NCBI RefSeq assembly: GCF_000423045.1
Contig: NZ_KE383971.1
Location: 72,092-136,091, forward strand
Direction of reading: 5' to 3'
Source of the DNA: Christiangramia portivictoriae DSM 23547
GTDB taxonomy: Bacteria; Bacteroidota; Bacteroidia; Flavobacteriales; Flavobacteriaceae
DNA length: 64,000 nt
The notes beneath the pieces are model-generated. The model worked only from the letters and a program-made list of their open reading frames with translations. It made no database searches and was not told the origin of the DNA. Below, one piece after another: positions 1-64,000 of this stretch. The first letter of the stretch is position 1; the number at the start of each line of letters is the position of its first letter. The position numbers and the translations under genes are program-made.

Positions 1-2177
1 GGATTTCTAAGAGTTGTATTGTTACTTGCTACACCTGCACCGTCAAAACCGGCGAAAATTGTGTACGTATTAAATACGTTGTATGGGTTGGTATCATTAC
101 CTACTTCAGCGTAGTTACCTCTAAGTTTTGCGAAACTCAACCATTCAGCATCAACCAGGTTCGATAGTAAAACACTTGCAGAAACAGAAGGGTAGTAGAA
201 TGTATTGTTTTCTTTTGGTAATGTAGAAGAACGGTCTCTACGAATAGTACCTTCAATAAAGTAAGTGTTGAATAAACCTACACTAGCTCTGGCGTAGACA
301 CCATCAAGCATTCTAACGGACTCGTATTCTGAAGGTGGGTTTATTGGGCTGGCACTGTTACTTAAAGCATAGAAACCTGGCTTGTTTAATCCACCGTTTG
401 TAGAAGCAAAAATGCTGTTTCTTTCGTTTCTTCTTAAGTTGAAACCAACGTTACCATCAACGTTTACTTCATCACTCAAATCCTTGTTGAAGTTAAGGAT
501 CAAATCATAGTTATACTCTGCAGCTCTATTGTTATAACGGCTATATTTCGCTATATCTGCAGAACCAACGTTAATTCTTTCTTCCTGTAGTTCATCAAAA
601 GTATCAAAAGTAAATCTTCCCAAAATACTGAATACATCATTTAATTCGTAGTTCAGGTTGATGTTACCAAAGTACCTGTTACGAGTGTCAGTCTGGAAGT
701 TTTCGTAGAATGTCCAGTATGGGTTATCAGAGTAGATAGGAGATAGATCATCAGGAGAGTTTGGGTTCCAGGTAATGTTTTGTCCTGTTGCCTCATAAGC
801 TCTTCTTTGCTCTTCAAAATCTACATTCGTCTGGAACCACTGTCTGAACTGTTGCATGATGTTCAAAGAACTATATCCAGTTCCATAACGACCTTTACCG
901 TCTGTCTTTGTGTAAGTAATGTTCGCCTGAGCATTAAACTTATCTGTAAATTCATGAGAACCACTGAACTTTAGCGTGTTTCTCTTGATGTTCGAATTCG
1001 GAAGGTTACCTTGTTGGTTCAGGTGAGTACCACTCAATCTGAAAGAAGAAGTTTCAGATCCACCATCCAAAGCAACAGAGTTTACAGAAGTGTAACCAGT
1101 TTGCCATACACTGTTTGGATCATTCGCACCAGCTACCCAAGGAGAAGCTTGTTGGTAAGTGTCAAGATCTGGATAGATAGAGTTCCACTGGTAGATTTGT
1201 CTGTTAGGATCAAATGCAGCACCAAAAGAAGCATCTTCAGTAAATGGAGTTGTTTCATCCAGGTTACCATCACCGTCCACGTCGTAAAGGTTGAAGTAAC
1301 CATCATCAGAAGCATAGTACGCGCCGTATCCAGCACCGTACTGATCCTGATATTCTGGTAATGTTTCCATATCTGGATTTGTTACAGTGATAGAAGACTG
1401 TACAGATACACCAATACCTTTACCTTTAGAACCTTTTTTAGTTTCAATAATTACAACACCATTCGCAGCTCTTGCTCCATATAAAGCTGTTGCAGCCGCA
1501 CCCTTAAGTACGTTAATGGAAGCGATGTCATTCGGGTTGATATCCGAAGCAGCGTTACCATAATCATAACCACCACGACCAGCAGCCTGTCCGCTACTGT
1601 TAGGGGTGTTATTGCTAATAGGAGTACCATCTACAACGAAAAGTGCCTGGTTGTTTCCTGTAAGAGAAGAGTTACCACGAATTACAACGTTCGTAGATCC
1701 ACCAAGTGTTCCTGAAGACTTAATACTAAGACCAGAAACCTTACCTGATAGAGAGTTCACGAAGTTTTGTTGTGGAACATCAGAGACAGCTTCACCACCT
1801 ACTTCCTGAGTAGAGTAACCTAGCTGTTTCTTCTCTCTTTTAATACCTAATGCAGTTACGACAACTTCATCAAGTTGTGCAGAGTCATTTTCCATTACCA
1901 CATCGATTTGATCGTTTGTGCTAACAGTGTACTCTGCATTTTTCAGTCCAACAAATGAAAAAACTAGAACATCTCCCTGAGATGCAGTGATTTCATAGTT
2001 ACCATCAAAATCTGTTTGGGTACCCGTGCCAGTACCTTTAATTAAAACGTTCACACCAGGAAGGGGCAGACCGTCTGAGTCTGTCACCGTACCCGCAATG
2101 GAACGTTCCTGTGCAAAAGTTATTTGCACCACGAACGCTAGCAATAGCGTTAAAATACTACTAAACTTTGTTTTCAT
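1..2177 (-). CDS. SusC/RagA-type TonB-dependent outer-membrane receptor, C-terminal part beyond the window
   Basis: The reading frame starts at the ATG at 2177 and stays open to base 1, giving about 725 residues; the rest of the barrel and any SusD partner lie outside. A signal peptide (MKTKFSSILTLLLAF..., cut after about residue 22) is followed by a carboxypeptidase-D-like domain (GTVTDSDGLPLPGVNVLIKG, about 27-46), a TonB-box-like stretch EVVVTALG near residue 110 and a plug domain with the SusC-typical VLKGAAATALYGARAANG. The family imports glycans or peptides across the outer membrane with a SusD lipoprotein and TonB energy. The substrate cannot be read from the sequence. The 5' end is almost the same as that of the complete SusC gene at 4580-7735. 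Confidence 0.95.
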   Translation of the reverse strand, partial: MKTKFSSILTLLLAFVVQITFAQERSIAGTVTDSDGLPLPGVNVLIKGTGTGTQTDFDGNYEITASQGDVLVFSFVGLKNAEYTVSTNDQIDVVMENDSAQLDEVVVTALGIKREKKQLGYSTQEVGGEAVSDVPQQNFVNSLSGKVSGLSIKSSGTLGGSTNVVIRGNSSLTGNNQALFVVDGTPISNNTPNSSGQAAGRGGYDYGNAASDINPNDIASINVLKGAAATALYGARAANGVVIIETKKGSKGKGIGVSVQSSITVTNPDMETLPEYQDQYGAGYGAYYASDDGYFNLYDVDGDGNLDETTPFTEDASFGAAFDPNRQIYQWNSIYPDLDTYQQASPWVAGANDPNSVWQTGYTSVNSVALDGGSETSSFRLSGTHLNQQGNLPNSNIKRNTLKFSGSHEFTDKFNAQANITYTKTDGKGRYGTGYSSLNIMQQFRQWFQTNVDFEEQRRAYEATGQNITWNPNSPDDLSPIYSDNPYWTFYENFQTDTRNRYFGNINLNYELNDVFSILGRFTFDTFDELQEERINVGSADIAKYSRYNNRAAEYNYDLILNFNKDLSDEVNVDGNVGFNLRRNERNSIFASTNGGLNKPGFYALSNSASPINPPSEYESVRMLDGVYARASVGLFNTYFIEGTIRRDRSSTLPKENNTFYYPSVSASVLLSNLVDAEWLSFAKLRGNYAEVGNDTNPYNVFNTYTIFAGFDGAGVASNNTTLRN

Positions 2178-2233
2178 TTTAAAATTTGTTTGAATTAGCC
2201 GACATCAAATGTGAGCAGAATAAAGCGTTAAAG

Positions 2234-2241
2234 CAAACATA
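2234..2241 (-). promoter_or_regulatory. -7 promoter box for the partial susC gene
   Basis: On the minus strand this reads TATGTTTG, a full match to the Bacteroidota -7 consensus TAnnTTTG, about 57 bases before the start codon. I do not see a clear -33 TTTG at the usual distance, so the call rests on one box plus position. Confidence 0.5.
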
Positions 2242-2259
2242 ATTTTACATTGAAAACAT

Positions 2260-2280
2260 AAAAACAGTCTAAATGACTGT
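2260..2280 (-). terminator. Probable terminator of the gene at 2386-3069
   Basis: ACAGTC (2264-2269) and GACTGT (2275-2280) form a 6-bp stem with a 5-base loop. Read on the minus strand it is followed by a run of five T. It lies just upstream of the next minus-strand promoter. The stem is short, so it may be inefficient. Confidence 0.45.
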
Positions 2281-2385
2281 AATTCAGATAGGTGTGAAAT
2301 TTAATTTAACATTCAGTGATCATTAGTAAAGTTCAGCAGTTTTTTTTGAGTGACATTAATATCAAATTCGATTTGGCTAGAAGTT

Positions 2386-3069
2386 CTAAAGATCGTGATA
2401 GAAATCTAAAATTGGTGAAAGATCCTGTGGTGAATTGATCTGCAGATTGTTTGACGCGATATAGTTCTTTACCTGCTCCTTTCGATCTTTCAATGCTTTT
2501 AGAACATGCTTCTCTTTTAGCCTGATCTTTACATATTTTTGGTCACTGTTAAGAATGTAATAGTTTGTGGTCAGTTTATACTCAGAGCTCAAAGTATTAT
2601 CCTTACTGGATGTCCATCCGCTGGCGTTGGGATCATTTAAATCTTTCACATATTCTACGATTACATTTCTGGATGGTGGACTTATTACGTGATAGTAGCG
2701 CGTTTCTTTCTTTTCCTTTTCAAATTCATCACCATCAATTTTCGAAAATAGTAATTCTTCATTCTCATTCTTCAGGATAAAACCTTTCATGGAGTCATCC
2801 ATTAGTTTCAAAGGTTCTCCGTTTGAACTGACTTTGTACACCAGGTTATTCCCATGAATATCGTAATTCATTTGCTGTGGTCTGGTGGTAGAACCATTGT
2901 TATTGATTCCATAACCTACATACCACTCAGAGCTTAAAAAAGGAGTGCCTTTGGGAGAGCTTCTCGTTATTTTGAAACCATCTGAAAGATTTCCTGAATT
3001 TGTAGGATTTTGAGCATGAATGTTTAACGATAGCGATAGAAGTATGGAAATTGTAAGTATTTTGTTCAT
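2386..3069 (-). CDS. Secreted protein of unknown function
   Basis: 227 residues. The first 19 (MNKILTISILLSLSLNIHA) form a clear signal peptide, so the mature protein begins near QNPTNSG and is periplasmic or exported. No Cys follows, so it is not a lipoprotein. The body is polar, with a lysine/glutamate-rich stretch around 105-118 (DEFEKEKKETR), then a segment predicted to be mixed strand and helix; I recognise no domain. It stands between two susC genes on the same strand but is separated from the upstream susCD pair by a strong terminator, so it is probably transcribed on its own. Any link to substrate uptake would be a guess. Confidence 0.75.
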   Translation of the reverse strand: MNKILTISILLSLSLNIHAQNPTNSGNLSDGFKITRSSPKGTPFLSSEWYVGYGINNNGSTTRPQQMNYDIHGNNLVYKVSSNGEPLKLMDDSMKGFILKNENEELLFSKIDGDEFEKEKKETRYYHVISPPSRNVIVEYVKDLNDPNASGWTSSKDNTLSSEYKLTTNYYILNSDQKYVKIRLKEKHVLKALKDRKEQVKNYIASNNLQINSPQDLSPILDFYHDL

Positions 3070-3105
3070 AATCTTGAGTTATTGGATATACAGTTCAATA
3101 TAAAT

Positions 3106-3135
3106 AAAAACCTGCCCATTCATGAGCAGGTTTTT
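3106..3135 (-). terminator. Terminator of the susC-susD operon (symmetric, could work both ways)
   Basis: AAAAACCTGC (3106-3115) pairs with GCAGGTTTTT (3126-3135), and the CAT/ATG inside the loop can add three pairs. Read on the minus strand the hairpin ends in five T. It lies 22 bases after the susD stop codon. Confidence 0.85.
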
Positions 3136-3157
3136 GAAGTACTAAAACAAGTTGTGA

Positions 3158-4564
3158 CTATTCAAATAACCAAATTTTAGTATTAAGTTCATCTGCACCC
3201 TGAGCTGAAATTGCTTCGTTATAGCTTTCTTCGTTTAGGGAGGCAGCAGTTGCCGCATAGGCTTGTCTGTCTGGAATATCGGTTGCATTACTCAACAAAT
3301 CATCTGGAGCTGTAAGCGCTTTTTCGTATCCCATGGCTTCCAGTCTTCTCCATTCTGCCCAAGCTTCATATCCCTGGAAATATAGAGCTACCCATTTTTC
3401 ATATCCTATGGATTCCAAACCATCGTAAGGATTTTCGTTGATATAGTCTGAAGCGTCTTCAGATGATTGTCCCCATTGCTGAAAGGATGCCGTGATAGCC
3501 TGTGCATAAAGATCTTCAGCATCTTCACTAGTCCAGCCTAATTCTGCAGCTTCAGCTCTTGCGAAAAGTACTTCAGCATATGTGAACATGTACAGGCTTG
3601 CTTCCTGATTGTAGATAATATCTTCAGTAATAAATGAATAATCATCTGTTGCAGAATTGGACATTCCGTAAGGTGCACCAACAAAAGTTCCAGAGTTGAA
3701 TGCAGGTTCAGCCATTCCCATTAATCTTTCGTCCTCTGGGTCTTCTGCAGATCCAGAACCTACCAGGGCATTAACGAAAACGTCACTTACAAGATAATCT
3801 CTTCTAAAGCTTGGCGCCAGGAATCTATCTTCCCATGGGTTGTCATTATTTTCATCTGCAAGATAAGGGTATGTGAAATTGTCAGAATTGCTCATGATCT
3901 CATTCCCTAAAGCTTCATTGAATTTTTGCTGCCCCAGAGCAGGATCAGCATTGGACAATCTTAAGGCCATCACCATCTTTAAGGTTTGCCCAAAGGATTC
4001 CCATCTCGATACGTCACCTCCAAAGATGTAGTCACCCTGAACAGCCGTACCTCCGGTTTGAATCATCGCCAGAGCAGAATCGAGCTCCGCAAACAATCCA
4101 TTGTAGATTTCTTCCTGAGAGTCATAGGCTGGGAATTGGTTTTCTAAGCCCTGTAGCGCTTCAGAATATGGTAATCTTCCCCATCTTGTTGTCATACCTT
4201 CCATGAGGTAAACTCTAAGAATTGTTCCCGCTGCGATTTGATTAGGATTTTCGCTAATCTCAATCATCCTGTCAATGTCAGTAAGTACACCATACCAATA
4301 GGAAGTATCCCAGTTTAAAGTTTGATATCTGGATTCCTCGTCGTATTGACCATTGGATAAATACTGTACGTAAAGGTTTGGAGTTGTTGCACTTACATAT
4401 GCAGAAACTGCACCTTCAGCACTGGCAAGCAAGCTTCCAGAGGAAGGTTGTGTGGGTTCATTGGGATTTTCGTTAATCCCGTGAAAGTCGACCTTTTCGC
4501 AGCTGCTAAAGCACACGATTGCCGAAGCAAAAAGGACTGATTTTTTTATAAAGTTCATTTTCAT
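3158..4564 (-). CDS. SusD/RagB-family nutrient-binding outer-membrane lipoprotein
   Basis: 468 residues. The N-terminus MKMNFIKKSVLFASAIVCFSSC ends in a lipobox, with Cys22 as the lipidated residue. The rest is the alpha-helical SusD-like fold of the SusD_2 type: the segment around residues 55-140 (YVSATTPNLYVQYLSNG, WYGVLTDIDRM, RWGRLPYSEALQG) and the C-terminal KWVALYFQGYEAWAEWRRL are typical of that subfamily. Its role is to cap the SusC barrel at the cell surface and hold the ligand. It begins 15 bases after the SusC stop, so the two are co-transcribed and form one receptor. The SusD_2 type is found with both peptide and sugar uptake systems, so I do not assign a substrate. Confidence 0.95.
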   Translation of the reverse strand: MKMNFIKKSVLFASAIVCFSSCEKVDFHGINENPNEPTQPSSGSLLASAEGAVSAYVSATTPNLYVQYLSNGQYDEESRYQTLNWDTSYWYGVLTDIDRMIEISENPNQIAAGTILRVYLMEGMTTRWGRLPYSEALQGLENQFPAYDSQEEIYNGLFAELDSALAMIQTGGTAVQGDYIFGGDVSRWESFGQTLKMVMALRLSNADPALGQQKFNEALGNEIMSNSDNFTYPYLADENNDNPWEDRFLAPSFRRDYLVSDVFVNALVGSGSAEDPEDERLMGMAEPAFNSGTFVGAPYGMSNSATDDYSFITEDIIYNQEASLYMFTYAEVLFARAEAAELGWTSEDAEDLYAQAITASFQQWGQSSEDASDYINENPYDGLESIGYEKWVALYFQGYEAWAEWRRLEAMGYEKALTAPDDLLSNATDIPDRQAYAATAASLNEESYNEAISAQGADELNTKIWLFE

Positions 4565-4579
4565 TTTAATAGCTTTTAA

Positions 4580-7500
4580 TTAGAAAGAAATATTCACGTT
4601 AAGACCAATAGTTCTTGTATTTGGTGACTGTCCACCTTCTGTCCATCCATAACCAGTAATTTGACTGTCTTCAAGTTCAGAAATATCGATATCGTCTATT
4701 GAACTGTAAATTAACCAGAGGTTACTAGCGAATACACCAATGTTTAGCTTCTTGATTGGCGTGTTATCGATCAGGCTGCCATTAACTTCGTAGTCAAGTC
4801 TAGCCTGTCTTAGTTTCACATAGGACGCGTCATAGAGCCATTCTTCATGAAGAGCAAACAATCTTCCGTAGTAAGTTTGCGCTTCTACGTAGTAAGATGC
4901 TGGCTCACCTGTAGTTTCATCTACACCTTCGATAAGAATACCTCCGGTATCTGCATCTGCATCTGAAGCAGCTACAGCAGCGCCACCACCAGTAACTGGA
5001 TCACGTAATGGGTTTCCAGCTGCGTTATTACCAATAGTGCTCTCACCCAAACCGGAGTAAGCGTTGAACATTTTTGTTACGGAAAAGATCTTTCCACCTT
5101 TCTGAAAGTCGAAGTCCAATCCTAAAGATAGGTTTTTGTACTGCATGAATGAAGTTGCTCCACCAGTCCAATCAGGTAGTACATTTCCTAAATATTGGTT
5201 GGAATCGTATCGAGGGTTACCCGTTTCTGATAGAAGTATATTACCTGCGTCATCTCTTCTATAGGCTCTACCATAGATTGCACCCCACTCTTCACCAACT
5301 CTTTCCTGAAGTTGGATCCCTCTCCAGGTTGTAGATAAAACGTTCACATCTGTTCCTGGAGCAATTGCATCTACCGTTCTTTCCAGAGTTGCGAAGTTTG
5401 CATTGATATCCCAGACAAAGTTGTCGTTTCTTACTGGAACCACGTTGAAAGCTAATTCCCAACCTTTATAAGTTTGTTCTCCTGAGTTTGTAGAAAAACT
5501 TGTAAAACCGGTTGATGGATCTAATGAAACTCCTGCTGGTAACTGGTCGTCCTGTTTGTTGAAATATGTTACATCAAGCCCTAAACGGTTGTCTGCAAAT
5601 CTCATTTCAGTACCAAATTCATATTCTCTTCGAACACCTCCAGTTAAGTTTGGATTGTTCAGTCCGCTTTTTACAGATAGTTTTCCGAAGGAACCATAAG
5701 GTGTTCCAATATTGTAAGTTTCTGAAATTTGAAAAACACCTGGGAATCTTGGTGCCTCAGCGACACTGGCTCTTAATTTACCAAAGGATAGGATATCATT
5801 TTGAGGTAGTAGTTTGCTAAAAATCAAACTTAAAGAACCTCCATAAGTTTCCACTCTGTTATCATCAGAATTTGCAGTTGACTGCCAATCCAATCTGGCA
5901 GAACCATCCAGGTAAAGTAAGTCTCTAAATCCAATCGAAGCTTTAGAAAATATGGACTGTCTACCAATTTCCTGGTAATAGCTTGATAGATTTGGTCTGT
6001 CTCTTGAAGTATTCAGGCTGTAGAAACCATCTGCGGTAAGTCCTCCGGCAGTAGATGCTGAAATAGATTTCTCATTTCTATCGTAAACTTCGAATCCAAC
6101 ACTTGCGCTAATATCAAAATCACTTGTAAGGTCTTTCTGATAGTTTAGGATACCAAATAATTCATCTGTATTATTAGTTTCTTCATATTCAGAATAGAAA
6201 GGTTGAGCAAGTCCACCAAATCCTGCTCTATTAGAGCTTTCATAAGTGTTAAGTGTTTTTCTAACTTCGACACTGGCAGTAAGATCCTCGTTAAAAGTAT
6301 AATTAAGACCTAATCTACCATAAAGAGCATTTTTATTTTGTGGATTTACATTCTCATTCGTAATGAAGTAAGGCATATCCCAATAAAGAGGTGATGTATT
6401 GGTCGGGCTGTTAAGGTTCCAGCTAACCACCTCACCGTTTCTTCTATAATCCTTTAGGCGATCAATATCCAGCTGTCTTTGCCACCACTGGTTGAAGTTG
6501 GAAGCAATATTTCCATAACCATTGGAAGGATAGTTGGATGTTCTTCTATCCTGATAATTTAAGCTGGCAAAACCTTCTAATTTATCTGAAATATCTACAC
6601 TGGCACTCAATGACCCTTGTACTGTGTTTCTTTCAGAATTAGGAATCACACCAGTTCTGTCAATTTTAGCAAGACTCGCTCTCACTGAGAATCCTTCTCC
6701 ACCTTTACTGAAGGTTACATTTGTATTTGAAGTAATTCCAGTTTCGAAAAAGTCACGGATGTTGTCTGGATTTGGTGAAAAAGGTCTTAATTCTCCAAAC
6801 TCCGGTGTATTAGGAATCCACGAATCCCAGTGTCTAACTAACTGACCATCCATTTTTGGTCCCCAGCTTTCATCTGCATAGTATTCTACCATCGACTGTC
6901 CATCAAATGAACTCCACTCCGCAGGGTGGATAGATGGGTCAAAGTTGAACGTGTTGAACTCCTGAGAGTAACCGCCTCCATATTCATTCTGGTATTCAGG
7001 AATTTTATAAACATTTTCCATCGCAGAACTATGATTGATGGAAATACTGCTTTGTCCCTGTCCGGCACTTTTCGTTGTAATGATGATCACACCATTGATA
7101 CCCTGCGGTCCATATAATGCAGTGGCAGCAGCACCCTTTAATACAGACATGTCTGCGATGTCATCAGTAATGATGTCTGAAGCACTCTGAACTTTAACGT
7201 TATCTACAATGTAAAGCACACCAGTGTTACCTCTTAAACGAATATTGGAGTTACCAAATCCAGAACTTGGAGCTCCTGTAAACTGTACACCCGCAACTTT
7301 ACCTGCCAGGGCGTTGTTGATGTTGGTTTCTCGAGCTTTTATAAGAGATTCCCCTTCAACGGTCTGCTGGGCATAACCCAAACTCTGTTTTTCACGCTTT
7401 ATCCCGAGAGCTGTAACTACAACCTCCTGGAGTTGTGCGGAGTCATTCTCCATGGTAATATCGATTGTGTCAATATTATCCACTGTATACTCTGTTTGTT

Positions 7501-7735
7501 TTAAACCAATGAATGAAAAAACAAGCACATCACCCTGATTTGCCTGAATTTGATACTTCCCATCGAAGTCGGTTTGAGTACCCGTGCCAGTACCTTTAAT
7601 CAGAACGTTTACACCTGGAAGTGGAAGACCGTCTGAATCGGTCACTGTTCCAGTTATAGAACGTTCCTGTGCGAGAGTGATCTGCACCACGAACGCTAAA
7701 AATAGCGTTAAAATAATTCTAAACTTTGTTCTCAT
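4580..7735 (-). CDS. SusC/RagA-type TonB-dependent outer-membrane receptor
   Basis: 1051 residues, full length for the family. Signal peptide 1-22 (MRTKFRIILTLFLAFVVQIT...), carboxypeptidase-D-like domain about 24-105, TonB-box-like EVVVTALGIKREK near 104-116, plug domain to about 225 with VLKGAAATALYGPQGINGV, then a large beta-barrel. The last residues NTRTIGLNVNISF end in an aromatic, as required for outer-membrane assembly. Partner of the SusD lipoprotein 15 bases downstream. No sulfatase, glycoside hydrolase or peptidase gene is next to it, which is why the substrate stays open. The first 120 residues and about 25 bases of untranslated leader closely match the partial receptor at the left edge, while the plug and barrel differ. 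Confidence 0.96.
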   Translation of the reverse strand: MRTKFRIILTLFLAFVVQITLAQERSITGTVTDSDGLPLPGVNVLIKGTGTGTQTDFDGKYQIQANQGDVLVFSFIGLKQTEYTVDNIDTIDITMENDSAQLQEVVVTALGIKREKQSLGYAQQTVEGESLIKARETNINNALAGKVAGVQFTGAPSSGFGNSNIRLRGNTGVLYIVDNVKVQSASDIITDDIADMSVLKGAAATALYGPQGINGVIIITTKSAGQGQSSISINHSSAMENVYKIPEYQNEYGGGYSQEFNTFNFDPSIHPAEWSSFDGQSMVEYYADESWGPKMDGQLVRHWDSWIPNTPEFGELRPFSPNPDNIRDFFETGITSNTNVTFSKGGEGFSVRASLAKIDRTGVIPNSERNTVQGSLSASVDISDKLEGFASLNYQDRRTSNYPSNGYGNIASNFNQWWQRQLDIDRLKDYRRNGEVVSWNLNSPTNTSPLYWDMPYFITNENVNPQNKNALYGRLGLNYTFNEDLTASVEVRKTLNTYESSNRAGFGGLAQPFYSEYEETNNTDELFGILNYQKDLTSDFDISASVGFEVYDRNEKSISASTAGGLTADGFYSLNTSRDRPNLSSYYQEIGRQSIFSKASIGFRDLLYLDGSARLDWQSTANSDDNRVETYGGSLSLIFSKLLPQNDILSFGKLRASVAEAPRFPGVFQISETYNIGTPYGSFGKLSVKSGLNNPNLTGGVRREYEFGTEMRFADNRLGLDVTYFNKQDDQLPAGVSLDPSTGFTSFSTNSGEQTYKGWELAFNVVPVRNDNFVWDINANFATLERTVDAIAPGTDVNVLSTTWRGIQLQERVGEEWGAIYGRAYRRDDAGNILLSETGNPRYDSNQYLGNVLPDWTGGATSFMQYKNLSLGLDFDFQKGGKIFSVTKMFNAYSGLGESTIGNNAAGNPLRDPVTGGGAAVAASDADADTGGILIEGVDETTGEPASYYVEAQTYYGRLFALHEEWLYDASYVKLRQARLDYEVNGSLIDNTPIKKLNIGVFASNLWLIYSSIDDIDISELEDSQITGYGWTEGGQSPNTRTIGLNVNISF

Positions 7736-8074
7736 TTTTGAATTTGTTTGAGTTAGCCAGCCGCAAAAATTATAATTTAATGTTAATAAAGCAAATTTTA
7801 ACTAAAAAAATGCAATAAAAAATTGAAACCACCGAGAATCATTCAGGTTTTTGGCGACTACGCTAAATTTTTCTTCATTGAGTTTAGGGATCTCTGCTAT
7901 TCTCGAAGTGCGCAGGTGACGTTTAATACACGTCTAATTAGCCTTGATATCGCAATATTCTATTATAGAAATTTAAGTATGGCATATATTTGATTATTAG
8001 GTTTTTATTTATACCTTTGCAAACCCTAAAAATCTGGGGATTAAAATTTATTAATAATTAGTGTATAGGAAATT
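7736..8074. other. Divergent intergenic region between susC and the ribosomal cluster
   Basis: 339 bases without a gene. The left part carries the leader of the minus-strand susC gene; the minus strand has TTAAAATTTG near 7790-7800, one base too long to match the TAnnTTTG box. The right part carries the rpsL promoter (7989-8019). The middle (about 7820-7980) holds no feature I can name. Confidence 0.7.
7989..8019 (+). promoter_or_regulatory. Promoter of the rpsL (str/S10) operon
   Basis: TTTG at 7989-7992, a 19-base spacer and TACCTTTG at 8012-8019 match the Bacteroidota -33/-7 consensus in both sequence and spacing. Transcription should start about 5 bases after the second box, leaving a 5' leader of roughly 50 bases before rpsL. 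Confidence 0.8.
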
Positions 8075-8449
8075 ATGCCAACAATTTCACAATTAGTACG
8101 AAAAGGAAGAGCCAAAATAACCAAGAAGAGTAAATCGGCTGCTTTGGATTCGTGCCCTCAAAGGAGAGGTGTTTGCACACGTGTGTATACTACAACTCCT
8201 AAGAAACCAAACTCTGCTATGAGAAAAGTAGCAAGGGTAAGGTTGACTAACGGGAAAGAGGTTAACGCCTACATTCCTGGAGAAGGACACAATCTACAAG
8301 AGCACTCGATAGTATTGGTTAGAGGTGGAAGGGTAAAAGATTTACCAGGTGTTAGATATCACATTGTTCGTGGTGCGCTAGATACTGCCGGTGTTGAAGG
8401 TAGAACTCAGCGAAGATCTAAGTATGGTGCAAAACGCCCTAAGAAGTAA
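8075..8449 (+). CDS. rpsL: 30S ribosomal protein S12
   Basis: 124 residues, the normal length. The conserved core is present: [20 protein letters not shown] around 40-59, with the lysines that contact the decoding centre, and [14 protein letters not shown] near 84-97, whose Asp is the usual methylthiolation site. S12 checks codon-anticodon pairing, and streptomycin-resistance changes fall in these two loops; the residues seen here are the sensitive type (Lys at both classic positions). First gene of the cluster, 23 bases before rpsG. Confidence 0.98.
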
Positions 8450-8472
8450 TTAAAAACTTTTAATGTAAAGAA

Positions 8473-8949
8473 ATGAGAAAAAGACAGGCGAAAAAGAGAC
8501 CGCTTTTACCAGATCCTAAATTCAATGATCAACTAGTTACACGTTTTGTGAACATGATGATGTGGGATGGTAAGAAATCGGTTGCCTTTAAAATTTTCTA
8601 TGATGCTATTGCGATTGTAGAAGAGAAAAAACAAGACGAAGAGAAATCTGGTTTGGAAATATGGAAAGATGCTCTTTCTAACGTTATGCCTCACGTTGAA
8701 GTGAGAAGTAGACGAGTAGGTGGTGCGACCTTCCAGATACCAATGCAGATTCGTCCAGATCGTAAGGTGTCTACTGCTATGAAGTGGTTAATTAGTTTTG
8801 CGCGTAAGAGAAATGAGAAGTCTATGGCTGGAAAGCTATCTGCTGAAATTCTGGCTGCTGCAAAAGAAGAAGGAGCTGCTGTTAAGAAAAGAGTAGATAC
8901 TCATAAAATGGCTGAAGCTAACAAAGCATTCTCTCACTTTAGATTCTAA
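8473..8949 (+). CDS. rpsG: 30S ribosomal protein S7
   Basis: 158 residues. [20 protein letters not shown] at the N-terminus and the central [20 protein letters not shown] are family signatures. S7 starts assembly of the 30S head by binding the 3' domain of 16S rRNA and lies near the E-site tRNA. Only 6 bases separate it from fusA, the classical str-operon order. No tuf gene follows fusA here. Confidence 0.98.
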
Positions 8950-8955
8950 AACAAC

Positions 8956-11067
8956 ATGGCACAAAGAGATTTAAAATTTACTAGAAATATTGGAATTGCG
9001 GCTCATATTGATGCAGGTAAAACTACAACTACAGAGCGTATCCTTTATTATACAGGTATAAGTCATAAAATTGGTGAAGTTCATGATGGTGCTGCCACAA
9101 TGGACTGGATGGAGCAGGAGCAGGAGCGTGGAATTACCATTACTTCTGCAGCGACACACTGTAAGTGGATGTACCGCGATCAGGAATTTACTGTTAATAT
9201 TATTGATACTCCAGGTCACGTTGATTTTACTGTAGAGGTAGAACGTTCCTTACGTGTTCTTGATGGGGTTGTTGCATTGTTTTCTGCAGTAGATGGGGTA
9301 GAGCCTCAGTCTGAAACTGTATGGAGACAGGCTGATAAATATAGAGTACCACGTCTAGGTTTCGTGAATAAGATGGATCGTCAGGGTGCAGATTTTTTCA
9401 ATGTTTGTCGTCAGGTAAGAGAAATGCTTGGTGGTAACCCGGTGCCGCTTCAGGTGCCAATTGGTGATGAAATCGACTTTAGAGGAGTGGTTGATCTTAT
9501 TTCTAAAAAAGCGATTATCTGGAATGATGAGGATCATGGAATGACTTATGATACTATCGATATTCCAGAAGAGCTTGTAGATGATGTGAATAAATACCGT
9601 GCAGAATTAGTAGAAGCGGTTGCAGAGTACGATGAGGCTTTGATGGAGAAATTCTTCGAGGACGAATCTTCAATCACAGAAGATGAGATCATCGCTGCAT
9701 TAAGAGCTGCTACTATTGATATGAGCATCATACCAATGATGTGTGGTTCTGCTTTTAAAAATAAAGGTGTTCAGGCGATGCTTGACGCTGTAATGCGTTA
9801 CCTTCCTTCTCCAGTTGATGTGGAAGCGATTGAAGGTACGAATCCTGAAACAGGTAAAGAGGAAAGTCGTAAGCCAAATGTGGATTCTCCATTCTCTGCG
9901 CTTGCATTTAAAATTGCTACCGATCCTTTCGTGGGACGTTTAGCATTCTTCCGTGCCTATTCAGGTACTCTTGATGCTGGTTCTTACGTATTAAACGTTC
10001 GTTCAGGTAAGAAAGAGCGTATTTCAAGAATTTATCAAATGCACTCTAATAAGCAAGAGCCTATCGATAGTATTGAGGCTGGAGATATTGGAGCTGCTGT
10101 TGGATTCAAGGATATCAAAACTGGTGATACTCTTACTGATTTGAATCATCCAATTGTTCTTGAATCTATGTCTTTTCCTGCACCGGTAATTGGTATTGCT
10201 GTGGAGCCTAAAACAAAGGCAGATGTTGAGAAGATGGGAATGGCTCTTGGTAAGCTTGCTGAAGAAGATCCAACATTCACAGTAAAGACTGATGATAATT
10301 CAGGACAAACAATTATCTCTGGTATGGGTGAGCTTCACCTGGAGATTATTATTGACCGAATGAAGCGTGAGTTCAAAGTGGAAGTAAACGTTGGTGAGCC
10401 TCAGGTTGAGTACAAAGAAGCTGTACGTAGAGATGCTGATCAAAGAGAGGTTTATAAGAAACAGTCTGGTGGTCGTGGTAAATTTGCGGATATCGTATTT
10501 ACTATGGGACCTGTAGATGAAGATTTTGAAGGTGATGGTCTGCAGTTTATTGATTCTATTAAAGGTGGTCGTATTCCTAAAGAATTCGTTCCTTCCGTAG
10601 AAAAAGGATTTAAAGAGGCTATGAAGAATGGTCCTTTAGCTGGATTTACGATGGACTCACTAAAAGTGGAGCTTAAGGATGGATCTTTCCACCCTGTGGA
10701 TTCAGATCAACTTTCTTTCGAACTGGCTGCTAAAATGGGTTACAAATCTGCTGCTAAATCTGCAGGAGCCGTAATTCTTGAGCCAATCATGAAAGTAGAG
10801 GTTGTTACTCCGGAAGAGAATATGGGTGATATCGTTGGTGACCTTAACAGAAGAAGAGGTCAGGTAAACAACATGTCAGACAGATCTGGAGCGAAAGTAA
10901 TCAAAGCTGAAGTGCCACTTTCTGAAATGTTTGGATATGTTACAACATTAAGAACACTTTCATCAGGTAGAGCAACTTCAACTATGGAATTCTCTCACTA
11001 TGCTGAGACTCCTTCTAATATTTCTGAAGAAGTGATCAAAGCAGCTAGAGGAGCAGCAAACGAATAA
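8956..11067 (+). CDS. fusA: Translation elongation factor G
   Basis: 703 residues. GTPase domain with the P-loop AHIDAGKTT (16-24), DTPGHVDF and NKMD, followed by domains II to V; the ribosome-translocating tip domain IV contains [11 protein letters not shown] and [16 protein letters not shown] drives movement of tRNA and mRNA after each peptide bond and helps split ribosomes with RRF. It is in the canonical str position, so this is the housekeeping copy rather than a duplicate such as fusA2. Spacing to rpsJ is 10 bases. Confidence 0.98.
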
Positions 11068-11077
11068 TCTTAAGGAA

Positions 11078-11383
11078 ATGAGTCAAAAAATCAGAATAAA
11101 ACTAAAATCTTACGATCATAACCTGGTAGACAAGTCTGCAGAAAAGATCGTAAAAACCGTAAAGACTACGGGAGCTGTTGTTACCGGACCAATTCCGTTA
11201 CCAACGAACAAAAAAATCTTTACAGTTCTTCGTTCACCTCACGTGAACAAGAAATCTAGAGAGCAGTTTCAATTAAGCTCTTACAAGAGATTACTTGATA
11301 TCTATAGCTCTTCTTCAAAAACGATCGATGCGTTGATGAAGCTCGAACTTCCTAGTGGAGTAGAAGTAGAGATTAAAGTGTGA
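11078..11383 (+). CDS. rpsJ: 30S ribosomal protein S10
   Basis: 101 residues, beginning [20 protein letters not shown]. The conserved [20 protein letters not shown] segment (near 35-54) and [19 protein letters not shown] are present. S10 sits in the 30S head and also works in transcription antitermination as NusE. Here it is tied to fusA (10-base gap) and separated from rplC by 146 bases with strong secondary structure, unlike the close spacing inside the downstream genes. Confidence 0.98.
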
Positions 11384-11393
11384 TAAAACAGTT

Positions 11394-11441
11394 CCGCGCA
11401 CTGCGGTGCGCGGTTAACATGTCCTGAGCGTTTCGCGAGGG
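11394..11441 (+). ncRNA. Structured mRNA leader between rpsJ and rplC (two hairpins)
   Basis: First hairpin: CCGCGCAC (11394-11401), loop TGCG, GTGCGCGG (11406-11413). This is an 8-bp GC-rich stem closed by a C(UGCG)G loop, which fits the very stable UNCG tetraloop class. Second hairpin: 11423-11441, outer CCT/GGG and inner GCG/CGC pairs around facing GA/GA bases, with a TTT loop; the facing GA pair is typical of protein-binding RNA. Together with the terminator at 11465-11498 this looks like a ribosomal-protein leader controlling rplC and the genes after it. That function is inference. Confidence 0.55.
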
Positions 11442-11464
11442 AAAAACGGTGAAAAATACAATTC

Positions 11465-11498
11465 AGGGCTGAATGTGTTTTTCAGCCCTTAGTTTTTT
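11465..11498 (+). terminator. Intrinsic terminator or attenuator between rpsJ and rplC
   Basis: AGGGCTGAA (11465-11473) and TTCAGCCCT (11481-11489) form a perfect 9-bp stem, followed after TAG by six T (11493-11498). No good -33/-7 promoter follows before rplC; only TAGTTTTT at 11490-11497 comes within one base of the -7 box. Since rplC to infA depend on transcription from upstream, partial read-through (attenuation) is the simplest reading. Confidence 0.75.
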
Positions 11499-11529
11499 AA
11501 ATAAGTAAACAATTAATAATTAATTAAAT

Positions 11530-12141
11530 ATGTCTGGGTTAATAGGAAAAAAGATCGGTATGACCAGCATCTTCGACGAGAATGGGAAAAATATCCCATG
11601 TACCGTAATCGAAGCTGGACCATGCCTGGTTACCCAAGTCAGAACCAAAGAGGTTGACGGGTATGAAGCAATTCAACTTGGTTTCGATGACAAAAAGACT
11701 GTTAATAAGGCTGCTGAAGGGCATGCTAAAAAAGCAGGAACCGTTGCAAAACGTAAAGTCGTTGAATTCAAGGGATATAGTGAAGATTATAAACTTGGTG
11801 ACTCTGTTACCGTGGAACATTTCAAAGAAGGTGAATTTGTGGATATCGCAGGCACATCTAAAGGTAAAGGTTTCCAGGGTGTTGTAAAGAGACACGGTTT
11901 TGGAGGAGTTGGACAGGCCACACACGGTCAGCACAACAGATTGAGAGCTCCTGGTTCTATTGGTGCCGCTTCTTATCCTGCGAGAGTATTCAAGGGGATG
12001 AAGATGGCCGGAAGAATGGGTGGCGAGAGAGTTAAAGTTGAAAACCTGAAAGTTTTGAAGGTTGTGGCAGATAAGAACCTTTTGGTTGTGAAAGGATGTG
12101 TGCCGGGATCTAAAAACTCATACGTAATCATTAGTAAGTAA
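11530..12141 (+). CDS. rplC: 50S ribosomal protein L3
   Basis: 203 residues. The long loop that reaches the peptidyl-transferase centre is clear: [20 protein letters not shown] (near 120-139), then [18 protein letters not shown]3 is one of the two first proteins to bind 23S rRNA. It is the first gene after the hairpin region. Its stop TAA shares its last base with the rplD start, so the two are translationally coupled. Confidence 0.98.
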
Positions 12142-12767
12142 TGGAAGTAGCAGTTTTAGATATTAAAGGAAAAGAAACAGGCAGAAAAGCGCAGCTTTCT
12201 GATTCTGTTTTCGCTATAGAGCCTAATGAGCACGCTGTTTACCTGGATGTGAAGCAATATCTGGCTAACCAACGTCAAGGTACTCACAAGGCAAAAGAAA
12301 GAGCTGAGATCGCTGGATCTACGCGTAAGATCAAGAAACAAAAAGGTACTGGTACGGCAAGAGCTGGTAGTATCAAGTCTCCTATCTTCAAAGGTGGTGG
12401 ACGTGTTTTTGGTCCGAGACCAAGAAATTATGGTTTCAAATTAAATAAAAACCTTAAGCGTCTTGCTAGAAAATCTGCTTTATCAATTAAAGCAAATGAC
12501 AAGGCAATTATGGTAGTTGAAGATTTTTCATTCGATACTCCAAAAACTAAGAATTTCATCGAAGTTCTTCAGGCTCTGGGGATTGACAGTAAAAAATCGC
12601 TTATTGTGTTGGGTGACTCAAATAAAAATGTATATTTGTCGTCGCGCAATTTAAAATCCTCAGAAGTTATAAGTAGCTCAGAATTAAGTACTTACAAAAT
12701 ACTTAATGCTAAGAGTATCGTCTTCGTAGAAGGATCTTTAGAAGGAATTGAGTCGAAATTAAGTTAA
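12141..12767 (+). CDS. rplD: 50S ribosomal protein L4
   Basis: 208 residues. The extended loop lining the exit tunnel ([19 protein letters not shown], near 63-81) and [12 protein letters not shown] are conserved. In Enterobacteria L4 represses its own S10 operon by attenuation, which makes it the natural candidate regulator of the structure found before rplC, although the family can bind different RNA folds in different phyla. Starts on the last base of rplC. Confidence 0.98.
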
Positions 12768-12776
12768 TAAACCGTT

Positions 12777-13067
12777 ATGAGCATCTTGATTAAACCTGTT
12801 ATTACAGAAAAAGCTACTACAGATAGTGAGATGAACAATCGTTTCACTTTCGTGGTAAGTAACAAGGCAAATAAGATTCAGATCAAAGACGCAGTTGAAT
12901 CTGCTTATGGCGTGTCTGTTACTAAAGTTCGAACTATGAATGTCCGCCCAGATCGAAAGACTAAATATACTAAGTCTGGAATGATCACTGGTAAAACTAA
13001 TGCTTACAAGAAAGCAGTAGTACAGGTGGCGGAAGGTGAAACAATTGATTTATACAGTAATCTTTAA
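12777..13067 (+). CDS. rplW: 50S ribosomal protein L23
   Basis: 96 residues: MSILIKPVITEKATTDSEMN, then NKANKIQIKDAVESAYGVSV with the typical V-T-K-V-R-T-M strand. L23 sits at the tunnel exit and is the docking site for trigger factor and the signal recognition particle; the SRP protein gene ffh is elsewhere in this window (41415-42743). 9 bases after rplD and 9 before rplB. Confidence 0.98.
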   Translation: MSILIKPVITEKATTDSEMNNRFTFVVSNKANKIQIKDAVESAYGVSVTKVRTMNVRPDRKTKYTKSGMITGKTNAYKKAVVQVAEGETIDLYSNL

Positions 13068-13076
13068 GATTAAACA

Positions 13077-13913
13077 ATGTCAGTTAGAAAATTAAAACCA
13101 ATTACACCTGGTCAGCGTTTTAGAGTAGTAAATGGGTATGACGCCATTACTACTGATAAGCCGGAGAAAAGCCTATTGGCGCCGATAAAAAAATCAGGTG
13201 GTAGAAACAGTCAGGGAAAAATGACCATGCGCTACAAAGGTGGTGGTCATAAAAGAAGGTATCGTGTTATCGATTTTAAGCGTGATAAGCAGGGAATCCC
13301 TGCTACTGTTGCTTCTATCGAATACGATCCAAACAGAACGGCCTTTATCGCATTATTGAATTATCAGGATGGAGAGAAAAGGTATATTATTGCTCAGAAC
13401 GGGCTTCAGGTTGGACAGAATGTAGTTTCTTCCAATGAGGCTGCTTCTCCTGAGATCGGGAATGCGATGCCATTGGCAAACATTCCACTAGGTACGGTAA
13501 TTTCCTGTATCGAGTTAAGACCAGGTCAGGGAGCTGTGATGGCGCGTAGTGCTGGTGCTTTCGCTCAGTTGCTAGCGAGAGAAGGTAAGTATGCGACGAT
13601 CAAATTGCCTTCAGGGGAAATTAGACGTGTTCTTTCACTTTGTATAGCTACAATCGGAGCTGTTTCTAACAGTGATCACCAATTGATGGTTGGTGGTAAA
13701 GCCGGTAGAAGCAGATGGTTAGGTATACGTCCAAGAACGAGACCGGTTGCGATGAACCCTGTCGATCACCCAATGGGTGGTGGTGAAGGTAGAGCTTCAG
13801 GTGGTCACCCACGTTCTAGAAAAGGTCTTCCTGCTAAAGGATTCAAGACCCGCTCAAGAACTAAAGCGAGTAATAAATATATTGTAGAACGTAGAAAGAC
13901 TAGAAAGAAATAA
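13077..13913 (+). CDS. rplB: 50S ribosomal protein L2
   Basis: 278 residues. The [17 protein letters not shown] segment and the C-terminal [11 protein letters not shown] are diagnostic. The functionally important first His of the DHPHGGGEGR motif is kept; the second His is Met here. L2 joins the subunits and supports the peptidyl-transferase centre. Only 3 bases before rpsS. Confidence 0.98.
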
Positions 13914-13916
13914 GAT

Positions 13917-14195
13917 ATGGCACGTTCATTAAAAAAAGGACCTTTCGTTCATTACAAACTGGAACAAAAAGTGGCTCAGAATGTCGAGTCAGGAAAGAAA
14001 GCCGTGATCAAAACCTGGTCTAGAGCTTCTATGATTACTCCAGATTTCGTAGGACAAACTATCGCAGTGCACAATGGGAAACAATTTGTTCCTGTGTATG
14101 TAACTGAGAACATGGTAGGTCATAAACTAGGAGAATTTTCACCAACTCGTTCTTTCAGAGGACATGCAGGTGCAAAAAATAAAGGTAGAAAATAA
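13917..14195 (+). CDS. rpsS: 30S ribosomal protein S19
   Basis: 92 residues starting [19 protein letters not shown], with the conserved [19 protein letters not shown] and [18 protein letters not shown]. It forms a head complex with S13 that touches the A-site tRNA and the 50S bridge. Lies between rplB and rplV, as in E. coli. Confidence 0.98.
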
Positions 14196-14203
14196 TTGAA
14201 GCT

Positions 14204-14611
14204 ATGGGAGTTCGTAAAAGAGAAAGAGCAGAGCAAATAAAAGAAGCCAAGAAACAGGTAGCTTTTGCAAAGTTGAATAACTGCCCTACTTCGCCTAGAA
14301 AAATGCGTCTTATGGCGGATTTAGTAAGAGGAGAGAAAGTAGAAAAAGCGCTTCATATTCTAAAGTTCAGTAAAAAAGAAGCATCTAATCGATTAGAGAA
14401 ACTTTTAGTTTCAGCTATTGCCAACTGGCAGGCTAAGAATGAGGATGCTAACCTTGAGGAAGCTGAGCTATTTGTGAAAGAGATTCGTGTAGACGGAGGA
14501 AGTATGTTAAAAAGACTTCGTCCTGCTCCACAGGGTCGTGCACACCGAATTAGAAAGAGATCCAATCACGTTACTTTAGTGCTTGGAGCAAACAATAATA
14601 CACAAAGCTAA
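14204..14611 (+). CDS. rplV: 50S ribosomal protein L22
   Basis: 135 residues, somewhat longer than the usual 110 owing to a basic N-terminal extension ([19 protein letters not shown]). The core [19 protein letters not shown] and the tunnel hairpin [20 protein letters not shown] with the macrolide-facing loop are intact. L22 and L4 shape the constriction of the peptide tunnel. Confidence 0.98.
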
Positions 14612-14619
14612 GAGATAGT

Positions 14620-15339
14620 ATGGGACAGAAAACAAATCCAATCGGGAATCGCCTTGGTATCATTAGAGGTTGGGAATCCAACTGGTACGGAGGTAATGAC
14701 TACGGCGATAAACTTGCCGAAGACGATAAGATTAGAAAGTACATCCATGCGCGTCTTTCTAAAGCGAGTGTATCGCGTGTAATCATCGAGCGCACGCTTA
14801 AGCTTGTAACCGTTACTATCACCACTGCCAGACCTGGTATTATTATCGGAAAAGGTGGACAGGAGGTAGACAAGCTTAAGGAAGAGCTTAAAAAGATTAC
14901 CGACAAGGAGGTTCAAATCAACATCTTTGAAATCAAAAGGCCAGAACTTGACGCTCATTTAGTGGCTTCAAGTGTTGCAAGACAAATCGAGAACAGAATT
15001 TCTTACCGTCGAGCAATTAAAATGGCTATTGCGGCTGCAATGAGGATGAATGCAGAAGGAATCAAAATTGAGATTTCCGGACGTTTAAATGGTGCTGAAA
15101 TGGCACGTTCAGAATCTTACAAAGATGGTAGAATTCCTTTGTCTACTTTTAGGGCTGATATTGATTATGCTTTGATCGAAGCTCATACTACCTATGGTAG
15201 ATTGGGAATCAAAGTATGGATCATGAAAGGTGAGGTATACGGAAAAAGAGAGCTTTCGCCTCTTGTTGGTCTTGCGAAGAACCAAGGAAAAAAATCCGGT
15301 GCCGGACGAGGTGGGAACAAATCACGTCGTAGAAAGTAA
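14620..15339 (+). CDS. rpsC: 30S ribosomal protein S3
   Basis: 239 residues. N-terminal [20 protein letters not shown], a KH domain with the RNA-binding loop [14 protein letters not shown] (near 85-98), and a C-terminal domain with [12 protein letters not shown] and [17 protein letters not shown]3 lines the mRNA entry tunnel. The last residues are a basic, Gly-rich tail ([11 protein letters not shown]). Confidence 0.98.
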
Positions 15340-15359
15340 TTTTTTAAAGTAAAGAAAAA

Positions 15360-15779
15360 ATGTTACAACCTAAAAGAACAAAATACCGTAAGCAACAAAA
15401 AGGCCGTATGAAGGGGCTTGCTCAAAGAGGGCACAGACTTTCAAACGGAACCTTCGGAATCAAATCAATGGATTCCAGCTTTGTTACTGCACGTCAAATA
15501 GAAGCAGCACGTATTGCCGCTACCCGATATATGAAAAGAGAAGGTTCTATCTGGATCAAAATATTTCCAGATAAGCCTATTACAAAGAAACCTCTTGAAG
15601 TACGTATGGGTAAAGGTAAAGGTGCCGTAGAATATTGGGCAGCAGTGGTAAAACCAGGAAGAATCATGTTCGAAATTGGCGGTGTGCCAATGGCGACTGC
15701 TAAAGAGGCATTACGTCTTGCAGCACAAAAACTTCCGGTAAGAACAAAATTTGTTGTAGCTAGAGATTATCAAGAATAA
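15360..15779 (+). CDS. rplP: 50S ribosomal protein L16
   Basis: 139 residues: [20 protein letters not shown], with [20 protein letters not shown] and [21 protein letters not shown]16 helps position tRNA in the A site and is assembled late. 20 bases after rpsC, 11 before rpmC. Confidence 0.98.
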
Positions 15780-15790
15780 TAATTGGAATT

Positions 15791-15982
15791 ATGAAACAAT
15801 CAGAAGTAAAAGAATTGTCTGTTGCAGAATTGCAAGAAGAACTTGGTAAGTCTCGAAAAGCTTATTCAGATTTAAAAATGGCTCATGCTGTTTCGCCTTT
15901 GGAAAATCCGATACAGTTGAGAACTGAAAGGAGAAAAGTGGCGAGACTAGCTACAGAGTTAACTAAAAGAGAACAACAATAA
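15791..15982 (+). CDS. rpmC: 50S ribosomal protein L29
   Basis: 63 residues forming the typical two-helix hairpin; the conserved ENPIQLRTERRKVARLATEL occupies the second helix. It borders the tunnel exit beside L23. A 191-codon reading frame on the opposite strand across rpmC-rpsQ-rplN is a shadow and is not annotated. Confidence 0.97.
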   Translation: MKQSEVKELSVAELQEELGKSRKAYSDLKMAHAVSPLENPIQLRTERRKVARLATELTKREQQ

Positions 15983-16000
15983 TTGTTATTCTGCTGAAAG

Positions 16001-16258
16001 ATGGAAAAAAGAAACTTAAGAAAAGAGCGTGTAGGGGTTGTTACAAGTAACAAAATGCAGAAATCCATAGTGGTTGCTGAAGTGAAAAAAGTAAAACACC
16101 CTATGTATGGAAAATTCGTTTTGAAAACGAAAAAGTACGTAGCACACGACGAAAATAACGACTGCAACGAAGGTGATACTGTAAAGATCATGGAAACAAG
16201 ACCTTTAAGTAAATCCAAGACTTGGAGATTAGTAGAAATAATTGAAAGAGCGAAGTAA
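16001..16258 (+). CDS. rpsQ: 30S ribosomal protein S17
   Basis: 85 residues, an OB-fold: [29 protein letters not shown], and [20 protein letters not shown] are standard. S17 binds the 5' domain of 16S rRNA early in assembly. Followed after 3 bases by rplN. Confidence 0.98.
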
Positions 16259-16261
16259 ATC

Positions 16262-16630
16262 ATGGTACAACAAGAGTCCAGACTAAAAGTAGCAGATAAC
16301 ACCGGTGCTAAAGAAGTTTTAGCCATTCGTGTGTTAGGAGGTACAAAGAAAAGATACGCATCTGTTGGAGACAAGATAGTTGTCAGTGTAAAAGAAGCTA
16401 CACCTAACGGAAATATCAAGAAGGGTGCAGTTTCAACAGCAGTTGTTGTTCGTACCAAGAAAGAAGTGCGCAGGCCAGACGGATCTTACATCCGTTTTGA
16501 TGATAATGCATGTGTACTTTTAGGCCCTCAGGGTGAAATGCGCGGTACTCGTGTATTTGGTCCTGTAGCACGTGAACTTCGTGATAAGCAATTCATGAAA
16601 ATTGTATCATTGGCACCTGAAGTGCTTTAA
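16262..16630 (+). CDS. rplN: 50S ribosomal protein L14
   Basis: 122 residues, [20 protein letters not shown] to the end, the exact family length. [17 protein letters not shown] and [13 protein letters not shown] are diagnostic. L14 lies on the subunit interface and is the binding site of the silencing factor RsfS. First gene of the spc part of the cluster. Confidence 0.98.
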
Positions 16631-16642
16631 TACATTAAGAAA

Positions 16643-16954
16643 ATGACAAAGCTTAAAATAAAATCAGGAGATACCGTACGTGTAATCGCTGGTGACCATA
16701 AAGGTCAGGAAGGGAAAGTGCAGAAGGTACTTATCGAGAAGAATAAAGCCATTGTGGAAGGTGTCAATATGATTTCCAAACACGAGAAGCCTAGTGCTTC
16801 TAATCCACAGGGTGGAATCAAGGAGAAAGAAGCTCCAATCCATATTTCTAACCTATCACTTATCGATAAGAACGGTGATACAACGAGAGTTGGTTATAGA
16901 GAAAAAGATGGTAAGAAAGTGAGATTCTCTAAAAAATCTAATGAAGTAATATAG
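16643..16954 (+). CDS. rplX: 50S ribosomal protein L24
   Basis: 103 residues with an N-terminal KOW motif ([20 protein letters not shown]) and the conserved [19 protein letters not shown]24 starts folding of the 5' end of 23S rRNA. It stops 2 bases before rplE. Confidence 0.98.
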
Positions 16955-16956
16955 TT

Positions 16957-17508
16957 ATGGCATACGTACCAAGACTTAGACAGGAATATAACGAGAGAGT
17001 AAAGAATGCTCTTAAGGAAGAATTCAGTTACTCCAATGTAATGGAGGTGCCAAAACTGGAGAAAATAGTAATTAGCCGTGGAGTTGGTGGAGCAGTAGCC
17101 GATAAGAAACTTATCGACCATGCTATCGACGAACTTTCTGCAATTAGTGGACAAAAGGCTGTTGCTACGATCTCTAAGAAGGATGTTGCATCATTCAAAT
17201 TACGTAAAGGAATGCCAATTGGTGCTAAAGTTACTTTACGTGGATATAGAATGTATGAATTTCTTGATAGATTGATTACCAGTGCACTTCCGCGTGTTCG
17301 TGATTTCAATGGTATCAAAGCTAATGGTTTTGATGGTAGAGGAAATTACAACCTGGGAATCACTGAACAAATCATCTTCCCGGAGATCGATATCGATGCT
17401 GTGAATAGAATCGCTGGAATGGATATCACTTTTGTTACTTCTGCGGAAACCGATAAGGAAGCAAAAGCATTGTTAACCGAACTAGGATTACCTTTTAAAA
17501 AGAACTAA
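16957..17508 (+). CDS. rplE: 50S ribosomal protein L5
   Basis: 183 residues: the [20 protein letters not shown] strand pair and [20 protein letters not shown] are characteristic, with the C-terminal GLPFKKN. L5 binds 5S rRNA with L18 and forms a bridge to S13. Gaps of 2 bases on both sides suggest tight coupling with rplX and rpsN. Confidence 0.98.
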
Positions 17509-17510
17509 TT

Positions 17511-17780
17511 ATGGCTAAAGAATCAATGAAAGCCCGTGAGGTGAAAAGACAGAAATTGGTAAAGAAGTATGCTGAAAAACGCGCTGCTCTTAAAGAAGCA
17601 GGTGATTACGAAGCACTACAGAAATTGCCAAAGAACTCTTCTCCGGTTCGTTTGCATAACAGATGTAAATTAACAGGAAGACCTAAAGGGTATATGAGAC
17701 AATTTGGTCTTTCTCGAGTAATGTTCAGAGAAATGGCTAATCAAGGTCTTATACCAGGTGTTAAAAAGGCAAGCTGGTAA
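17511..17780 (+). CDS. rpsN: 30S ribosomal protein S14, zinc-free form
   Basis: 89 residues, the longer class: [20 protein letters not shown] followed by [20 protein letters not shown] and the C-terminal GVKKASW. Only one Cys is present, so the CxxC...CxxC zinc site of the short 61-residue form is missing. S14 completes the 30S head together with S3 and S10. A 56-base gap with a possible hairpin separates it from rpsH. Confidence 0.97.
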
Positions 17781-17791
17781 TATTATAAACT

Positions 17792-17822
17792 GGATGAAGG
17801 TTCAATAAGGAAAACCACATCC
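17792..17822 (+). other. Possible mRNA hairpin before rpsH
   Basis: GGATG (17792-17796) pairs with CATCC (17818-17822) and, inside, GGTT (17799-17802) pairs with AACC (17813-17816), with an AA/A internal loop and a 10-base loop. It fills the only wide gap in the rplN-rplO run and ends 14 bases before the S8 start codon. S8 is the known autoregulator of the spc operon in E. coli, so an S8-binding site is conceivable; that is inference. Confidence 0.35.
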
Positions 17823-17836
17823 GCAAATAAATTTAA

Positions 17837-18235
17837 ATGAATACAGATCCTATTGCAGATTACTTAACAAGAATCAGGAATGCAAATGCTGCAAACCACA
17901 GAGTTGTGGAAATTCCTGCTTCCAATGTTAAAAAAGAGATCACTAAGATATTATTCGATCAGGGATATATTCTAAGTTACAAGTTCGAAGATACTACCGC
18001 TCAGGGAACTATCAAGATTGCTTTGAAGTATGATAAAATTACTAAAGAGCCGGTAATTAAGAAGATTCAACGAATAAGTAAACCTGGTTTACGTAAGTAT
18101 GCCGGATCAACCGAGATTCCAAGAATCCTGAATGGTTTGGGTATCGCGATTGTTTCAACTTCTCATGGAGTAATGACTGGGAAACAGGCTAAAGCCGACA
18201 AAGTTGGTGGAGAAGTACTGTGCTACGTTTACTAA
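17837..18235 (+). CDS. rpsH: 30S ribosomal protein S8
   Basis: 132 residues: MNTDPIADYLTRIRNANAAN, IKKIQRISKPGLRKYAGST and the C-terminal STSHGVMTGKQAKADKVGGE contain the rRNA-binding residues of the family. S8 binds helix 21 of 16S rRNA and represses its own operon in E. coli. It is preceded by the widest gap of the spc section. Confidence 0.98.
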   Translation: MNTDPIADYLTRIRNANAANHRVVEIPASNVKKEITKILFDQGYILSYKFEDTTAQGTIKIALKYDKITKEPVIKKIQRISKPGLRKYAGSTEIPRILNGLGIAIVSTSHGVMTGKQAKADKVGGEVLCYVY

Positions 18236-18254
18236 TACTTAAAAGACTAAAGAA

Positions 18255-18797
18255 ATGTCAAGAATAGGTAAAAATCCAATTACAATTCCAGAAGGTGTGA
18301 CAGTAGAGCACAAAGACGGTCTTGTAACGGTAAAAGGAAAATTAGGAGAGCTTAAGCAGCAGGTGCAGGATATCGATGTGAAAATCGAAGATAATGTAAT
18401 TACTTTTGAGCGTACTTCTGATAAAAGTGATCAAAAAGCAAAACACGGTCTTTACCGTGCTTTGGTTAATAATATGATTGAAGGTGTATCTAATGGATTC
18501 ACTAAATCACTTGAACTCGTTGGTGTTGGTTACAGAGCTAGCAATCAGGGGAATAAGTTAGATTTGGCTGTTGGATATTCTCATAATATTGTACTAGATT
18601 TGGCTCCCGAAATTAGCGTGGAGACCATTTCAGAAAAAGGTAAGAACCCTATCGTTAAGCTTACTTCTCATGACAAGCAACTTGTTGGACAGGTAGCTGC
18701 GAAGATCCGATCAATGAGAAAGCCTGAACCTTACAAAGGAAAAGGTATCAAATTTGTTGGTGAGCAATTGAGAAGAAAAGCAGGTAAATCAGCATAA
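18255..18797 (+). CDS. rplF: 50S ribosomal protein L6
   Basis: 180 residues with the usual two repeated domains; [20 protein letters not shown] begins the first and the C-terminal [20 protein letters not shown] ends the second. L6 lies near the factor-binding site used by EF-G. 11 bases before rplR. Confidence 0.98.
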
Positions 18798-18808
18798 TAA
18801 AGATAGTT

Positions 18809-19165
18809 ATGGCAGTGTCAAAACAAGATAGAAGAAATAAAATTAGAAAACGTATCCGTAAGGATATAGTTGGAACAACAAGCCGTCCTAGATTATCTGT
18901 ATTCAGAAGCAATAAAGAAATTTATGCTCAGATTATCGATGACGTTGAAGGTAAAACTTTAGCTTCAGCATCTTCAAGAGATAAAGATATCGTGTCTGCA
19001 TCTGCAGATAGAAAAGAGCAGGCTCAAATGGTTGGAAAAGCCATTGCTGAGAAAGCGAAAAGTGCTGGTATCGATACAATCTCTTTCGATAGAGGTGGAT
19101 ATCTATATCACGGTAGAGTTAAATCATTAGCAGAAGGTGCTCGAGAAGGAGGACTTAAATTCTAG
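18809..19165 (+). CDS. rplR: 50S ribosomal protein L18
   Basis: 118 residues. Basic N-terminus ([20 protein letters not shown]) and the C-terminal [20 protein letters not shown] are family hallmarks. L18 carries 5S rRNA into the large subunit with L5. 5 bases before rpsE. Confidence 0.98.
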
Positions 19166-19170
19166 AAAAT

Positions 19171-19695
19171 ATGTATCAAGATTATAAAAACGTAGAACAT
19201 GTAAAACCAGGAGGTCTTGAATTGAAGGATCGTTTGGTTGGAGTACAACGTGTTACTAAGGTTACAAAAGGTGGTAGAGCCTTTGGATTCTCTGCTATTG
19301 TAGTAGTAGGAGATGAGAATGGTGTAGTTGGTCAGGGACTTGGAAAATCCAAAGAAGTGGCAGATGCTATCTCTAAGGCTGTAGAAGACGCTAAGAAAAA
19401 TCTGGTACGCATCCCTTTACATAAAGGAACATTACCTCACGAACAAAAAGGTAAGTATGGTGGAGCAAGAGTTATGCTTCTTCCAGCTGCCGCTGGTACC
19501 GGGATTATTGCCGGTGGGGCGATTCGTGCGGTACTTGAGTCTGTAGGTGTGCATGATGTACTTTCTAAGAATCAGGGATCTTCGAACCCACACAACGTTG
19601 TAAAAGCTACTTTCGATGCTTTGCTTCAATTAAGAAGTGCTGAAACTGTTGCAAAACAGAGAGGTGTTTCTTTGGAAAAAGTATTTAAAGGATAA
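19171..19695 (+). CDS. rpsE: 30S ribosomal protein S5
   Basis: 174 residues. N-terminal double-stranded-RNA-binding fold with [20 protein letters not shown] and the loop [20 protein letters not shown]; the C-terminal domain holds [21 protein letters not shown]5 affects decoding accuracy and spectinomycin response; the conserved VTKGGR loop shows no deletion. Confidence 0.98.
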
Positions 19696-19709
19696 AATCA
19701 AGGAAAAAG

Positions 19710-19892
19710 ATGGGAAAGATAAAAGTCACTAAAAGGAAAAGTGCTATTAACCGCACGAAAAATCAGAAGCTTGTTCTTGAGTCATTAGGACTTAAGAAGA
19801 TCGGGCAGACGGTGGAACATGACGATACGCCAAATATCCTTGGTATGGTAAATAAAGTTAAACACTTAGTTTCTGTTGAAGAAACGAAATAA
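19710..19892 (+). CDS. rpmD: 50S ribosomal protein L30
   Basis: 60 residues, the standard size: [20 protein letters not shown], then the conserved [21 protein letters not shown] small protein at the edge of the large subunit. Starts 14 bases after rpsE; rplO follows after 9 bases. Confidence 0.97.
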
Positions 19893-19901
19893 TAATCTCT
19901 C

Positions 19902-20354
19902 ATGGATTTAAGTAACTTAAAACCTGCAGAAGGTTCAGTTAGAAAGAATAGCAAGCGAATTGGTCGTGGTGAAGGATCTGGTAAAGGTGGAACTGCTACC
20001 AGAGGTCACAAAGGAGCCAAGTCTCGTTCTGGTTATTCGAAAAAGATCGGATTTGAAGGAGGGCAGATGCCACTTCAAAGACGTGTGCCTAAATTTGGGT
20101 TCACAAACAGAAATCGTAAGGTTTACCAGGGTATTAACCTGGATACTCTTCAAACTCTGGTTGATGAAGGAAGAATTAAGGATACAGTTGATATGGACGT
20201 GCTTGCGGAAAACGGCCTTGCCGGTAGAAACGAGCTTGTTAAGATATTAGGTAGAGGTGAATTAAAGGCAAAGTTGAAAATATCTGTTCATAAATTTACG
20301 GCCTCAGCGAAAGAAGCTATCGAAGCTGCCGGAGGTGAAGTTGTTACTTTATAA
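19902..20354 (+). CDS. rplO: 50S ribosomal protein L15
   Basis: 150 residues. The Gly/Arg-rich extension RIGRGEGSGKGGTATRGHKG and EGGQMPLQRRVPKFGFTN are typical, followed by the globular C-terminal domain ending AIEAAGGEVVTL. L15 threads into 23S rRNA. 11 bases before secY. Confidence 0.98.
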   Translation: MDLSNLKPAEGSVRKNSKRIGRGEGSGKGGTATRGHKGAKSRSGYSKKIGFEGGQMPLQRRVPKFGFTNRNRKVYQGINLDTLQTLVDEGRIKDTVDMDVLAENGLAGRNELVKILGRGELKAKLKISVHKFTASAKEAIEAAGGEVVTL

Positions 20355-20365
20355 TAGATATTCAA

Positions 20366-21703
20366 ATGAAATTCATCAATACGATTCAAAATATTTGGAA
20401 AATCGAGGAGCTAAAAAATAGAATTTTAGTTACCCTCGGTTTGCTTTTGGTATATCGTTTCGGGGCGCAGGTAGTGCTTCCCGGAATCGATGCCGCTCAG
20501 CTTTCGAGCCTGGCTAACCAGACAGATAGTGGTTTATTAGGTTTACTGAACGCATTTACAGGTGGTGCATTTTCGAATGCTTCTGTTTTCGCCTTAGGGA
20601 TCATGCCGTATATCTCCGCTTCTATTGTGGTGCAGTTAATGGGAATAGCCATTCCTTATCTGCAAAAGCTTCAGAAAGAAGGTGAGAGTGGACGTAAAAA
20701 GATCAATCAAATCACTAGATGGTTAACCATCGCTATCACATTGGTTCAAGGGCCAGGTTACATTTACAACCTGTTTGCTACCCTTCCTGGGGAGGCATTT
20801 TTACTGGGAGATAACTTGACATTTGTTATTTCTTCTGTAATTATTCTTACTACAGGAACCATTTTTGCTATGTGGCTAGGTGAGAAGATCACAGATAAAG
20901 GTATCGGTAATGGTATTTCATTGTTGATAATGGTGGGTATCATCGCTACGTTACCACAGGCTTTCATTCAGGAATTCGCTTCCAGGGTATTTGAGTCCAA
21001 TGGTGGAATGGTAATGATATTGATCGAACTAGTTATCTGGTTTGCGATTATTATGGCTTCTGTTATGCTAGTTATGGCAGTTCGCCAGATACCGGTGCAG
21101 TATGCAAGGAGATCTGCGTCTGGTGGTTACGAGAAAAATGTTTTTGGATCCAGACAGTATATTCCTTTAAAATTGAATGCCTCTGGTGTGATGCCAATTA
21201 TTTTCGCTCAGGCAATCATGTTTATTCCTGTAGCACTTGCGGGTCTTTCAGATTCCGACACTGCTCAGGGTGTAACAGCAGCTTTTCAGAACATATTTGG
21301 TTTCTGGTATAATCTTGTGTTCGCTTTATTGATTATCGTGTTCACATACTTCTATACAGCGATTACAGTGCCAACTAATAAAATGGCAGATGATCTTAAG
21401 CGAAGTGGTGGATTTATTCCCGGGATTCGTCCAGGAACAGAAACTGCCGAGTACTTAGATAGGATCATGTCTCAAATTACGCTTCCTGGATCTATTTTCC
21501 TGGCTCTTATTGCGGTGTTCCCTGCAATAGTTTTCTCTTTGCTGGGTGTACAGCAAAGTTGGGCGTTGTTCTTCGGAGGGACTTCCCTTCTGATTATGGT
21601 TGGAGTTGCAATAGATACTATGCAGCAGGTAAATTCTTATCTACTGAATAGACACTATGACGGATTAATGAAAACAGGTAAAAACAGAAAAGCAGTAGCT
21701 TAA
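20366..21703 (+). CDS. secY: Preprotein translocase subunit SecY
   Basis: 445 residues with ten hydrophobic segments; the first starts near residue 22 ([20 protein letters not shown]). Conserved: the plug region [31 protein letters not shown], the cytoplasmic loop [11 protein letters not shown] and [14 protein letters not shown]. SecY is the inner-membrane channel for signal-peptide proteins, working with SecE, SecG and SecA, none of which lies in this window. Its place after rplO is the standard spc order. Confidence 0.98.
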
Positions 21704-21705
21704 TT

Positions 21706-21921
21706 ATGGCAAAGCAGGCAGCGATTGAACAAGACGGAACCATCATTGAAGCATTGTCCAATGCAATGTTTCGAGTGGAATTAGAAAATGGTCACGTAGT
21801 GACTGCACATATCTCCGGTAAGATGCGTATGCATTACATTAAATTACTTCCTGGAGATAAGGTGAAACTGGAAATGAGTCCTTACGATTTAACTAAGGCT
21901 CGAATAACTTACAGATACTAA
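21706..21921 (+). CDS. infA: Translation initiation factor IF-1
   Basis: 71 residues, a single S1/OB fold: [40 protein letters not shown] and [22 protein letters not shown]-1 occupies the A site during initiation. It begins 2 bases after secY and ends the first transcriptional section; a promoter follows before rpmJ. Confidence 0.98.
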
Positions 21922-21953
21922 AAAGTAATTTTCAGCCTTTTATAAATTTTTTA

Positions 21954-21961
21954 TACTTTTG
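21954..21961 (+). promoter_or_regulatory. Internal promoter (-7 box) before rpmJ and the alpha operon
   Basis: TACTTTTG is a full TAnnTTTG match in the 115-base gap between infA and rpmJ, the widest gap between secY and rpsM. The -33 region (about 21929-21935, TTTTCAG) is weak. It would give rpmJ-rpsM-rpsK-rpsD-rpoA-rplQ their own promoter with a leader of about 70 bases. Confidence 0.6.
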
Positions 21962-22036
21962 CACTCTGAAAAATTTATGACGGCTAAAATTTCACTAAAA
22001 GGATAATTCCTTGTAAGTGAATTAAAAAGAGATAAG

Positions 22037-22153
22037 ATGAAAGTTAGAGCATCAATAAAAAAGAGAAGTGCCGACTGCAAGATTGTTCGCAGAAAAGGGC
22101 GCCTTTATGTTATTAACAAAAAGAATCCTAGATTTAAACAAAGACAAGGCTAA
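22037..22153 (+). CDS. rpmJ: 50S ribosomal protein L36, zinc-free form
   Basis: 38 residues ([17 protein letters not shown]...KQRQG). The fold-defining N-terminus MKVRAS and C-terminus KHKQRQG-like end are kept, but of the four usual zinc ligands (Cys11, Cys14, Cys27, His33) only Cys14 remains; the others are replaced by Ser, Asn and Phe. L36 is the smallest large-subunit protein. It sits between infA and rpsM as in most bacteria. Confidence 0.96.
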
Positions 22154-22155
22154 TT

Positions 22156-22530
22156 ATGGCAAGAATTGCAGGGGTAGATATACCTAAACAAAAGCGAGGA
22201 GTTATAGCGTTGACCTATATCTTCGGAATTGGCAGAAGCAGGGCTCAGGAGATACTTGCACAAGCTAACGTAGACGAGAGTAAGAAAGTTTCTGAATGGG
22301 ACGATGATGAAATCGGTAAAATTCGTGAAGCCGTTGGTCAGTTTACAATCGAAGGTGAGTTGCGTACTGAGGTTCAAATGAGCATCAAGCGTCTTATGGA
22401 CATTGGTTGTTACAGAGGAATTCGTCACAGAGCTGGTTTACCTTTAAGAGGACAGCGTACTAAGAATAACTCGAGAACCAGAAAAGGTAGAAGAAAAACA
22501 GTTGCTAACAAGAAAAAAGCAACTAAATAG
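22156..22530 (+). CDS. rpsM: 30S ribosomal protein S13
   Basis: 124 residues: [20 protein letters not shown], the helix-two-turn-helix [11 protein letters not shown] and the basic C-terminal [20 protein letters not shown]. The tail contacts P-site tRNA. 2 bases after rpmJ. Confidence 0.98.
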
Positions 22531-22538
22531 TAATTAGT

Positions 22539-22943
22539 ATGGCAAAGAAGACAAATCAAAAGGCCGGTAAGACTCAGAAGAAACGTAAAGTAATCGTTGA
22601 ATCCAACGGTGAAGCACACGTGACCGCTTCTTTCAACAACATCATAATTTCCCTTACCAACAAAAAGGGTGATGTTGTAGCGTGGTCATCTGCTGGTAAG
22701 ATGGGCTTTAGAGGATCTAAGAAAAATACTCCTTATGCTGCGCAGTTAGCTGCTGAAGACGCTTCGAAAGTAGCGCATGAAGCTGGTATGCGTAAAGTTA
22801 AGGTTTATGTGAAAGGTCCTGGAAATGGTAGAGAGTCTGCGATTAGAGCAGTACACAACAGTGGTATCGAGGTTACTGAAATCATCGACATCACTCCACT
22901 TCCACATAATGGATGTCGTCCTCCTAAGAGACGTAGAGTTTAA
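22539..22943 (+). CDS. rpsK: 30S ribosomal protein S11
   Basis: 134 residues. After a Lys-rich start ([20 protein letters not shown]) come [36 protein letters not shown] and the C-terminal [18 protein letters not shown], where the NGCRPPK segment binds rRNA and carries the isoaspartyl-prone Asn. S11 forms the 30S platform. Confidence 0.98.
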
Positions 22944-22963
22944 TAAAATTTAATCATAGAGAA

Positions 22964-23005
22964 GGATTAAGATTATCGAAGGACTTATGCCTTAATTCAT
23001 AATCC
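22964..23005 (+). other. Possible mRNA hairpin between rpsK and rpsD
   Basis: In the 83-base gap, GGATTA (22964-22969) pairs with TAATCC (23000-23005), and inside AAGG (22979-22982) pairs with CCTT (22990-22993) around a 7-base loop. It is followed by CCTTTTC, too weak a T run for a good terminator. In E. coli S4 regulates the alpha operon, so a site just before rpsD is of interest, but binding is inference. Confidence 0.3.
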
Positions 23006-23026
23006 CTTTTCAAAACCACATTAGTA

Positions 23027-23632
23027 ATGGCAAGATATACAGGTCCAAAAACTAAAATAGCCCGTAAGTTCGGTGAAGCTATTTTTGGTGACGACAAATC
23101 TTTCGAAAAAAGAAATTATCCTCCAGGACAACACGGTAACAACCGTCGTCGAGGAAAGAAATCGGAATACGCTATCCAGTTGATGGAAAAGCAAAAAGCT
23201 AAGTATACATATGGTATTCTGGAGCGTCAATTCCGTAATATGTTTGAAAAAGCAACCAGAGCACAGGGTATTACCGGTGAGGTTCTTCTTCAACTTTGTG
23301 AGTCTCGTTTAGATAACGTAGTGTACCGTATGGGTGTAGCACCTTCAAGAAGAGCTGCTCGTCAGTTAGTTGGACACCGTCACATCACAGTAAACGGAGA
23401 ACTTGTAAATATTCCATCTTACCACCTTAAAGCCGGAGATGTTGTTGGTGTAAGAGAAAAATCTAAATCACTTGGTGTAATTCAGGAGTCATTATCTAAC
23501 AGTAGTAATGTTTACGAATGGCTTTCATGGAATTCTGAAAAGAAAGAAGGTACTTTCGTATCTGTCCCTGGAAGAGTTCAAATTCCTGAAAACATCAACG
23601 AGCAATTTATAGTCGAATTATATTCGAAATAA
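23027..23632 (+). CDS. rpsD: 30S ribosomal protein S4
   Basis: 201 residues: [20 protein letters not shown] with the conserved [18 protein letters not shown], and the S4 RNA-binding domain [20 protein letters not shown] with the [16 protein letters not shown] loop. No Cys-type zinc motif at the N-terminus. S4 starts 30S body assembly. rpoA follows after 25 bases. Confidence 0.98.
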
Positions 23633-23657
23633 TAATTCATCATACAGAAGTCGAAAT

Positions 23658-24650
23658 ATGGCAATACTAAATTTTCAGAAGCCCGATAAAGTTATAATGA
23701 TTGATTCAACAGATTTCGAAGGGAAATTTGAATTTCGCCCTTTGGAACCTGGATATGGATTGACTGTTGGTAACGCTTTAAGACGAGTGCTTTTATCTTC
23801 TTTGGAAGGTTTCGCGATCACTTCAGTAAGAATTGAAGGTGTTGATCATGAATTCTCTACCATCGCAGGTGTAGTGGAAGATGTAACTGAGATCATTTTG
23901 AATTTAAAACAAGTTAGATTCAAAAGACAGATCGATGAGATCGATAATGAATCAGTAACAATTTCAGTTTCCGGAGAAGAGCAATTAACTGCCGGTCACT
24001 TCCAGAAATTTATCTCAGGTTTTCAAATTTTAAATCCAGATCAGGTAATCTGTCATATGGATAAAAAAGTGAACCTGAACATGGAAGTTACTATTGAAAA
24101 GGGTAGAGGTTACGTTCCGGCAGAAGAAAACAAAAAGGCCAATGCACCGCTAGGTACAATTTTCGTTGATTCTATTTACACTCCTATAAAGAATGTTAAG
24201 TATAGTATCGAAAATTACCGTGTGGAGCAGAAGACTGACTATGAGAAGCTGGTATTCGAAATCATTAGTGATGGTTCCATTCATCCTAAAGACGCTTTAA
24301 CTGAAGCTGCAAAAACACTTATTCACCACTTTATGTTATTCTCTGATGAGAGAATCACTCTGGAAGCTGATGAAATTGCACAGACTGAAACTTATGATGA
24401 GGAAAGTCTTCACATGAGACAACTGCTTAAAACAAAACTGGTCGATCTTGACCTGTCTGTTAGAGCACTGAATTGTCTGAAAGCTGCGGAAGTCGATACT
24501 TTGGGAGATCTTGTTTCTTACAATAAGAATGACCTTATGAAGTTTAGAAATTTCGGAAAGAAATCCTTAACTGAATTAGAAGAGCTTGTAAGTAATAAAG
24601 GTTTGAACTTTGGAATGGATCTTTCGAAATACAAACTAGATAAAGACTAA
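23658..24650 (+). CDS. rpoA: DNA-directed RNA polymerase subunit alpha
   Basis: 330 residues. The N-terminal dimerisation domain holds [20 protein letters not shown] (assembly helix); after a linker near 235-250 comes the C-terminal domain with [20 protein letters not shown] and [11 protein letters not shown], the helix-hairpin-helix surface that binds UP-element DNA and activators. Housekeeping copy in its normal place between rpsD and rplQ. Confidence 0.98.
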
Positions 24651-24653
24651 TAT

Positions 24654-24675
24654 AAAGGCGAGATCTCTCGCCTTT
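24654..24675 (+). other. Strong hairpin between rpoA and rplQ
   Basis: AAAGGCGAG (24654-24662) and CTCGCCTTT (24667-24675) form a perfect 9-bp stem with the loop ATCT. Only CATTTATAATT follows, so it is a poor terminator. It may stabilise the upstream mRNA 3' end or mark a processing point in the 98-base gap. Confidence 0.5.
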
Positions 24676-24728
24676 CATTTATAATTAAAATCTGTCATAT
24701 TTTGCTCCCCATAAAGGGTTGTAGCAAG

Positions 24729-24752
24729 ATGGCAAAAGATAAAAAGTCATGA
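24729..24752 (+). CDS. Possible 7-codon leader ORF overlapping the rplQ start
   Basis: ATG GCA AAA GAT AAA AAG TCA TGA encodes MAKDKKS and its stop overlaps the rplQ start (ATGA, 24749-24752). Such overlap can couple translation. It may also be chance in an AT-rich leader; only its position and exact ATGA overlap support it. Confidence 0.25.
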
Positions 24753-25285
24753 GACACGGAAAAAAAACAAATCATTTAGGTAGAAAAACTGCTCATCGTA
24801 AAGCGATGCTTGCGAATATGGCATGTTCCCTAATTGAACACAAGCGCATCAACACTACAGTAGCTAAAGCGAAAGCTTTGAAAGTATTTGTTGAGCCTCT
24901 AGTAACTAAATCTAAGGCTGATACTACTCATAACAGACGTATTGTTTTTAGTAAGTTAAGAAGCAAGGAAGCGGTTAGCGAACTTTTTCGCGAGGTAGCT
25001 CCTAAAGTTGGTGATCGTCCAGGTGGTTACACAAGAGTGATTAAACTTGGGAGTCGTCTTGGCGATGCTGCTGAAATGGCACTTGTGGAATTAGTTGATT
25101 TCAACGAGACTTACAATGTAGGTGGTGATAAGCCTAAGAAGAAGAAGTCTACTCGTAGAGCAGGTAAGAAGAAAGCTGATGAAACTACAGCTCAACCTGA
25201 AGCAACGAAAACTGAATCTAAAAAAGAAGAGTCTAAAGCTGAAGAGCCAAAGACTGATACTAAAGAAGACAAAAAAGAGGAATAG
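24749..25285 (+). CDS. rplQ: 50S ribosomal protein L17 with an acidic/basic C-terminal extension
   Basis: 178 residues. The first 120 or so are standard L17 ([60 protein letters not shown]). The remaining 50 form a low-complexity tail: a Lys-rich patch [15 protein letters not shown], then mixed Glu/Lys/Thr to the end ([11 protein letters not shown]). E. coli L17 has 127 residues and no such tail. L17 sits near the tunnel exit, so the tail would be outside on the surface. Last gene of the translation cluster, followed by a terminator. Confidence 0.96.
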
Positions 25286-25313
25286 AAATGAATCTTTTCA
25301 ACTTCTAATTTTT

Positions 25314-25348
25314 AAAAAGGATAAGCTTTCAGAGTTTATCCTTTTTTT
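25314..25348 (+). terminator. Terminator of the translation cluster after rplQ
   Basis: AAAGGATAA (25316-25324) pairs with TTATCCTTT (25336-25344), followed by a run of T to 25348. It ends the 17-kb run of plus-strand translation genes. Confidence 0.9.
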
Positions 25349-25395
25349 ATATCCATACGATAATTGTTTAATTTTATTGCCACAATAACACAACT

Positions 25396-26511
25396 ATGAA
25401 ATATCAGGCGAAAAGAAAAGCGATCATTTTACTCGAAGATGGAACGATCTTCTACGGAAAGGCAGTAGGTAATGCAGAGGGTGAAGCCTCTGGCGAAGTT
25501 TGTTTCAATACAGGAATGACTGGTTACCAGGAAATCTTTACAGATCCATCTTATTACGGACAGCTCATGGTTACCACCAATGCACACATTGGAAATTATG
25601 GAACCAGTCAGGATGAGAATGAATCTAATGGAGCAAAGATCGCCGGTTTGATTTGTAAGAACTTCAGCTATGTACAAACCAGACCTTCAGCAGATCAAAC
25701 TTTACAGGAATTTTTAGACTCTAATAGCATTTTCGCGATTTCAGATGTAGATACTCGGGCTCTTGTAACTTATATTCGAGAGAATGGAGCCATGAACGCG
25801 ATTATATCTACAGACGTGGATAACGTGGAATCTCTTCAGAAAAAATTAAAAGAGGTGCCGAATATGAATGGCCTGGAACTAGCATCAAAAGTTTCAACCA
25901 AAAAGGCTTATTATTACGGTGACGAAAGTTCAGATTTGAAAATTGCTGCTCTGGATGTTGGAATTAAAACGAACATTCTACGTCATCTTGCTCAGAGAGG
26001 GGCTTATATTAAGATATTTCCTTACGATGCCAGTTACGAGGATATGAAATCCTGGAATCCAGATGGTTACTTTCTTTCGAACGGTCCTGGTGATCCTCAG
26101 CCACTGGAGAATGCCATTAGTGTAACAAAACAGATCATTGAGAATGATCATCCTTTATTCGGAATTTGTTTGGGTCACCAGATCATTGCACTAGCCAATG
26201 GAATTGATACCTACAAAATGCATCATGGTCACCGCGGAATTAATCATCCGGTTAAGAATATGATCACTGGTAAAGGAGAGATCACTTCACAGAATCATGG
26301 TTTTTCAGTAGATAAAGCTCAAACTGAAGCTCATGAGGATGTCGAGGTAACTCATGTTTGCCTGAACGATCAAACTCTTGGTGGATTGGCTATGAAATCT
26401 AAGAATGTGTTCTCTGTGCAGTACCATCCGGAAGCTGGACCAGGTCCACATGACGCCAGTTATCTTTTTGATGAGTTTATTGATAGAATCAAACAAAAGC
26501 AATCAGCATAA
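25396..26511 (+). CDS. carA: Carbamoyl-phosphate synthase small (glutaminase) subunit
   Basis: 371 residues. N-terminal CarA domain (LLEDGTIFYGKAVGNAEGEA, FNTGMTGYQEIFTDPSYYGQ) and C-terminal class I glutamine amidotransferase: LSNGPGDP at 228-234, the nucleophile Cys258 in FGICLGHQI and His/Glu in QYHPEAGPGPHD near 345-355. It releases ammonia from glutamine for carbamoyl phosphate, feeding arginine and pyrimidines. The large subunit carB is not adjacent: a strong terminator follows 2 bases after the stop, so CarB is made from another locus. Confidence 0.97.
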   Translation: MKYQAKRKAIILLEDGTIFYGKAVGNAEGEASGEVCFNTGMTGYQEIFTDPSYYGQLMVTTNAHIGNYGTSQDENESNGAKIAGLICKNFSYVQTRPSADQTLQEFLDSNSIFAISDVDTRALVTYIRENGAMNAIISTDVDNVESLQKKLKEVPNMNGLELASKVSTKKAYYYGDESSDLKIAALDVGIKTNILRHLAQRGAYIKIFPYDASYEDMKSWNPDGYFLSNGPGDPQPLENAISVTKQIIENDHPLFGICLGHQIIALANGIDTYKMHHGHRGINHPVKNMITGKGEITSQNHGFSVDKAQTEAHEDVEVTHVCLNDQTLGGLAMKSKNVFSVQYHPEAGPGPHDASYLFDEFIDRIKQKQSA

Positions 26512-26512
26512 T

Positions 26513-26544
26513 AAAAAAGCCGGAGTTTAAACTCCGGCTTTTTT
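26513..26544 (+). terminator. Terminator after carA
   Basis: A perfect 32-base palindrome: A-run, GCCGGAGTTT (26519-26528), AAACTCCGGC (26529-26538), then six T. The symmetry means it could stop transcription from either side. Confidence 0.92.
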
Positions 26545-26615
26545 ATTACTCTTAGGTCTAAATAAAATTTGTTTAAATAGAATTTAATTCTAGTTTTGGG
26601 AACCAAATCCAAAGA

Positions 26616-27833
26616 ATGAAATATTTACTTACGCTATCTGCAATTCTAGTTTCTGCAACTCTATTTTCTCAGATTCAATTTGAAAAAGGCTATTACCTAA
26701 CCAACACTGGTGAAAAAATTAACTGTTTTATTAAAAATTCTGATTGGAATTATACCCCTGAAAGTTTTGAGTATAGATTAGCACAGGATGCAGATTCGAA
26801 AACTGCAAATCTGAACGAAGTCCAGGAATTTAGAGTAAATGATTTTTTCTTTATCAGAAAACCTGTAGAAATCGAGATTTCTTCAGATAAAACCAGTGAA
26901 CTTAGCACTGAAAGAAAACCACAATTTTCAAAGAATGAAGTTTTTCTAAGATTACTCGTAGATGGTGAGGTCAAATTATATGAGCATAATTCCAGGACCA
27001 AAGCTAATTACTTTTATAGTGTGTACGAAGGAGGGGTAGAACCTTTGATTTTTAAAAAATATCAGGTCAACGGCAAAATCAAAGAGAATGGAAGGTTCAG
27101 GCAACAATTGGCTTCAGATCTTCAATGCACTAATCGAAATTTTCAGGTGAGTTCCATCTCTTATAATCGTAGAGATTTGATATCCCATATCCAGAAAGTA
27201 AATGAATGCCTGGGATCAAATTCAGAGATCTATTTAAATAGAGATAAAAAATCAAAACTAGTGGTATACCCCGTTATAGGTGTGGGATATGCAAACTTAG
27301 AAGTAGATAAAGGCCTTGGTGCGAAAGGCACTAGTTTGAGTAGTCTGGAGTATAGTGCTGGTTTAGAATTGGAGTATATTTTCAATTTTAATAAGTATAA
27401 ATGGTCGGCATCTATCGAATCAATTTATCGAAAATTTCAGGCTGAGCAATCGATTGAGAATGCCGGCTACCAATCTGATTTGAATGTAGATTACCAATCA
27501 ATCTCTACATTTTTAGCAGTCAGACATTATTTCTATCTAAGTGAGAATTCAAAAATCTTCGCTCATACTGGGCCTGTCGTCGATATTCCTCTCAATTCTG
27601 AAATTTTATATGCCAATACTGGTAGAGCTATAGATCCCGTATTAAATGACCTGGATGTCAATTTTGGTTTTGGTGTTGGAGTAGGTTACGCATTCGCTGA
27701 TAAAGTAAGATTGAGTGTCGATTACAATTCAAAAAATATCACTGGAGAAAAGTTTGTAGAAGCCAACTACGATCTGGATTGGAGAAGTTCGTATTCAAGT
27801 TTTAGTTTGAAAATTGAATACGCAATTTTTTAG
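26616..27833 (+). CDS. Secreted protein with a C-terminal outer-membrane barrel-like region, function unknown
   Basis: 405 residues. A signal peptide (MKYLLTLSAILVSATLFS, cut near 19) is followed by a globular region with KGYYLTNTGEKINCFIKNSD, a pattern common in uncharacterised Bacteroidota proteins. From about residue 215 (KLVVYPVIGVGYANLEV) alternating hydrophobic strands appear (KYKWSASIESIYRKF, VGYAFADKVRLSVDYNSKN) and the protein ends SFSLKIEYAIF, with the aromatic C-terminus of outer-membrane barrels. No transport motif. Placed between two terminators, with the next OMP-like gene 36 bases on, so they may be co-transcribed. Confidence 0.8.
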   Translation: MKYLLTLSAILVSATLFSQIQFEKGYYLTNTGEKINCFIKNSDWNYTPESFEYRLAQDADSKTANLNEVQEFRVNDFFFIRKPVEIEISSDKTSELSTERKPQFSKNEVFLRLLVDGEVKLYEHNSRTKANYFYSVYEGGVEPLIFKKYQVNGKIKENGRFRQQLASDLQCTNRNFQVSSISYNRRDLISHIQKVNECLGSNSEIYLNRDKKSKLVVYPVIGVGYANLEVDKGLGAKGTSLSSLEYSAGLELEYIFNFNKYKWSASIESIYRKFQAEQSIENAGYQSDLNVDYQSISTFLAVRHYFYLSENSKIFAHTGPVVDIPLNSEILYANTGRAIDPVLNDLDVNFGFGVGVGYAFADKVRLSVDYNSKNITGEKFVEANYDLDWRSSYSSFSLKIEYAIF

Positions 27834-27869
27834 TTTTACAAATACTCTAGATCATCAGACGTGTTTCCC

Positions 27870-28412
27870 ATGTTCAAAAAAATAGTTCTAATAAGTTTTG
27901 GAGTCTTTATATGTAATTATAGCTACTCTCAATCAACCGAAAATCAGTTTTCTTTGAATATTTTAATGCCTTCAGCAGAATATGAGCTGGCACTAGGTCA
28001 AAATACCAGTCTTGACACCAGTCTTGGACTGGGCTTTGCATATCATTATTCAGATTTCAGTGATGAAAGTGAGTACGGAGTCTATCCGAATCTGAAGGCT
28101 CAATACCGCTGGTATTATAACTTTGCCAAGAGACTTGATAAGGGTAAAAAGGTGTCTGAGAATAGTGGGAATTATGTAGCGGGTGTGGTACTGCTGTCCA
28201 GTGGAGAGCCTCTTTTTGGAGACATGGAATTGCGGAATGATTTGTCTGGGTTCGTTGGGCCTGCCTGGGGATTGCAACGTGTTTATAATAGTAATTTTAA
28301 ATTAAATCTTAACCTGGGAATAGGATATGGTTTCAATGATCATGGGGATGGCTATGTTTCTCCGCTACTGGACCTTCAGCTAGGATTCAAACTAGGAAAA
28401 TATTTGAATTAA
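27870..28412 (+). CDS. Small outer-membrane barrel-like protein, function unknown
   Basis: 180 residues from the ATG at 27870; a GTG three codons earlier (27861) is possible but adds nothing. Signal peptide MFKKIVLISFGVFICNYSYS, then beta-rich repeats (TSLDTSLGLGFAYHY, LKAQYRWYYNFAKR, FKLNLNLGIGYGFND) and the final LDLQLGFKLGKYLN. Glycines and alternating residues resemble small eight-stranded barrels. A loop includes PLFGDMELRNDLSGFVGPAW. Follows the 405-residue OMP-like gene. Confidence 0.75.
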   Translation: MFKKIVLISFGVFICNYSYSQSTENQFSLNILMPSAEYELALGQNTSLDTSLGLGFAYHYSDFSDESEYGVYPNLKAQYRWYYNFAKRLDKGKKVSENSGNYVAGVVLLSSGEPLFGDMELRNDLSGFVGPAWGLQRVYNSNFKLNLNLGIGYGFNDHGDGYVSPLLDLQLGFKLGKYLN

Positions 28413-29886
<1,474 letters not shown>

Positions 29887-29906
29887 TCAAAAACTAGAAT
29901 TTTTAG

Positions 29907-29936
29907 AAGCCTCTTCAATTTGAAGAGGCTTTTTTT
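29907..29936 (+). terminator. Terminator after eno
   Basis: AAGCCTCTTCA (29907-29917) and TGAAGAGGCTT (29921-29931) form an 11-bp stem with a 3-base loop, followed by a T run to 29936. Confidence 0.92.
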
Positions 29937-30030
29937 GTTTAAGAGATAGTATATTAACAATCATTTAATTAAAAGAATACTTGAATAATCAATAGAATCC
30001 TTAATTTCAATCAAATAACCAACCTAACTA

Positions 30031-31602
30031 TTGAAATCTAGATTTTTATTTGTCGCTGCCGAGAATGATGCCATACCCCGTTGTAAAGCTGGAGGAATGG
30101 GAGATGTGGTAAGGGACGTACCAAGGCAGATCGCTGCCAGAGGAGATGAAGCCATCGTGATCACACCTTCTTATTCCAGAATTCACCTTCAGGATAGCCA
30201 ACGCATTAGTGAAATTAAATTTACATTCAGAGGGGTGCCTCACACGGGAGAGCTTTACGAAGTCCAGGGCAAAAAGGAAATAGAAGGGATTCGACATTTT
30301 GTCATTCATCATCATGATATTAAGGCCGGGGATATTGCGCATATCTATTTTAACGATGCAGATCAGCCGTTTTTTACAGATGCGAACATCTTTTCGTTAT
30401 TCTGCTCTGCCGTAGCGGCTACGATTAAGGCTGGTATTTTTGGTGAAATCAATGTAGTACATCTTCATGACTGGCATACAAGCATGTTATTGTTCCTAAG
30501 GGAATTCGATCCTGAATATGAGCTTCTGAAGAGTATTCATTTTGTTTATTCAATTCACAACCTGGCTATACAGGGAATTCGACCTTTTAGCAATAATTAT
30601 TCTTCGGTGGATGCGTTTTTTCCGAATGTTCCGTATGATTATGAAGTATTACAGGATAGAAGGTACCCGGACTGTATAAACCTCATGGCTGTTGGAATCA
30701 GGCTGGCTGATGCCGTACATACGGTCTCGCCTTCTTATATGGAGGATATTCAGAAGCCAAGTGATCCGCCTCACTTTATCGGGGGAGAAGGTTTGGAAGA
30801 AGATCTTAGAAACGCAAATAAGGAAAACAGGCTTTTTGGAATCCTAAACGGTGCGAATTACACAGATATTAATTCAGTCGAAAAAGGCATTCTTTTCAGG
30901 CAATGTATAAGGCGACTTTTTCGATGGTTACAGGAGGAGAATAAGGATTATAAATCGCATTATCTGGCTCATACTGGTGAAAAACTTACACGCTGGCAGC
31001 AAAAACAGCCAGATTTTATTTGTTGCAGTGTAGCCCGGTTAACTGAACAGAAATTCTTTTTCTTCAGGGAGAACCCAGATCTTTTACCAGCTCTTATGAA
31101 AAAACTGGAAGAGGTGAACGGAATTTATCTTTTACTTGGAACAGGAGCACCTGAATATGAAACAATTTTTAGAGAAGCCAGCTACAAATACAAGAACCTG
31201 ATCTTTATCAATGCCCAGTCTGAAAGTGTGATCGATATGCTTTACCAGGAGTCTGACCTCTACCTAATGCCAAGTCAGTTTGAGCCATGTGGGATTAGCC
31301 AGATGCTGGCTATGAGAAATGGTCAGCCCTGCCTCGTTCACAATACCGGAGGTTTGAAAGACACTGTTGTTCACGGTAAAACAGGTTTTAGCTTTGATGG
31401 CAACACCACTGAAGAGAAAACGGCTGACTTTTTAAAGCAGTTTTCCAATGCGGTGGATCTTTTCTTTCAGAATAAGAAGGAATGGAAAAAGATCAGGGAG
31501 AATGCTAAAAAGCAGCGCTTCACCTGGAATAAATCTGTAGATGCGTACTATGAGCTGTTGTATCGATATGACAAAGATCAGGTCAGTAATTTGCAATCTT
31601 AA
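30031..31602 (+). CDS. glgA: GT5-family glycogen/starch synthase-like glycosyltransferase (TTG start)
   Basis: 523 residues from a TTG start. An in-frame TAA lies at 30025-30027 and the next Met is at about residue 23, inside the conserved sugar-nucleotide loop, so TTG is the only start that keeps the conserved SRFLFVAAENDAIPRCKAGG. Other GT5 features: HLHDWHTSMLL, FVYSIHNLAIQG, SVARLTEQK and the donor site FEPCGISQMLAMRNG followed by NTGGLKDTV. It would transfer glucose from ADP- or UDP-glucose to an alpha-1,4-glucan. It is longer and more divergent in the middle (NGANYTDINSVEK instead of the usual NGID...WNP), so another glucan substrate is possible. Confidence 0.85.
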   Translation: MKSRFLFVAAENDAIPRCKAGGMGDVVRDVPRQIAARGDEAIVITPSYSRIHLQDSQRISEIKFTFRGVPHTGELYEVQGKKEIEGIRHFVIHHHDIKAGDIAHIYFNDADQPFFTDANIFSLFCSAVAATIKAGIFGEINVVHLHDWHTSMLLFLREFDPEYELLKSIHFVYSIHNLAIQGIRPFSNNYSSVDAFFPNVPYDYEVLQDRRYPDCINLMAVGIRLADAVHTVSPSYMEDIQKPSDPPHFIGGEGLEEDLRNANKENRLFGILNGANYTDINSVEKGILFRQCIRRLFRWLQEENKDYKSHYLAHTGEKLTRWQQKQPDFICCSVARLTEQKFFFFRENPDLLPALMKKLEEVNGIYLLLGTGAPEYETIFREASYKYKNLIFINAQSESVIDMLYQESDLYLMPSQFEPCGISQMLAMRNGQPCLVHNTGGLKDTVVHGKTGFSFDGNTTEEKTADFLKQFSNAVDLFFQNKKEWKKIRENAKKQRFTWNKSVDAYYELLYRYDKDQVSNLQS

Positions 31603-31615
31603 AATAACTCCGGGA

Positions 31616-31640
31616 TTAGCCGCTGTCGGTTAATTTTTTT
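31616..31640 (+). terminator. Terminator after glgA
   Basis: TTAGCCG (31616-31622) and CGGTTAA (31627-31633) form a 7-bp stem with one G-T pair and a 4-base loop, followed by seven T. Confidence 0.75.
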
Positions 31641-31776
31641 CATATTGTTCCCGTAATTATTAAATAAGGCCAGACTTACCCTTTAGACTTAGTTAAAATT
31701 TGCGAAAACGGAATAAAATAGGCGTATTTCTGAAATTTCAATAGTCGGCTTAAAATAATTTTAACACTAAAATTCG

Positions 31777-31784
31777 TAAATTAG
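31777..31784 (+). promoter_or_regulatory. Possible -7 promoter box of gltA
   Basis: TAAATTAG differs from the TAnnTTTG consensus at one base and lies 37 bases before the gltA start. It is in the AT-rich 219-base gap after the glgA terminator; I see nothing else in that gap. Confidence 0.4.
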
Positions 31785-31821
31785 CAATCCTTAAAAATTA
31801 ATCTAAAGAACAAAATATAAT

Positions 31822-33105
31822 ATGTCTAAAACAGCGACTTTCGAATTTGACGGAAAGAAATATGAATTTCCCGTTACTGTGGGAACTGAAGATGAAATTG
31901 GTATAGATATCAAGAAGCTTCGTGGAGAAGCCGGGCTTATCACATTGGATCCAGGTTTTAAAAATACTGGTAGTTGTGAAAGTGCGATCACCTTCCTTGA
32001 TGGTGAGAAAGGGGTGCTTAGATATAGAGGGTATGCGATAGAGGATCTGGCTGAAAAGGCTGATTTCCTGGAAGTAGCCTATCTTTTAATATTTGGAGAG
32101 CTGCCAAACAAGTCGCAGCTTGACAAATTTACCAAGGATATCAAAGAGCAGTCTCATGTAGACGAAGAGATGAAGAAGATCCTTGATGGTTTTCCTAAAT
32201 CAGCTCACCCAATGGGCGTTCTTTCGTCCTTGACTAGTGCGCTTATCGCTTTCAATCCATCATCTGTGGATGTTTCTTCAGAAGAAGATATGTATAAGGC
32301 AATTGTCAAGATTCTGGGGAAATTCCCGGTTCTTGCAGCCTGGACGTTAAGAAAGAAGAACAGTCTTCCATTGAATTATGGTGACGAAGATCTGGGATAT
32401 GTGGAGAATCTTCACAAAATGATGTTCGAAAAGCCGAACAAGTCATACGCTGCAGATAAAGCTGTAATCGAAGCACTGGATAAGCTGTTGATCCTTCATG
32501 CAGACCACGAGCAGAACTGTTCGACTTCTACTGTAAGAATGGTAGGATCTTCACATGCCGGACTATTTGCTTCAATTTCAGCTGGAATTTCAGCACTTTG
32601 GGGACCTCTTCACGGCGGTGCAAATCAGGCGGTGATCGAAATGCTGGAAAAGATCAAGGAAGACGGTGGTGATACGCATAAATTCATGCAAAAAGCGAAA
32701 GACAAGGAAGATCCATTCCGTTTGATGGGATTTGGTCACAGGGTTTACAAAAACTTCGATCCACGTGCCAAGATCATTAAGAAATCTGCAGATGAAGTAT
32801 TAGGTCAGCTTGGTGTACAGGATCCAGTTCTGGACATCGCGAAAGGCCTGGAAAAAGAAGCGCTTGAAGATGATTATTTCGTACAGAGAAAACTGTATCC
32901 TAACGTAGATTTCTATTCAGGAATTATATACAGAGCTTTGGGAATCCCGGTAGAGATGTTTACCGTGATGTTTGCATTAGGTAGACTTCCAGGATGGATC
33001 GCACAATGGAGAGAAATGAGACTTAGAAAAGAACCAATTGGAAGACCTCGCCAGATTTATATTGGAGAGAACTTAAGAGATTTTAAACCACTTGGAAGTA
33101 GATAA
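31822..33105 (+). CDS. gltA: Citrate synthase (hexameric type II)
   Basis: 427 residues, the length of the allosteric Gram-negative type. Catalytic residues: His in ILHADHEQNCSTSTVRMVGS, His in WGPLHGGANQAV and GFGHRVYKNFDPRA, with the Asp loop before ALGRLPGWIAQWREM. It condenses oxaloacetate with acetyl-CoA, the entry to the TCA cycle. The N-terminal domain (TATFEFDGKKYEFPVTVGTE) is the beta-rich extension found in type II enzymes. A terminator follows, so it is a single-gene unit. Confidence 0.97.
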   Translation: MSKTATFEFDGKKYEFPVTVGTEDEIGIDIKKLRGEAGLITLDPGFKNTGSCESAITFLDGEKGVLRYRGYAIEDLAEKADFLEVAYLLIFGELPNKSQLDKFTKDIKEQSHVDEEMKKILDGFPKSAHPMGVLSSLTSALIAFNPSSVDVSSEEDMYKAIVKILGKFPVLAAWTLRKKNSLPLNYGDEDLGYVENLHKMMFEKPNKSYAADKAVIEALDKLLILHADHEQNCSTSTVRMVGSSHAGLFASISAGISALWGPLHGGANQAVIEMLEKIKEDGGDTHKFMQKAKDKEDPFRLMGFGHRVYKNFDPRAKIIKKSADEVLGQLGVQDPVLDIAKGLEKEALEDDYFVQRKLYPNVDFYSGIIYRALGIPVEMFTVMFALGRLPGWIAQWREMRLRKEPIGRPRQIYIGENLRDFKPLGSR

Positions 33106-33134
33106 TATCTGGTTCCATATTTTACGAATACCAT

Positions 33135-33166
33135 AAAAAAGCTTCATGATCGCATGAAGCTTTTTT
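33135..33166 (+). terminator. Terminator after gltA
   Basis: AAAAAAGCTTCATG (33135-33148) and CATGAAGCTTTTTT (33153-33166) make a 14-bp stem with the loop ATCG and a six-T run. It is directly joined to the promoter box of the next gene. Confidence 0.93.
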
Positions 33167-33173
33167 ATATTTG
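33166..33173 (+). promoter_or_regulatory. Possible promoter box for the amidinotransferase gene
   Basis: TATATTTG fits TAnnTTTG fully and begins at the last T of the gltA terminator. The start codon is only 15 bases downstream, so the mRNA leader would be under 10 bases. No clear -33 box. Confidence 0.45.
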
Positions 33174-33187
33174 TCAAAACCCTAGCA

Positions 33188-34099
33188 ATGAAATTGCATA
33201 TATCAAGTGAAACGTCCAGATTACGTGCTGTAGTGCTGGGAACTGCCAGAAGCATTGGACCTATTCCTACTTTGGAGGAAGCTTACGATCCAAAATCTCA
33301 GGAACATATTAAGGCTGGAACCTACCCGACAGAAGAGGACATGGTAGCAGAAATGGAGGCTGTAGCCGCTGTTCTGGAGAAATATGATGTTCAGGTGTTC
33401 AGGCCTAAAATTATTGAAGACTACAACCAGATCTTTACAAGGGACATCGCATTCGTGATCGACGATAAATTTATCAAATCGAATATCCTGCCAGACAGAG
33501 ATCAGGAGATTGAAGCGATAGAGCACGTTATGAAACAAATTGATCCGGCAAAGATCATTACTTTGCCTGAAGAAGCTCATATTGAAGGAGGAGACGTAAT
33601 GCCTATGGGCGATCATATCTTTGTGGGAACCTATAAAGGAGAGGATTACCGCAATTATATTACCGCAAGAACTAATCAACAGGCGGTAGCTGCTTTAGTG
33701 AAATTGTTCCCGAATAAAAAAGTGATCAGTTTCAGCTTAAAGAAAAGTAATCACGTCGCCAAAGACAACGCACTGCACCTGGATTGTTGCTTTCAACCCG
33801 TTGGTAAAAATAAAGCGATCATTTACAAAGGCGGCTTTCTAATTGAAGAGGAATATAACTGGCTCGTTAATTACTTCGGAAAAAAAAATGTCTACGAGAT
33901 CACTCGCGATGAAATGTATCATATGAATTCGAATATTTTCTCCATTTCTGAAGATGTAGTGATTTCAGAAAAAGGATTTACACGACTTAATACCTGGCTG
34001 AGAGAGCAAGGAATTAAAGTAGAGGAAGTGCCTTATGCTGAAATATCCAAACAGGAAGGATTACTTCGCTGTTCAACCTTACCACTAATTCGCGATTAA
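33188..34099 (+). CDS. Amidinotransferase/DDAH-superfamily hydrolase
   Basis: 303 residues of the guanidino-group-modifying (pentein) fold. The motif set is complete: TRD at 84-86, EGGD at 133-136, catalytic His197 in ALHLDCCFQP and nucleophile Cys295 in LLRCSTLPL near the end. Members convert arginine, methylated arginine or related guanidines to citrulline and an amine, or transfer the amidino group. Which substrate is used cannot be told; the neighbour is a CtlX-type member of the same fold, so the two may act in succession on arginine- or citrulline-related compounds. 9 bases separate the genes. Confidence 0.85.
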   Translation: MKLHISSETSRLRAVVLGTARSIGPIPTLEEAYDPKSQEHIKAGTYPTEEDMVAEMEAVAAVLEKYDVQVFRPKIIEDYNQIFTRDIAFVIDDKFIKSNILPDRDQEIEAIEHVMKQIDPAKIITLPEEAHIEGGDVMPMGDHIFVGTYKGEDYRNYITARTNQQAVAALVKLFPNKKVISFSLKKSNHVAKDNALHLDCCFQPVGKNKAIIYKGGFLIEEEYNWLVNYFGKKNVYEITRDEMYHMNSNIFSISEDVVISEKGFTRLNTWLREQGIKVEEVPYAEISKQEGLLRCSTLPLIRD

Positions 34100-34108
34100 C
34101 TTAAAGCT

Positions 34109-35032
34109 ATGAAACAGATTACAGATACCATTTTAATGGTAAGACCGGTAAACTTCAGAATGAATGAACAAACGGCTGTTAATAATTATTTTCAGAAAAA
34201 AGTTGATGCAGATAATGTAAATGCTCTAGCTACCAGAGAGTTTGATGCATTTGTAGATAAGTTAAGGGAGGTTGGAGTGCAAGTGATTGTGGTAGATGAT
34301 ATCAAGGAAGAAGATACACCAGATTCCATTTTCCCAAATAACTGGGTGTCTTTCCATAGCGATGGGGAGATAGCGCTATATCCTATGTTCGCCGAGAACA
34401 GGCGTAAGGAGAGACGACTTGAATATTTCTCCAAACTCGAGGAAGCTGGCCTGAAGATCAATAATATTGTAGATTATACTTCAGCTGAAGAAGACGATAT
34501 TTTCCTTGAAGGAACCGGAAGTCTTATCCTGGACCGGGTTCATCAAAAAGCATATTGTGCCATCTCTCCAAGAGCAGATGAAGATCTGGTAATAGAATTT
34601 TGTGAGGATTTCGAGTATACCCCGGTTATTTTCAACGCTTATCAAAGTGTAAATGGTAAGCGACTTCCAATTTATCATACCAATGTGATGATGTGCCTTG
34701 CTGAAGAATTCGCGGTGATTTGTCTTGATACCATTGATGACAAAAAGGAGCGTAAGAATGTGGTCAAACACCTTAAGATGGATGGTAAGGATATCATTTC
34801 CATAAGTGAGGAACAAATGCATGAGTTCGCCGGGAATATGTTACAGGTTCAGGGTGCAACGGAGAAATATCTCGTAATGAGTGCTCGTGCGCACAGAAGC
34901 CTTAACCAGGAACAGTTGCGTAGCATAGAGAAACATTGCAAGATCTTAAGTTCTGAAATCGAGACGATCGAAACCTGTGGTGGAGGTAGTGCTCGCTGTA
35001 TGATGGCTGAAGTATTCCTGCCTAAAGCCTGA
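34109..35032 (+). CDS. CtlX-type citrulline utilisation hydrolase (amidinotransferase fold)
   Basis: 307 residues with the same pentein core as the gene before it but a different subfamily: DSIFPNNWVSFH at 72-83, FLEGTGSLILDR at 132-143, His190 in YHTNVMMCL and Cys297 in GGGSARCMMAEVF. The pattern DTPDSIFPNNWVS with the C-terminal GGGSARCM is that of CtlX, known from citrulline use in Francisella. It would hydrolyse the ureido group of citrulline. Last gene of the plus-strand block; the BCCT transporter downstream is convergent. Confidence 0.8.
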   Translation: MKQITDTILMVRPVNFRMNEQTAVNNYFQKKVDADNVNALATREFDAFVDKLREVGVQVIVVDDIKEEDTPDSIFPNNWVSFHSDGEIALYPMFAENRRKERRLEYFSKLEEAGLKINNIVDYTSAEEDDIFLEGTGSLILDRVHQKAYCAISPRADEDLVIEFCEDFEYTPVIFNAYQSVNGKRLPIYHTNVMMCLAEEFAVICLDTIDDKKERKNVVKHLKMDGKDIISISEEQMHEFAGNMLQVQGATEKYLVMSARAHRSLNQEQLRSIEKHCKILSSEIETIETCGGGSARCMMAEVFLPKA

Positions 35033-35040
35033 GACTATAC

Positions 35041-36558
35041 CTAATTCTTCCGCAGCAGCTTTCTGCTGAATAAAAAGATGATAATTACGCTTAGAATGGC
35101 GAATGGAAGGGAACTGATGATCAGGAATTTTTGCATAGCCGTGAGAACATTGGAATCTGGTTTAGTGTGACCGAGTACAATAATAGCCTCACAAAATATA
35201 AGTATCAATACCGCCCATACCAGGCGGTATTTCTTTTTTGGTTCAGGATTTCCTTTATCTGTAAACATACTTAGAACGAAGATGGCTGAATCTACAGAGG
35301 TTACCAGGAAGCTAACTAACAATATGATAATGATCAAACTGGAGAAAGCAGGGAAGGGGTAATTTTCGATGAAGATAAAAAGTGAGGTGAATACATTGCC
35401 AAATTCGTTGTTATAAGTACTTATCTCTCCAATTAATTCGAATGCTGAAGTACCAAAAACGCTGAACCAGAAAAAACTACCCAGGGATGGAATTAAAAGC
35501 ACTCCAAAGATTAACTCTCTAATACTTCTGCCTTTTGAGATCCTGGCTATAAAAACACCAGTGAAAGGAGCCCAGGCCAGCCAGAACGCCCAGTAGTAAT
35601 ATGTCCAGTCGGTAAGAAACTGCTTTCCCGGATCCAAATCTCCACTTGCCAGGCTCAGCGGTATAAAATCAAAAACATAATGATAAAGTGACTGGAAGAA
35701 ATTCAGAATCATTTCCGGGATATTTCCCAGGAAGAAAACGAATAATAGAAGTGTAACGGTAGTATAGATGTTCCAATTGGAAATTCGCTTAATTCCCTTA
35801 TTTACACCAGCCCAGGCTGAGAAAAAGGCCAGCACGCAGATGACAAGTATCAGGAACAGGTTTGGTAACAAATTGCCTGGATCTTTGGATCGCAAATGAC
35901 TTATGCCACCTTCAATCTGCGAAGTTCCAAGCCCAATGGCAGCTACAAGACCTATTACCGTGGTAAGAATCGTAAGAATGTCGATGGATTTTCCCCAACG
36001 ATTCCCCTGAAATACCTGCAAGCTTGAACTTAAACGTATATCCTGTTTTTCTACAAATAAACTAAAGGCTATGATCAACGCGAATAAACCATAAAAGGCC
36101 CAGGCAGTAAAGCCCCATTGATAAAAAGTATATTCCAGAGCTATAATCTTTGCTGAAGAACCCGTCTCTATAGGAGGATTCAAATACATATATACCGGTT
36201 CCTGAACAGCCCTTAGCAATATGCCGGCTCCCATCCCGGCGCTATACAGCATGGCGATCCAGGATAAACGATCATATTCTGGCGGGGAATTTCCTAATTT
36301 TATCTTTCCGATTTTGGACATAGCGATGATAAACAGAAAAAAAACACAACCCAGACCCAGCCACAAATAAAATGTTCCGAAATATTCACGTACCCAGACC
36401 GACCCGATTTCGATAGCTTCGTAAAATTGTTCTGTGAAAAGAAGGATAAAAAAGGATCCTATTAATAATATCGTAGCAGAGAGGGTAAGTACCTTGTTTC
36501 TGAACAATTCTTTCATAAGACTACTTGAATTTTTAGGATTTTTTTCCGGAAGAACCAT
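35041..36558 (-). CDS. BCCT-family betaine/choline/carnitine transporter
   Basis: 505 residues with about twelve hydrophobic segments. The signature MLYSAGMGAGILLRAVQEP near 95-113 and WAFWLAWAPFTGVFIARISK are those of BCCT carriers. These take up quaternary ammonium or similar osmolytes with Na+ or H+, useful for a marine organism under salt stress. The first Met (36558) overlaps the upstream gene by 26 bases; a second Met at residue 15 (36516, MKELFRNKVL) would leave a 16-base gap, and I cannot decide between them. Transcribed after the SDR gene. Confidence 0.9.
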   Translation of the reverse strand: MVLPEKNPKNSSSLMKELFRNKVLTLSATILLIGSFFILLFTEQFYEAIEIGSVWVREYFGTFYLWLGLGCVFFLFIIAMSKIGKIKLGNSPPEYDRLSWIAMLYSAGMGAGILLRAVQEPVYMYLNPPIETGSSAKIIALEYTFYQWGFTAWAFYGLFALIIAFSLFVEKQDIRLSSSLQVFQGNRWGKSIDILTILTTVIGLVAAIGLGTSQIEGGISHLRSKDPGNLLPNLFLILVICVLAFFSAWAGVNKGIKRISNWNIYTTVTLLLFVFFLGNIPEMILNFFQSLYHYVFDFIPLSLASGDLDPGKQFLTDWTYYYWAFWLAWAPFTGVFIARISKGRSIRELIFGVLLIPSLGSFFWFSVFGTSAFELIGEISTYNNEFGNVFTSLFIFIENYPFPAFSSLIIIILLVSFLVTSVDSAIFVLSMFTDKGNPEPKKKYRLVWAVLILIFCEAIIVLGHTKPDSNVLTAMQKFLIISSLPFAILSVIIIFLFSRKLLRKN

Positions 36559-37975
36559 AAGCGATCCTGTTGATCATTCCTTCAAAAATAAAGAAATGGA
36601 AGGGGTACATCGCATACCAGTATGCGCGTCCCAGAAGTCCCTTAGGTCTGAAAGTCGCATTTTGATGTAGCACATTATTTTCATCGATCCTAAACTCCAG
36701 CCAGGCTTCTCCTGGTACTTTCATTTCAGCAAACAACAGCAATCTTTTTTCTTCTTTATCGGCAAGTAGAACTCTCCAGAAGTCCAGGGAATCTCCTGCA
36801 TGCAGCTTTGTAGCATGGGTTCGCCCCCTGCGGAGTCCAACACCGCCGGCAAGTTTATCCAGGTAACCCCTTATTTTCCAGAGCCAGTTTCCATAGTACC
36901 ACCCGGTCAAGCCACCAATGGCCCAGACTCTTTCTAAAACTGCGTTAGGATCTTCTATTTGTTTTGATTTTTTATCCTGCATGCATCCGTATTTCGGGAT
37001 CTGGATATATTTATTCAGTTCACGGCGAAAACGACCGCTGCTCATACTATCCTTCCAGCTCGAGATGACTTCATTTTGTTCGATCTTATAAAAGGCCATT
37101 CTTATTGCCTCCTTATATGGAATCAGGTCTACATTTAGAAGTTCCTGTAAACGAGTATCCTTCGTGATTACTTCTACAGACATGCTATCTACCAGGTTCT
37201 GTGCGAGCTTATAGGAGGTTGAGGTTACAAAATAGAGCCAGTATGAACTCAATTTTGGAGACATCACGGGAACACGAATAATCCAGAGTTTTAGTTTTCG
37301 AACCTCAGCATATTGCAGCATCATTTCCTTATAGGTAAGAATGTCTGGACCACCAATGTCGTAAGACTCATTATAGCAATCTTCGCAGCCTATAACTCTT
37401 ATCAAGTACTGAATTACATTTCGTATGGCGATGGGTTGAATGCGTGTATCCACCCATTTTGGTGTTACCATCACCGGTAATTTTTCGCAAAGATCTCGGA
37501 TAATTTCGAAAGATGAACTGCCACTGCCTACGATGATTGCAGCACGTAGCACCGTGACATTATAATCACCTTTATATAGAATTTCTTCAACTGCTTTCCG
37601 GGATTTTAAGTGCTTGGATAATTCTTCTTCATTAATAATACCGCTAAGGTAGATCACCTGTTCTACAGAGGTTTCAGCCATCATGGTGTTGAAATTCCTG
37701 GCTGCTTTTGCTTCCTTTTTATCGAAATCTGCTGTAGAACCTGTCATCGAGTGAATCAGGTAATAAGCGGCATCGATATTTTGAATGGCTTCAGGAGCTT
37801 TAGTGTCTTCAAGATAATCGATCTCAACGATCTCGACCTTTTCCCTAAGTTCCTCGTTGGAAGTGAATCTGTGCTTGTTTCTAACCGCGCATATTACTTC
37901 ATGGCCCTGTTCAAGTAATTGAGGTAGAAGCCTCATGCCAATATAACCGTTAGCACCGGTAAGTAGTATGCGCAT
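36533..37975 (-). CDS. NAD(P)-binding SDR/NmrA-like protein with a C-terminal DUF2867 domain
   Basis: 480 residues. An N-terminal Rossmann domain with GANGYIGMRLLPQL near 7-20 and AAYYLIHSMTG near 70; the second half (RVWAIGGLTGWYYGNWLWKI, DSLDFWRVLLADKEEKRLLL) is the DUF2867 domain, which has a hydrophobic cavity like lipid-binding proteins. No Tyr-x3-Lys catalytic pair of classical SDRs is obvious, so it may be an atypical member. Precedes the BCCT gene in an operon. Function unknown beyond a likely nucleotide-binding role. Confidence 0.85.
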   Translation of the reverse strand: MRILLTGANGYIGMRLLPQLLEQGHEVICAVRNKHRFTSNEELREKVEIVEIDYLEDTKAPEAIQNIDAAYYLIHSMTGSTADFDKKEAKAARNFNTMMAETSVEQVIYLSGIINEEELSKHLKSRKAVEEILYKGDYNVTVLRAAIIVGSGSSSFEIIRDLCEKLPVMVTPKWVDTRIQPIAIRNVIQYLIRVIGCEDCYNESYDIGGPDILTYKEMMLQYAEVRKLKLWIIRVPVMSPKLSSYWLYFVTSTSYKLAQNLVDSMSVEVITKDTRLQELLNVDLIPYKEAIRMAFYKIEQNEVISSWKDSMSSGRFRRELNKYIQIPKYGCMQDKKSKQIEDPNAVLERVWAIGGLTGWYYGNWLWKIRGYLDKLAGGVGLRRGRTHATKLHAGDSLDFWRVLLADKEEKRLLLFAEMKVPGEAWLEFRIDENNVLHQNATFRPKGLLGRAYWYAMYPFHFFIFEGMINRIAYGSSGKKS

Positions 37976-38045
37976 TTCAGAAGTTTGAACTTCAAATTAT
38001 AAATTAAATCATTATTTTCACCTGAGATTAGTAAAACTTTATTAA

Positions 38046-38249
38046 ATGAATAACGTCCTTAAATTTGTTTTGCTCATTATCGGGATAGGGCTTATTGGCT
38101 ATGGGGTTTATGATCTTCTAACCCCAGAATTTTCCATTGATGCAGGACCTCTTCAGGTTGAAGCCCATGGCGACCAGACACAGTCATACGCCATGATCGC
38201 ATTTGGAGTACTTGCTCTTATTGGAGGGCTGGCTTTCGGGAAACGTTAG
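38046..38249 (+). CDS. Small membrane protein, unknown
   Basis: 67 residues: hydrophobic segments at about 5-23 (LKFVLLIIGIGLIGYGVYDL) and 47-64 (YAMIAFGVLALIGGLAF), with a short polar loop between. Two-span proteins of this size are often reported near osmolyte or stress genes, but no name can be given. Its stop codon abuts the stop of the convergent marC gene with no base between. Confidence 0.65.
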   Translation: MNNVLKFVLLIIGIGLIGYGVYDLLTPEFSIDAGPLQVEAHGDQTQSYAMIAFGVLALIGGLAFGKR

Positions 38250-38882
38250 TTACAGACTTATCGTTTTAAATATGTTTATCACAGATGAGCTGATATACTC
38301 CACTCCAATGGCGATCACTATAAAACCTATAATTCTCGAAATCGCATTGATTCCAGATGCGCCGAGCATGGATACTATGTAATGGGAGCTTCTAAGAACC
38401 AGTAGTGTCGCTAAACAAACACTAAAAATGGCTCCAACCGCGATCAATTTTTCATTCCAGGTTGCGTATTCTTCATACAAACCAATTAAAAACGAGATGG
38501 AACCAGGGCCTGCAAGCATCGGGATGGCTAATGGAGTTAGTGAAACGCCGTCACGCTGGAAGGCATCTTCCTGAACCTTTGGTTTTTCCATCCCTTTGTG
38601 TTTTGCAAAGGAACCTGTAAGTAAAGCAAATCCAGACGTAGTGATGATAAGACCACCGGCTATTCTTAAAGAATCCAGGCTTATTCCGAAGAAATTGAGA
38701 ATATATCTTCCGGTAAAGAAGCTGATTAGCAGGATCACGAATATGTTGATAGCAGTAAGGAGTGAAGTGCGAGAACGTTCAGGTTTCGTATCCTCTTTGG
38801 TAAGTCCTACGAAAATTGGAACCGTGCCTAAAGGATTGATAACCGAGAACAGCGCGGCGAAAACATAAATGAATAGCTCCAT
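38250..38882 (-). CDS. MarC-family integral membrane protein
   Basis: 210 residues from the ATG at 38882; an upstream TTG (38897) would add five residues without support. Six hydrophobic segments with the family signature FAALFSVINPLGTVPIFVGL at the N-terminus and PLAIPMLAGPGSISFLIGL in the middle. Members are called MarC or UPF0056; the once-proposed role in multiple antibiotic resistance was not confirmed. Single gene, convergent to the small membrane protein. Confidence 0.9.
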   Translation of the reverse strand: MELFIYVFAALFSVINPLGTVPIFVGLTKEDTKPERSRTSLLTAINIFVILLISFFTGRYILNFFGISLDSLRIAGGLIITTSGFALLTGSFAKHKGMEKPKVQEDAFQRDGVSLTPLAIPMLAGPGSISFLIGLYEEYATWNEKLIAVGAIFSVCLATLLVLRSSHYIVSMLGASGINAISRIIGFIVIAIGVEYISSSVINIFKTISL

Positions 38883-38984
38883 TGATTTTTTCGGCAAATG
38901 TGCATCGATAAACGATTCGCTAGGAAAAATTCAAATCAATTTTAGGTTAAGGAATTGTATCTAAATTTGATTAATATACATTCT

Positions 38985-39410
38985 TTACAGATCGTCGATT
39001 TGCGTAGGTGCATTATCGGTCTTATAATTGATGATCTTTTGAAAGAACTTATGAATGCCTGGTGTGTCTGCTTTCACCTTTATAAAATGATGATCCCGGT
39101 AAATACTATATTCTTCGGCTTTACCTTTATAGAGATTTAGTTTATAATACGGGATCACCAGCGCATAGGTCTCAAGAAGTGATCTAAACATCACGATGAT
39201 ACCATTGCCTCGCATTTCAACATTACACACATTCGCATTGTTGTCAAGAATGAGCAGGTTATGTATGTCTATACTACAGGAAGTTATTTGTAGCTTAGGG
39301 GAACCGGAGCCACGAAGTTTAACCCGCTCCATTAATGTGAATGGTTTTCCCACCTCGGCATTAATTTTTTCTGAAATTGCCGGCCGGTTGTAAGAGATAT
39401 TAATTAGCAT
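38985..39410 (-). CDS. Conserved hypothetical protein
   Basis: 141 residues, soluble, no signal peptide. Begins MLINISYNRPAISEKINAEV and includes KLRGSGSPKLQITSCSIDIH and the dense RDHHFIKVKADTPGIHKFFQ near the C-terminus. I recognise no domain. Good codon usage and a sensible gap to argS on the other strand support it as a real gene. Divergent from argS: 112 bases lie between the two starts. Confidence 0.65.
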   Translation of the reverse strand: MLINISYNRPAISEKINAEVGKPFTLMERVKLRGSGSPKLQITSCSIDIHNLLILDNNANVCNVEMRGNGIIVMFRSLLETYALVIPYYKLNLYKGKAEEYSIYRDHHFIKVKADTPGIHKFFQKIINYKTDNAPTQIDDL

Positions 39411-39473
39411 TTCTTTTTTCCTAAATATAAGGATTTGCGCTCAAAGGCTAGAGACAGGAACTTCAATTCTTTT

Positions 39474-39481
39474 TATCTTTG
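39474..39481 (+). promoter_or_regulatory. -7 promoter box of argS
   Basis: TATCTTTG matches TAnnTTTG and lies 41 bases before the argS ATG. No convincing -33 TTTG at 19 bases upstream. Confidence 0.55.
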
Positions 39482-39522
39482 CGCACTTAATTGAATACAG
39501 AACAGGCTAAAAAGCATTGAAA

Positions 39523-41301
39523 ATGACCATAGAACAAATTCTTGCCGCTAAAGTTAAAGAAGCAGTAATCAAACATTATGAGGTAGAAGCTCCAACCCTA
39601 GAGTTCCAGCCAACGCGTAAGGATTTTGAAGGAGACATTACTCTGGTCGTATTTCCAATGCTGAAGCAAATAAAAACCAATCCTGCACAGTTAGCCGAAA
39701 ATATTGGAAGCTATTTGAAAGCTGAGGTGACTGAAGTGGCAGATTATAATGTAGTCAAGGGATTTCTCAATATCGTTATTAGTGATTCATACTATATCAA
39801 TTTCTTTAATGAAATAAGGGATCGATCAGATTTTGGGGTGTTACTGCCTCAAAGTGACGCCAGCGGAATCATGATTGAATATAGTTCGCCAAATACCAAC
39901 AAGCCTTTGCATCTTGGTCATATTCGTAATAATCTTTTAGGATTTTCTGTAGCAGAGATCTTAAAGGCTGCTGGGAATACGGTGCACAAAGTACAGGTGA
40001 TCAACGATCGTGGAATACATATTTGTAAATCCATGGTAGCCTGGCAGAAATTTGGGGAAGAGGAAACTCCAGAGTCTACTGGATTGAAAGGTGATAAACT
40101 GGTTGGAAATTATTACGTGAAATTCGACCAGGAATACAAGAAAGAGATTGCGTTATTAAAAGAGCAGGGAAAATCTGAAGATGAAGCTAAGGCAGAAGCT
40201 CCAATATTTGTCGAGGCCCAGGAGATGTTGCGAAAATGGGAAGCGAACGATCCCGAGGTTGTGAAATTATGGTCAACCATGAACCAATGGGTATACGATG
40301 GTTTTGAAAAGACCTACGACGCTCTGGGTGTCGATTTCGATAAGAACTACTATGAAAGTGAAACCTATCTTTTAGGTAAAGATAACGTGATGAAAGGCTT
40401 GGAAGATGGAGTTTTCTATCAGAAGGCAGACGGAAGTGTCTGGATCGATCTAAGTGATGAAGGCCTGGATGAGAAGATCGTACTTCGAAGCGATGGAACG
40501 GCAGTGTATATGACCCAGGATATAGGGACGGCCATCCAGAGGTTTGCAGATTTTGATATCAACCAGATGGTTTACACTGTAGGAAACGAACAGGAATATC
40601 ATTTTAAAGTATTGTTTCTTATTCTGAAAAAACTAGGTTATGACTGGGCAGCTGCATTATATCACCTGAGTTATGGAATGGTGGATCTTCCAAGTGGGAA
40701 AATGAAAAGCCGTGAGGGAACCGTGGTAGATGCAGATGACCTCATTAAAGAAATGACCGAAACAGCTCGTACTATTTCTGAAGAACTTGGAAAACTTGAA
40801 GGCTATTCAGATTCAGAAAAAGAAGAGCTTTATAGAATCATTGGTCTTGGAGCGCTCAAATATTATATTCTGAAGGTGGATCCCCGAAAAAGAATTCTTT
40901 TCAATCCTGAAGAATCTGTAGATTTCCAGGGGAATACAGGTCCATTTATTCAGTACACCTATGCAAGAATTCAGTCCATTCTGAGGAAAGCCGAATTCGA
41001 TACTACAGCGGCGCTTTCAGAAGAATTTAAATTTCATGAGAAGGAAAAGGAATTGATCAAGCAATTGCAATTATTCCCGGAAACCATCGGGCTGGCAGCA
41101 GAGAACCATTCACCGGCTTTAATTGCAAATTATACGTATGAACTGGTGAAATCTTTCAATTCGTTCTACCAGAATGTACAGATACTTGGTATTGATGACG
41201 AGGCCGAAAAAGTTTTCAGGGTGCAACTTTCAGGAGTTGTGGCCAACGTGATCAAATCGGCTTTTAAGTTACTTGGAATTGAGGTTCCAGAACGTATGTA
41301 A
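39523..41301 (+). CDS. argS: Arginyl-tRNA synthetase
   Basis: 592 residues from the ATG at 39523; a TTG six bases earlier is less likely. Class I motifs: SSPNTNKPLHLGHIRNNLLG (HIGH site HLGH) and the KMSKS-like KMKSREG in GKMKSREGTVVDAD. The C-terminal anticodon-binding helices hold FIQYTYARIQSIL. Charges tRNA-Arg with arginine, a step that needs tRNA present for arginine activation. Single gene; ffh starts 113 bases later with its own promoter box. Confidence 0.97.
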   Translation: MTIEQILAAKVKEAVIKHYEVEAPTLEFQPTRKDFEGDITLVVFPMLKQIKTNPAQLAENIGSYLKAEVTEVADYNVVKGFLNIVISDSYYINFFNEIRDRSDFGVLLPQSDASGIMIEYSSPNTNKPLHLGHIRNNLLGFSVAEILKAAGNTVHKVQVINDRGIHICKSMVAWQKFGEEETPESTGLKGDKLVGNYYVKFDQEYKKEIALLKEQGKSEDEAKAEAPIFVEAQEMLRKWEANDPEVVKLWSTMNQWVYDGFEKTYDALGVDFDKNYYESETYLLGKDNVMKGLEDGVFYQKADGSVWIDLSDEGLDEKIVLRSDGTAVYMTQDIGTAIQRFADFDINQMVYTVGNEQEYHFKVLFLILKKLGYDWAAALYHLSYGMVDLPSGKMKSREGTVVDADDLIKEMTETARTISEELGKLEGYSDSEKEELYRIIGLGALKYYILKVDPRKRILFNPEESVDFQGNTGPFIQYTYARIQSILRKAEFDTTAALSEEFKFHEKEKELIKQLQLFPETIGLAAENHSPALIANYTYELVKSFNSFYQNVQILGIDDEAEKVFRVQLSGVVANVIKSAFKLLGIEVPERM

Positions 41302-41361
41302 TGGAGATGATGTAGCCACGATATTTAAGAAGATGGACTTTATACTTCAGCTTCAAATCAT

Positions 41362-41369
41362 TAAATTTG
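41362..41369 (+). promoter_or_regulatory. -7 promoter box of ffh
   Basis: TAAATTTG fits TAnnTTTG and lies 45 bases before the ffh ATG. The upstream -33 region is not clear. Confidence 0.5.
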
Positions 41370-41414
41370 CAATTCGCTGCCAGTCAGCAAGAGAATAAAA
41401 CCACAGGAAAAATT

Positions 41415-42743
41415 ATGTTTGATAATTTAAGCGATAAGTTAGATAATGCCTTTCACGTTCTAAAAGGACACGGGCAGATCACCGAGATAAATGTTGCGGA
41501 AAGCCTTAAAGAGGTTAGACGAGCTTTAGTTGATGCCGATGTAAACTACAAGATTGCCAAGGAATTCACCAGTACGGTGAAAGAAAAGGCTATGGGGCAG
41601 GATGTACTAAAGACATTGAAGCCAGGCCAGTTAATGGTAAAACTTGTAAAAGACGAGTTGACCGAACTAATGGGCGGTGAAGCTGCAGGAATCAATCTAA
41701 GCGGTAATCCATCAGTGATCCTGATGTCTGGTTTACAGGGTAGTGGTAAAACTACTTTCTCTGGAAAACTTGCAAACTTCCTTAAAAATAAAAAGACTAA
41801 AAAGCCTTTACTGGTAGCCTGTGATGTATACCGTCCTGCGGCGATCAACCAGTTACATGTAGTTGGAGAGCAGATTGGGGTTGAGGTATTTTCAGATGAA
41901 GGTAACCAGGATCCAGTGGCAATCTCACAGGCCGCTATAGCCTATGCTAAAGAGAATGGTCATAATGTGGTAATTATTGATACCGCGGGTCGACTTGCTG
42001 TGGATGAAGCGATGATGACCGAGATCTCGAACATTCATAAAGCGATCGAACCTCAGGAGACTTTGTTCGTGGTAGATTCCATGACAGGTCAGGATGCTGT
42101 AAATACGGCAAAAACCTTCAATGATCGCCTTAATTTTGATGGTGTTATTCTTACCAAACTGGATGGTGATACTCGTGGTGGTGCGGCAATTTCCATTAAA
42201 TCTGTTGTAAACAAGCCAATCAAATTTATTGGTACCGGTGAAAAAATGGATGCGATCGATATTTTCTATCCTTCGCGTATGGCAGACAGGATCCTTGGAA
42301 TGGGTGATGTTGTCTCGCTTGTAGAAAGAGCTCAGGAGCAATATGATGAAGAAGAAGCGAGAAAACTTCAAAAGAAAATTGCCAAAAATAAATTCGGTTT
42401 TGATGATTTCCTGAATCAGCTTCAGCAGATCAAGAAAATGGGATCCATGAAAGATCTTTTGGGAATGATCCCTGGAGCTGGAAAGATGCTGAAGGATGTA
42501 GATATAGACGATGACGCTTTCAAAGGCATTGAAGCGATCATACATTCAATGACTCCACTGGAAAGAAGTGAGCCAAAGGTGATTAACGCCAGTCGAAAGA
42601 AAAGAATTGCAAAAGGATCTGGTACAACGGTGCAGGAAGTAAATCAATTACTTAAGCAATTTAACCAGATGGGCAAGATGATGAAAATGATGCAAGGCGG
42701 CGGAGGCCGAAAAATGATGCAAATGATGAAGGGAATGAATTAA
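41415..42743 (+). CDS. ffh: Signal recognition particle protein Ffh (SRP54)
   Basis: 442 residues from ATG 41415 (MFDNLSDKLDNAFHVLKG). The TTG at 41367 would add 16 residues with no homology and overlap the promoter. Domains: N domain to about 90, GTPase with GLQGSGKTTFSGKL, DVYRPAAINQL, DTAGRL and TKLDGDTRGGA, and a Met-rich M domain ending GGGGRKMMQMMKGMN that holds the signal peptide. It brings membrane proteins to SecY with 4.5S RNA and FtsY. The hairpin terminator overlaps the stop codon. A 206-codon frame on the other strand is a shadow. Confidence 0.97.
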   Translation: MFDNLSDKLDNAFHVLKGHGQITEINVAESLKEVRRALVDADVNYKIAKEFTSTVKEKAMGQDVLKTLKPGQLMVKLVKDELTELMGGEAAGINLSGNPSVILMSGLQGSGKTTFSGKLANFLKNKKTKKPLLVACDVYRPAAINQLHVVGEQIGVEVFSDEGNQDPVAISQAAIAYAKENGHNVVIIDTAGRLAVDEAMMTEISNIHKAIEPQETLFVVDSMTGQDAVNTAKTFNDRLNFDGVILTKLDGDTRGGAAISIKSVVNKPIKFIGTGEKMDAIDIFYPSRMADRILGMGDVVSLVERAQEQYDEEEARKLQKKIAKNKFGFDDFLNQLQQIKKMGSMKDLLGMIPGAGKMLKDVDIDDDAFKGIEAIIHSMTPLERSEPKVINASRKKRIAKGSGTTVQEVNQLLKQFNQMGKMMKMMQGGGGRKMMQMMKGMN

Positions 42744-42755
42744 TTCCCTTTTTTT
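42729..42755 (+). terminator. Terminator overlapping the ffh stop codon
   Basis: AAGGGAAT (42729-42736) and ATTCCCTT (42743-42750), 6-base loop, then T to 42755. The TAA stop (42741-42743) sits in the loop side, so the ribosome at the stop would cover the hairpin. Confidence 0.8.
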
Positions 42756-42779
42756 AATACAACGCAAACACAACACACA

Positions 42780-43685
42780 ATGACAATACTCGATGGTAAA
42801 CAGGTTAGTAACGATATCAAAAATGAGATCGCTGCTGAAGTTGCCAAACTCAAATCTCGTGGGGATAAGGTTCCACATCTGGCTGCGATCATCGTAGGGA
42901 AGGATGGTGCTAGTTTAACTTATGTAAACAGCAAGGTTAAGGCTTGTGAACGAGTGGGATTTCAATCTTCACTTTACCGAATGCCGCATACCGTAAGCGA
43001 GATCGAGCTACTGGACAAGATTCAGGAGCTTAATGAAAATGATGATATTGATGGTTTTATCGTGCAGCTTCCATTGCCTCCACAAATAGACACGCAAAAG
43101 GTTTTGAATGCCGTGGATCCAGATAAGGATGTAGATGGTTTCCATCCCACGAACTTTGGGAAGATGGCACTGGATATGACCACCTTTATCCCTGCAACGC
43201 CTTTTGGAATACTGGAACTTCTGGAGCGTTATGACATTCCTACCAAAGGGAAGCATACGGTGGTGATTGGAAGAAGTTATATCGTGGGAAGGCCTATGAG
43301 CATTTTAATGGGGCGTAGTGGTTTCCCTGGAAATTCCACGGTAACCTTAACTCATGAGTTCACAAAAAATATTACCCAGGTGACGTCGCAGGCAGATATT
43401 ATTATTATCGCCGTAGGAATTCCAGATTTTCTGAAAGCTGAAATGATCAAGGATGATGCGGTCATAATTGATGTGGGAATCACCAGGGTGCCTGATGATA
43501 ATACTGAAAAGGGATACGTGATTAAAGGCGATGTGGACTTTGAAAATGTAAGCAAACGAGCTTCACATATTACACCTGTTCCAGGTGGAGTGGGGCCAAT
43601 GACGGTTTCGATGTTATTGAAGAATACGCTTCTTGCCAGAGAAAGGCATAAAAAAAGAGCCGATATTAAATCTTTAGAACGATAA
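42780..43685 (+). CDS. folD: Methylenetetrahydrofolate dehydrogenase/cyclohydrolase
   Basis: 301 residues. Catalytic YVNSK near 50-54 (LTYVNSKVKACERVGF), VQLPLPPQI, DVDGFHPTNFG, GRSYIVGRPMSILM for NADP binding and PVPGGVGPMTVSMLL near the end. Interconverts methylene- and formyl-tetrahydrofolate for purines and formyl-Met-tRNA. 36 bases after ffh and past its terminator, so possibly expressed separately. Shares its terminator with the convergent DUF1232 gene. Confidence 0.97.
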   Translation: MTILDGKQVSNDIKNEIAAEVAKLKSRGDKVPHLAAIIVGKDGASLTYVNSKVKACERVGFQSSLYRMPHTVSEIELLDKIQELNENDDIDGFIVQLPLPPQIDTQKVLNAVDPDKDVDGFHPTNFGKMALDMTTFIPATPFGILELLERYDIPTKGKHTVVIGRSYIVGRPMSILMGRSGFPGNSTVTLTHEFTKNITQVTSQADIIIIAVGIPDFLKAEMIKDDAVIIDVGITRVPDDNTEKGYVIKGDVDFENVSKRASHITPVPGGVGPMTVSMLLKNTLLARERHKKRADIKSLER

Positions 43686-43718
43686 AAAAAAGAGGGAATT
43701 TGATTCCCTCTTTTTTTT
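43684..43718 (+). terminator. Terminator of folD, shared with the convergent DUF1232 gene
   Basis: AAAAAAAAGAGGGAAT (43684-43699), loop, ATTCCCTCTTTTTTTT (43703-43718). It ends in a T run on both strands and lies exactly between two convergent stop codons, so it can serve both. Confidence 0.92.
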
Positions 43719-44117
43719 TTAAGCCTGTTCTTCAATTTTCCAGTCCAGATAATTATGGAGATCAGATTCTATAAATCGTAGTCCAAAAGTGATGATCGCC
43801 AGGTCATCGATATACCCAAGGCCTGGAATGAAGTCTGGAATGATATCCAGAGGATTCAGAATGTACAGGAAAGAAAAGGCAATGGTAGCGATGGTAAACC
43901 AGGGCACCTTGTTATAGATTCCTTTCCTGTAATCCTTCAGCATCCCATACATTAGTTTCGCAAGTTCGCTGTATTTCTGTAATAAGCCTGAGTTATTGAT
44001 CTTATCATCAACCTTATCCTGGTTATCCATTGCAATACTTACATCATTATCGTCGATCTTGGTTACTTCAGTTTTAAAGTAATCTTCATCTATTTTTTTC
44101 TTAAGGTTTTCAAACAT
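43719..44117 (-). CDS. DUF1232/YkvA-like membrane-associated protein
   Basis: 132 residues. The C-terminal half holds PWFTIATIAFSFLYILNPLD and IIPDFIPGLGYIDDLAIITF, the signature of the YkvA/DUF1232 family: two short hydrophobic helices around an LDxIPDFIP turn. The first 60 residues are polar. Function unknown. Starts 15 bases after the AI-2E-family permease stop, so they form an operon. Confidence 0.88.
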   Translation of the reverse strand: MFENLKKKIDEDYFKTEVTKIDDNDVSIAMDNQDKVDDKINNSGLLQKYSELAKLMYGMLKDYRKGIYNKVPWFTIATIAFSFLYILNPLDIIPDFIPGLGYIDDLAIITFGLRFIESDLHNYLDWKIEEQA

Positions 44118-44132
44118 AGGTTCTTTTTTAAG

Positions 44133-45152
44133 TTATAATCGGTGGTGAGCATTTCCATACTCTTTTTTGTAGATCTTCAGAATTAATAAGAATAAGGATA
44201 CCAGTAATGGTCCAAAAATCAGCCCTATAAATCCAAATAAGGGAACTCCTACGATCACTCCAAAAAGGGTGATCAATGGATGTACACTGGCAAGTTTTTC
44301 AAGGACATAAAGTCTAATGATATTATCTGTGGAACCCACCACGACTAGGCCATAGATGAGCAATGCAATAGCTTGAAAATCATTTCCCTGTGCAAATAGT
44401 AGAATGACCGCGGGCAGAACTCCTATAGCGGTTCCTATGAATGGGATCATGGAGCCTATTGCTGTGATAACGAACCAGAAAAAAGGATCTGGCACTCCAA
44501 ATATCAGGTATCCTATAAGTGCGATCACGCCCTGTACGATTGCTACAAGCGGTATCCCCAATGCATTGCTTCTAACCAGCTGGTCACTTTCATCGCCTAT
44601 CACGCGTATATTATCTTTTCCTAACGGAATATAGTCGATCAGGGAATGTCGCATCTCTTTTTGATTGATGAGCATATAATACAGCATAAAGTACATGATC
44701 CCTATGGCAATAAAAGCGTCAAAAGTTCCACCGGCAAGATTCTGCAGATTGGAGGAAAGCCATCCGGTTACGGCAGAGGTGTCTATGCTTTCACTTATGT
44801 TGTAACCGATGTATTCCTCGGCATTATTTAATTGATCTTTCAATGCGCTGAGTACCCTTTCAGAATTGGCAACTGCCTTACCAATCTTACTGGTTAGCAT
44901 AATAGCTATCAATGTAACCGGGACCAGGATGCCTATAATGCTTCCAGTCATAAGAAGTCCGGCGGCAAGGGCTGGTTTCCATCCACGTGTTACCAGTTTT
45001 TTCTGCCAGCCTTTCATGATCACATAAAGGGTCACCGCACCAAGAACTCCAGAAAGATAGGGCACTACCTCACGGAATATCAATACCGACAAAAACAGTA
45101 TCAATAGTAATACAAATATTTGCCGTACAAGTGACGGTTTCAGTCTATCCAT
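44133..45152 (-). CDS. AI-2E family (UPF0118) transporter
   Basis: 339 residues with about eight hydrophobic segments. GVLGAVTLYVIMKGWQKKL near the start and FGVIVGVPLFGFIGLIFGPL toward the end are hallmarks. The family name comes from TqsA in E. coli; several members instead export Na+ or act in salt tolerance, so signalling should not be assumed. Middle gene of a three-gene minus-strand run (VOC, permease, DUF1232) with gaps of 24 and 15 bases. Confidence 0.9.
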   Translation of the reverse strand: MDRLKPSLVRQIFVLLLILFLSVLIFREVVPYLSGVLGAVTLYVIMKGWQKKLVTRGWKPALAAGLLMTGSIIGILVPVTLIAIMLTSKIGKAVANSERVLSALKDQLNNAEEYIGYNISESIDTSAVTGWLSSNLQNLAGGTFDAFIAIGIMYFMLYYMLINQKEMRHSLIDYIPLGKDNIRVIGDESDQLVRSNALGIPLVAIVQGVIALIGYLIFGVPDPFFWFVITAIGSMIPFIGTAIGVLPAVILLFAQGNDFQAIALLIYGLVVVGSTDNIIRLYVLEKLASVHPLITLFGVIVGVPLFGFIGLIFGPLLVSLFLLILKIYKKEYGNAHHRL

Positions 45153-45176
45153 TGGCCTGGTTGATAAGTGAAAGTT

Positions 45177-45599
45177 CTATGTTGCAAATAACTGGCTCAT
45201 ATCCTTGAATGCTTTGAATTCCAATGCATTTCCGCAGGGATCTTTGAAAAACATGGTAGCCTGTTCTCCTGGTTTTCCTTCAAACCTGATATAAGGTTCT
45301 ATGACAAAATCGACATTTTTTCTTTTTAACAAACCGGCAAATTCATGAAAAACATCCCATTGCAATACAACCCCAAAATGAGGGACCGGAACTTCCTTGC
45401 CATCTACAGGATTGGAAGTTGAGTTCGGCGTTTCCTTTGGGTCCTGGTAATGTATGACGAGCTGATGTCCAAAAAAATTGAAATCTACCCAGTGATCACT
45501 ACTTCGACCTTCTCCACAACCTAAGGTTTCTTTATAAAATTTTCTGCAAGATTCCAGGTTGGATACCGGGATCGCTAAATGAAATGGCTGTACTTTCAT
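45177..45599 (-). CDS. VOC (glyoxalase/bleomycin-resistance) family protein
   Basis: 140 residues. [20 protein letters not shown] begins the first beta-alpha-beta unit with metal-ligand His7; [14 protein letters not shown] ends the second with the Glu ligand. Such proteins bind a divalent metal and may isomerise or open small substrates; the general [12 protein letters not shown] ending is common. Substrate unknown. First gene of the operon with the permease downstream, 24 bases apart. Confidence 0.88.
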
Positions 45600-45701
45600 A
45601 GAATTAAGATTGGTTGGTTCTAAAAAATGAACTCTAAGGGTTCATGACTTAAAATTAACAAGAACTACCAATATTGCTACATAGAACAGCCTAATTCTGT
45701 G

Positions 45702-46493
45702 TTAAGATTTGGAGATTCTAGGACGCTTTTTTTTCTCGTGTTGTCCTTGTTCAAGAATGGAGCCTTCTTCAGTTTTTGTAGATTCTCCTGTAAGTCTATT
45801 GATCGTGTCCAGCTCTTCTCTAGTAAGATCACGCCATTGGCCTACTGGAAGATCCAGGGAAACATTCATGATTCTTACTCTTTTTAAGGAGGTCACCTCA
45901 TAGTCTAAATATTCGCACATGCGACGAATTTGTCTGTTCAAACCTTGTGTAAGAATGATCCTGAAAGTATGTCTTCCGAGTTTTTCCACTTCGCATTCCC
46001 GGGTCACTGTATCCAGAATAGGAATGCCCGAAGACATTTTTTGAATAAATTCTGAAGTAATTGGTTTGTTTACCGAGACCACATACTCTTTCTCGTGATT
46101 GTTTCGCGCCCGCAGAATCTTGTTGACGATATCCCCGTCATTGGTAAGGAAAATAAGGCCTTCACTCGGTTTGTCCAATCGGCCTATGGGAAATATTCGT
46201 TTTGGGTAATTAATATAATCTACAATATTGTCTTTTTCCACTCGGGTATCTGTAGTGCAAACGATACCAACAGGCTTATTAAAAGCTATATAAACATTTG
46301 GTTCTTTAAGCTCGGCTTTGGAGACAGGTTCTCCATTCACTTTTACCACATCGCCCGGTTTTACCTTGGTCCCCATTTCTGGGACTTTATCATTGATCGT
46401 GATACGGCCCTGGTCAATCAACTTGTCTGCCTCTCTGCGGGAGCAATATCCTAACTGACTCAAATACTTATTAATTCGAACTTCCTCTGCCAT
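45702..46493 (-). CDS. 23S rRNA pseudouridine synthase, RluF-like
   Basis: 263 residues. N-terminal S4 domain ([20 protein letters not shown], 5-24), then the RsuA/RluB/E/F catalytic fold with Asp107 in [31 protein letters not shown], and [15 protein letters not shown]. The NRQIRRM pattern together with the S4 domain fits RluF (U2604) best; RluB is the alternative. The last 25 residues are a charged tail ([14 protein letters not shown]). A TATCTTTG box lies just before the start codon. Confidence 0.85.
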
Positions 46494-46497
46494 GTTA

Positions 46498-46505
46498 CAA
46501 AGATA
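46498..46505 (-). promoter_or_regulatory. -7 promoter box at the RluF-like gene, giving a near-leaderless mRNA
   Basis: On the minus strand this is TATCTTTG, a full match. Its G is only 5 bases from the A of the ATG (46493), so the transcript would begin at or within a base or two of the start codon. Confidence 0.45.
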
Positions 46506-46562
46506 AGGATAGAATTTGGACGCCAGAATTTGTAAAAAAATAAAATTTTTAAAAGCTCAGGC

Positions 46563-46586
46563 AACCTTTTGTAACTTTCTCTCGTC
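46563..46586 (+). promoter_or_regulatory. Candidate ECF-sigma promoter (self-regulated)
   Basis: AACC at 46563-46566, 16 bases and CGTC at 46583-46586 fit the -35/-10 pattern of many ECF factors (AAC, N16-17, CGTC), not the housekeeping TAnnTTTG. It lies 24 bases before the ATG of an ECF gene. Confidence 0.55.
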
Positions 46587-46610
46587 TATATAATAGAAGG
46601 CCTTTTGAAA

Positions 46611-47174
46611 ATGGTAAAAGTAATACAGCTTTTTAAGAACGAATCCTCTCTTATCAAAAGAGCGAGTGCTGGTAGCAGGGATGCCCAGAAGCAGATCTAT
46701 GAAAAGCACGCTTCAAAAATGTTAAGCGTTTGCCGGCAGTATATAAAGGATCTGCATCATGCCGAGGATACAATGTTGAAGGGTTTCATGAAAGTATTTA
46801 CTCACCTGGATTCTTTTAAGGAAGAAGGTAGTTTTGAAGGCTGGATCAGGAAGATCATGGTTCGGGAAAGTATCAGTTTTTTAAGGCAGTTCAAAGAGAT
46901 GGAATTTCAGGAAGATGCGGAGTTTGGAAACGAAGTGGCGAATAATATTAATTCTGAAATGGACGTGGCAGACATACAATCACTTATAGATAGTCTGCCT
47001 GAAGGTTATAAAGCAGTATTTGTCATGTATGCCGTAGAAGGTTACAGGCATCATGAAATTGCTGAAATGCTGGAAATAAGCGAAGGGACCTCAAAATCCC
47101 AGCTGTTCAAAGCTCGCAAGATGCTACAGCAAAAAATCAAAAACAATAATACATCTAGTTATGGCGCCAATTAA
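46611..47174 (+). CDS. ECF-type RNA polymerase sigma factor
   Basis: 187 residues from the ATG at 46611; a TTG two codons earlier is less likely. Region 2 has EKHASKMLSVCRQYIKDLHH with EDTMLKGFMKVF and SFEGWIRKIMVRESISFLR; region 4 ends in YRHHEIAEMLEISEGTSKSQ with the typical SQLFKARKMLQQKI. It directs RNA polymerase to a small set of stress or envelope genes. Its gene overlaps the next by 14 bases, typical of sigma and anti-sigma pairs, and a matching ECF promoter precedes it. Confidence 0.93.
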   Translation: MVKVIQLFKNESSLIKRASAGSRDAQKQIYEKHASKMLSVCRQYIKDLHHAEDTMLKGFMKVFTHLDSFKEEGSFEGWIRKIMVRESISFLRQFKEMEFQEDAEFGNEVANNINSEMDVADIQSLIDSLPEGYKAVFVMYAVEGYRHHEIAEMLEISEGTSKSQLFKARKMLQQKIKNNNTSSYGAN

Positions 47175-47931
47175 ATTTGAAGAACATATCAGGGAAAAAC
47201 TGGATAGCCGGGAGATCAGTCCGTCAGCTGGAAGTTGGAATAAACTTAGCGAACAATTAGATAAAAAGGAAAGCTCGGGAAAGAATAATAGATGGTGGAT
47301 CTCCTCAATAGCTGCAATTTTTGTGCTTGCGCTCTGCGGAATCATCTACCTGAACATGCATAGCAATGTCAAAAATACTATAGTGAACACTCCGGAAATT
47401 CAGAATCCTTCTAAAAATACCGTCGATGAATTTGAGGATCCGGTGCAGGTGGCAGAGCAGCAACAAACTGAAGAACCGCGAGCTCAGCAGGCATCAAAGC
47501 CAGAGTATAAGAAAGATCCAGTTTCCGAAGATGTAAGAGTTAGTCCCAACAACAAAGAGCAGATAGCTTCAGTCACAATAGTAAAATCGGTCGAGCCAGA
47601 GCCATTAGAAATAATATCGCCATTTACCTTACAGGATTTGAAAATTTCCGAAGAAGTGAATAAAGTACTGGCAGAGGTTTCAAGGCTTGAATCTGAAAAT
47701 GGAGAGGTTAGCGATCCAGAAGTGGAAGCATTGTTAAATAATGCGATTGCTAATCTTCAAAATGAAAACATCAGGAAGTCTGGCGAAATTTCAGCAGATG
47801 CTTTGCTGGCAGATGTGGAAGCTGAAGTTTATGAGTCATTTAAAGAGAAAGTATTTGAACTGGTGAAAACCGGTTATCAGAAAGCAGCAGTCGCTGTTTC
47901 AAATAAACTTGATCATTCCGAAGAAAAATAA
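47161..47931 (+). CDS. Probable membrane anti-sigma partner of the ECF factor
   Basis: 256 residues. The short cytoplasmic N-terminus (to about 44, with EEHIREKLDSREISPSAGSW) precedes one transmembrane helix at about 46-65 (WISSIAAIFVLALCGIIYLN) and a long polar, Glu/Gln/Pro-rich periplasmic part, with helical stretches at 165-250 (EVNKVLAEVSRLESENGEV). The N-terminal pattern is common in Bacteroidota genes immediately after ECF factors, and the 14-base overlap fits. I see no zinc-binding HxxxCxxC motif, so it would be a zinc-free anti-sigma. Function by context only. Confidence 0.65.
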   Translation: MAPIKFEEHIREKLDSREISPSAGSWNKLSEQLDKKESSGKNNRWWISSIAAIFVLALCGIIYLNMHSNVKNTIVNTPEIQNPSKNTVDEFEDPVQVAEQQQTEEPRAQQASKPEYKKDPVSEDVRVSPNNKEQIASVTIVKSVEPEPLEIISPFTLQDLKISEEVNKVLAEVSRLESENGEVSDPEVEALLNNAIANLQNENIRKSGEISADALLADVEAEVYESFKEKVFELVKTGYQKAAVAVSNKLDHSEEK

Positions 47932-47980
47932 GTATCCCTAAGAGGGTCATTCATCAATCAATAACTAAATACCAAACATC

Positions 47981-49009
47981 ATGAAATCATTACTCATTAC
48001 AATCGCATTATGCATTCTTAGTTTTAGTCCGTGTGACGCACAAACCGTGGAAATTACAAATGGGAACAAGATCGAAGTTCTAAAGAAACAGCGCGAAAAC
48101 ATCATCAAACAGGAGAAGGACGAACTCAAGGCAGAAGTAGAAGCTATCAATGAGCGACTTGATAACGAAGAAATTTCTATGCAGGAAGCCGATAAGCTGA
48201 AAGAGGAAGCTGCTAAGAAACATGCGCTGAATATCGAAAATCGTCTGGCTATCCTTGATAATAAAATCGCGCTTCTGGAAAGAAACGAGGAATCTAAAGT
48301 TGAAAGTGACAAAACATTCGTTTTCTCCTGGAAAGATGAAGACGATAAAGAAGATCCTGATTACGAGGACAAAAGAACCACGTCCACTTTGATGGTCGCA
48401 GCAGGATTTAATAATGCACTTTTGGACGGGCAATCCCTCAATGATTCAGATTTTAAAATTGGCGGGAGTCGGTTTTTCGAAATTGGTTGGGTGTGGAATA
48501 CGAGAGTTTTCGAAGAATCGAACTGGTTAAGGCTTAAATACGGAGTTTCATTTCAGTTCAACGGACTCAAACCTACAGATAACAGATTCCTGGTTGACAA
48601 CGATGGAATCACAGAATTGCGGGAATTTGAATATGACCTGAACAAGTCAAAATTCAGAATGGATAACCTGGTCATCCCGGTGCATTTTGAGTTTGGACCT
48701 TCAAAGAAAATTGACCATGACGGAGATTATACATTTTCAACCTATAAAAAATTTAAAGTTGGTCTTGGAGGGTATACCGGTTTCAGTTTAGGTGAAAGAC
48801 AGAAACTTAAATATAAAGAAGATGGGGACAGAACCAAGGAAAAATTAAAATCTGATTACAACACCAATGATTTTATATATGGATTGAGTGCCTATGTAGG
48901 ATGGGGAAATACTTCGCTCTACGCAAAATATGATCTAAACCCGATCTTTGAAGATCCAAACCCGGAGTTAAATAATGTCTCACTTGGAATTCGTTTCGAT
49001 CTTGATTAA
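47981..49009 (+). CDS. Exported coiled-coil and beta-barrel protein, probably outer membrane
   Basis: 342 residues. Signal peptide MKSLLITIALCILSFSPCDA; residues 28-105 form a highly charged helix with a coiled-coil pattern (EVLKKQRENIIKQEKDELKA, LKEEAAKKHALNIENRLA); from about 130 (TSTLMVAAGFNNALLDGQSL) the protein is beta-rich and ends ELNNVSLGIRFDLD like outer-membrane barrels. The coiled coil would face the periplasm. It lies 50 bases after the putative anti-sigma gene with no terminator seen, so it may be a target and part of the ECF operon. Confidence 0.75.
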   Translation: MKSLLITIALCILSFSPCDAQTVEITNGNKIEVLKKQRENIIKQEKDELKAEVEAINERLDNEEISMQEADKLKEEAAKKHALNIENRLAILDNKIALLERNEESKVESDKTFVFSWKDEDDKEDPDYEDKRTTSTLMVAAGFNNALLDGQSLNDSDFKIGGSRFFEIGWVWNTRVFEESNWLRLKYGVSFQFNGLKPTDNRFLVDNDGITELREFEYDLNKSKFRMDNLVIPVHFEFGPSKKIDHDGDYTFSTYKKFKVGLGGYTGFSLGERQKLKYKEDGDRTKEKLKSDYNTNDFIYGLSAYVGWGNTSLYAKYDLNPIFEDPNPELNNVSLGIRFDLD

Positions 49010-49123
49010 TTAGCCAATATAGTTTAGTTTTGCGGGGCTTTAAATTTGAGTAATCATTTTTGAAGCTCTTTCTTTTTTGAAGCCTTTTCATTTTGTATTT
49101 TTCCATTAAATAGTTGTGAAAAT

Positions 49124-51082
49124 TTGATCTCCAGAACCACCATAGATAATGTTTTTGAAACCGCCCGTGTAGAGGAGGTGATTGGGGATTTTGTACAATT
49201 GAAGAAGTCTGGTAGTAATTTAAAAGGGCTTAGTCCTTTTACAGACGAACGTTCTCCAAGTTTTATGGTATCCCCGGTGAAACAGATCTGGAAAGATTTT
49301 AGTAGCGGAAAAGGAGGAAATGTAGTGGCGTTTTTAATGGAGCACGAACACTTCAATTACCCTGAAGCGATCAAGTATCTCGCAAAGAAGTACGGTATTG
49401 AGGTAGAGGAAACGCAGCAAACCGATGAACAGAAAGAGCTAGCCGATGAGCGCGAAAGTATGTACCTGGTTTCAGAATATGCCAGTAAATATTTTCAGAC
49501 GCAAATGCATAAGACCGATGAAGGTCAGGCAATAGGTCTAAGCTACTTTAAAGAACGCGGCTTTACTTCTGAAACTATTAAAAAGTTTGATCTGGGATAC
49601 TCTCCAGATGAATGGGATGCTTTCACGAAAAACGCACTCGGTGATGGATACAAACTGGAATTTCTGGAAAAGACGGGTCTGAGTATTGTGAAGGATGAGA
49701 AGACATTCGACCGTTTTAAGGGAAGAGTCATGTTTCCCATCCAATCAATGTCTGGACGGGTTCTTGGCTTTGGAGGAAGAATCCTCGGGAACACCAAGAA
49801 AGCAGCTAAATACCTCAATTCTCCGGAAAGTGATATTTACCATAAGAGTAAAGTGCTTTACGGGATTTATCACGCCAAGCAATCTATTGCCAAAGAAGAT
49901 AATTGTTACCTCGTTGAAGGGTATACCGATGTCATACAGTTTCACCAAAGTGGTATCGAAAACACAGTATCCTCGTCTGGAACGGCATTGACCTCAGAGC
50001 AGATCAGGTTAATTAACAGGTTGACCAGGAATATCACTGTGTTGTTTGATGGCGATGCTGCGGGAACCAGGGCATCTATGCGAGGAATCGATCTTATTCT
50101 GGAGCAGGGCATGAACGTGAAGGTTTGTCCGTTTCCAGAAGGTGAGGATCCGGATAGTTTTGCCCGCTCACATTCTGAAGCTGAACTTGAGGAATTTCTC
50201 AAAGAAAATTCATACGATTTTATTACCTATAAGGCCTCTCTCCTCATGGATGAGGCTAAGAATGATCCGGTGAAAAAGGCAGATCTCATTAGAGACATGG
50301 TACAGAGTATTGCGAAAATTCCAGATAATATCCAGAAGGAAGTTTATTTGCAGGAATGCTCCAGGATCATGGATATTTCTGAAGATGTTTTATACGCCAC
50401 TTTAGCTCAACTGGAGAAGAAGGACGGTAAGACTCCGTCCAGGTCTGAGAAGAAACCGATGCAGGTGGTTCGAAATGAAGAAACTACGCCGGTAAAGAAA
50501 ATAGATCAGCTATATATACTGGAGCGAAAAATTATAAGTCTGCTGGTTCTCTACGGAAGGCAGGAAGGTGAATTTCACGATGTTATTTTAAAACATAATG
50601 ATCAGGGTGAGCCGGTGTATGAATCTGAAGTGCAGGAGGCCAAGGTATTCGAAAAAATTTACCTCGATCTTCAGGAAGATGAAATTGAATTTACCAATAA
50701 GGATTTCAGAGAATTATTCTCATTATTGATAGAGAAGCTTAATTCTGAAGATGAATTTGGAGTGGAAATGATCATTAATGACCTTGAGAAATCTCAGGCT
50801 GTTGAACTCACAGATATCCTAATGGAAGATGAGCAGTATGAGCTTCATGATTGGGAACGTCATGACATTCCTGTTAAAAGTAAAACTCAGGGAGTTGCCC
50901 AATTCGTAACGCAGACTATACTATCATTACGTAGATTTCTTGTTGGTCGTAAGATCAACGAACTCATGGAAGAAATTCGCGAAGTATCCTCAGAAGAGGA
51001 GCGCACTGAAAAAATTCAGGATATTATGAGCTATACCAGTTTAAGTACGATTCTATCCGATCGCCTGGGCAGGGTTATGTAG
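49124..51082 (+). CDS. dnaG: DNA primase, TTG start, zinc ligands replaced
   Basis: 652 residues. No ATG or GTG gives the conserved start MISRTTIDNVFETARVEEVI, and TTG at 49124 fits. In the N-terminal zinc domain the usual CPFH/CFGC ligands are replaced by SPFT and DFSS (KGLSPFTDERSPSF, WKDFSSGKGGN). The TOPRIM core is intact: LVEGYTDVIQFHQSG and VLFDGDAAGTRASMRG. It makes RNA primers at replication forks with the DnaB helicase. A region 425-450 links to the helicase-binding domain. Its end overlaps the response regulator gene by 8 bases. Confidence 0.96.
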   Translation: MISRTTIDNVFETARVEEVIGDFVQLKKSGSNLKGLSPFTDERSPSFMVSPVKQIWKDFSSGKGGNVVAFLMEHEHFNYPEAIKYLAKKYGIEVEETQQTDEQKELADERESMYLVSEYASKYFQTQMHKTDEGQAIGLSYFKERGFTSETIKKFDLGYSPDEWDAFTKNALGDGYKLEFLEKTGLSIVKDEKTFDRFKGRVMFPIQSMSGRVLGFGGRILGNTKKAAKYLNSPESDIYHKSKVLYGIYHAKQSIAKEDNCYLVEGYTDVIQFHQSGIENTVSSSGTALTSEQIRLINRLTRNITVLFDGDAAGTRASMRGIDLILEQGMNVKVCPFPEGEDPDSFARSHSEAELEEFLKENSYDFITYKASLLMDEAKNDPVKKADLIRDMVQSIAKIPDNIQKEVYLQECSRIMDISEDVLYATLAQLEKKDGKTPSRSEKKPMQVVRNEETTPVKKIDQLYILERKIISLLVLYGRQEGEFHDVILKHNDQGEPVYESEVQEAKVFEKIYLDLQEDEIEFTNKDFRELFSLLIEKLNSEDEFGVEMIINDLEKSQAVELTDILMEDEQYELHDWERHDIPVKSKTQGVAQFVTQTILSLRRFLVGRKINELMEEIREVSSEEERTEKIQDIMSYTSLSTILSDRLGRVM

Positions 51083-51713
51083 TATTAAGCTGTAATAATC
51101 TGGATTGCGTGATAAGATCTGCTACATTGTCCACTTTCAATTTCTTCAGTAACCTGGTTTTATAAGTGCTCACCGTCTTTTCGTTAATGTCCAGCGCCTC
51201 AGCAATATCCTTATTTCTTTTTCCGGAAGAAAGCAGATTTAATACTTCCGTTTCGCGGGTAGAAAGCTTCTTGAATTTTGTAATCAAACTCTTACCTCTG
51301 GTGATACCGGAATTCAGTTTTTCTGTGATCTTGCGATTTAAGTAGATCCCACCTCGTGCAACCTGGTAAATTGCCTTCTCCAGAGTCTCACTATCTGTAT
51401 GCTTGGAAATATAACCAGCAGCTCCTGCTTTGATCGCACTTAGAGCATACATTTCTTCAGGATGTGAACTGAAAATTAGTGTTTTTACTTCTGGAAATTC
51501 CTGCTTGATCCTTCTAATGGCGTTGATACCGTTGATTTGCGGAAGATCCAGTTCCACGATCAAAACTTCGGGAGCGTTCTTTTCTAACTGACTGAACAAC
51601 TGGGTGCCACTGCTTACTCTGCCTGTAACCTGAAGTGCCGGATTGTTCTGAAGTACGCATTTGATCCCTTCAAAAATAATTGGATGATGGTCTGCAATTA
51701 ATACTCGATACAT
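51075..51713 (-). CDS. NarL/FixJ-type response regulator with Glu at the phospho-acceptor site
   Basis: 212 residues. Receiver domain 1-120: acidic pocket IADHHPIIFEG (one of the usual two Asp is His9), the phospho site VLIVELDLPQING where position 54 is Glu instead of Asp (the conserved Pro is four residues later at 58), and the Lys in AAGYISKHTD. LuxR-type helix-turn-helix near 148-205 (LSTREVEVLNLLSSGKR-like, ALDINEKTVSTYKTRLLKKL). The Glu may mimic phosphorylation. No histidine kinase is adjacent. It binds DNA as a dimer; targets unknown. Confidence 0.9.
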   Translation of the reverse strand: MYRVLIADHHPIIFEGIKCVLQNNPALQVTGRVSSGTQLFSQLEKNAPEVLIVELDLPQINGINAIRRIKQEFPEVKTLIFSSHPEEMYALSAIKAGAAGYISKHTDSETLEKAIYQVARGGIYLNRKITEKLNSGITRGKSLITKFKKLSTRETEVLNLLSSGKRNKDIAEALDINEKTVSTYKTRLLKKLKVDNVADLITQSRLLQLNTT

Positions 51714-51828
51714 GATTCTAAGTTAAAAACAAGTCCGGGGGTAACTCGTTGAGTTTGGTTTCTTTAACCTAAAAATACTGCTTTGACCACTGTTATGGGA
51801 AATCAGCTACATATATTCGACAAGATGA

Positions 51829-52620
51829 TTATTTCAATAGATGAACGGGTATGTCGCAAACCGGAATCGGAACCATCTTATGTGTATTCGCAGCATTCAA
51901 ACGCGAATATATCTGGAAGACTTCCAGCTGCCTGCCCTCAAAATCTTCAGCGGCTTTTCCAGCTTCTTTTTGAGACATAGCCCATTCCAGTTCATCATAG
52001 GAAGCTCCTAACTGGTCCTCATCACTTCGGCTATCACCAAATAATCCGTCTGTGGGAGCTGCGGTCATGATGTCTTCAATAATATTCAGATATTTTCCAA
52101 GGGCGTATACTTCACTTTTCATGAGATCGGCAATTGGGCTAAGGTCCACACCACCATCCCCGTATTTTGTATAGAATCCAACTCCAAAATCCTCTACTTT
52201 ATTTCCAGTTCCGGCAACAAGATATTTATGTAAACCGGCAAAATAATATAAGGTGGTCATTCGCAGCCTTGCTCTTGAATTTGCCAGAGTAAGATCAAGG
52301 GAAGGAGATTTTCTTTCCTGCGGCATTGCAGATTTAAACTGTTCAAAAACCGGGGTAAGATTTACTTCTAGGTTGCTCACGTTCGCAAAATTATGTTCCA
52401 GCTCACTAATATGCTTTCTTGCGCGGGTAACCTGGCTGCTGGCCTGGTGAATTGGCATTTCCAGGCATAGAGTAGGCATTCCTGTTTTGGCGCAAAGTGT
52501 TGAGGTTACAGCTGAATCTATACCGCCGCTCACGCCAACTACAAATCCGTTCATATTCGCTTTAGTAGCGTATTCTTTTAACCAGTTTATGATATGATCT
52601 GCGACTTTTTCGGTTTGCAT
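51829..52620 (-). CDS. nadE: NH3-dependent NAD synthetase
   Basis: 263 residues from the ATG at 52620; the longer frame to 52683 adds 21 non-conserved residues. The ATP-pyrophosphatase loop SGGIDSA (VVGVSGGIDSAVTSTLC) is near 35-51, with LVAGTGNKVEDFGVGFYTKY and GDGGVDLSPIADLMKSEVYA for deamido-NAD. No glutaminase domain, so it uses ammonia. It makes the last step of NAD synthesis. The divergent gldB gene begins 106 bases away and the promoters of both overlap. Confidence 0.95.
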   Translation of the reverse strand: MQTEKVADHIINWLKEYATKANMNGFVVGVSGGIDSAVTSTLCAKTGMPTLCLEMPIHQASSQVTRARKHISELEHNFANVSNLEVNLTPVFEQFKSAMPQERKSPSLDLTLANSRARLRMTTLYYFAGLHKYLVAGTGNKVEDFGVGFYTKYGDGGVDLSPIADLMKSEVYALGKYLNIIEDIMTAAPTDGLFGDSRSDEDQLGASYDELEWAMSQKEAGKAAEDFEGRQLEVFQIYSRLNAANTHKMVPIPVCDIPVHLLK

Positions 52621-52648
52621 AATGTTGGGTGATTTAATTAGTAAGTAA

Positions 52649-52656
52649 TACCTTTG
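52649..52656 (+). promoter_or_regulatory. -7 promoter box of gldB
   Basis: TACCTTTG is a full TAnnTTTG match 70 bases before the gldB ATG. A TTG at 52624-52626, 22 bases upstream, may be the -33 element. Confidence 0.5.
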
Positions 52657-52661
52657 CCTCA

Positions 52662-52669
52662 CAAATCTA
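52662..52669 (-). promoter_or_regulatory. -7 promoter box of nadE
   Basis: On the minus strand TAGATTTG, a full match, 41 bases before the nadE start. It faces the gldB box on the other strand, with 5 bases between the two. Confidence 0.45.
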
Positions 52670-52726
52670 ACACTAAAAGCCAATTTTTAAAAGATGGCTG
52701 CGTTAAAGCCTTCCTAATTGCCTGAT

Positions 52727-53686
52727 ATGCTTAAAAAGATCCTGGTTTTGTTCATCATTATTCTGGTAGTTTCCTGTAACCAAAAGACAGGAACTGAAGA
52801 AAAGATCGAAGCGATAGAGCTCGATCTGCAAGTCATTAGATTTGAGCAGGAATTTGCGGGTACAGATCCCCGCCAGTTACCTGAATTAAAGCAAAAATAT
52901 CCATTTCTATTTCCTGAGCAGTTTCCAGATTCAGTTTGGATAGAAAAACTATCTGATAGTCTTCAGCTGGAGATCAATCAGGCTGTAGAGGAAGAGTTTT
53001 CAGATTTTACGACACAGGAAAATGAATTGTACGCGCTTTTCCAGCATATCAACTATTACTTTCCGGAGTTTGAAATACCGGCGGTGATCACAGTAACTTC
53101 AGAAGTGGATTATAAGAACAAAATAATTTATGCTGAAGATTATTTATTTGTTTCCCTCGACACCTATTTGGGTACAGATCATCCATTCTATACCGGTCTT
53201 CAGAATTACCTGAAAAAGAATTTTAAAAAAGATCAGATCGTAGTAGATGCTGCGGAAGAGATCGCGAAAAAATACGTGCCGGGTCCAGATTCGCGAACCT
53301 TTCTAAGTCATATGGTATATTACGGAAAAATCCAGTATCTAAAAGAAGTATGGCTGCCAACACTTGATCCCGCACGAAGAATAGGCTATACTAAAGCCGA
53401 ATACGACTTTGCAGAAGCTAATGAATCCCAGATCTGGAGATATTTTGTAGAGAACGAGCTTATATACGATACAGACAACCAGTTGCAAACACGCTTTTTA
53501 TATCCTGCCCCATTTTCAAAATTTTACCTGCAGCTGGATGCTGAAAGTCCGGCCAGGTTAGGTCAATATATTGGGCTTGAGATCGTGAAAGCATACATGG
53601 ATAAGAACGACGTATCCCTGAGCCGGATGCTGAAAACATCTGCGGAAGAGATTTTTAATAATGCCAATTTTAAACCAAGGAAATAA
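52727..53686 (+). CDS. gldB: Gliding motility lipoprotein GldB
   Basis: 319 residues from the ATG at 52727 (TTG three codons before is less likely). MLKKILVLFIIILVVSC is a signal peptide with Cys17 as the lipidated residue. Diagnostic stretches include RFEQEFAGTDP, QKYPFLFPEQFPDSVW and LGTDHPFYTGLQNYLKK, with SHMVYYGKIQYLKEVWLP in the middle. GldB is needed for gliding of Flavobacterium and is paired with gldC, as here. It sits in the membrane facing the periplasm. Its last base is the first base of the gldC start codon. Confidence 0.93.
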   Translation: MLKKILVLFIIILVVSCNQKTGTEEKIEAIELDLQVIRFEQEFAGTDPRQLPELKQKYPFLFPEQFPDSVWIEKLSDSLQLEINQAVEEEFSDFTTQENELYALFQHINYYFPEFEIPAVITVTSEVDYKNKIIYAEDYLFVSLDTYLGTDHPFYTGLQNYLKKNFKKDQIVVDAAEEIAKKYVPGPDSRTFLSHMVYYGKIQYLKEVWLPTLDPARRIGYTKAEYDFAEANESQIWRYFVENELIYDTDNQLQTRFLYPAPFSKFYLQLDAESPARLGQYIGLEIVKAYMDKNDVSLSRMLKTSAEEIFNNANFKPRK

Positions 53687-54024
53687 TGCCAGAATTTAAA
53701 AAATCTGAGATCAATATAGAAGTTGTAACCGATGAGAATCACGTTCCTGAAAATATAACATGGAGTGCTGAGGATGGAAATGTCTATAAAGAAGATGCAA
53801 AAGCGCTGATGCTTTCGGTGTGGGATAGCAAAGATCAGGAAACTTTGAGAATTGATTTGTGGACTAAGGAAATGCCGGTAGATGAAATGAAAAAGTTCTT
53901 TCATCAGACTTTAGTTTCTATGAGCGACACCTATTATCGAGCGACCCAGGACGATAAAATGCGTGATACTATGAAAGATTTCTGCGATTATTTTGCGGAA
54001 AAGACTGAAATCAAAAGAGGCTAA
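53686..54024 (+). CDS. gldC: Gliding motility protein GldC
   Basis: 112 residues: MPEFKKSEINIEVVTDENHV, NITWSAEDGNVYKEDAKALM, SVWDSKDQETLRIDLWTKEM and the C-terminal RDTMKDFCDYFAEKTEIKRG. No signal peptide, so cytoplasmic. It overlaps gldB by one base, which ties their expression. Known to raise gliding efficiency in F. johnsoniae; the mechanism is not known. Confidence 0.93.
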   Translation: MPEFKKSEINIEVVTDENHVPENITWSAEDGNVYKEDAKALMLSVWDSKDQETLRIDLWTKEMPVDEMKKFFHQTLVSMSDTYYRATQDDKMRDTMKDFCDYFAEKTEIKRG

Positions 54025-54384
54025 TTGGAAAAACTGATTTTTGTTTACAATGCCGACTCCGGCAAACTGAATTCGATCATTGGTGCATTTCAAAAAATTG
54101 TAGATCCCAATTCATACAATTGTAGTTTGTGTAAGTTAACCTATGGAGCTTTTGACGAGAAAAAGCAATGGAGGCATTTTCGTGAAAATGCCGATCTGGA
54201 TATGGAATTCCTGCATAAAGATGAGTTTTTGAAAAGCTATGCTTCCAAGTTTGGACATAAATTTGACTTCCCGATCATTCTCGCGCAGAACCAGAAAGGT
54301 CTGGAAGTGCTGGTGTCAACTTCAGAATTAAAGGGAATTACAGAGGTTGAGGAGCTAATTTCAAAAATTAAGGAAAGAACCTAA
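54025..54384 (+). CDS. Conserved hypothetical protein attached to gldBC (TTG start)
   Basis: 119 residues starting TTG directly after the gldC stop (TAA at 54022-54024). Begins MEKLIFVYNADSGKLNSIIG and has one Cys pair in NCSLCKLTYGAFDE (near 32-45), a CxxC that could be redox-active or bind metal, followed by FDFPIILAQNQKGLEVLVST. No membrane segment. The abutting start and CxxC point to a real gene translated with gldC. Its function is unknown; a redox partner for gliding proteins would be a guess. Confidence 0.75.
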   Translation: MEKLIFVYNADSGKLNSIIGAFQKIVDPNSYNCSLCKLTYGAFDEKKQWRHFRENADLDMEFLHKDEFLKSYASKFGHKFDFPIILAQNQKGLEVLVSTSELKGITEVEELISKIKERT

Positions 54385-55088
54385 TTTTTATGATCTACCG
54401 GAAAAAATTGTGACCAGTTGGCCGGCTCAAGATGTTTCGCAATACCCTGTAAACCATATTCGCCATTTCTTATTAACATTTCTCCATTTGGTTTGATAAT
54501 CGCGTAAGAACCGCATAAACTAGGATTCTGAAATAAAGCCTTTCGCAAAAAACCAGATTGATCCTGGAAAATCATTTTCTTCTGATTTTCTTTAAGTTCA
54601 GGCAGCATAATGCCTTTTTGAAAATGGCTGGAGAACACAACCTGAGGATACTTCTTCTGTACTTGTTTTAAATTGCTGGATAGATATCGGTATTTGTTAT
54701 TAATACGCTGCGGAGTCCATTTATTTGGCGCTGCATTAGTGCAGTAATCATTTTTAAAGATGTAATGCAGGATGAAAATGGTTTTATCTGTATATGTCTT
54801 GCCGGTGAGATTCGTCATAGATTTCTTAAACTGCCGGTAATTGATATTGTAGGTTTCGTATTCAGGATGACTGAATCTTAGAACCATCCTACTATCCTTG
54901 GCTTTATATTTCCATAAGGCATAGTCGCTGGTTCCAGTTACTAATTTTGCATCGAAGGCTTCTTTAGAAATAGAGTTTCCATCCTTATCCAGGTAAAAGT
55001 TAGTGGGCGGAACCTTATGGGTACTGCAAGAGAATAGCAGGAGTATGCTAAAAAGGGTGTATATTATTCTGATACATCCAATTTGCAT
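54381..55088 (-). CDS. Lipoprotein of unknown function, last gene of the engB operon
   Basis: 235 residues. MQIGCIRIIYTLFSILLLFSC ends in a lipobox (LFSC, Cys21). The body is basic with FILHYIFKNDYCTNAAPNKW near 105-124 and MIFQDQSGFLRKALFQNPSL, then GSYAIIKPNGEMLIRNGEYG near 203-222, a run like the end of a thioredoxin fold. I do not recognise the family. Start ATG abuts the engB stop with no gap (55088/55089); its end overlaps the TTG-start gene by 4 bases. Confidence 0.7.
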   Translation of the reverse strand: MQIGCIRIIYTLFSILLLFSCSTHKVPPTNFYLDKDGNSISKEAFDAKLVTGTSDYALWKYKAKDSRMVLRFSHPEYETYNINYRQFKKSMTNLTGKTYTDKTIFILHYIFKNDYCTNAAPNKWTPQRINNKYRYLSSNLKQVQKKYPQVVFSSHFQKGIMLPELKENQKKMIFQDQSGFLRKALFQNPSLCGSYAIIKPNGEMLIRNGEYGLQGIAKHLEPANWSQFFPVDHKN

Positions 55089-55694
55089 TTACTTACTATT
55101 CAACTGTTCGTTGATACCTTCGATATAACCCAGAACTTCCTCTTTACCTAAACCTGCAGATGCTGAAGTAATAAAATATTCTGGCATCTCCTCCCAGCTT
55201 TCCAGCATTTCAGCCTTGTAATTGGCGATATGTTTATCGAGAACTTTTGGTTTCAGCTTATCGGCTTTGGTAAAAATGATACAGAATGGGATCGCGTTTT
55301 CACCCATCCATTGCATGAACTCCATGTCGATAGGTTGAGGGGAATGTCTGGAATCAATTAGAACAAATGCACATACCATTTGTTTACGTTGCTCGAAATA
55401 GGCGGTAATGAATTTCTGAAAGACCTTCTTTGTGGATTTTGAAACCTGGGCGTAACCATAACCTGGTAAATCTACAAGGTGCCAGTTCTTATTGATCAGG
55501 AAATGATTGATTAGCTGAGTTTTTCCTGGTTTTGCCGAAGTTTTAGCCAATGCCTTTCTACCCGTGAGCATATTGATAAGCGATGATTTCCCAACATTAC
55601 TGCGGCCAATAAACGCGTACTCGGGCAGCGAACTGTTGGGACAATGATCAACTTTCGAATTGCTAATAACGAATTCTGCAGTTTTGATCTTCAT
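55089..55694 (-). CDS. engB: Ribosome-biogenesis GTP-binding protein YsxC/EngB
   Basis: 201 residues. P-loop GRSNVGKSSLINMLTGRKAL (30-49), switch II DLPGYGYAQVSK, TKADKLKP (NKxD type) near 148-155 and the family-typical TSASAGLGKEEVL. A GTPase required for late 50S assembly. Second in the operon: alpha/beta hydrolase, engB, lipoprotein, with gaps of 12 and 0 bases. Confidence 0.96.
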   Translation of the reverse strand: MKIKTAEFVISNSKVDHCPNSSLPEYAFIGRSNVGKSSLINMLTGRKALAKTSAKPGKTQLINHFLINKNWHLVDLPGYGYAQVSKSTKKVFQKFITAYFEQRKQMVCAFVLIDSRHSPQPIDMEFMQWMGENAIPFCIIFTKADKLKPKVLDKHIANYKAEMLESWEEMPEYFITSASAGLGKEEVLGYIEGINEQLNSK

Positions 55695-55706
55695 AATAAA
55701 AGATTT

Positions 55707-56471
55707 TTAAATAGCTCTTTCTTTAAGCCATGCGTGTAACACCTGGTTGAATTCCTCTGGATGCTCCATCATTGCGGCGTGACCACACTTGTCGATCCAG
55801 TAAAGATCTGAATCTGGTAGTAATCTCTGAAAATCTTCGGCAACCTCTGGAGGAGTTACTGTATCGTTCTTTCCCCAGATGATGCAGGTTGGTGTTTGCA
55901 TCTTAGGCAGGTCTTTCGCCATATTGTGACGAATGGCGCTCTTGGCAATGGCCAGTGTTTTAACCAGTTTATTGCGATCACTTACTGTTTCATAAACTTC
56001 ATCAACGATTTCCTTGGTGGCAACCTTTGGGTCGTAAAAAACAGCTTCAGCTTTTTTCTTGATAAAGTCGTAATCCCCGCGTCTCGGGTAGCTTTCACCC
56101 ATAGCATTTTCGTAAAGGCCAGAACTACCGGTAATAACTAAAGCTTTTACGCTTTCAGAAAACATTTTGGTAGCCAGAAGAGCTATATGACCTCCCAAAG
56201 AATTACCTAATAAGATCACTTTATCAAAACCTTTATGGTCCAGAAACTCCTTTAGATATTTCGCGAACGTGCCTACACTGGTTTTAAGTAGGGACATCGA
56301 ATAAAGTGGTAATTCCGGGATTAAAACCTTATAGCCATTTTCCGGAAAGTGACTTACAACTCCGTCAAAATTACTTAGGCCTCCCATAAGTCCGTGAAGA
56401 ATAACAATCGGGGTGCCTTCGCCTTTTTCTAGATATGTGAATTTCCCCTCCTGCCTTAAGTGATCTTTCAT
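55707..56471 (-). CDS. Alpha/beta hydrolase
   Basis: 254 residues. Oxyanion-hole ILHGLMGGLSNFDGV near 22-36, nucleophile elbow LLGNSLGGHIALLATKM (Ser at the centre of GNSLGG), Asp in WGKNDTVTPPEVA and the active His in KCGHAAMMEHPEEF. A soluble esterase or lipase fold; no signal peptide. Substrate unknown. First gene of the engB operon, preceded by a -7 box. Confidence 0.92.
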   Translation of the reverse strand: MKDHLRQEGKFTYLEKGEGTPIVILHGLMGGLSNFDGVVSHFPENGYKVLIPELPLYSMSLLKTSVGTFAKYLKEFLDHKGFDKVILLGNSLGGHIALLATKMFSESVKALVITGSSGLYENAMGESYPRRGDYDFIKKKAEAVFYDPKVATKEIVDEVYETVSDRNKLVKTLAIAKSAIRHNMAKDLPKMQTPTCIIWGKNDTVTPPEVAEDFQRLLPDSDLYWIDKCGHAAMMEHPEEFNQVLHAWLKERAI

Positions 56472-56496
56472 TGATAGCCTTTGCGGTTAGCAATCG

Positions 56497-56504
56497 CAAA
56501 TATA
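56497..56504 (-). promoter_or_regulatory. -7 promoter box of the alpha/beta hydrolase-engB operon
   Basis: On the minus strand TATATTTG, a full match, 26 bases before the ATG at 56471. The rest of the 290-base gap to mraZ (56505-56678) holds no further feature that I can name. Confidence 0.5.
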
Positions 56505-56678
56505 GCGATTTCGATACAAGTATAATCATTTTTGATTAACTGCAAGCTCATTTCCGGGAAGTGGGAATAGAAGATTCGAGAAGAAAAAACTACTCAGCGC
56601 TCCACTTTTTCCCACGATTTTTCAAAAGTCTGAATAATAAGGAAATAGAGCTATTTAGAAGGTTTTCAATCACATACG

Positions 56679-56724
56679 GTGGTAAAACTTATCAACATTG
56701 TGGTAGAAAGTGGTAAAATGTGGT
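56679..56724 (+). promoter_or_regulatory. MraZ operator: GTGGT repeats with 10-bp spacing
   Basis: GTGGT occurs at 56700, 56710 and 56720, exactly 10 bp apart, with one more at 56679, 21 bp upstream. MraZ is known to bind direct repeats of TGGGN or GTGGG with 5-base spacers before its own gene. The repeats end 12 bases before the -7 box, where bound protein would block the polymerase. Confidence 0.8.
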
Positions 56725-56735
56725 ATTATTTTCAA

Positions 56736-56743
56736 TATATTTG
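56736..56743 (+). promoter_or_regulatory. -7 promoter box of the mraZ/dcw operon
   Basis: TATATTTG matches TAnnTTTG and lies 18 bases before the mraZ start codon, so the leader is short. The operator repeats overlap its -33 area. Confidence 0.6.
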
Positions 56744-56761
56744 ACTTTGTAAAGTAAGATC

Positions 56762-57232
56762 GTGGTAAATCTCATTGGAACATACGAATGTAAAGTTGAT
56801 GCTAAGGGCCGGTTAATGGTTCCTTCAGCATTAAAAAAGCAATTGTCTCCAATGTTGCAGGATGGGTTTGTCATCAAAAGATCGGTTTTTCAACCTTGCC
56901 TGGAATTATATCCAATGGAGCAATGGAATCTTATGATGACGAAGATCAATAAACTTAACAGGTTTAAAAAGCAAAATAATGACTTTATAAGAAGGTTCAC
57001 GGCCGGTGTAAAAACTGTGGAGGTGGACTCAAATGGACGTCTTTTGATTCCGAAGGACCTGATAGGTTTTGCCGGGATTGAGAAAGAGATCGTCCTGTCT
57101 TCTGCGATCGCCATCGTGGAGATTTGGGATAAGGATAAATACGAAACTGCCATCGGCGGTTCTTCAGATGAGGACTTTGCAAGTCTTGCTGAAGAAGTGA
57201 TGGGAAATGACGACTTCGATGGAATATCATAA
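56762..57232 (+). CDS. mraZ: MraZ, transcriptional repressor of the dcw cluster (GTG start)
   Basis: 156 residues with two AbrB-like halves: DAKGRLMVPSALKKQLSP (near 15-32) and DSNGRLLIPKDLIGFAGI (near 87-104). It starts with GTG, and these first bases are themselves a fifth GTGGT. MraZ forms rings that bind the repeats upstream and repress division and wall genes. Its end overlaps rsmH by 14 bases. First gene of the cluster, as in most bacteria. Confidence 0.95.
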   Translation: MVNLIGTYECKVDAKGRLMVPSALKKQLSPMLQDGFVIKRSVFQPCLELYPMEQWNLMMTKINKLNRFKKQNNDFIRRFTAGVKTVEVDSNGRLLIPKDLIGFAGIEKEIVLSSAIAIVEIWDKDKYETAIGGSSDEDFASLAEEVMGNDDFDGIS

Positions 57233-58115
57233 TCCAGTACTCTTAAAGGAATCTGTAGATGGTCTTGATATCAAGCCAGACGGAGTGTATGTAGATGTGA
57301 CCTTTGGAGGTGGAGGTCATTCCCGGGAGATCCTTAGCAGGTTGGGACCGGCGGGTAAACTATTCGCTTTTGACCAGGACAAGGACGCGCTTCAGAATAA
57401 AATAGATGATGCACGTTTTACGCTCATCAATGAGAACTTTAGGTTTTTAAAAAGATTTCTAAGGTTCTACGGGGTAAAAAAAGTTGATGGCATTCTTGGT
57501 GATTTCGGGGTTTCCTCGCATCAGTTCAATGAAGCTGAAAGAGGCTTTAGTACAAGATTCGATGCCAGGCTGGACATGAGGATGAACCAAGGAGATAAGT
57601 TGAGTGCGTATGAAGTCATTAATGAATACGAAGAGGAGCAGTTGAAGACGTTGTTCTATGCCTATGCAGATTTGAAGAACGCTCCCAAACTGGCCCGAAC
57701 CATTGTCGAGCAAAGAACCAATGGGCCAATTGAGACCAGTGACGAGCTCAAAGAACTTTTAATGCCGCTGTTGTTCCGCGGAAAGGAAAATAAGATCCTT
57801 GCGCAGATCTATCAGGCTATTCGAATAGAAGTGAATCAGGAAATTGAGGTGCTGAAGGAATTTCTTCAGCAAACTGAAGAAGTGATTCGTCCGGACGGAA
57901 GGTTGAGCCTGATCTCCTACCATTCACTTGAGGACAGGCTGGTGAAGCGATACATAAGAAGTGGATTGTTTGAAGGAGAACCGGAGAAAGATATGTATGG
58001 TAATATCGATGTTCCTTTTAAGAAAGCCGGTGGCCTGATTGTGCCAACCAAAGACGAAATAAAGAGAAATAACAGGGCAAGAAGCGCCAAATTAAGAGTG
58101 GCGCATAAGCTGTAA
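57219..58115 (+). CDS. rsmH: 16S rRNA (cytosine-1402-N4) methyltransferase RsmH
   Basis: 298 residues from ATG 57219 (MEYHNPVLLKESVDGLDIKP); an ATG 12 bases earlier adds four residues without similarity. The SAM site is VDVTFGGGGHSREILSRLG (near 25-43); also GDFGVSSHQFNEAERGFSTR and the C-terminal ISYHSLEDRLVKRYI. It methylates C1402 in the decoding centre. Overlaps mraZ by 14 bases. The ftsL-like gene follows after 5 bases. Confidence 0.96.
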   Translation: MEYHNPVLLKESVDGLDIKPDGVYVDVTFGGGGHSREILSRLGPAGKLFAFDQDKDALQNKIDDARFTLINENFRFLKRFLRFYGVKKVDGILGDFGVSSHQFNEAERGFSTRFDARLDMRMNQGDKLSAYEVINEYEEEQLKTLFYAYADLKNAPKLARTIVEQRTNGPIETSDELKELLMPLLFRGKENKILAQIYQAIRIEVNQEIEVLKEFLQQTEEVIRPDGRLSLISYHSLEDRLVKRYIRSGLFEGEPEKDMYGNIDVPFKKAGGLIVPTKDEIKRNNRARSAKLRVAHKL

Positions 58116-58120
58116 ATACT

Positions 58121-58438
58121 ATGAAAAAAGGCTTTTACAATATACTCAAGGCTAATTTTCTAATTAGCGAAGATGCTGTAAAAAACTGGCGGTTCATCGT
58201 CTATTGTACCGTTCTGGCTATCATTATGATCGCCAGTTCTCACAACGCAGAAAAAAAAGTGCACCAGATCGCAAGATTGAGCACAGAAGTAAAGGAATTG
58301 AGAAGTGAGCATATTGAGCGAAGATCAGATCTTATGAAGATCAAAATGGAATCCACTATCACCGAAGCTATGTCGGGTAAAGGTATTGGGCCGTCTGATA
58401 CGCCACCGAACAAAATTAGAGTCATCATAAAAGAATAA
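58121..58438 (+). CDS. FtsL-like cell division protein
   Basis: 105 residues: short cytoplasmic N-terminus, one transmembrane helix at about 25-43 (RFIVYCTVLAIIMIASSHN), then a helical, coiled-coil-like stretch (VHQIARLSTEVKELRSEH) outside. This is the Bacteroidota FtsL-like family, found at this locus in place of the divergent canonical FtsL. It should link FtsB/FtsQ to the PBP. Between rsmH and ftsI, with 5- and 7-base gaps. Confidence 0.85.
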   Translation: MKKGFYNILKANFLISEDAVKNWRFIVYCTVLAIIMIASSHNAEKKVHQIARLSTEVKELRSEHIERRSDLMKIKMESTITEAMSGKGIGPSDTPPNKIRVIIKE

Positions 58439-58445
58439 ACCTTAA

Positions 58446-60437
58446 ATGGCAACAACAGAAAAAAGCATCCTGAATCGTATGTACTTCGTGGCCGGCTGCC
58501 TGTTCCTCTTCGCGATCGCGGTAGGGGTTAAGTTGTTGAATATTCAGTTTGTTCATGGTGAACATTACAAAAGTCTTGCGGAAGAGCGCACCTTAAGAAA
58601 TTTTAAAATTCCAGCCAACCGTGGGAATCTTTATGATTCTAACGGAAATCTTTTGGCTACTTCAGTTCCCAAATATGATATTCGTTTTGACGCTGTAACT
58701 GTTTCAGACAAAAATTTTGAAGAGAATATTGGAGAACTGTCTGCAAAACTCTCTAAAATGCTTGGCCGTTCAGCTTCCTATTACTCTCAGAAATTAAGAA
58801 CAGCTCGTGCCAATAAGCAACGTTATGTGCTAATTGCCAAGAACCTTGGATATTCAGAATACATGAAGATCAAGAGTTTTCCTATGTTCAATCTGGGTGC
58901 TTATAAAGGTGGGATGATCACAGAGCAAAGCACGGTAAGGGAACACCCGCTTGGTAAAATGGGTGAACGAACGGTAGGTTATGAGCGCAGGGACGAGAAC
59001 GGGTATTTTACTCGCGTTGGTCTGGAAGGGGCCTTTAGCAATTATCTAAGAGGGACAGACGGTCGACGCCTGAAGCAGAAAATAGCCAAGGGACAATGGA
59101 AGCCTATTAGCGATAATAACGAAATGGAGCCCAAAGATGGCTATGACGTTATCTCTACCATCGATGTGAACATACAGGATATAGCACATCATTCATTATT
59201 ACGCCAGTTGGAACATTTTGAAGCAGATCACGGGACTGTAGTGGTTATGGAAACCGCAACCGGAGAGATCAAAGCAATGTCTAACCTTGGCCGTACAGAA
59301 GATGGCAACTACTTCGAAAAAAGAAATTACGCTGTTTACGAAGCGCATGAACCTGGCTCCACTTTCAAATTAATGGCCATGGTAGCCGCCCTTGAAGATG
59401 AGGTGGTGGATACCAGCCAGGTAATCGATACAGAGAAGGGGGTGGTTCGGTATTATGGTCGTCCTGTACGCGATTCGCATCATGGTGGTTATGGGGAGAT
59501 TTCAGCGGCGAAAGCATTTGAATTGTCTTCGAATACTGCATTTACAAAAATGATCACCGAGGGTTATAAGAATGATCCTTCGAAATTCGTGGACAGATTA
59601 TATGATATGGGACTTAATGATAAGATTGGTCTTGAAATAAAGGGAGAAGGGTCCCCTCGAATTCCTCATCCTGAAGATAAGTCCTGGAATGGTTTGAGTC
59701 TTCCCTGGATGGCCTTTGGGTATGGGGTGGCTATCACACCTTTGCAAACACTTACTTTCTACAACGCGATCGCAAACGATGGTGAAATGATCAAGCCACG
59801 ATTCATCAAGGCGGTAAAGGATCGGGATAAAGCTATTCTTACGATGGACAAACAGGTGATGAATCCATCTATCTGTTCTCCGGAAACTGCAGCGAAAGTT
59901 CGTGAGATGATGAAAAATACTGTAGAACGCGGTACAGCTGCAAACATATATACAGAGAACTTTTCGATGGCTGGAAAAACTGGAACCTGCCAGACCGAAT
60001 ATTGGATAGAGCCAGGCAGATATATAGCCTCCTTCGCTGGATATTTTCCTGCGGAAGATCCTAAATACTCCTGTATCGTAGTAATCCATAAACCAAACAG
60101 AAGAAAGGGATATTATGGAAATATCGTGGCGGCACCGGTTTTTAAGGATATCGCCAGAAAGATATATACCGATACCCCGGTGATGGATGAGCTGGAGAAC
60201 CTTGAATTTGAAAATGAGGATATCCAATCAGATTTCGATACGTACTATGCGAGCATTCAGAACGAAAAAATGCTAATGCCAGATGTCACCGGGATGCCGG
60301 CTATGGACGCGATCTCTATCCTTGAAAATCTGGGGATACAGGTGCGGTTGAATGGAAAAGGTATTGTAAAAAGACAATCTGTTTCGGCAGGACAAAAATT
60401 AGATAATAACGCCATTGTAAATCTAGAATTGAGTTAA
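58446..60437 (+). CDS. ftsI: Division-specific transpeptidase FtsI (PBP3) with C-terminal PASTA domain
   Basis: 663 residues. Transmembrane helix at about 14-31 (FVAGCLFLFAIAVGVKLL), dimerisation domain with RGNLYDSNGNLLATSVP near 59-75, and the transpeptidase motifs STFK (Ser305, Lys308), SSN (361-363) and KTGT (511-514). A PASTA-like domain at about 600-663 (LMPDVTGMPAMDAISILENL) follows. It cross-links septal peptidoglycan and is the target of beta-lactams. Shares its final base with the murE start. A 209-codon frame opposite is a shadow. Confidence 0.96.
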   Translation: MATTEKSILNRMYFVAGCLFLFAIAVGVKLLNIQFVHGEHYKSLAEERTLRNFKIPANRGNLYDSNGNLLATSVPKYDIRFDAVTVSDKNFEENIGELSAKLSKMLGRSASYYSQKLRTARANKQRYVLIAKNLGYSEYMKIKSFPMFNLGAYKGGMITEQSTVREHPLGKMGERTVGYERRDENGYFTRVGLEGAFSNYLRGTDGRRLKQKIAKGQWKPISDNNEMEPKDGYDVISTIDVNIQDIAHHSLLRQLEHFEADHGTVVVMETATGEIKAMSNLGRTEDGNYFEKRNYAVYEAHEPGSTFKLMAMVAALEDEVVDTSQVIDTEKGVVRYYGRPVRDSHHGGYGEISAAKAFELSSNTAFTKMITEGYKNDPSKFVDRLYDMGLNDKIGLEIKGEGSPRIPHPEDKSWNGLSLPWMAFGYGVAITPLQTLTFYNAIANDGEMIKPRFIKAVKDRDKAILTMDKQVMNPSICSPETAAKVREMMKNTVERGTAANIYTENFSMAGKTGTCQTEYWIEPGRYIASFAGYFPAEDPKYSCIVVIHKPNRRKGYYGNIVAAPVFKDIARKIYTDTPVMDELENLEFENEDIQSDFDTYYASIQNEKMLMPDVTGMPAMDAISILENLGIQVRLNGKGIVKRQSVSAGQKLDNNAIVNLELS

Positions 60438-61903
60438 TGCAGGTTTTAAAAGACATACTCTACAAAGTGAATATCAAATCGGTTTCCGGAGATACCGGGG
60501 TGACCATACGTGATATTCATTTTGATTCCAGAAAAGTTTCTCTAAATGATGTTTTTATCGCCATTCGTGGAAGTCTTAGTGACGGTCACGACTATATAAA
60601 AAATGCTGAAAATCAGGGCGCGCTGGCCATTGTGTGTGAGGAGCTTCCGAAGGAAAAAGTCAACGGCGTCACCTATATTGAAGTTGCAGACTCTAAGAGA
60701 GCCCTGGCATATATTGCAGCTAATTATTACGAGAATCCCTCAGAAAATCTAAAGTTGGTGGGAGTTACCGGAACTAACGGGAAAACAACCATTGCGACTT
60801 TGCTCTATGACCTGTTTACCAAAGCTGGGTTTAAGTGCGGACTTCTTTCTACCGTAAAGATCATGATTGGAGACGAAGAGCGAACTGCTATTCGAACCAC
60901 TCCAGATTCTATAAGTATCAATTCCCATTTAAGTGAGATGAATGATGCCGGTGTGGAATTCTGCTTTATGGAAGTAAGTTCACATGGGATTGATCAGCAT
61001 CGCACAAGCGCTCTAAAATTTGCAGGCGGTATTTTCACTAATCTCTCGCATGATCATCTTGATTATCACAAGGACTTTGCAGAATACCGTAATGTGAAAA
61101 AGAGGTTTTTTGATGAATTACCTGCTTCAGCTTTTGCGCTCACCAATATAGATGATAAGAATGGTGAAGTGATGCTTCAGAATACAAAAGCGAAGAAATA
61201 CAGCTACGCACTAAAATCTTATGCAGATTACCAGGCGCAAATCCTTGAAAATAATTTTACAGGTTTACTTCTGAAGGTGAAAGATCAGGAATTATGGACG
61301 AGACTCATAGGTACTTTTAACGCTTACAATATTCTTGCGATTTATGCTACTGCGGAATTGTTAGGTCTAAAAACCCTGGAAACGCTTCGTATCATAAGCG
61401 AATTGAATTCTGTTAGCGGAAGGTTTCAATATATCATTTCCGAAAGAGAAAAAATCACTGCGATTGTAGACTACGCTCATACTCCCGATGCTCTTAAGAA
61501 TGTTTTGGAGACCATCAACAGCATTCGTACAAAAAATGAAAATCTCATTACAGTTGTAGGTTGTGGAGGTGATCGCGATACTACGAAACGACCTAAAATG
61601 GGACATATCGCATCGGCACTAAGCAGTAAAGTGATCTTTACCAGTGATAATCCAAGAACAGAGGATCCAGATAAGATCATAGAAGATGTGGAAGCCGGTG
61701 TGGAACCACAGAATTTTAAAAAGATTATGAGTGTTACCAATCGCAAGCAGGCCATTAGGACTGCATGCCAGATGGCGACCAATAACGATATCATTCTAAT
61801 TGCCGGGAAAGGTCATGAGACCTACCAGGAGGTGAATGGAGAACGATTTGATTTTGACGATCTCAAAATCGTAAAGGAATTTCTAAAAACTCTGGATAAA
61901 TAA
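60437..61903 (+). CDS. murE: UDP-N-acetylmuramoyl-tripeptide synthetase (meso-diaminopimelate-adding)
   Basis: 488 residues. ATP loop [19 protein letters not shown] near 109-127, [26 protein letters not shown] and the C-terminal [13 protein letters not shown]. The DNPR motif is the signature of meso-DAP-specific MurE, which indicates meso-DAP in the cell wall. It adds the third residue of the stem peptide. Overlaps both neighbours by one base. Confidence 0.96.
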
Positions 61904-63135
61904 TGCTGTATTACCTGTTTAAATTTTTAGAAGATAGATATCAGCTGCCGGGAGCCCAGTTATTTGAGTTCCTGTCTTTCAGATCTGCCATGGCTATTAT
62001 TCTATCGCTGGGAATTTCGACCATCTATGGTAAAAGGATTATTAATTACCTGAGAGCGAAACAAATAGGTGAAAGCGTTAGGGATCTTGGATTAAAAGGT
62101 CAGACTGAAAAAGCAGGCACGCCAACCATGGGAGGTGTGATCATTATCGTTGCGACACTTATCCCTGTGCTGCTGTTTGCAAAACTGGAAAATATCTATG
62201 TAATCCTGTTGATCATTACCACCTTGTGGATGGGAGCGATCGGTTTTCTGGATGATTATATAAAAACCTTTAAAAAAGATAAGGAAGGATTAAAAGGAAT
62301 ATTCAAGGTGATTGGCCAGATTGGCCTGGGTCTAATCGTCGGATGTACCATGTATTTTCATCCGCAGGTGACCACGAAAGAGGTAATCACTGAAACAAAC
62401 CCAACTGAAAATGTGATCGCCAGAGCAGAAGTTGTGGATATGGGTCCGGAAATAAAGGATACCAGTACGACCATTCCTTTTGTAAAGGACAACGAATTTG
62501 AATACTCCAGCCTGATAAGCTGGATAGATGCAGACCTTGTGAACTATGCATGGCTCATTTTTATTCCTATCGTGATCTTTATCGTTACGGCGGTATCAAA
62601 CGGAGCAAACCTGACCGATGGGATCGACGGACTCGCCGCGGGATCTTCAGCTATAATCGTACTCACCCTGGGTATTTTCGCGTGGGTTTCCGGTAACATC
62701 ATTTTTTCAGATTATCTCAATATCATGTACATACCGAGATCTGGAGAAATGACCATTTTCATAACAGCTTTCGCAGGTGCACTGGTAGGTTTTCTATGGT
62801 ATAATACTTATCCCGCGCAGGTTTTCATGGGAGATACCGGAAGTTTGACCATTGGTGGGATCATTGCGGTTCTGGCTATTGCAACTAGAAAAGAATTACT
62901 GATTCCTCTTTTATGCGGAATCTTCCTGGTAGAAAATCTATCAGTGGTGATGCAGGTAGGCTGGTTCAAATGGACCAAGAGGAAATATGGTGAAGGTAGA
63001 AGGATATTTTTAATGTCACCACTTCATCACCATTATCAGAAAAAAGGCAGGCACGAAAGTAAGATCGTAGTAAGATTCTGGATTATTGGAATATTCCTCG
63101 CAATTCTTACCATCGTCACCTTAAAAGTACGCTAG
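61903..63135 (+). CDS. mraY: Phospho-N-acetylmuramoyl-pentapeptide transferase, with a periplasmic insertion
   Basis: 410 residues (E. coli 360). Ten hydrophobic segments; [13 protein letters not shown] near 70-82, DD pair in [15 protein letters not shown] (115-129), [15 protein letters not shown] near 236-250, MGDTGSL and [10 protein letters not shown] near the end. The extra 50-60 residues at about 154-215 (polar, Thr/Glu-rich, ending [13 protein letters not shown]) sit on the outside in the fold. Makes lipid I from UDP-MurNAc-pentapeptide. Starts on the last base of murE. Confidence 0.96.
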
Positions 63136-63136
63136 G

Positions 63137-64000
63137 ATGGAAAGACTGGTCATACTTGGAGGTGGAGAAAGTGGCGTAGGTACTGCCATCCTGGGAAAGG
63201 AAAAAGGATACGACGTGTTTCTTTCTGATAAAGGAAGGATCAAGGATAAGTACCGTGATGTTCTTACAAAACTTGAAATAGATTGGGAAGATGAACAACA
63301 TTCAGAAGAAAAGATTCTCAATGCGAATGTGGTAATGAAAAGTCCGGGAATTCCCGATACTGCTGCGCTGGTTGTAAAGCTTCGGAAGAACGATATTCCT
63401 GTTATCTCAGAAATTGAATTTGCTTCCTGGTTTTCTGAAACTCCCGTAATCGGGATCACAGGCAGTAATGGTAAGACCACGGTGACCAATCTAATTCAGC
63501 ATTTACTGAAGAATGGAAACATCAATTCAGGAATGGGTGGAAATATTGGAAACAGCTATGCGAAAATGGTTGCTGAAGATCGGCATGATTGGTTCGTGCT
63601 GGAGTTATCCAGTTTTCAGCTGGACGGGATCAGCGATTTTAAACCACATATCGCGATCCTGACTAATATAACACCAGATCATTTAGATCGCTATGATTAC
63701 AAATTTGAAAATTATATAGAATCAAAATTCAGAATTACAAAAAACCAGACAGCCGAAGATTATTTCATCTATGATGCAGATGATCCAGTGATCACAGAAT
63801 GGCTTGAGAAAAATTCTGTGAGAGCACAAAAGCTGCCATTTTCGATGGAAAAGAAACTTGAAAATGGCGCTTACTTAGAAGATACAAATATTGTTATAAA
63901 AATAAATAATACCGAGTTCACCATGTCGACATCAGATATATCCCTACAGGGCAAACATAACACCAAAAATGCAATGGCTGCGGCCACCGTTTCGCAGTTG
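63137..64000 (+). CDS. murD: UDP-N-acetylmuramoylalanine-D-glutamate ligase, C-terminal part beyond the window
   Basis: 288 codons to the edge. MERLVILGGGESGVGTAILG begins the N-terminal nucleotide-like domain; ITGSNGKTTVTNLIQHLL near 114-131 is the ATP loop; ELSSFQLDGI and NITPDHLDRY follow, and the C-terminal domain begins with SLQGKHNTKNAMAAA. It adds D-glutamate to UDP-MurNAc-L-Ala. It begins one base after the mraY stop. No stop inside the window. Confidence 0.96.
   Translation, partial: MERLVILGGGESGVGTAILGKEKGYDVFLSDKGRIKDKYRDVLTKLEIDWEDEQHSEEKILNANVVMKSPGIPDTAALVVKLRKNDIPVISEIEFASWFSETPVIGITGSNGKTTVTNLIQHLLKNGNINSGMGGNIGNSYAKMVAEDRHDWFVLELSSFQLDGISDFKPHIAILTNITPDHLDRYDYKFENYIESKFRITKNQTAEDYFIYDADDPVITEWLEKNSVRAQKLPFSMEKKLENGAYLEDTNIVIKINNTEFTMSTSDISLQGKHNTKNAMAAATVSQL

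Follow-up and report, generated by a model that had tools for sequence, protein, structure and literature searches.

In Escherichia coli, ribosomal protein L4 is the known ligand of the S10 leader, through which it exerts autoregulation. S8 is a known ligand for the spc genes. According to PMC10931766, the S10 leader is believed to control transcription by ending it prematurely, at an intrinsic terminator of its own. In other lineages, a predicted L4 leader of Archaeoglobi and a predicted L2 leader of Alphaproteobacteria are listed before rplC or rplB runs in Table 1 of PMC7247131. Among the 20 new ribosomal protein leaders (r-leaders) of that table, Flavobacteria labels are attached to those for S4, S15, and S16, with L19 named in the text, and the table has no Flavobacteria-labelled leader for the operon studied here. 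Older r-leader lists and most subscription papers aside, our literature search found no rpsJ–rplC leader described in Bacteroidota, and it brought up no account of how the S10 cluster might be feedback-regulated in Flavobacteriaceae.

Here we analyzed a window of 64,000 nt from the marine flavobacterium Christiangramia portivictoriae DSM 23547, in which such an element lies between rpsJ and rplC. Comparison across Flavobacteriaceae places the conserved element at window positions 11417–11498, where ACAUGUC, hairpin P2, and GAAAAACGG are followed by the intrinsic terminator S2. Judging from sequence comparison, this is a real conserved RNA family, most likely of a known kind, the ribosomal protein leader with an attenuator, and apparently new in sequence, structure, and place. 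The features of the locus, in window coordinates, are the following:

7990–8019, + strand: two-box match to a flavobacterial promoter, 5′ of rpsL (TTG...TACCTTTG), with the TAnnTTTG consensus taken from PMC9723704
11078–11383, + strand: rpsJ (S10), an ORF of 101 aa and the gene directly 5′ of the element
11394–11413, + strand: hairpin 1 (P1), CCGCGCAC-UGCG-GUGCGCGG, outside the conserved core
11417–11423, + strand: 5′ recognition letters ACAUGUC, from an alignment of 65 sequences
11422–11442, + strand: hairpin P2 (UCCU-GA-GCG-UUU-CGC-GA-GGGA), from covariation over 99 distinct sequences
11441–11449, + strand: 3′ recognition letters GAAAAACGG, from the 65-sequence alignment and 56 of 80 named loci (54 by pattern, 2 by eye)
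11450–11460, + strand: 5′ strand of antiterminator S1, UGAAAAAUACA, from re-pairing and shuffle tests
11465–11473, + strand: 5′ strand of terminator S2, AGGGCUGAA, from folding and covariation
11474–11484, + strand: 3′ strand of antiterminator S1, UGUGUUUUUCA, with 11481–11484 common to the terminator
11481–11498, + strand: 3′ strand of S2 at 11481–11489 (UUCAGCCCU) and U tract at 11493–11498, from folding and covariation
11530–21921, + strand: run of 22 genes presumed under control, from ORFs and gaps, in the order rplC-rplD-rplW-rplB-rpsS-rplV-rpsC-rplP-rpmC-rpsQ-rplN and then rplX-rplE-rpsN-rpsH-rplF-rplR-rpsE-rpmD-rplO-secY-infA

The gene names in this run are those we presume from conserved gene order and translated starts rather than from a family search.

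The E. coli S10 leader controls the S10 operon, as the present element is proposed to do, and its transcriptional control is believed to use a terminator. The E. coli leader, however, is situated before rpsJ, in the gspB–rpsJ gap, whereas the flavobacterial element follows rpsJ, and its antiterminator overlaps its terminator. A model search gave a best match of 8.2 bits (E 2.6) that was not at the leader, and a letter match in that leader, AAGAACGG, was no better than chance, being reached by 199 of 2000 shuffles. Similarity to the E. coli-type S10 (L4) leader in sequence or structure was rejected on these results. The S4-Flavobacteria leader (RF03141) is likewise a flavobacterial r-leader within a ribosomal protein cluster, present before rpsD in the same window, but it is a 33-position hairpin of other sequence and structure. 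Its match, at 22971–23004 between rpsK and rpsD (46.3 bits), is the sole Rfam match in the window that reaches the gathering cutoff. At the element itself, Rfam 15 returned no family at this cutoff, with relaxed matches far below the cutoffs, in agreement with the preliminary description of this DNA, which knew of no matching family. The Archaeoglobi L4 and Alphaproteobacteria L2 leaders belong to lineages other than that of the element.

The ORF calls put the last base of rpsJ at 11383 and the first of rplC at 11530, leaving an intergenic gap of 146 nt. From rpsL to rpoA, 25 of the 29 gaps are 25 nt or shorter, so that the gap does stand out in a tight cluster as first reported (146 bases, with most gaps under 25). 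The four longer gaps are rpsJ–rplC (146 nt), rpsN–rpsH (56 nt, at 17781–17836, with shorter neighbors), infA–rpsM (234 nt, with a small rpmJ-like ORF inside it), and rpsK–rpsD (83 nt). The fold of the whole 146-nt gap beats 199 of 200 shuffles (z −4.3), and folding recovered both hairpins and the terminator at the positions originally given for them. The closest named relative found, Gramella jeungdoensis, has an S10 protein with 100% identity to the rpsJ product of the window.

Over the 65 aligned sequences (65 of 67 picks; L058 and L063, pattern matches outside the gap, and L079 were dropped as false), the near-invariant letters are ACAUGUC on the 5′ side and GAAAAACGG on the 3′ side of the P2 stem. 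By folding energy, P2 alone is not striking: in the window it reaches −8.8 kcal/mol (z −1.8), which 12 of 200 shuffles match. Across 99 distinct sequences, six of its eight pairs are changed on both sides, the two closing pairs are invariant, and 74.2% of cells are paired. In a re-pairing test, the inner halves scored 8.12 versus 7.35, a score reached by none of 2000 permutations. The stem occurs in three types, namely with GA/GA or similar non-Watson–Crick pairs as in the window, with an 8-bp stem paired throughout (UCCUUAAC/GUUAGGGA and others), or with a 3-nt bulge (UCCC-ACCG/CGGU-CGC-GGGA). Because P2 varies in this way, the GA pairs are not a common recognition feature. Specifically, of the 99 sequences, 87 have a non-standard pair in columns 11–25 and 79 in columns 13–24, with standard pairs in the other 12 and 20, respectively, and facing GA pairs were rejected as a general protein site on account of Watson–Crick pairs there in several genera. 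A stem with facing GA pairs, as first noted for hairpin 2, is present, but sequence comparison indicates that the shared feature is the flanking ACAUGUC and GAAAAACGG rather than the GA-pair shape.

The GC-rich 8-bp stem with a UNCG-type loop that had been described as hairpin 1 is likewise present at 11394–11413 (−17.1 kcal/mol, z −3.7). It was nonetheless rejected as part of the element, as relatives carry unrelated hairpins of other sequence and length in its place, and in 18 of 142 distinct gaps just 9–11 nt between the rpsJ stop and the element leave no room for it. The proposal of a three-hairpin element is not supported on this point. Some hairpin is seen just 5′ of ACAUGUC in most gaps with room, its sequence unrelated among gaps. 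The upstream z is below −1.5 in 96 of the 124 gaps with room; the closeness of this hairpin to the element has no control.

Downstream of the recognition motif, the 9-bp terminator with a six-T tail was found as reported, at 11465–11489 with the T run at 11493–11498 (z −3.8 for the terminator stretch). For covariation, 100 loci (99 distinct) were chosen among carriers, and all 100 matched. In P2 and S2 combined, 14 of 17 pairs are changed on both sides, with 131 double-change cells versus 36.7 in shuffles and a covariation of 0.349 versus 0.182; none of 500 shuffles reaches any of the five measures. S2 alone is paired in 98.4% of cells. The alignment was fitted to the P2 and S2 structure, a bias in its favor, but a slide control gave much lower values, with pairing falling from 87.0% to at most 50.9% and covariation to 0.017–0.086. 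Compensatory changes in relatives, whose absence the preliminary description had named as a refutation of its proposal, are thus seen in both helices.

A further helix, S1, was missed in that description. It pairs 11450–11460 with 11474–11484 and overlaps the terminator by four bases. As S1 is not alignable in register on the 100-sequence alignment, it was tested by re-pairing, where its mean score of 15.95 compares with 13.23 (sd 0.18) for re-paired halves and is reached by none of 2000 permutations. Against shuffles of the helix's own 3′ segment, p was ≤0.05 in 84 of 115 distinct cases, although kinship among sequences can inflate both tests. The other 31 of the 115 helices are individually non-significant, in part owing to the richness of both strands in A or U. 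Moreover, 64 distinct S1 helices were found (UAC/GUA, UAA/UUA, CAA/UUG, GAAU/GUUC, UGAAA/UUUCA, CAAAA/UUUUG, and others), a diversity that argues for independent changes. An inner helix within S1 (S1b, UUCA/UGAA) was weak and was set aside, as 11 of 500 shuffles reach its covariation and its pair types are below those of shuffles.

The 3′ strand of S2 overlaps S1 in 136 of 140 elements, and because of this base sharing both helices cannot form together in those 136. The element thus combines a terminator with a mutually exclusive antiterminator, and alternative helices that overlap ahead of a U tract have, as predicted structures, the anatomy of an attenuator. The switch itself is very likely real. 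Of the original interpretation, the anatomy of an attenuator within the S10 operon, behind the S10 gene, is supported, as are the lack of a promoter match in the gap, the lack of an Rfam family, and the compensatory changes, with termination in the cell being predicted; the three-hairpin element and the GA shape as its shared feature are not supported. In terms of stability, S2 exceeds S1 in isolated tails by a median of 9.1 kcal/mol (130 sequences, with S1 better in one), and in the window tail by 3.2 kcal/mol (−15.9 versus −12.7 kcal/mol). The S1 strands are complete before S2; the nascent energy of S1 has a median of −6.1 kcal/mol, and the lowest-energy fold of the whole gap in the window is the S1 form. 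Since S2 is favored at equilibrium, read-through would depend on kinetics or on a factor.

With respect to mechanism, these comparisons make it likely that the element is a ribosomal protein leader acting by transcription attenuation. In the window, RNA polymerase would arrive from the rpsL promoter, whereas some relatives probably have a local promoter for it, and ACAUGUC-P2-GAAAAACGG would fold first and S1 next. Because S1 and S2 have bases in common, S1 would hold the terminator back, and transcription would proceed into rplC–infA as the presumed default state. A ribosomal protein encoded in the run and in excess over rRNA would then bind the recognition motif. In the window this motif directly adjoins the S1 strand, and a bound protein could therefore block S1, upon which S2 would form and transcription would end before rplC; the sign of this response is likewise presumed. 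Most likely, a ribosomal protein shuts off transcription of about twenty downstream genes in this manner, and we consider ribosomal protein feedback as such quite probable. Owing to its placement after S10, the feedback would spare rpsL-rpsG-fusA-rpsJ.

A broader and more speculative reading, of which we are doubtful, is that in Flavobacteriaceae str, S10, and spc form one transcription unit whose switch has moved behind S10. One attenuator with a new motif might then govern 22 genes (rplC–infA) while S12, S7, EF-G, and S10/NusE escape, and its ligand might be a ribosomal protein new as an r-leader ligand, such as L3. The leader interpretation itself, if true, would make this compact RNA with two near-invariant motifs a new r-leader class in Flavobacteriaceae, and it would show that the feedback point of the S10 cluster can shift behind S10/NusE.

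The alternative that best survives our data is that the S10:L3 ratio is fixed, free of any ligand, by a partial terminator that acts constitutively or by a processing hairpin. The thermodynamic dominance of S2 in isolated tails would suit such a device, as would the terminator-like hairpin in 14 of 19 inspected gaps that lack the element (a stem-plus-T rule with no shuffle control). Seven of these 14 also hold TAnnTTTG, given as the sigma-A consensus box for flavobacteria in PMC9723704. A constitutive terminator nonetheless leaves unexplained both the near-invariant ACAUGUC and GAAAAACGG, which are outside the terminator, and the conserved competing helix S1, and we regard it as unlikely.

The element is present in most sampled genera of the family. 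Within the genus, an S10 match was obtained in 21 of 24 genomes, and all 21 carry the element. In a family sample of one genome per genus, it is found between rpsJ and rplC in 60 of 70 genera; nine have other gaps, and one locus (L119) reads N and is not judgeable. Among 80 named loci, 54 match the strict pattern, and L158 and L179, recognized by eye, bring the total to 56. Named carriers include Gramella, Salegentibacter, Mesonia, Aequorivita, Aquimarina, Winogradskyella, Lacinutrix, Maribacter, Tenacibaculum, Polaribacter, Lutibacter, and Galbibacter. Examples of named loci that lack the element are those of Flavobacterium (L162, L190, L197, L199), Nonlabens (L195), Ochrovirga (L165), and Avrilella (L181), as well as several uncultured Flavobacteriaceae loci, Phaeocystidibacter, and Owenweeksia. 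The gaps of L082, L105, L116, L181, L190, L195, and L199 have no recognition motif, yet contain a terminator-like hairpin. No match was obtained by model search in 19 listed genomes of a genus (g71) that is probably Flavobacterium.

At wider scope, the 29 class-sample loci read besides the window's own (L052–L080, two in Flavobacteriaceae; 88 further genomes with an S10 match were outside this reading) carry no element. Covariance model searches, with stricter filters that lose weak matches, were run on 196 genomes of the order and matched 17 of the family, counting the window's own, along with weak matches in eight non-family genomes (30.6–36.1 bits); they also found 13 family genomes plus one weak non-family match (31.3 bits) among 247 of the phylum. 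All 17 strong loci sit in the S10–L3 gap, and the weak non-family loci have no S10 nearby. Spread beyond Flavobacteriaceae was rejected on this ground, and the ten weak alignments inspected, which did not include L224 and L228, are generic-looking terminators without the recognition motif. The window's own genome has a single copy; its next-best model matches (27.6 bits at most) are at loci with no recognition motif. Taken together, the element precedes rplC, a ribosomal protein gene, in every element-bearing gap read, and it has a conserved RNA structure with covariation in P2 and S2 and with complementarity controls for S1.

Feedback by an encoded ribosomal protein is the usual rule for r-leaders according to PMC7247131, with exceptions and with uncertainty for multi-gene runs, and it is because of this rule that we favor a ribosomal protein of the run as ligand. 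The "prior ligand" rule of the same paper would name L4 first. L4 is the second gene product of the run, and precedent makes it the first, if tentative, candidate; L3, L2, S8 (also encoded in the run), and others remain as uncertain candidates beside it. Mimicry of rRNA sites is frequent but not required for r-leaders, and a sequence scan of the motif against the window's own rRNA operon detected none: the best match has 14 of 18 letters, a value that 53 of 60 controls attain, and one 7/8 match in 23S, CCAUGUCC, is within chance. With nothing above chance, mimicry lends no support to a ribosomal protein ligand.

That lack of rRNA sequence mimicry in the own operon would also fit a riboswitch, or a binding site of some protein outside the ribosome, for example a general transcription or RNA-processing factor. 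Against this stand the single site in the window's own genome and the constant position before ribosomal protein genes, which usually goes with encoded ribosomal protein feedback (PMC7247131), and we hold such a ligand to be improbable. Translation as the driver of attenuation is a still poorer prospect, whether it is that of a short ORF opened by the AUG within ACAUGUC or the ending of rpsJ by its ribosome. The AUG is conserved, and the ORF is two codons long in 56 of 140 distinct elements, but elsewhere it can extend to as many as 49 codons (range 2–49) and its frame is not kept, so that the upstream ORF was rejected as a regulator. The distance from the rpsJ stop to the element ranges from 9 to 345 nt, and in some lineages a terminator and promoter box appear to separate the two, both of which speak against the rpsJ ribosome.

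Consistent with the original remark that no clear promoter follows the terminator, the rpsJ–rplC gap of the window contains no TAnnTTTG box, and no two-box promoter match was found from 8019 to rplC. The match at 7990–8019 is the presumed source of transcription through the element. Two-box matches in 7700–24700 are at 7990 (before rpsL), 12609, and 18571, with 1.1 expected in shuffles, and the latter two are within coding sequence; single TAnnTTTG boxes also occur at 8793 and 10479. In none of 142 gaps is there a two-box promoter between the element and rplC, and in 10 of 142 a lone TAnnTTTG lies 24–26 nt after the motif, inside S1/S2, with no second box.

A TAnnTTTG box is found 5′ of the element in 10 of 142 gaps, a count with no chance control, and seven of these meet the stricter two-box pattern. 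In all ten, a terminator-like hairpin precedes the nearest box and the element lies 20–87 nt past the box; five hold more than one box. In these ten gaps the element has the look of a genuine rplC 5′ leader, and because hairpin and box separate it there from rpsJ, rplC appears to be the gene to which it belongs. A 3′ element of rpsJ mRNA (for stability or as a 3′-derived sRNA) unconnected with rplC control, as might be suggested by its place after the rpsJ stop with a terminator at its end in the window and most relatives, is the least probable reading, since in 11 of 11 inspected long gaps (the ten with a box, for which the sample was chosen, plus L218) a terminator-like hairpin follows rpsJ upstream of the element, which stays with rplC. 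At L172, L187, and L196 (Tenacibaculum, Polaribacter), the hairpin after rpsJ nearly adjoins the TAnnTTTG-type box that precedes the rplC leader. In the window, a further TAnnTTTG box (TACTTTTG) is located at 21954–21961 in the infA–rpsM gap, before the small rpmJ-like ORF, where an alpha-operon transcript of its own might start.
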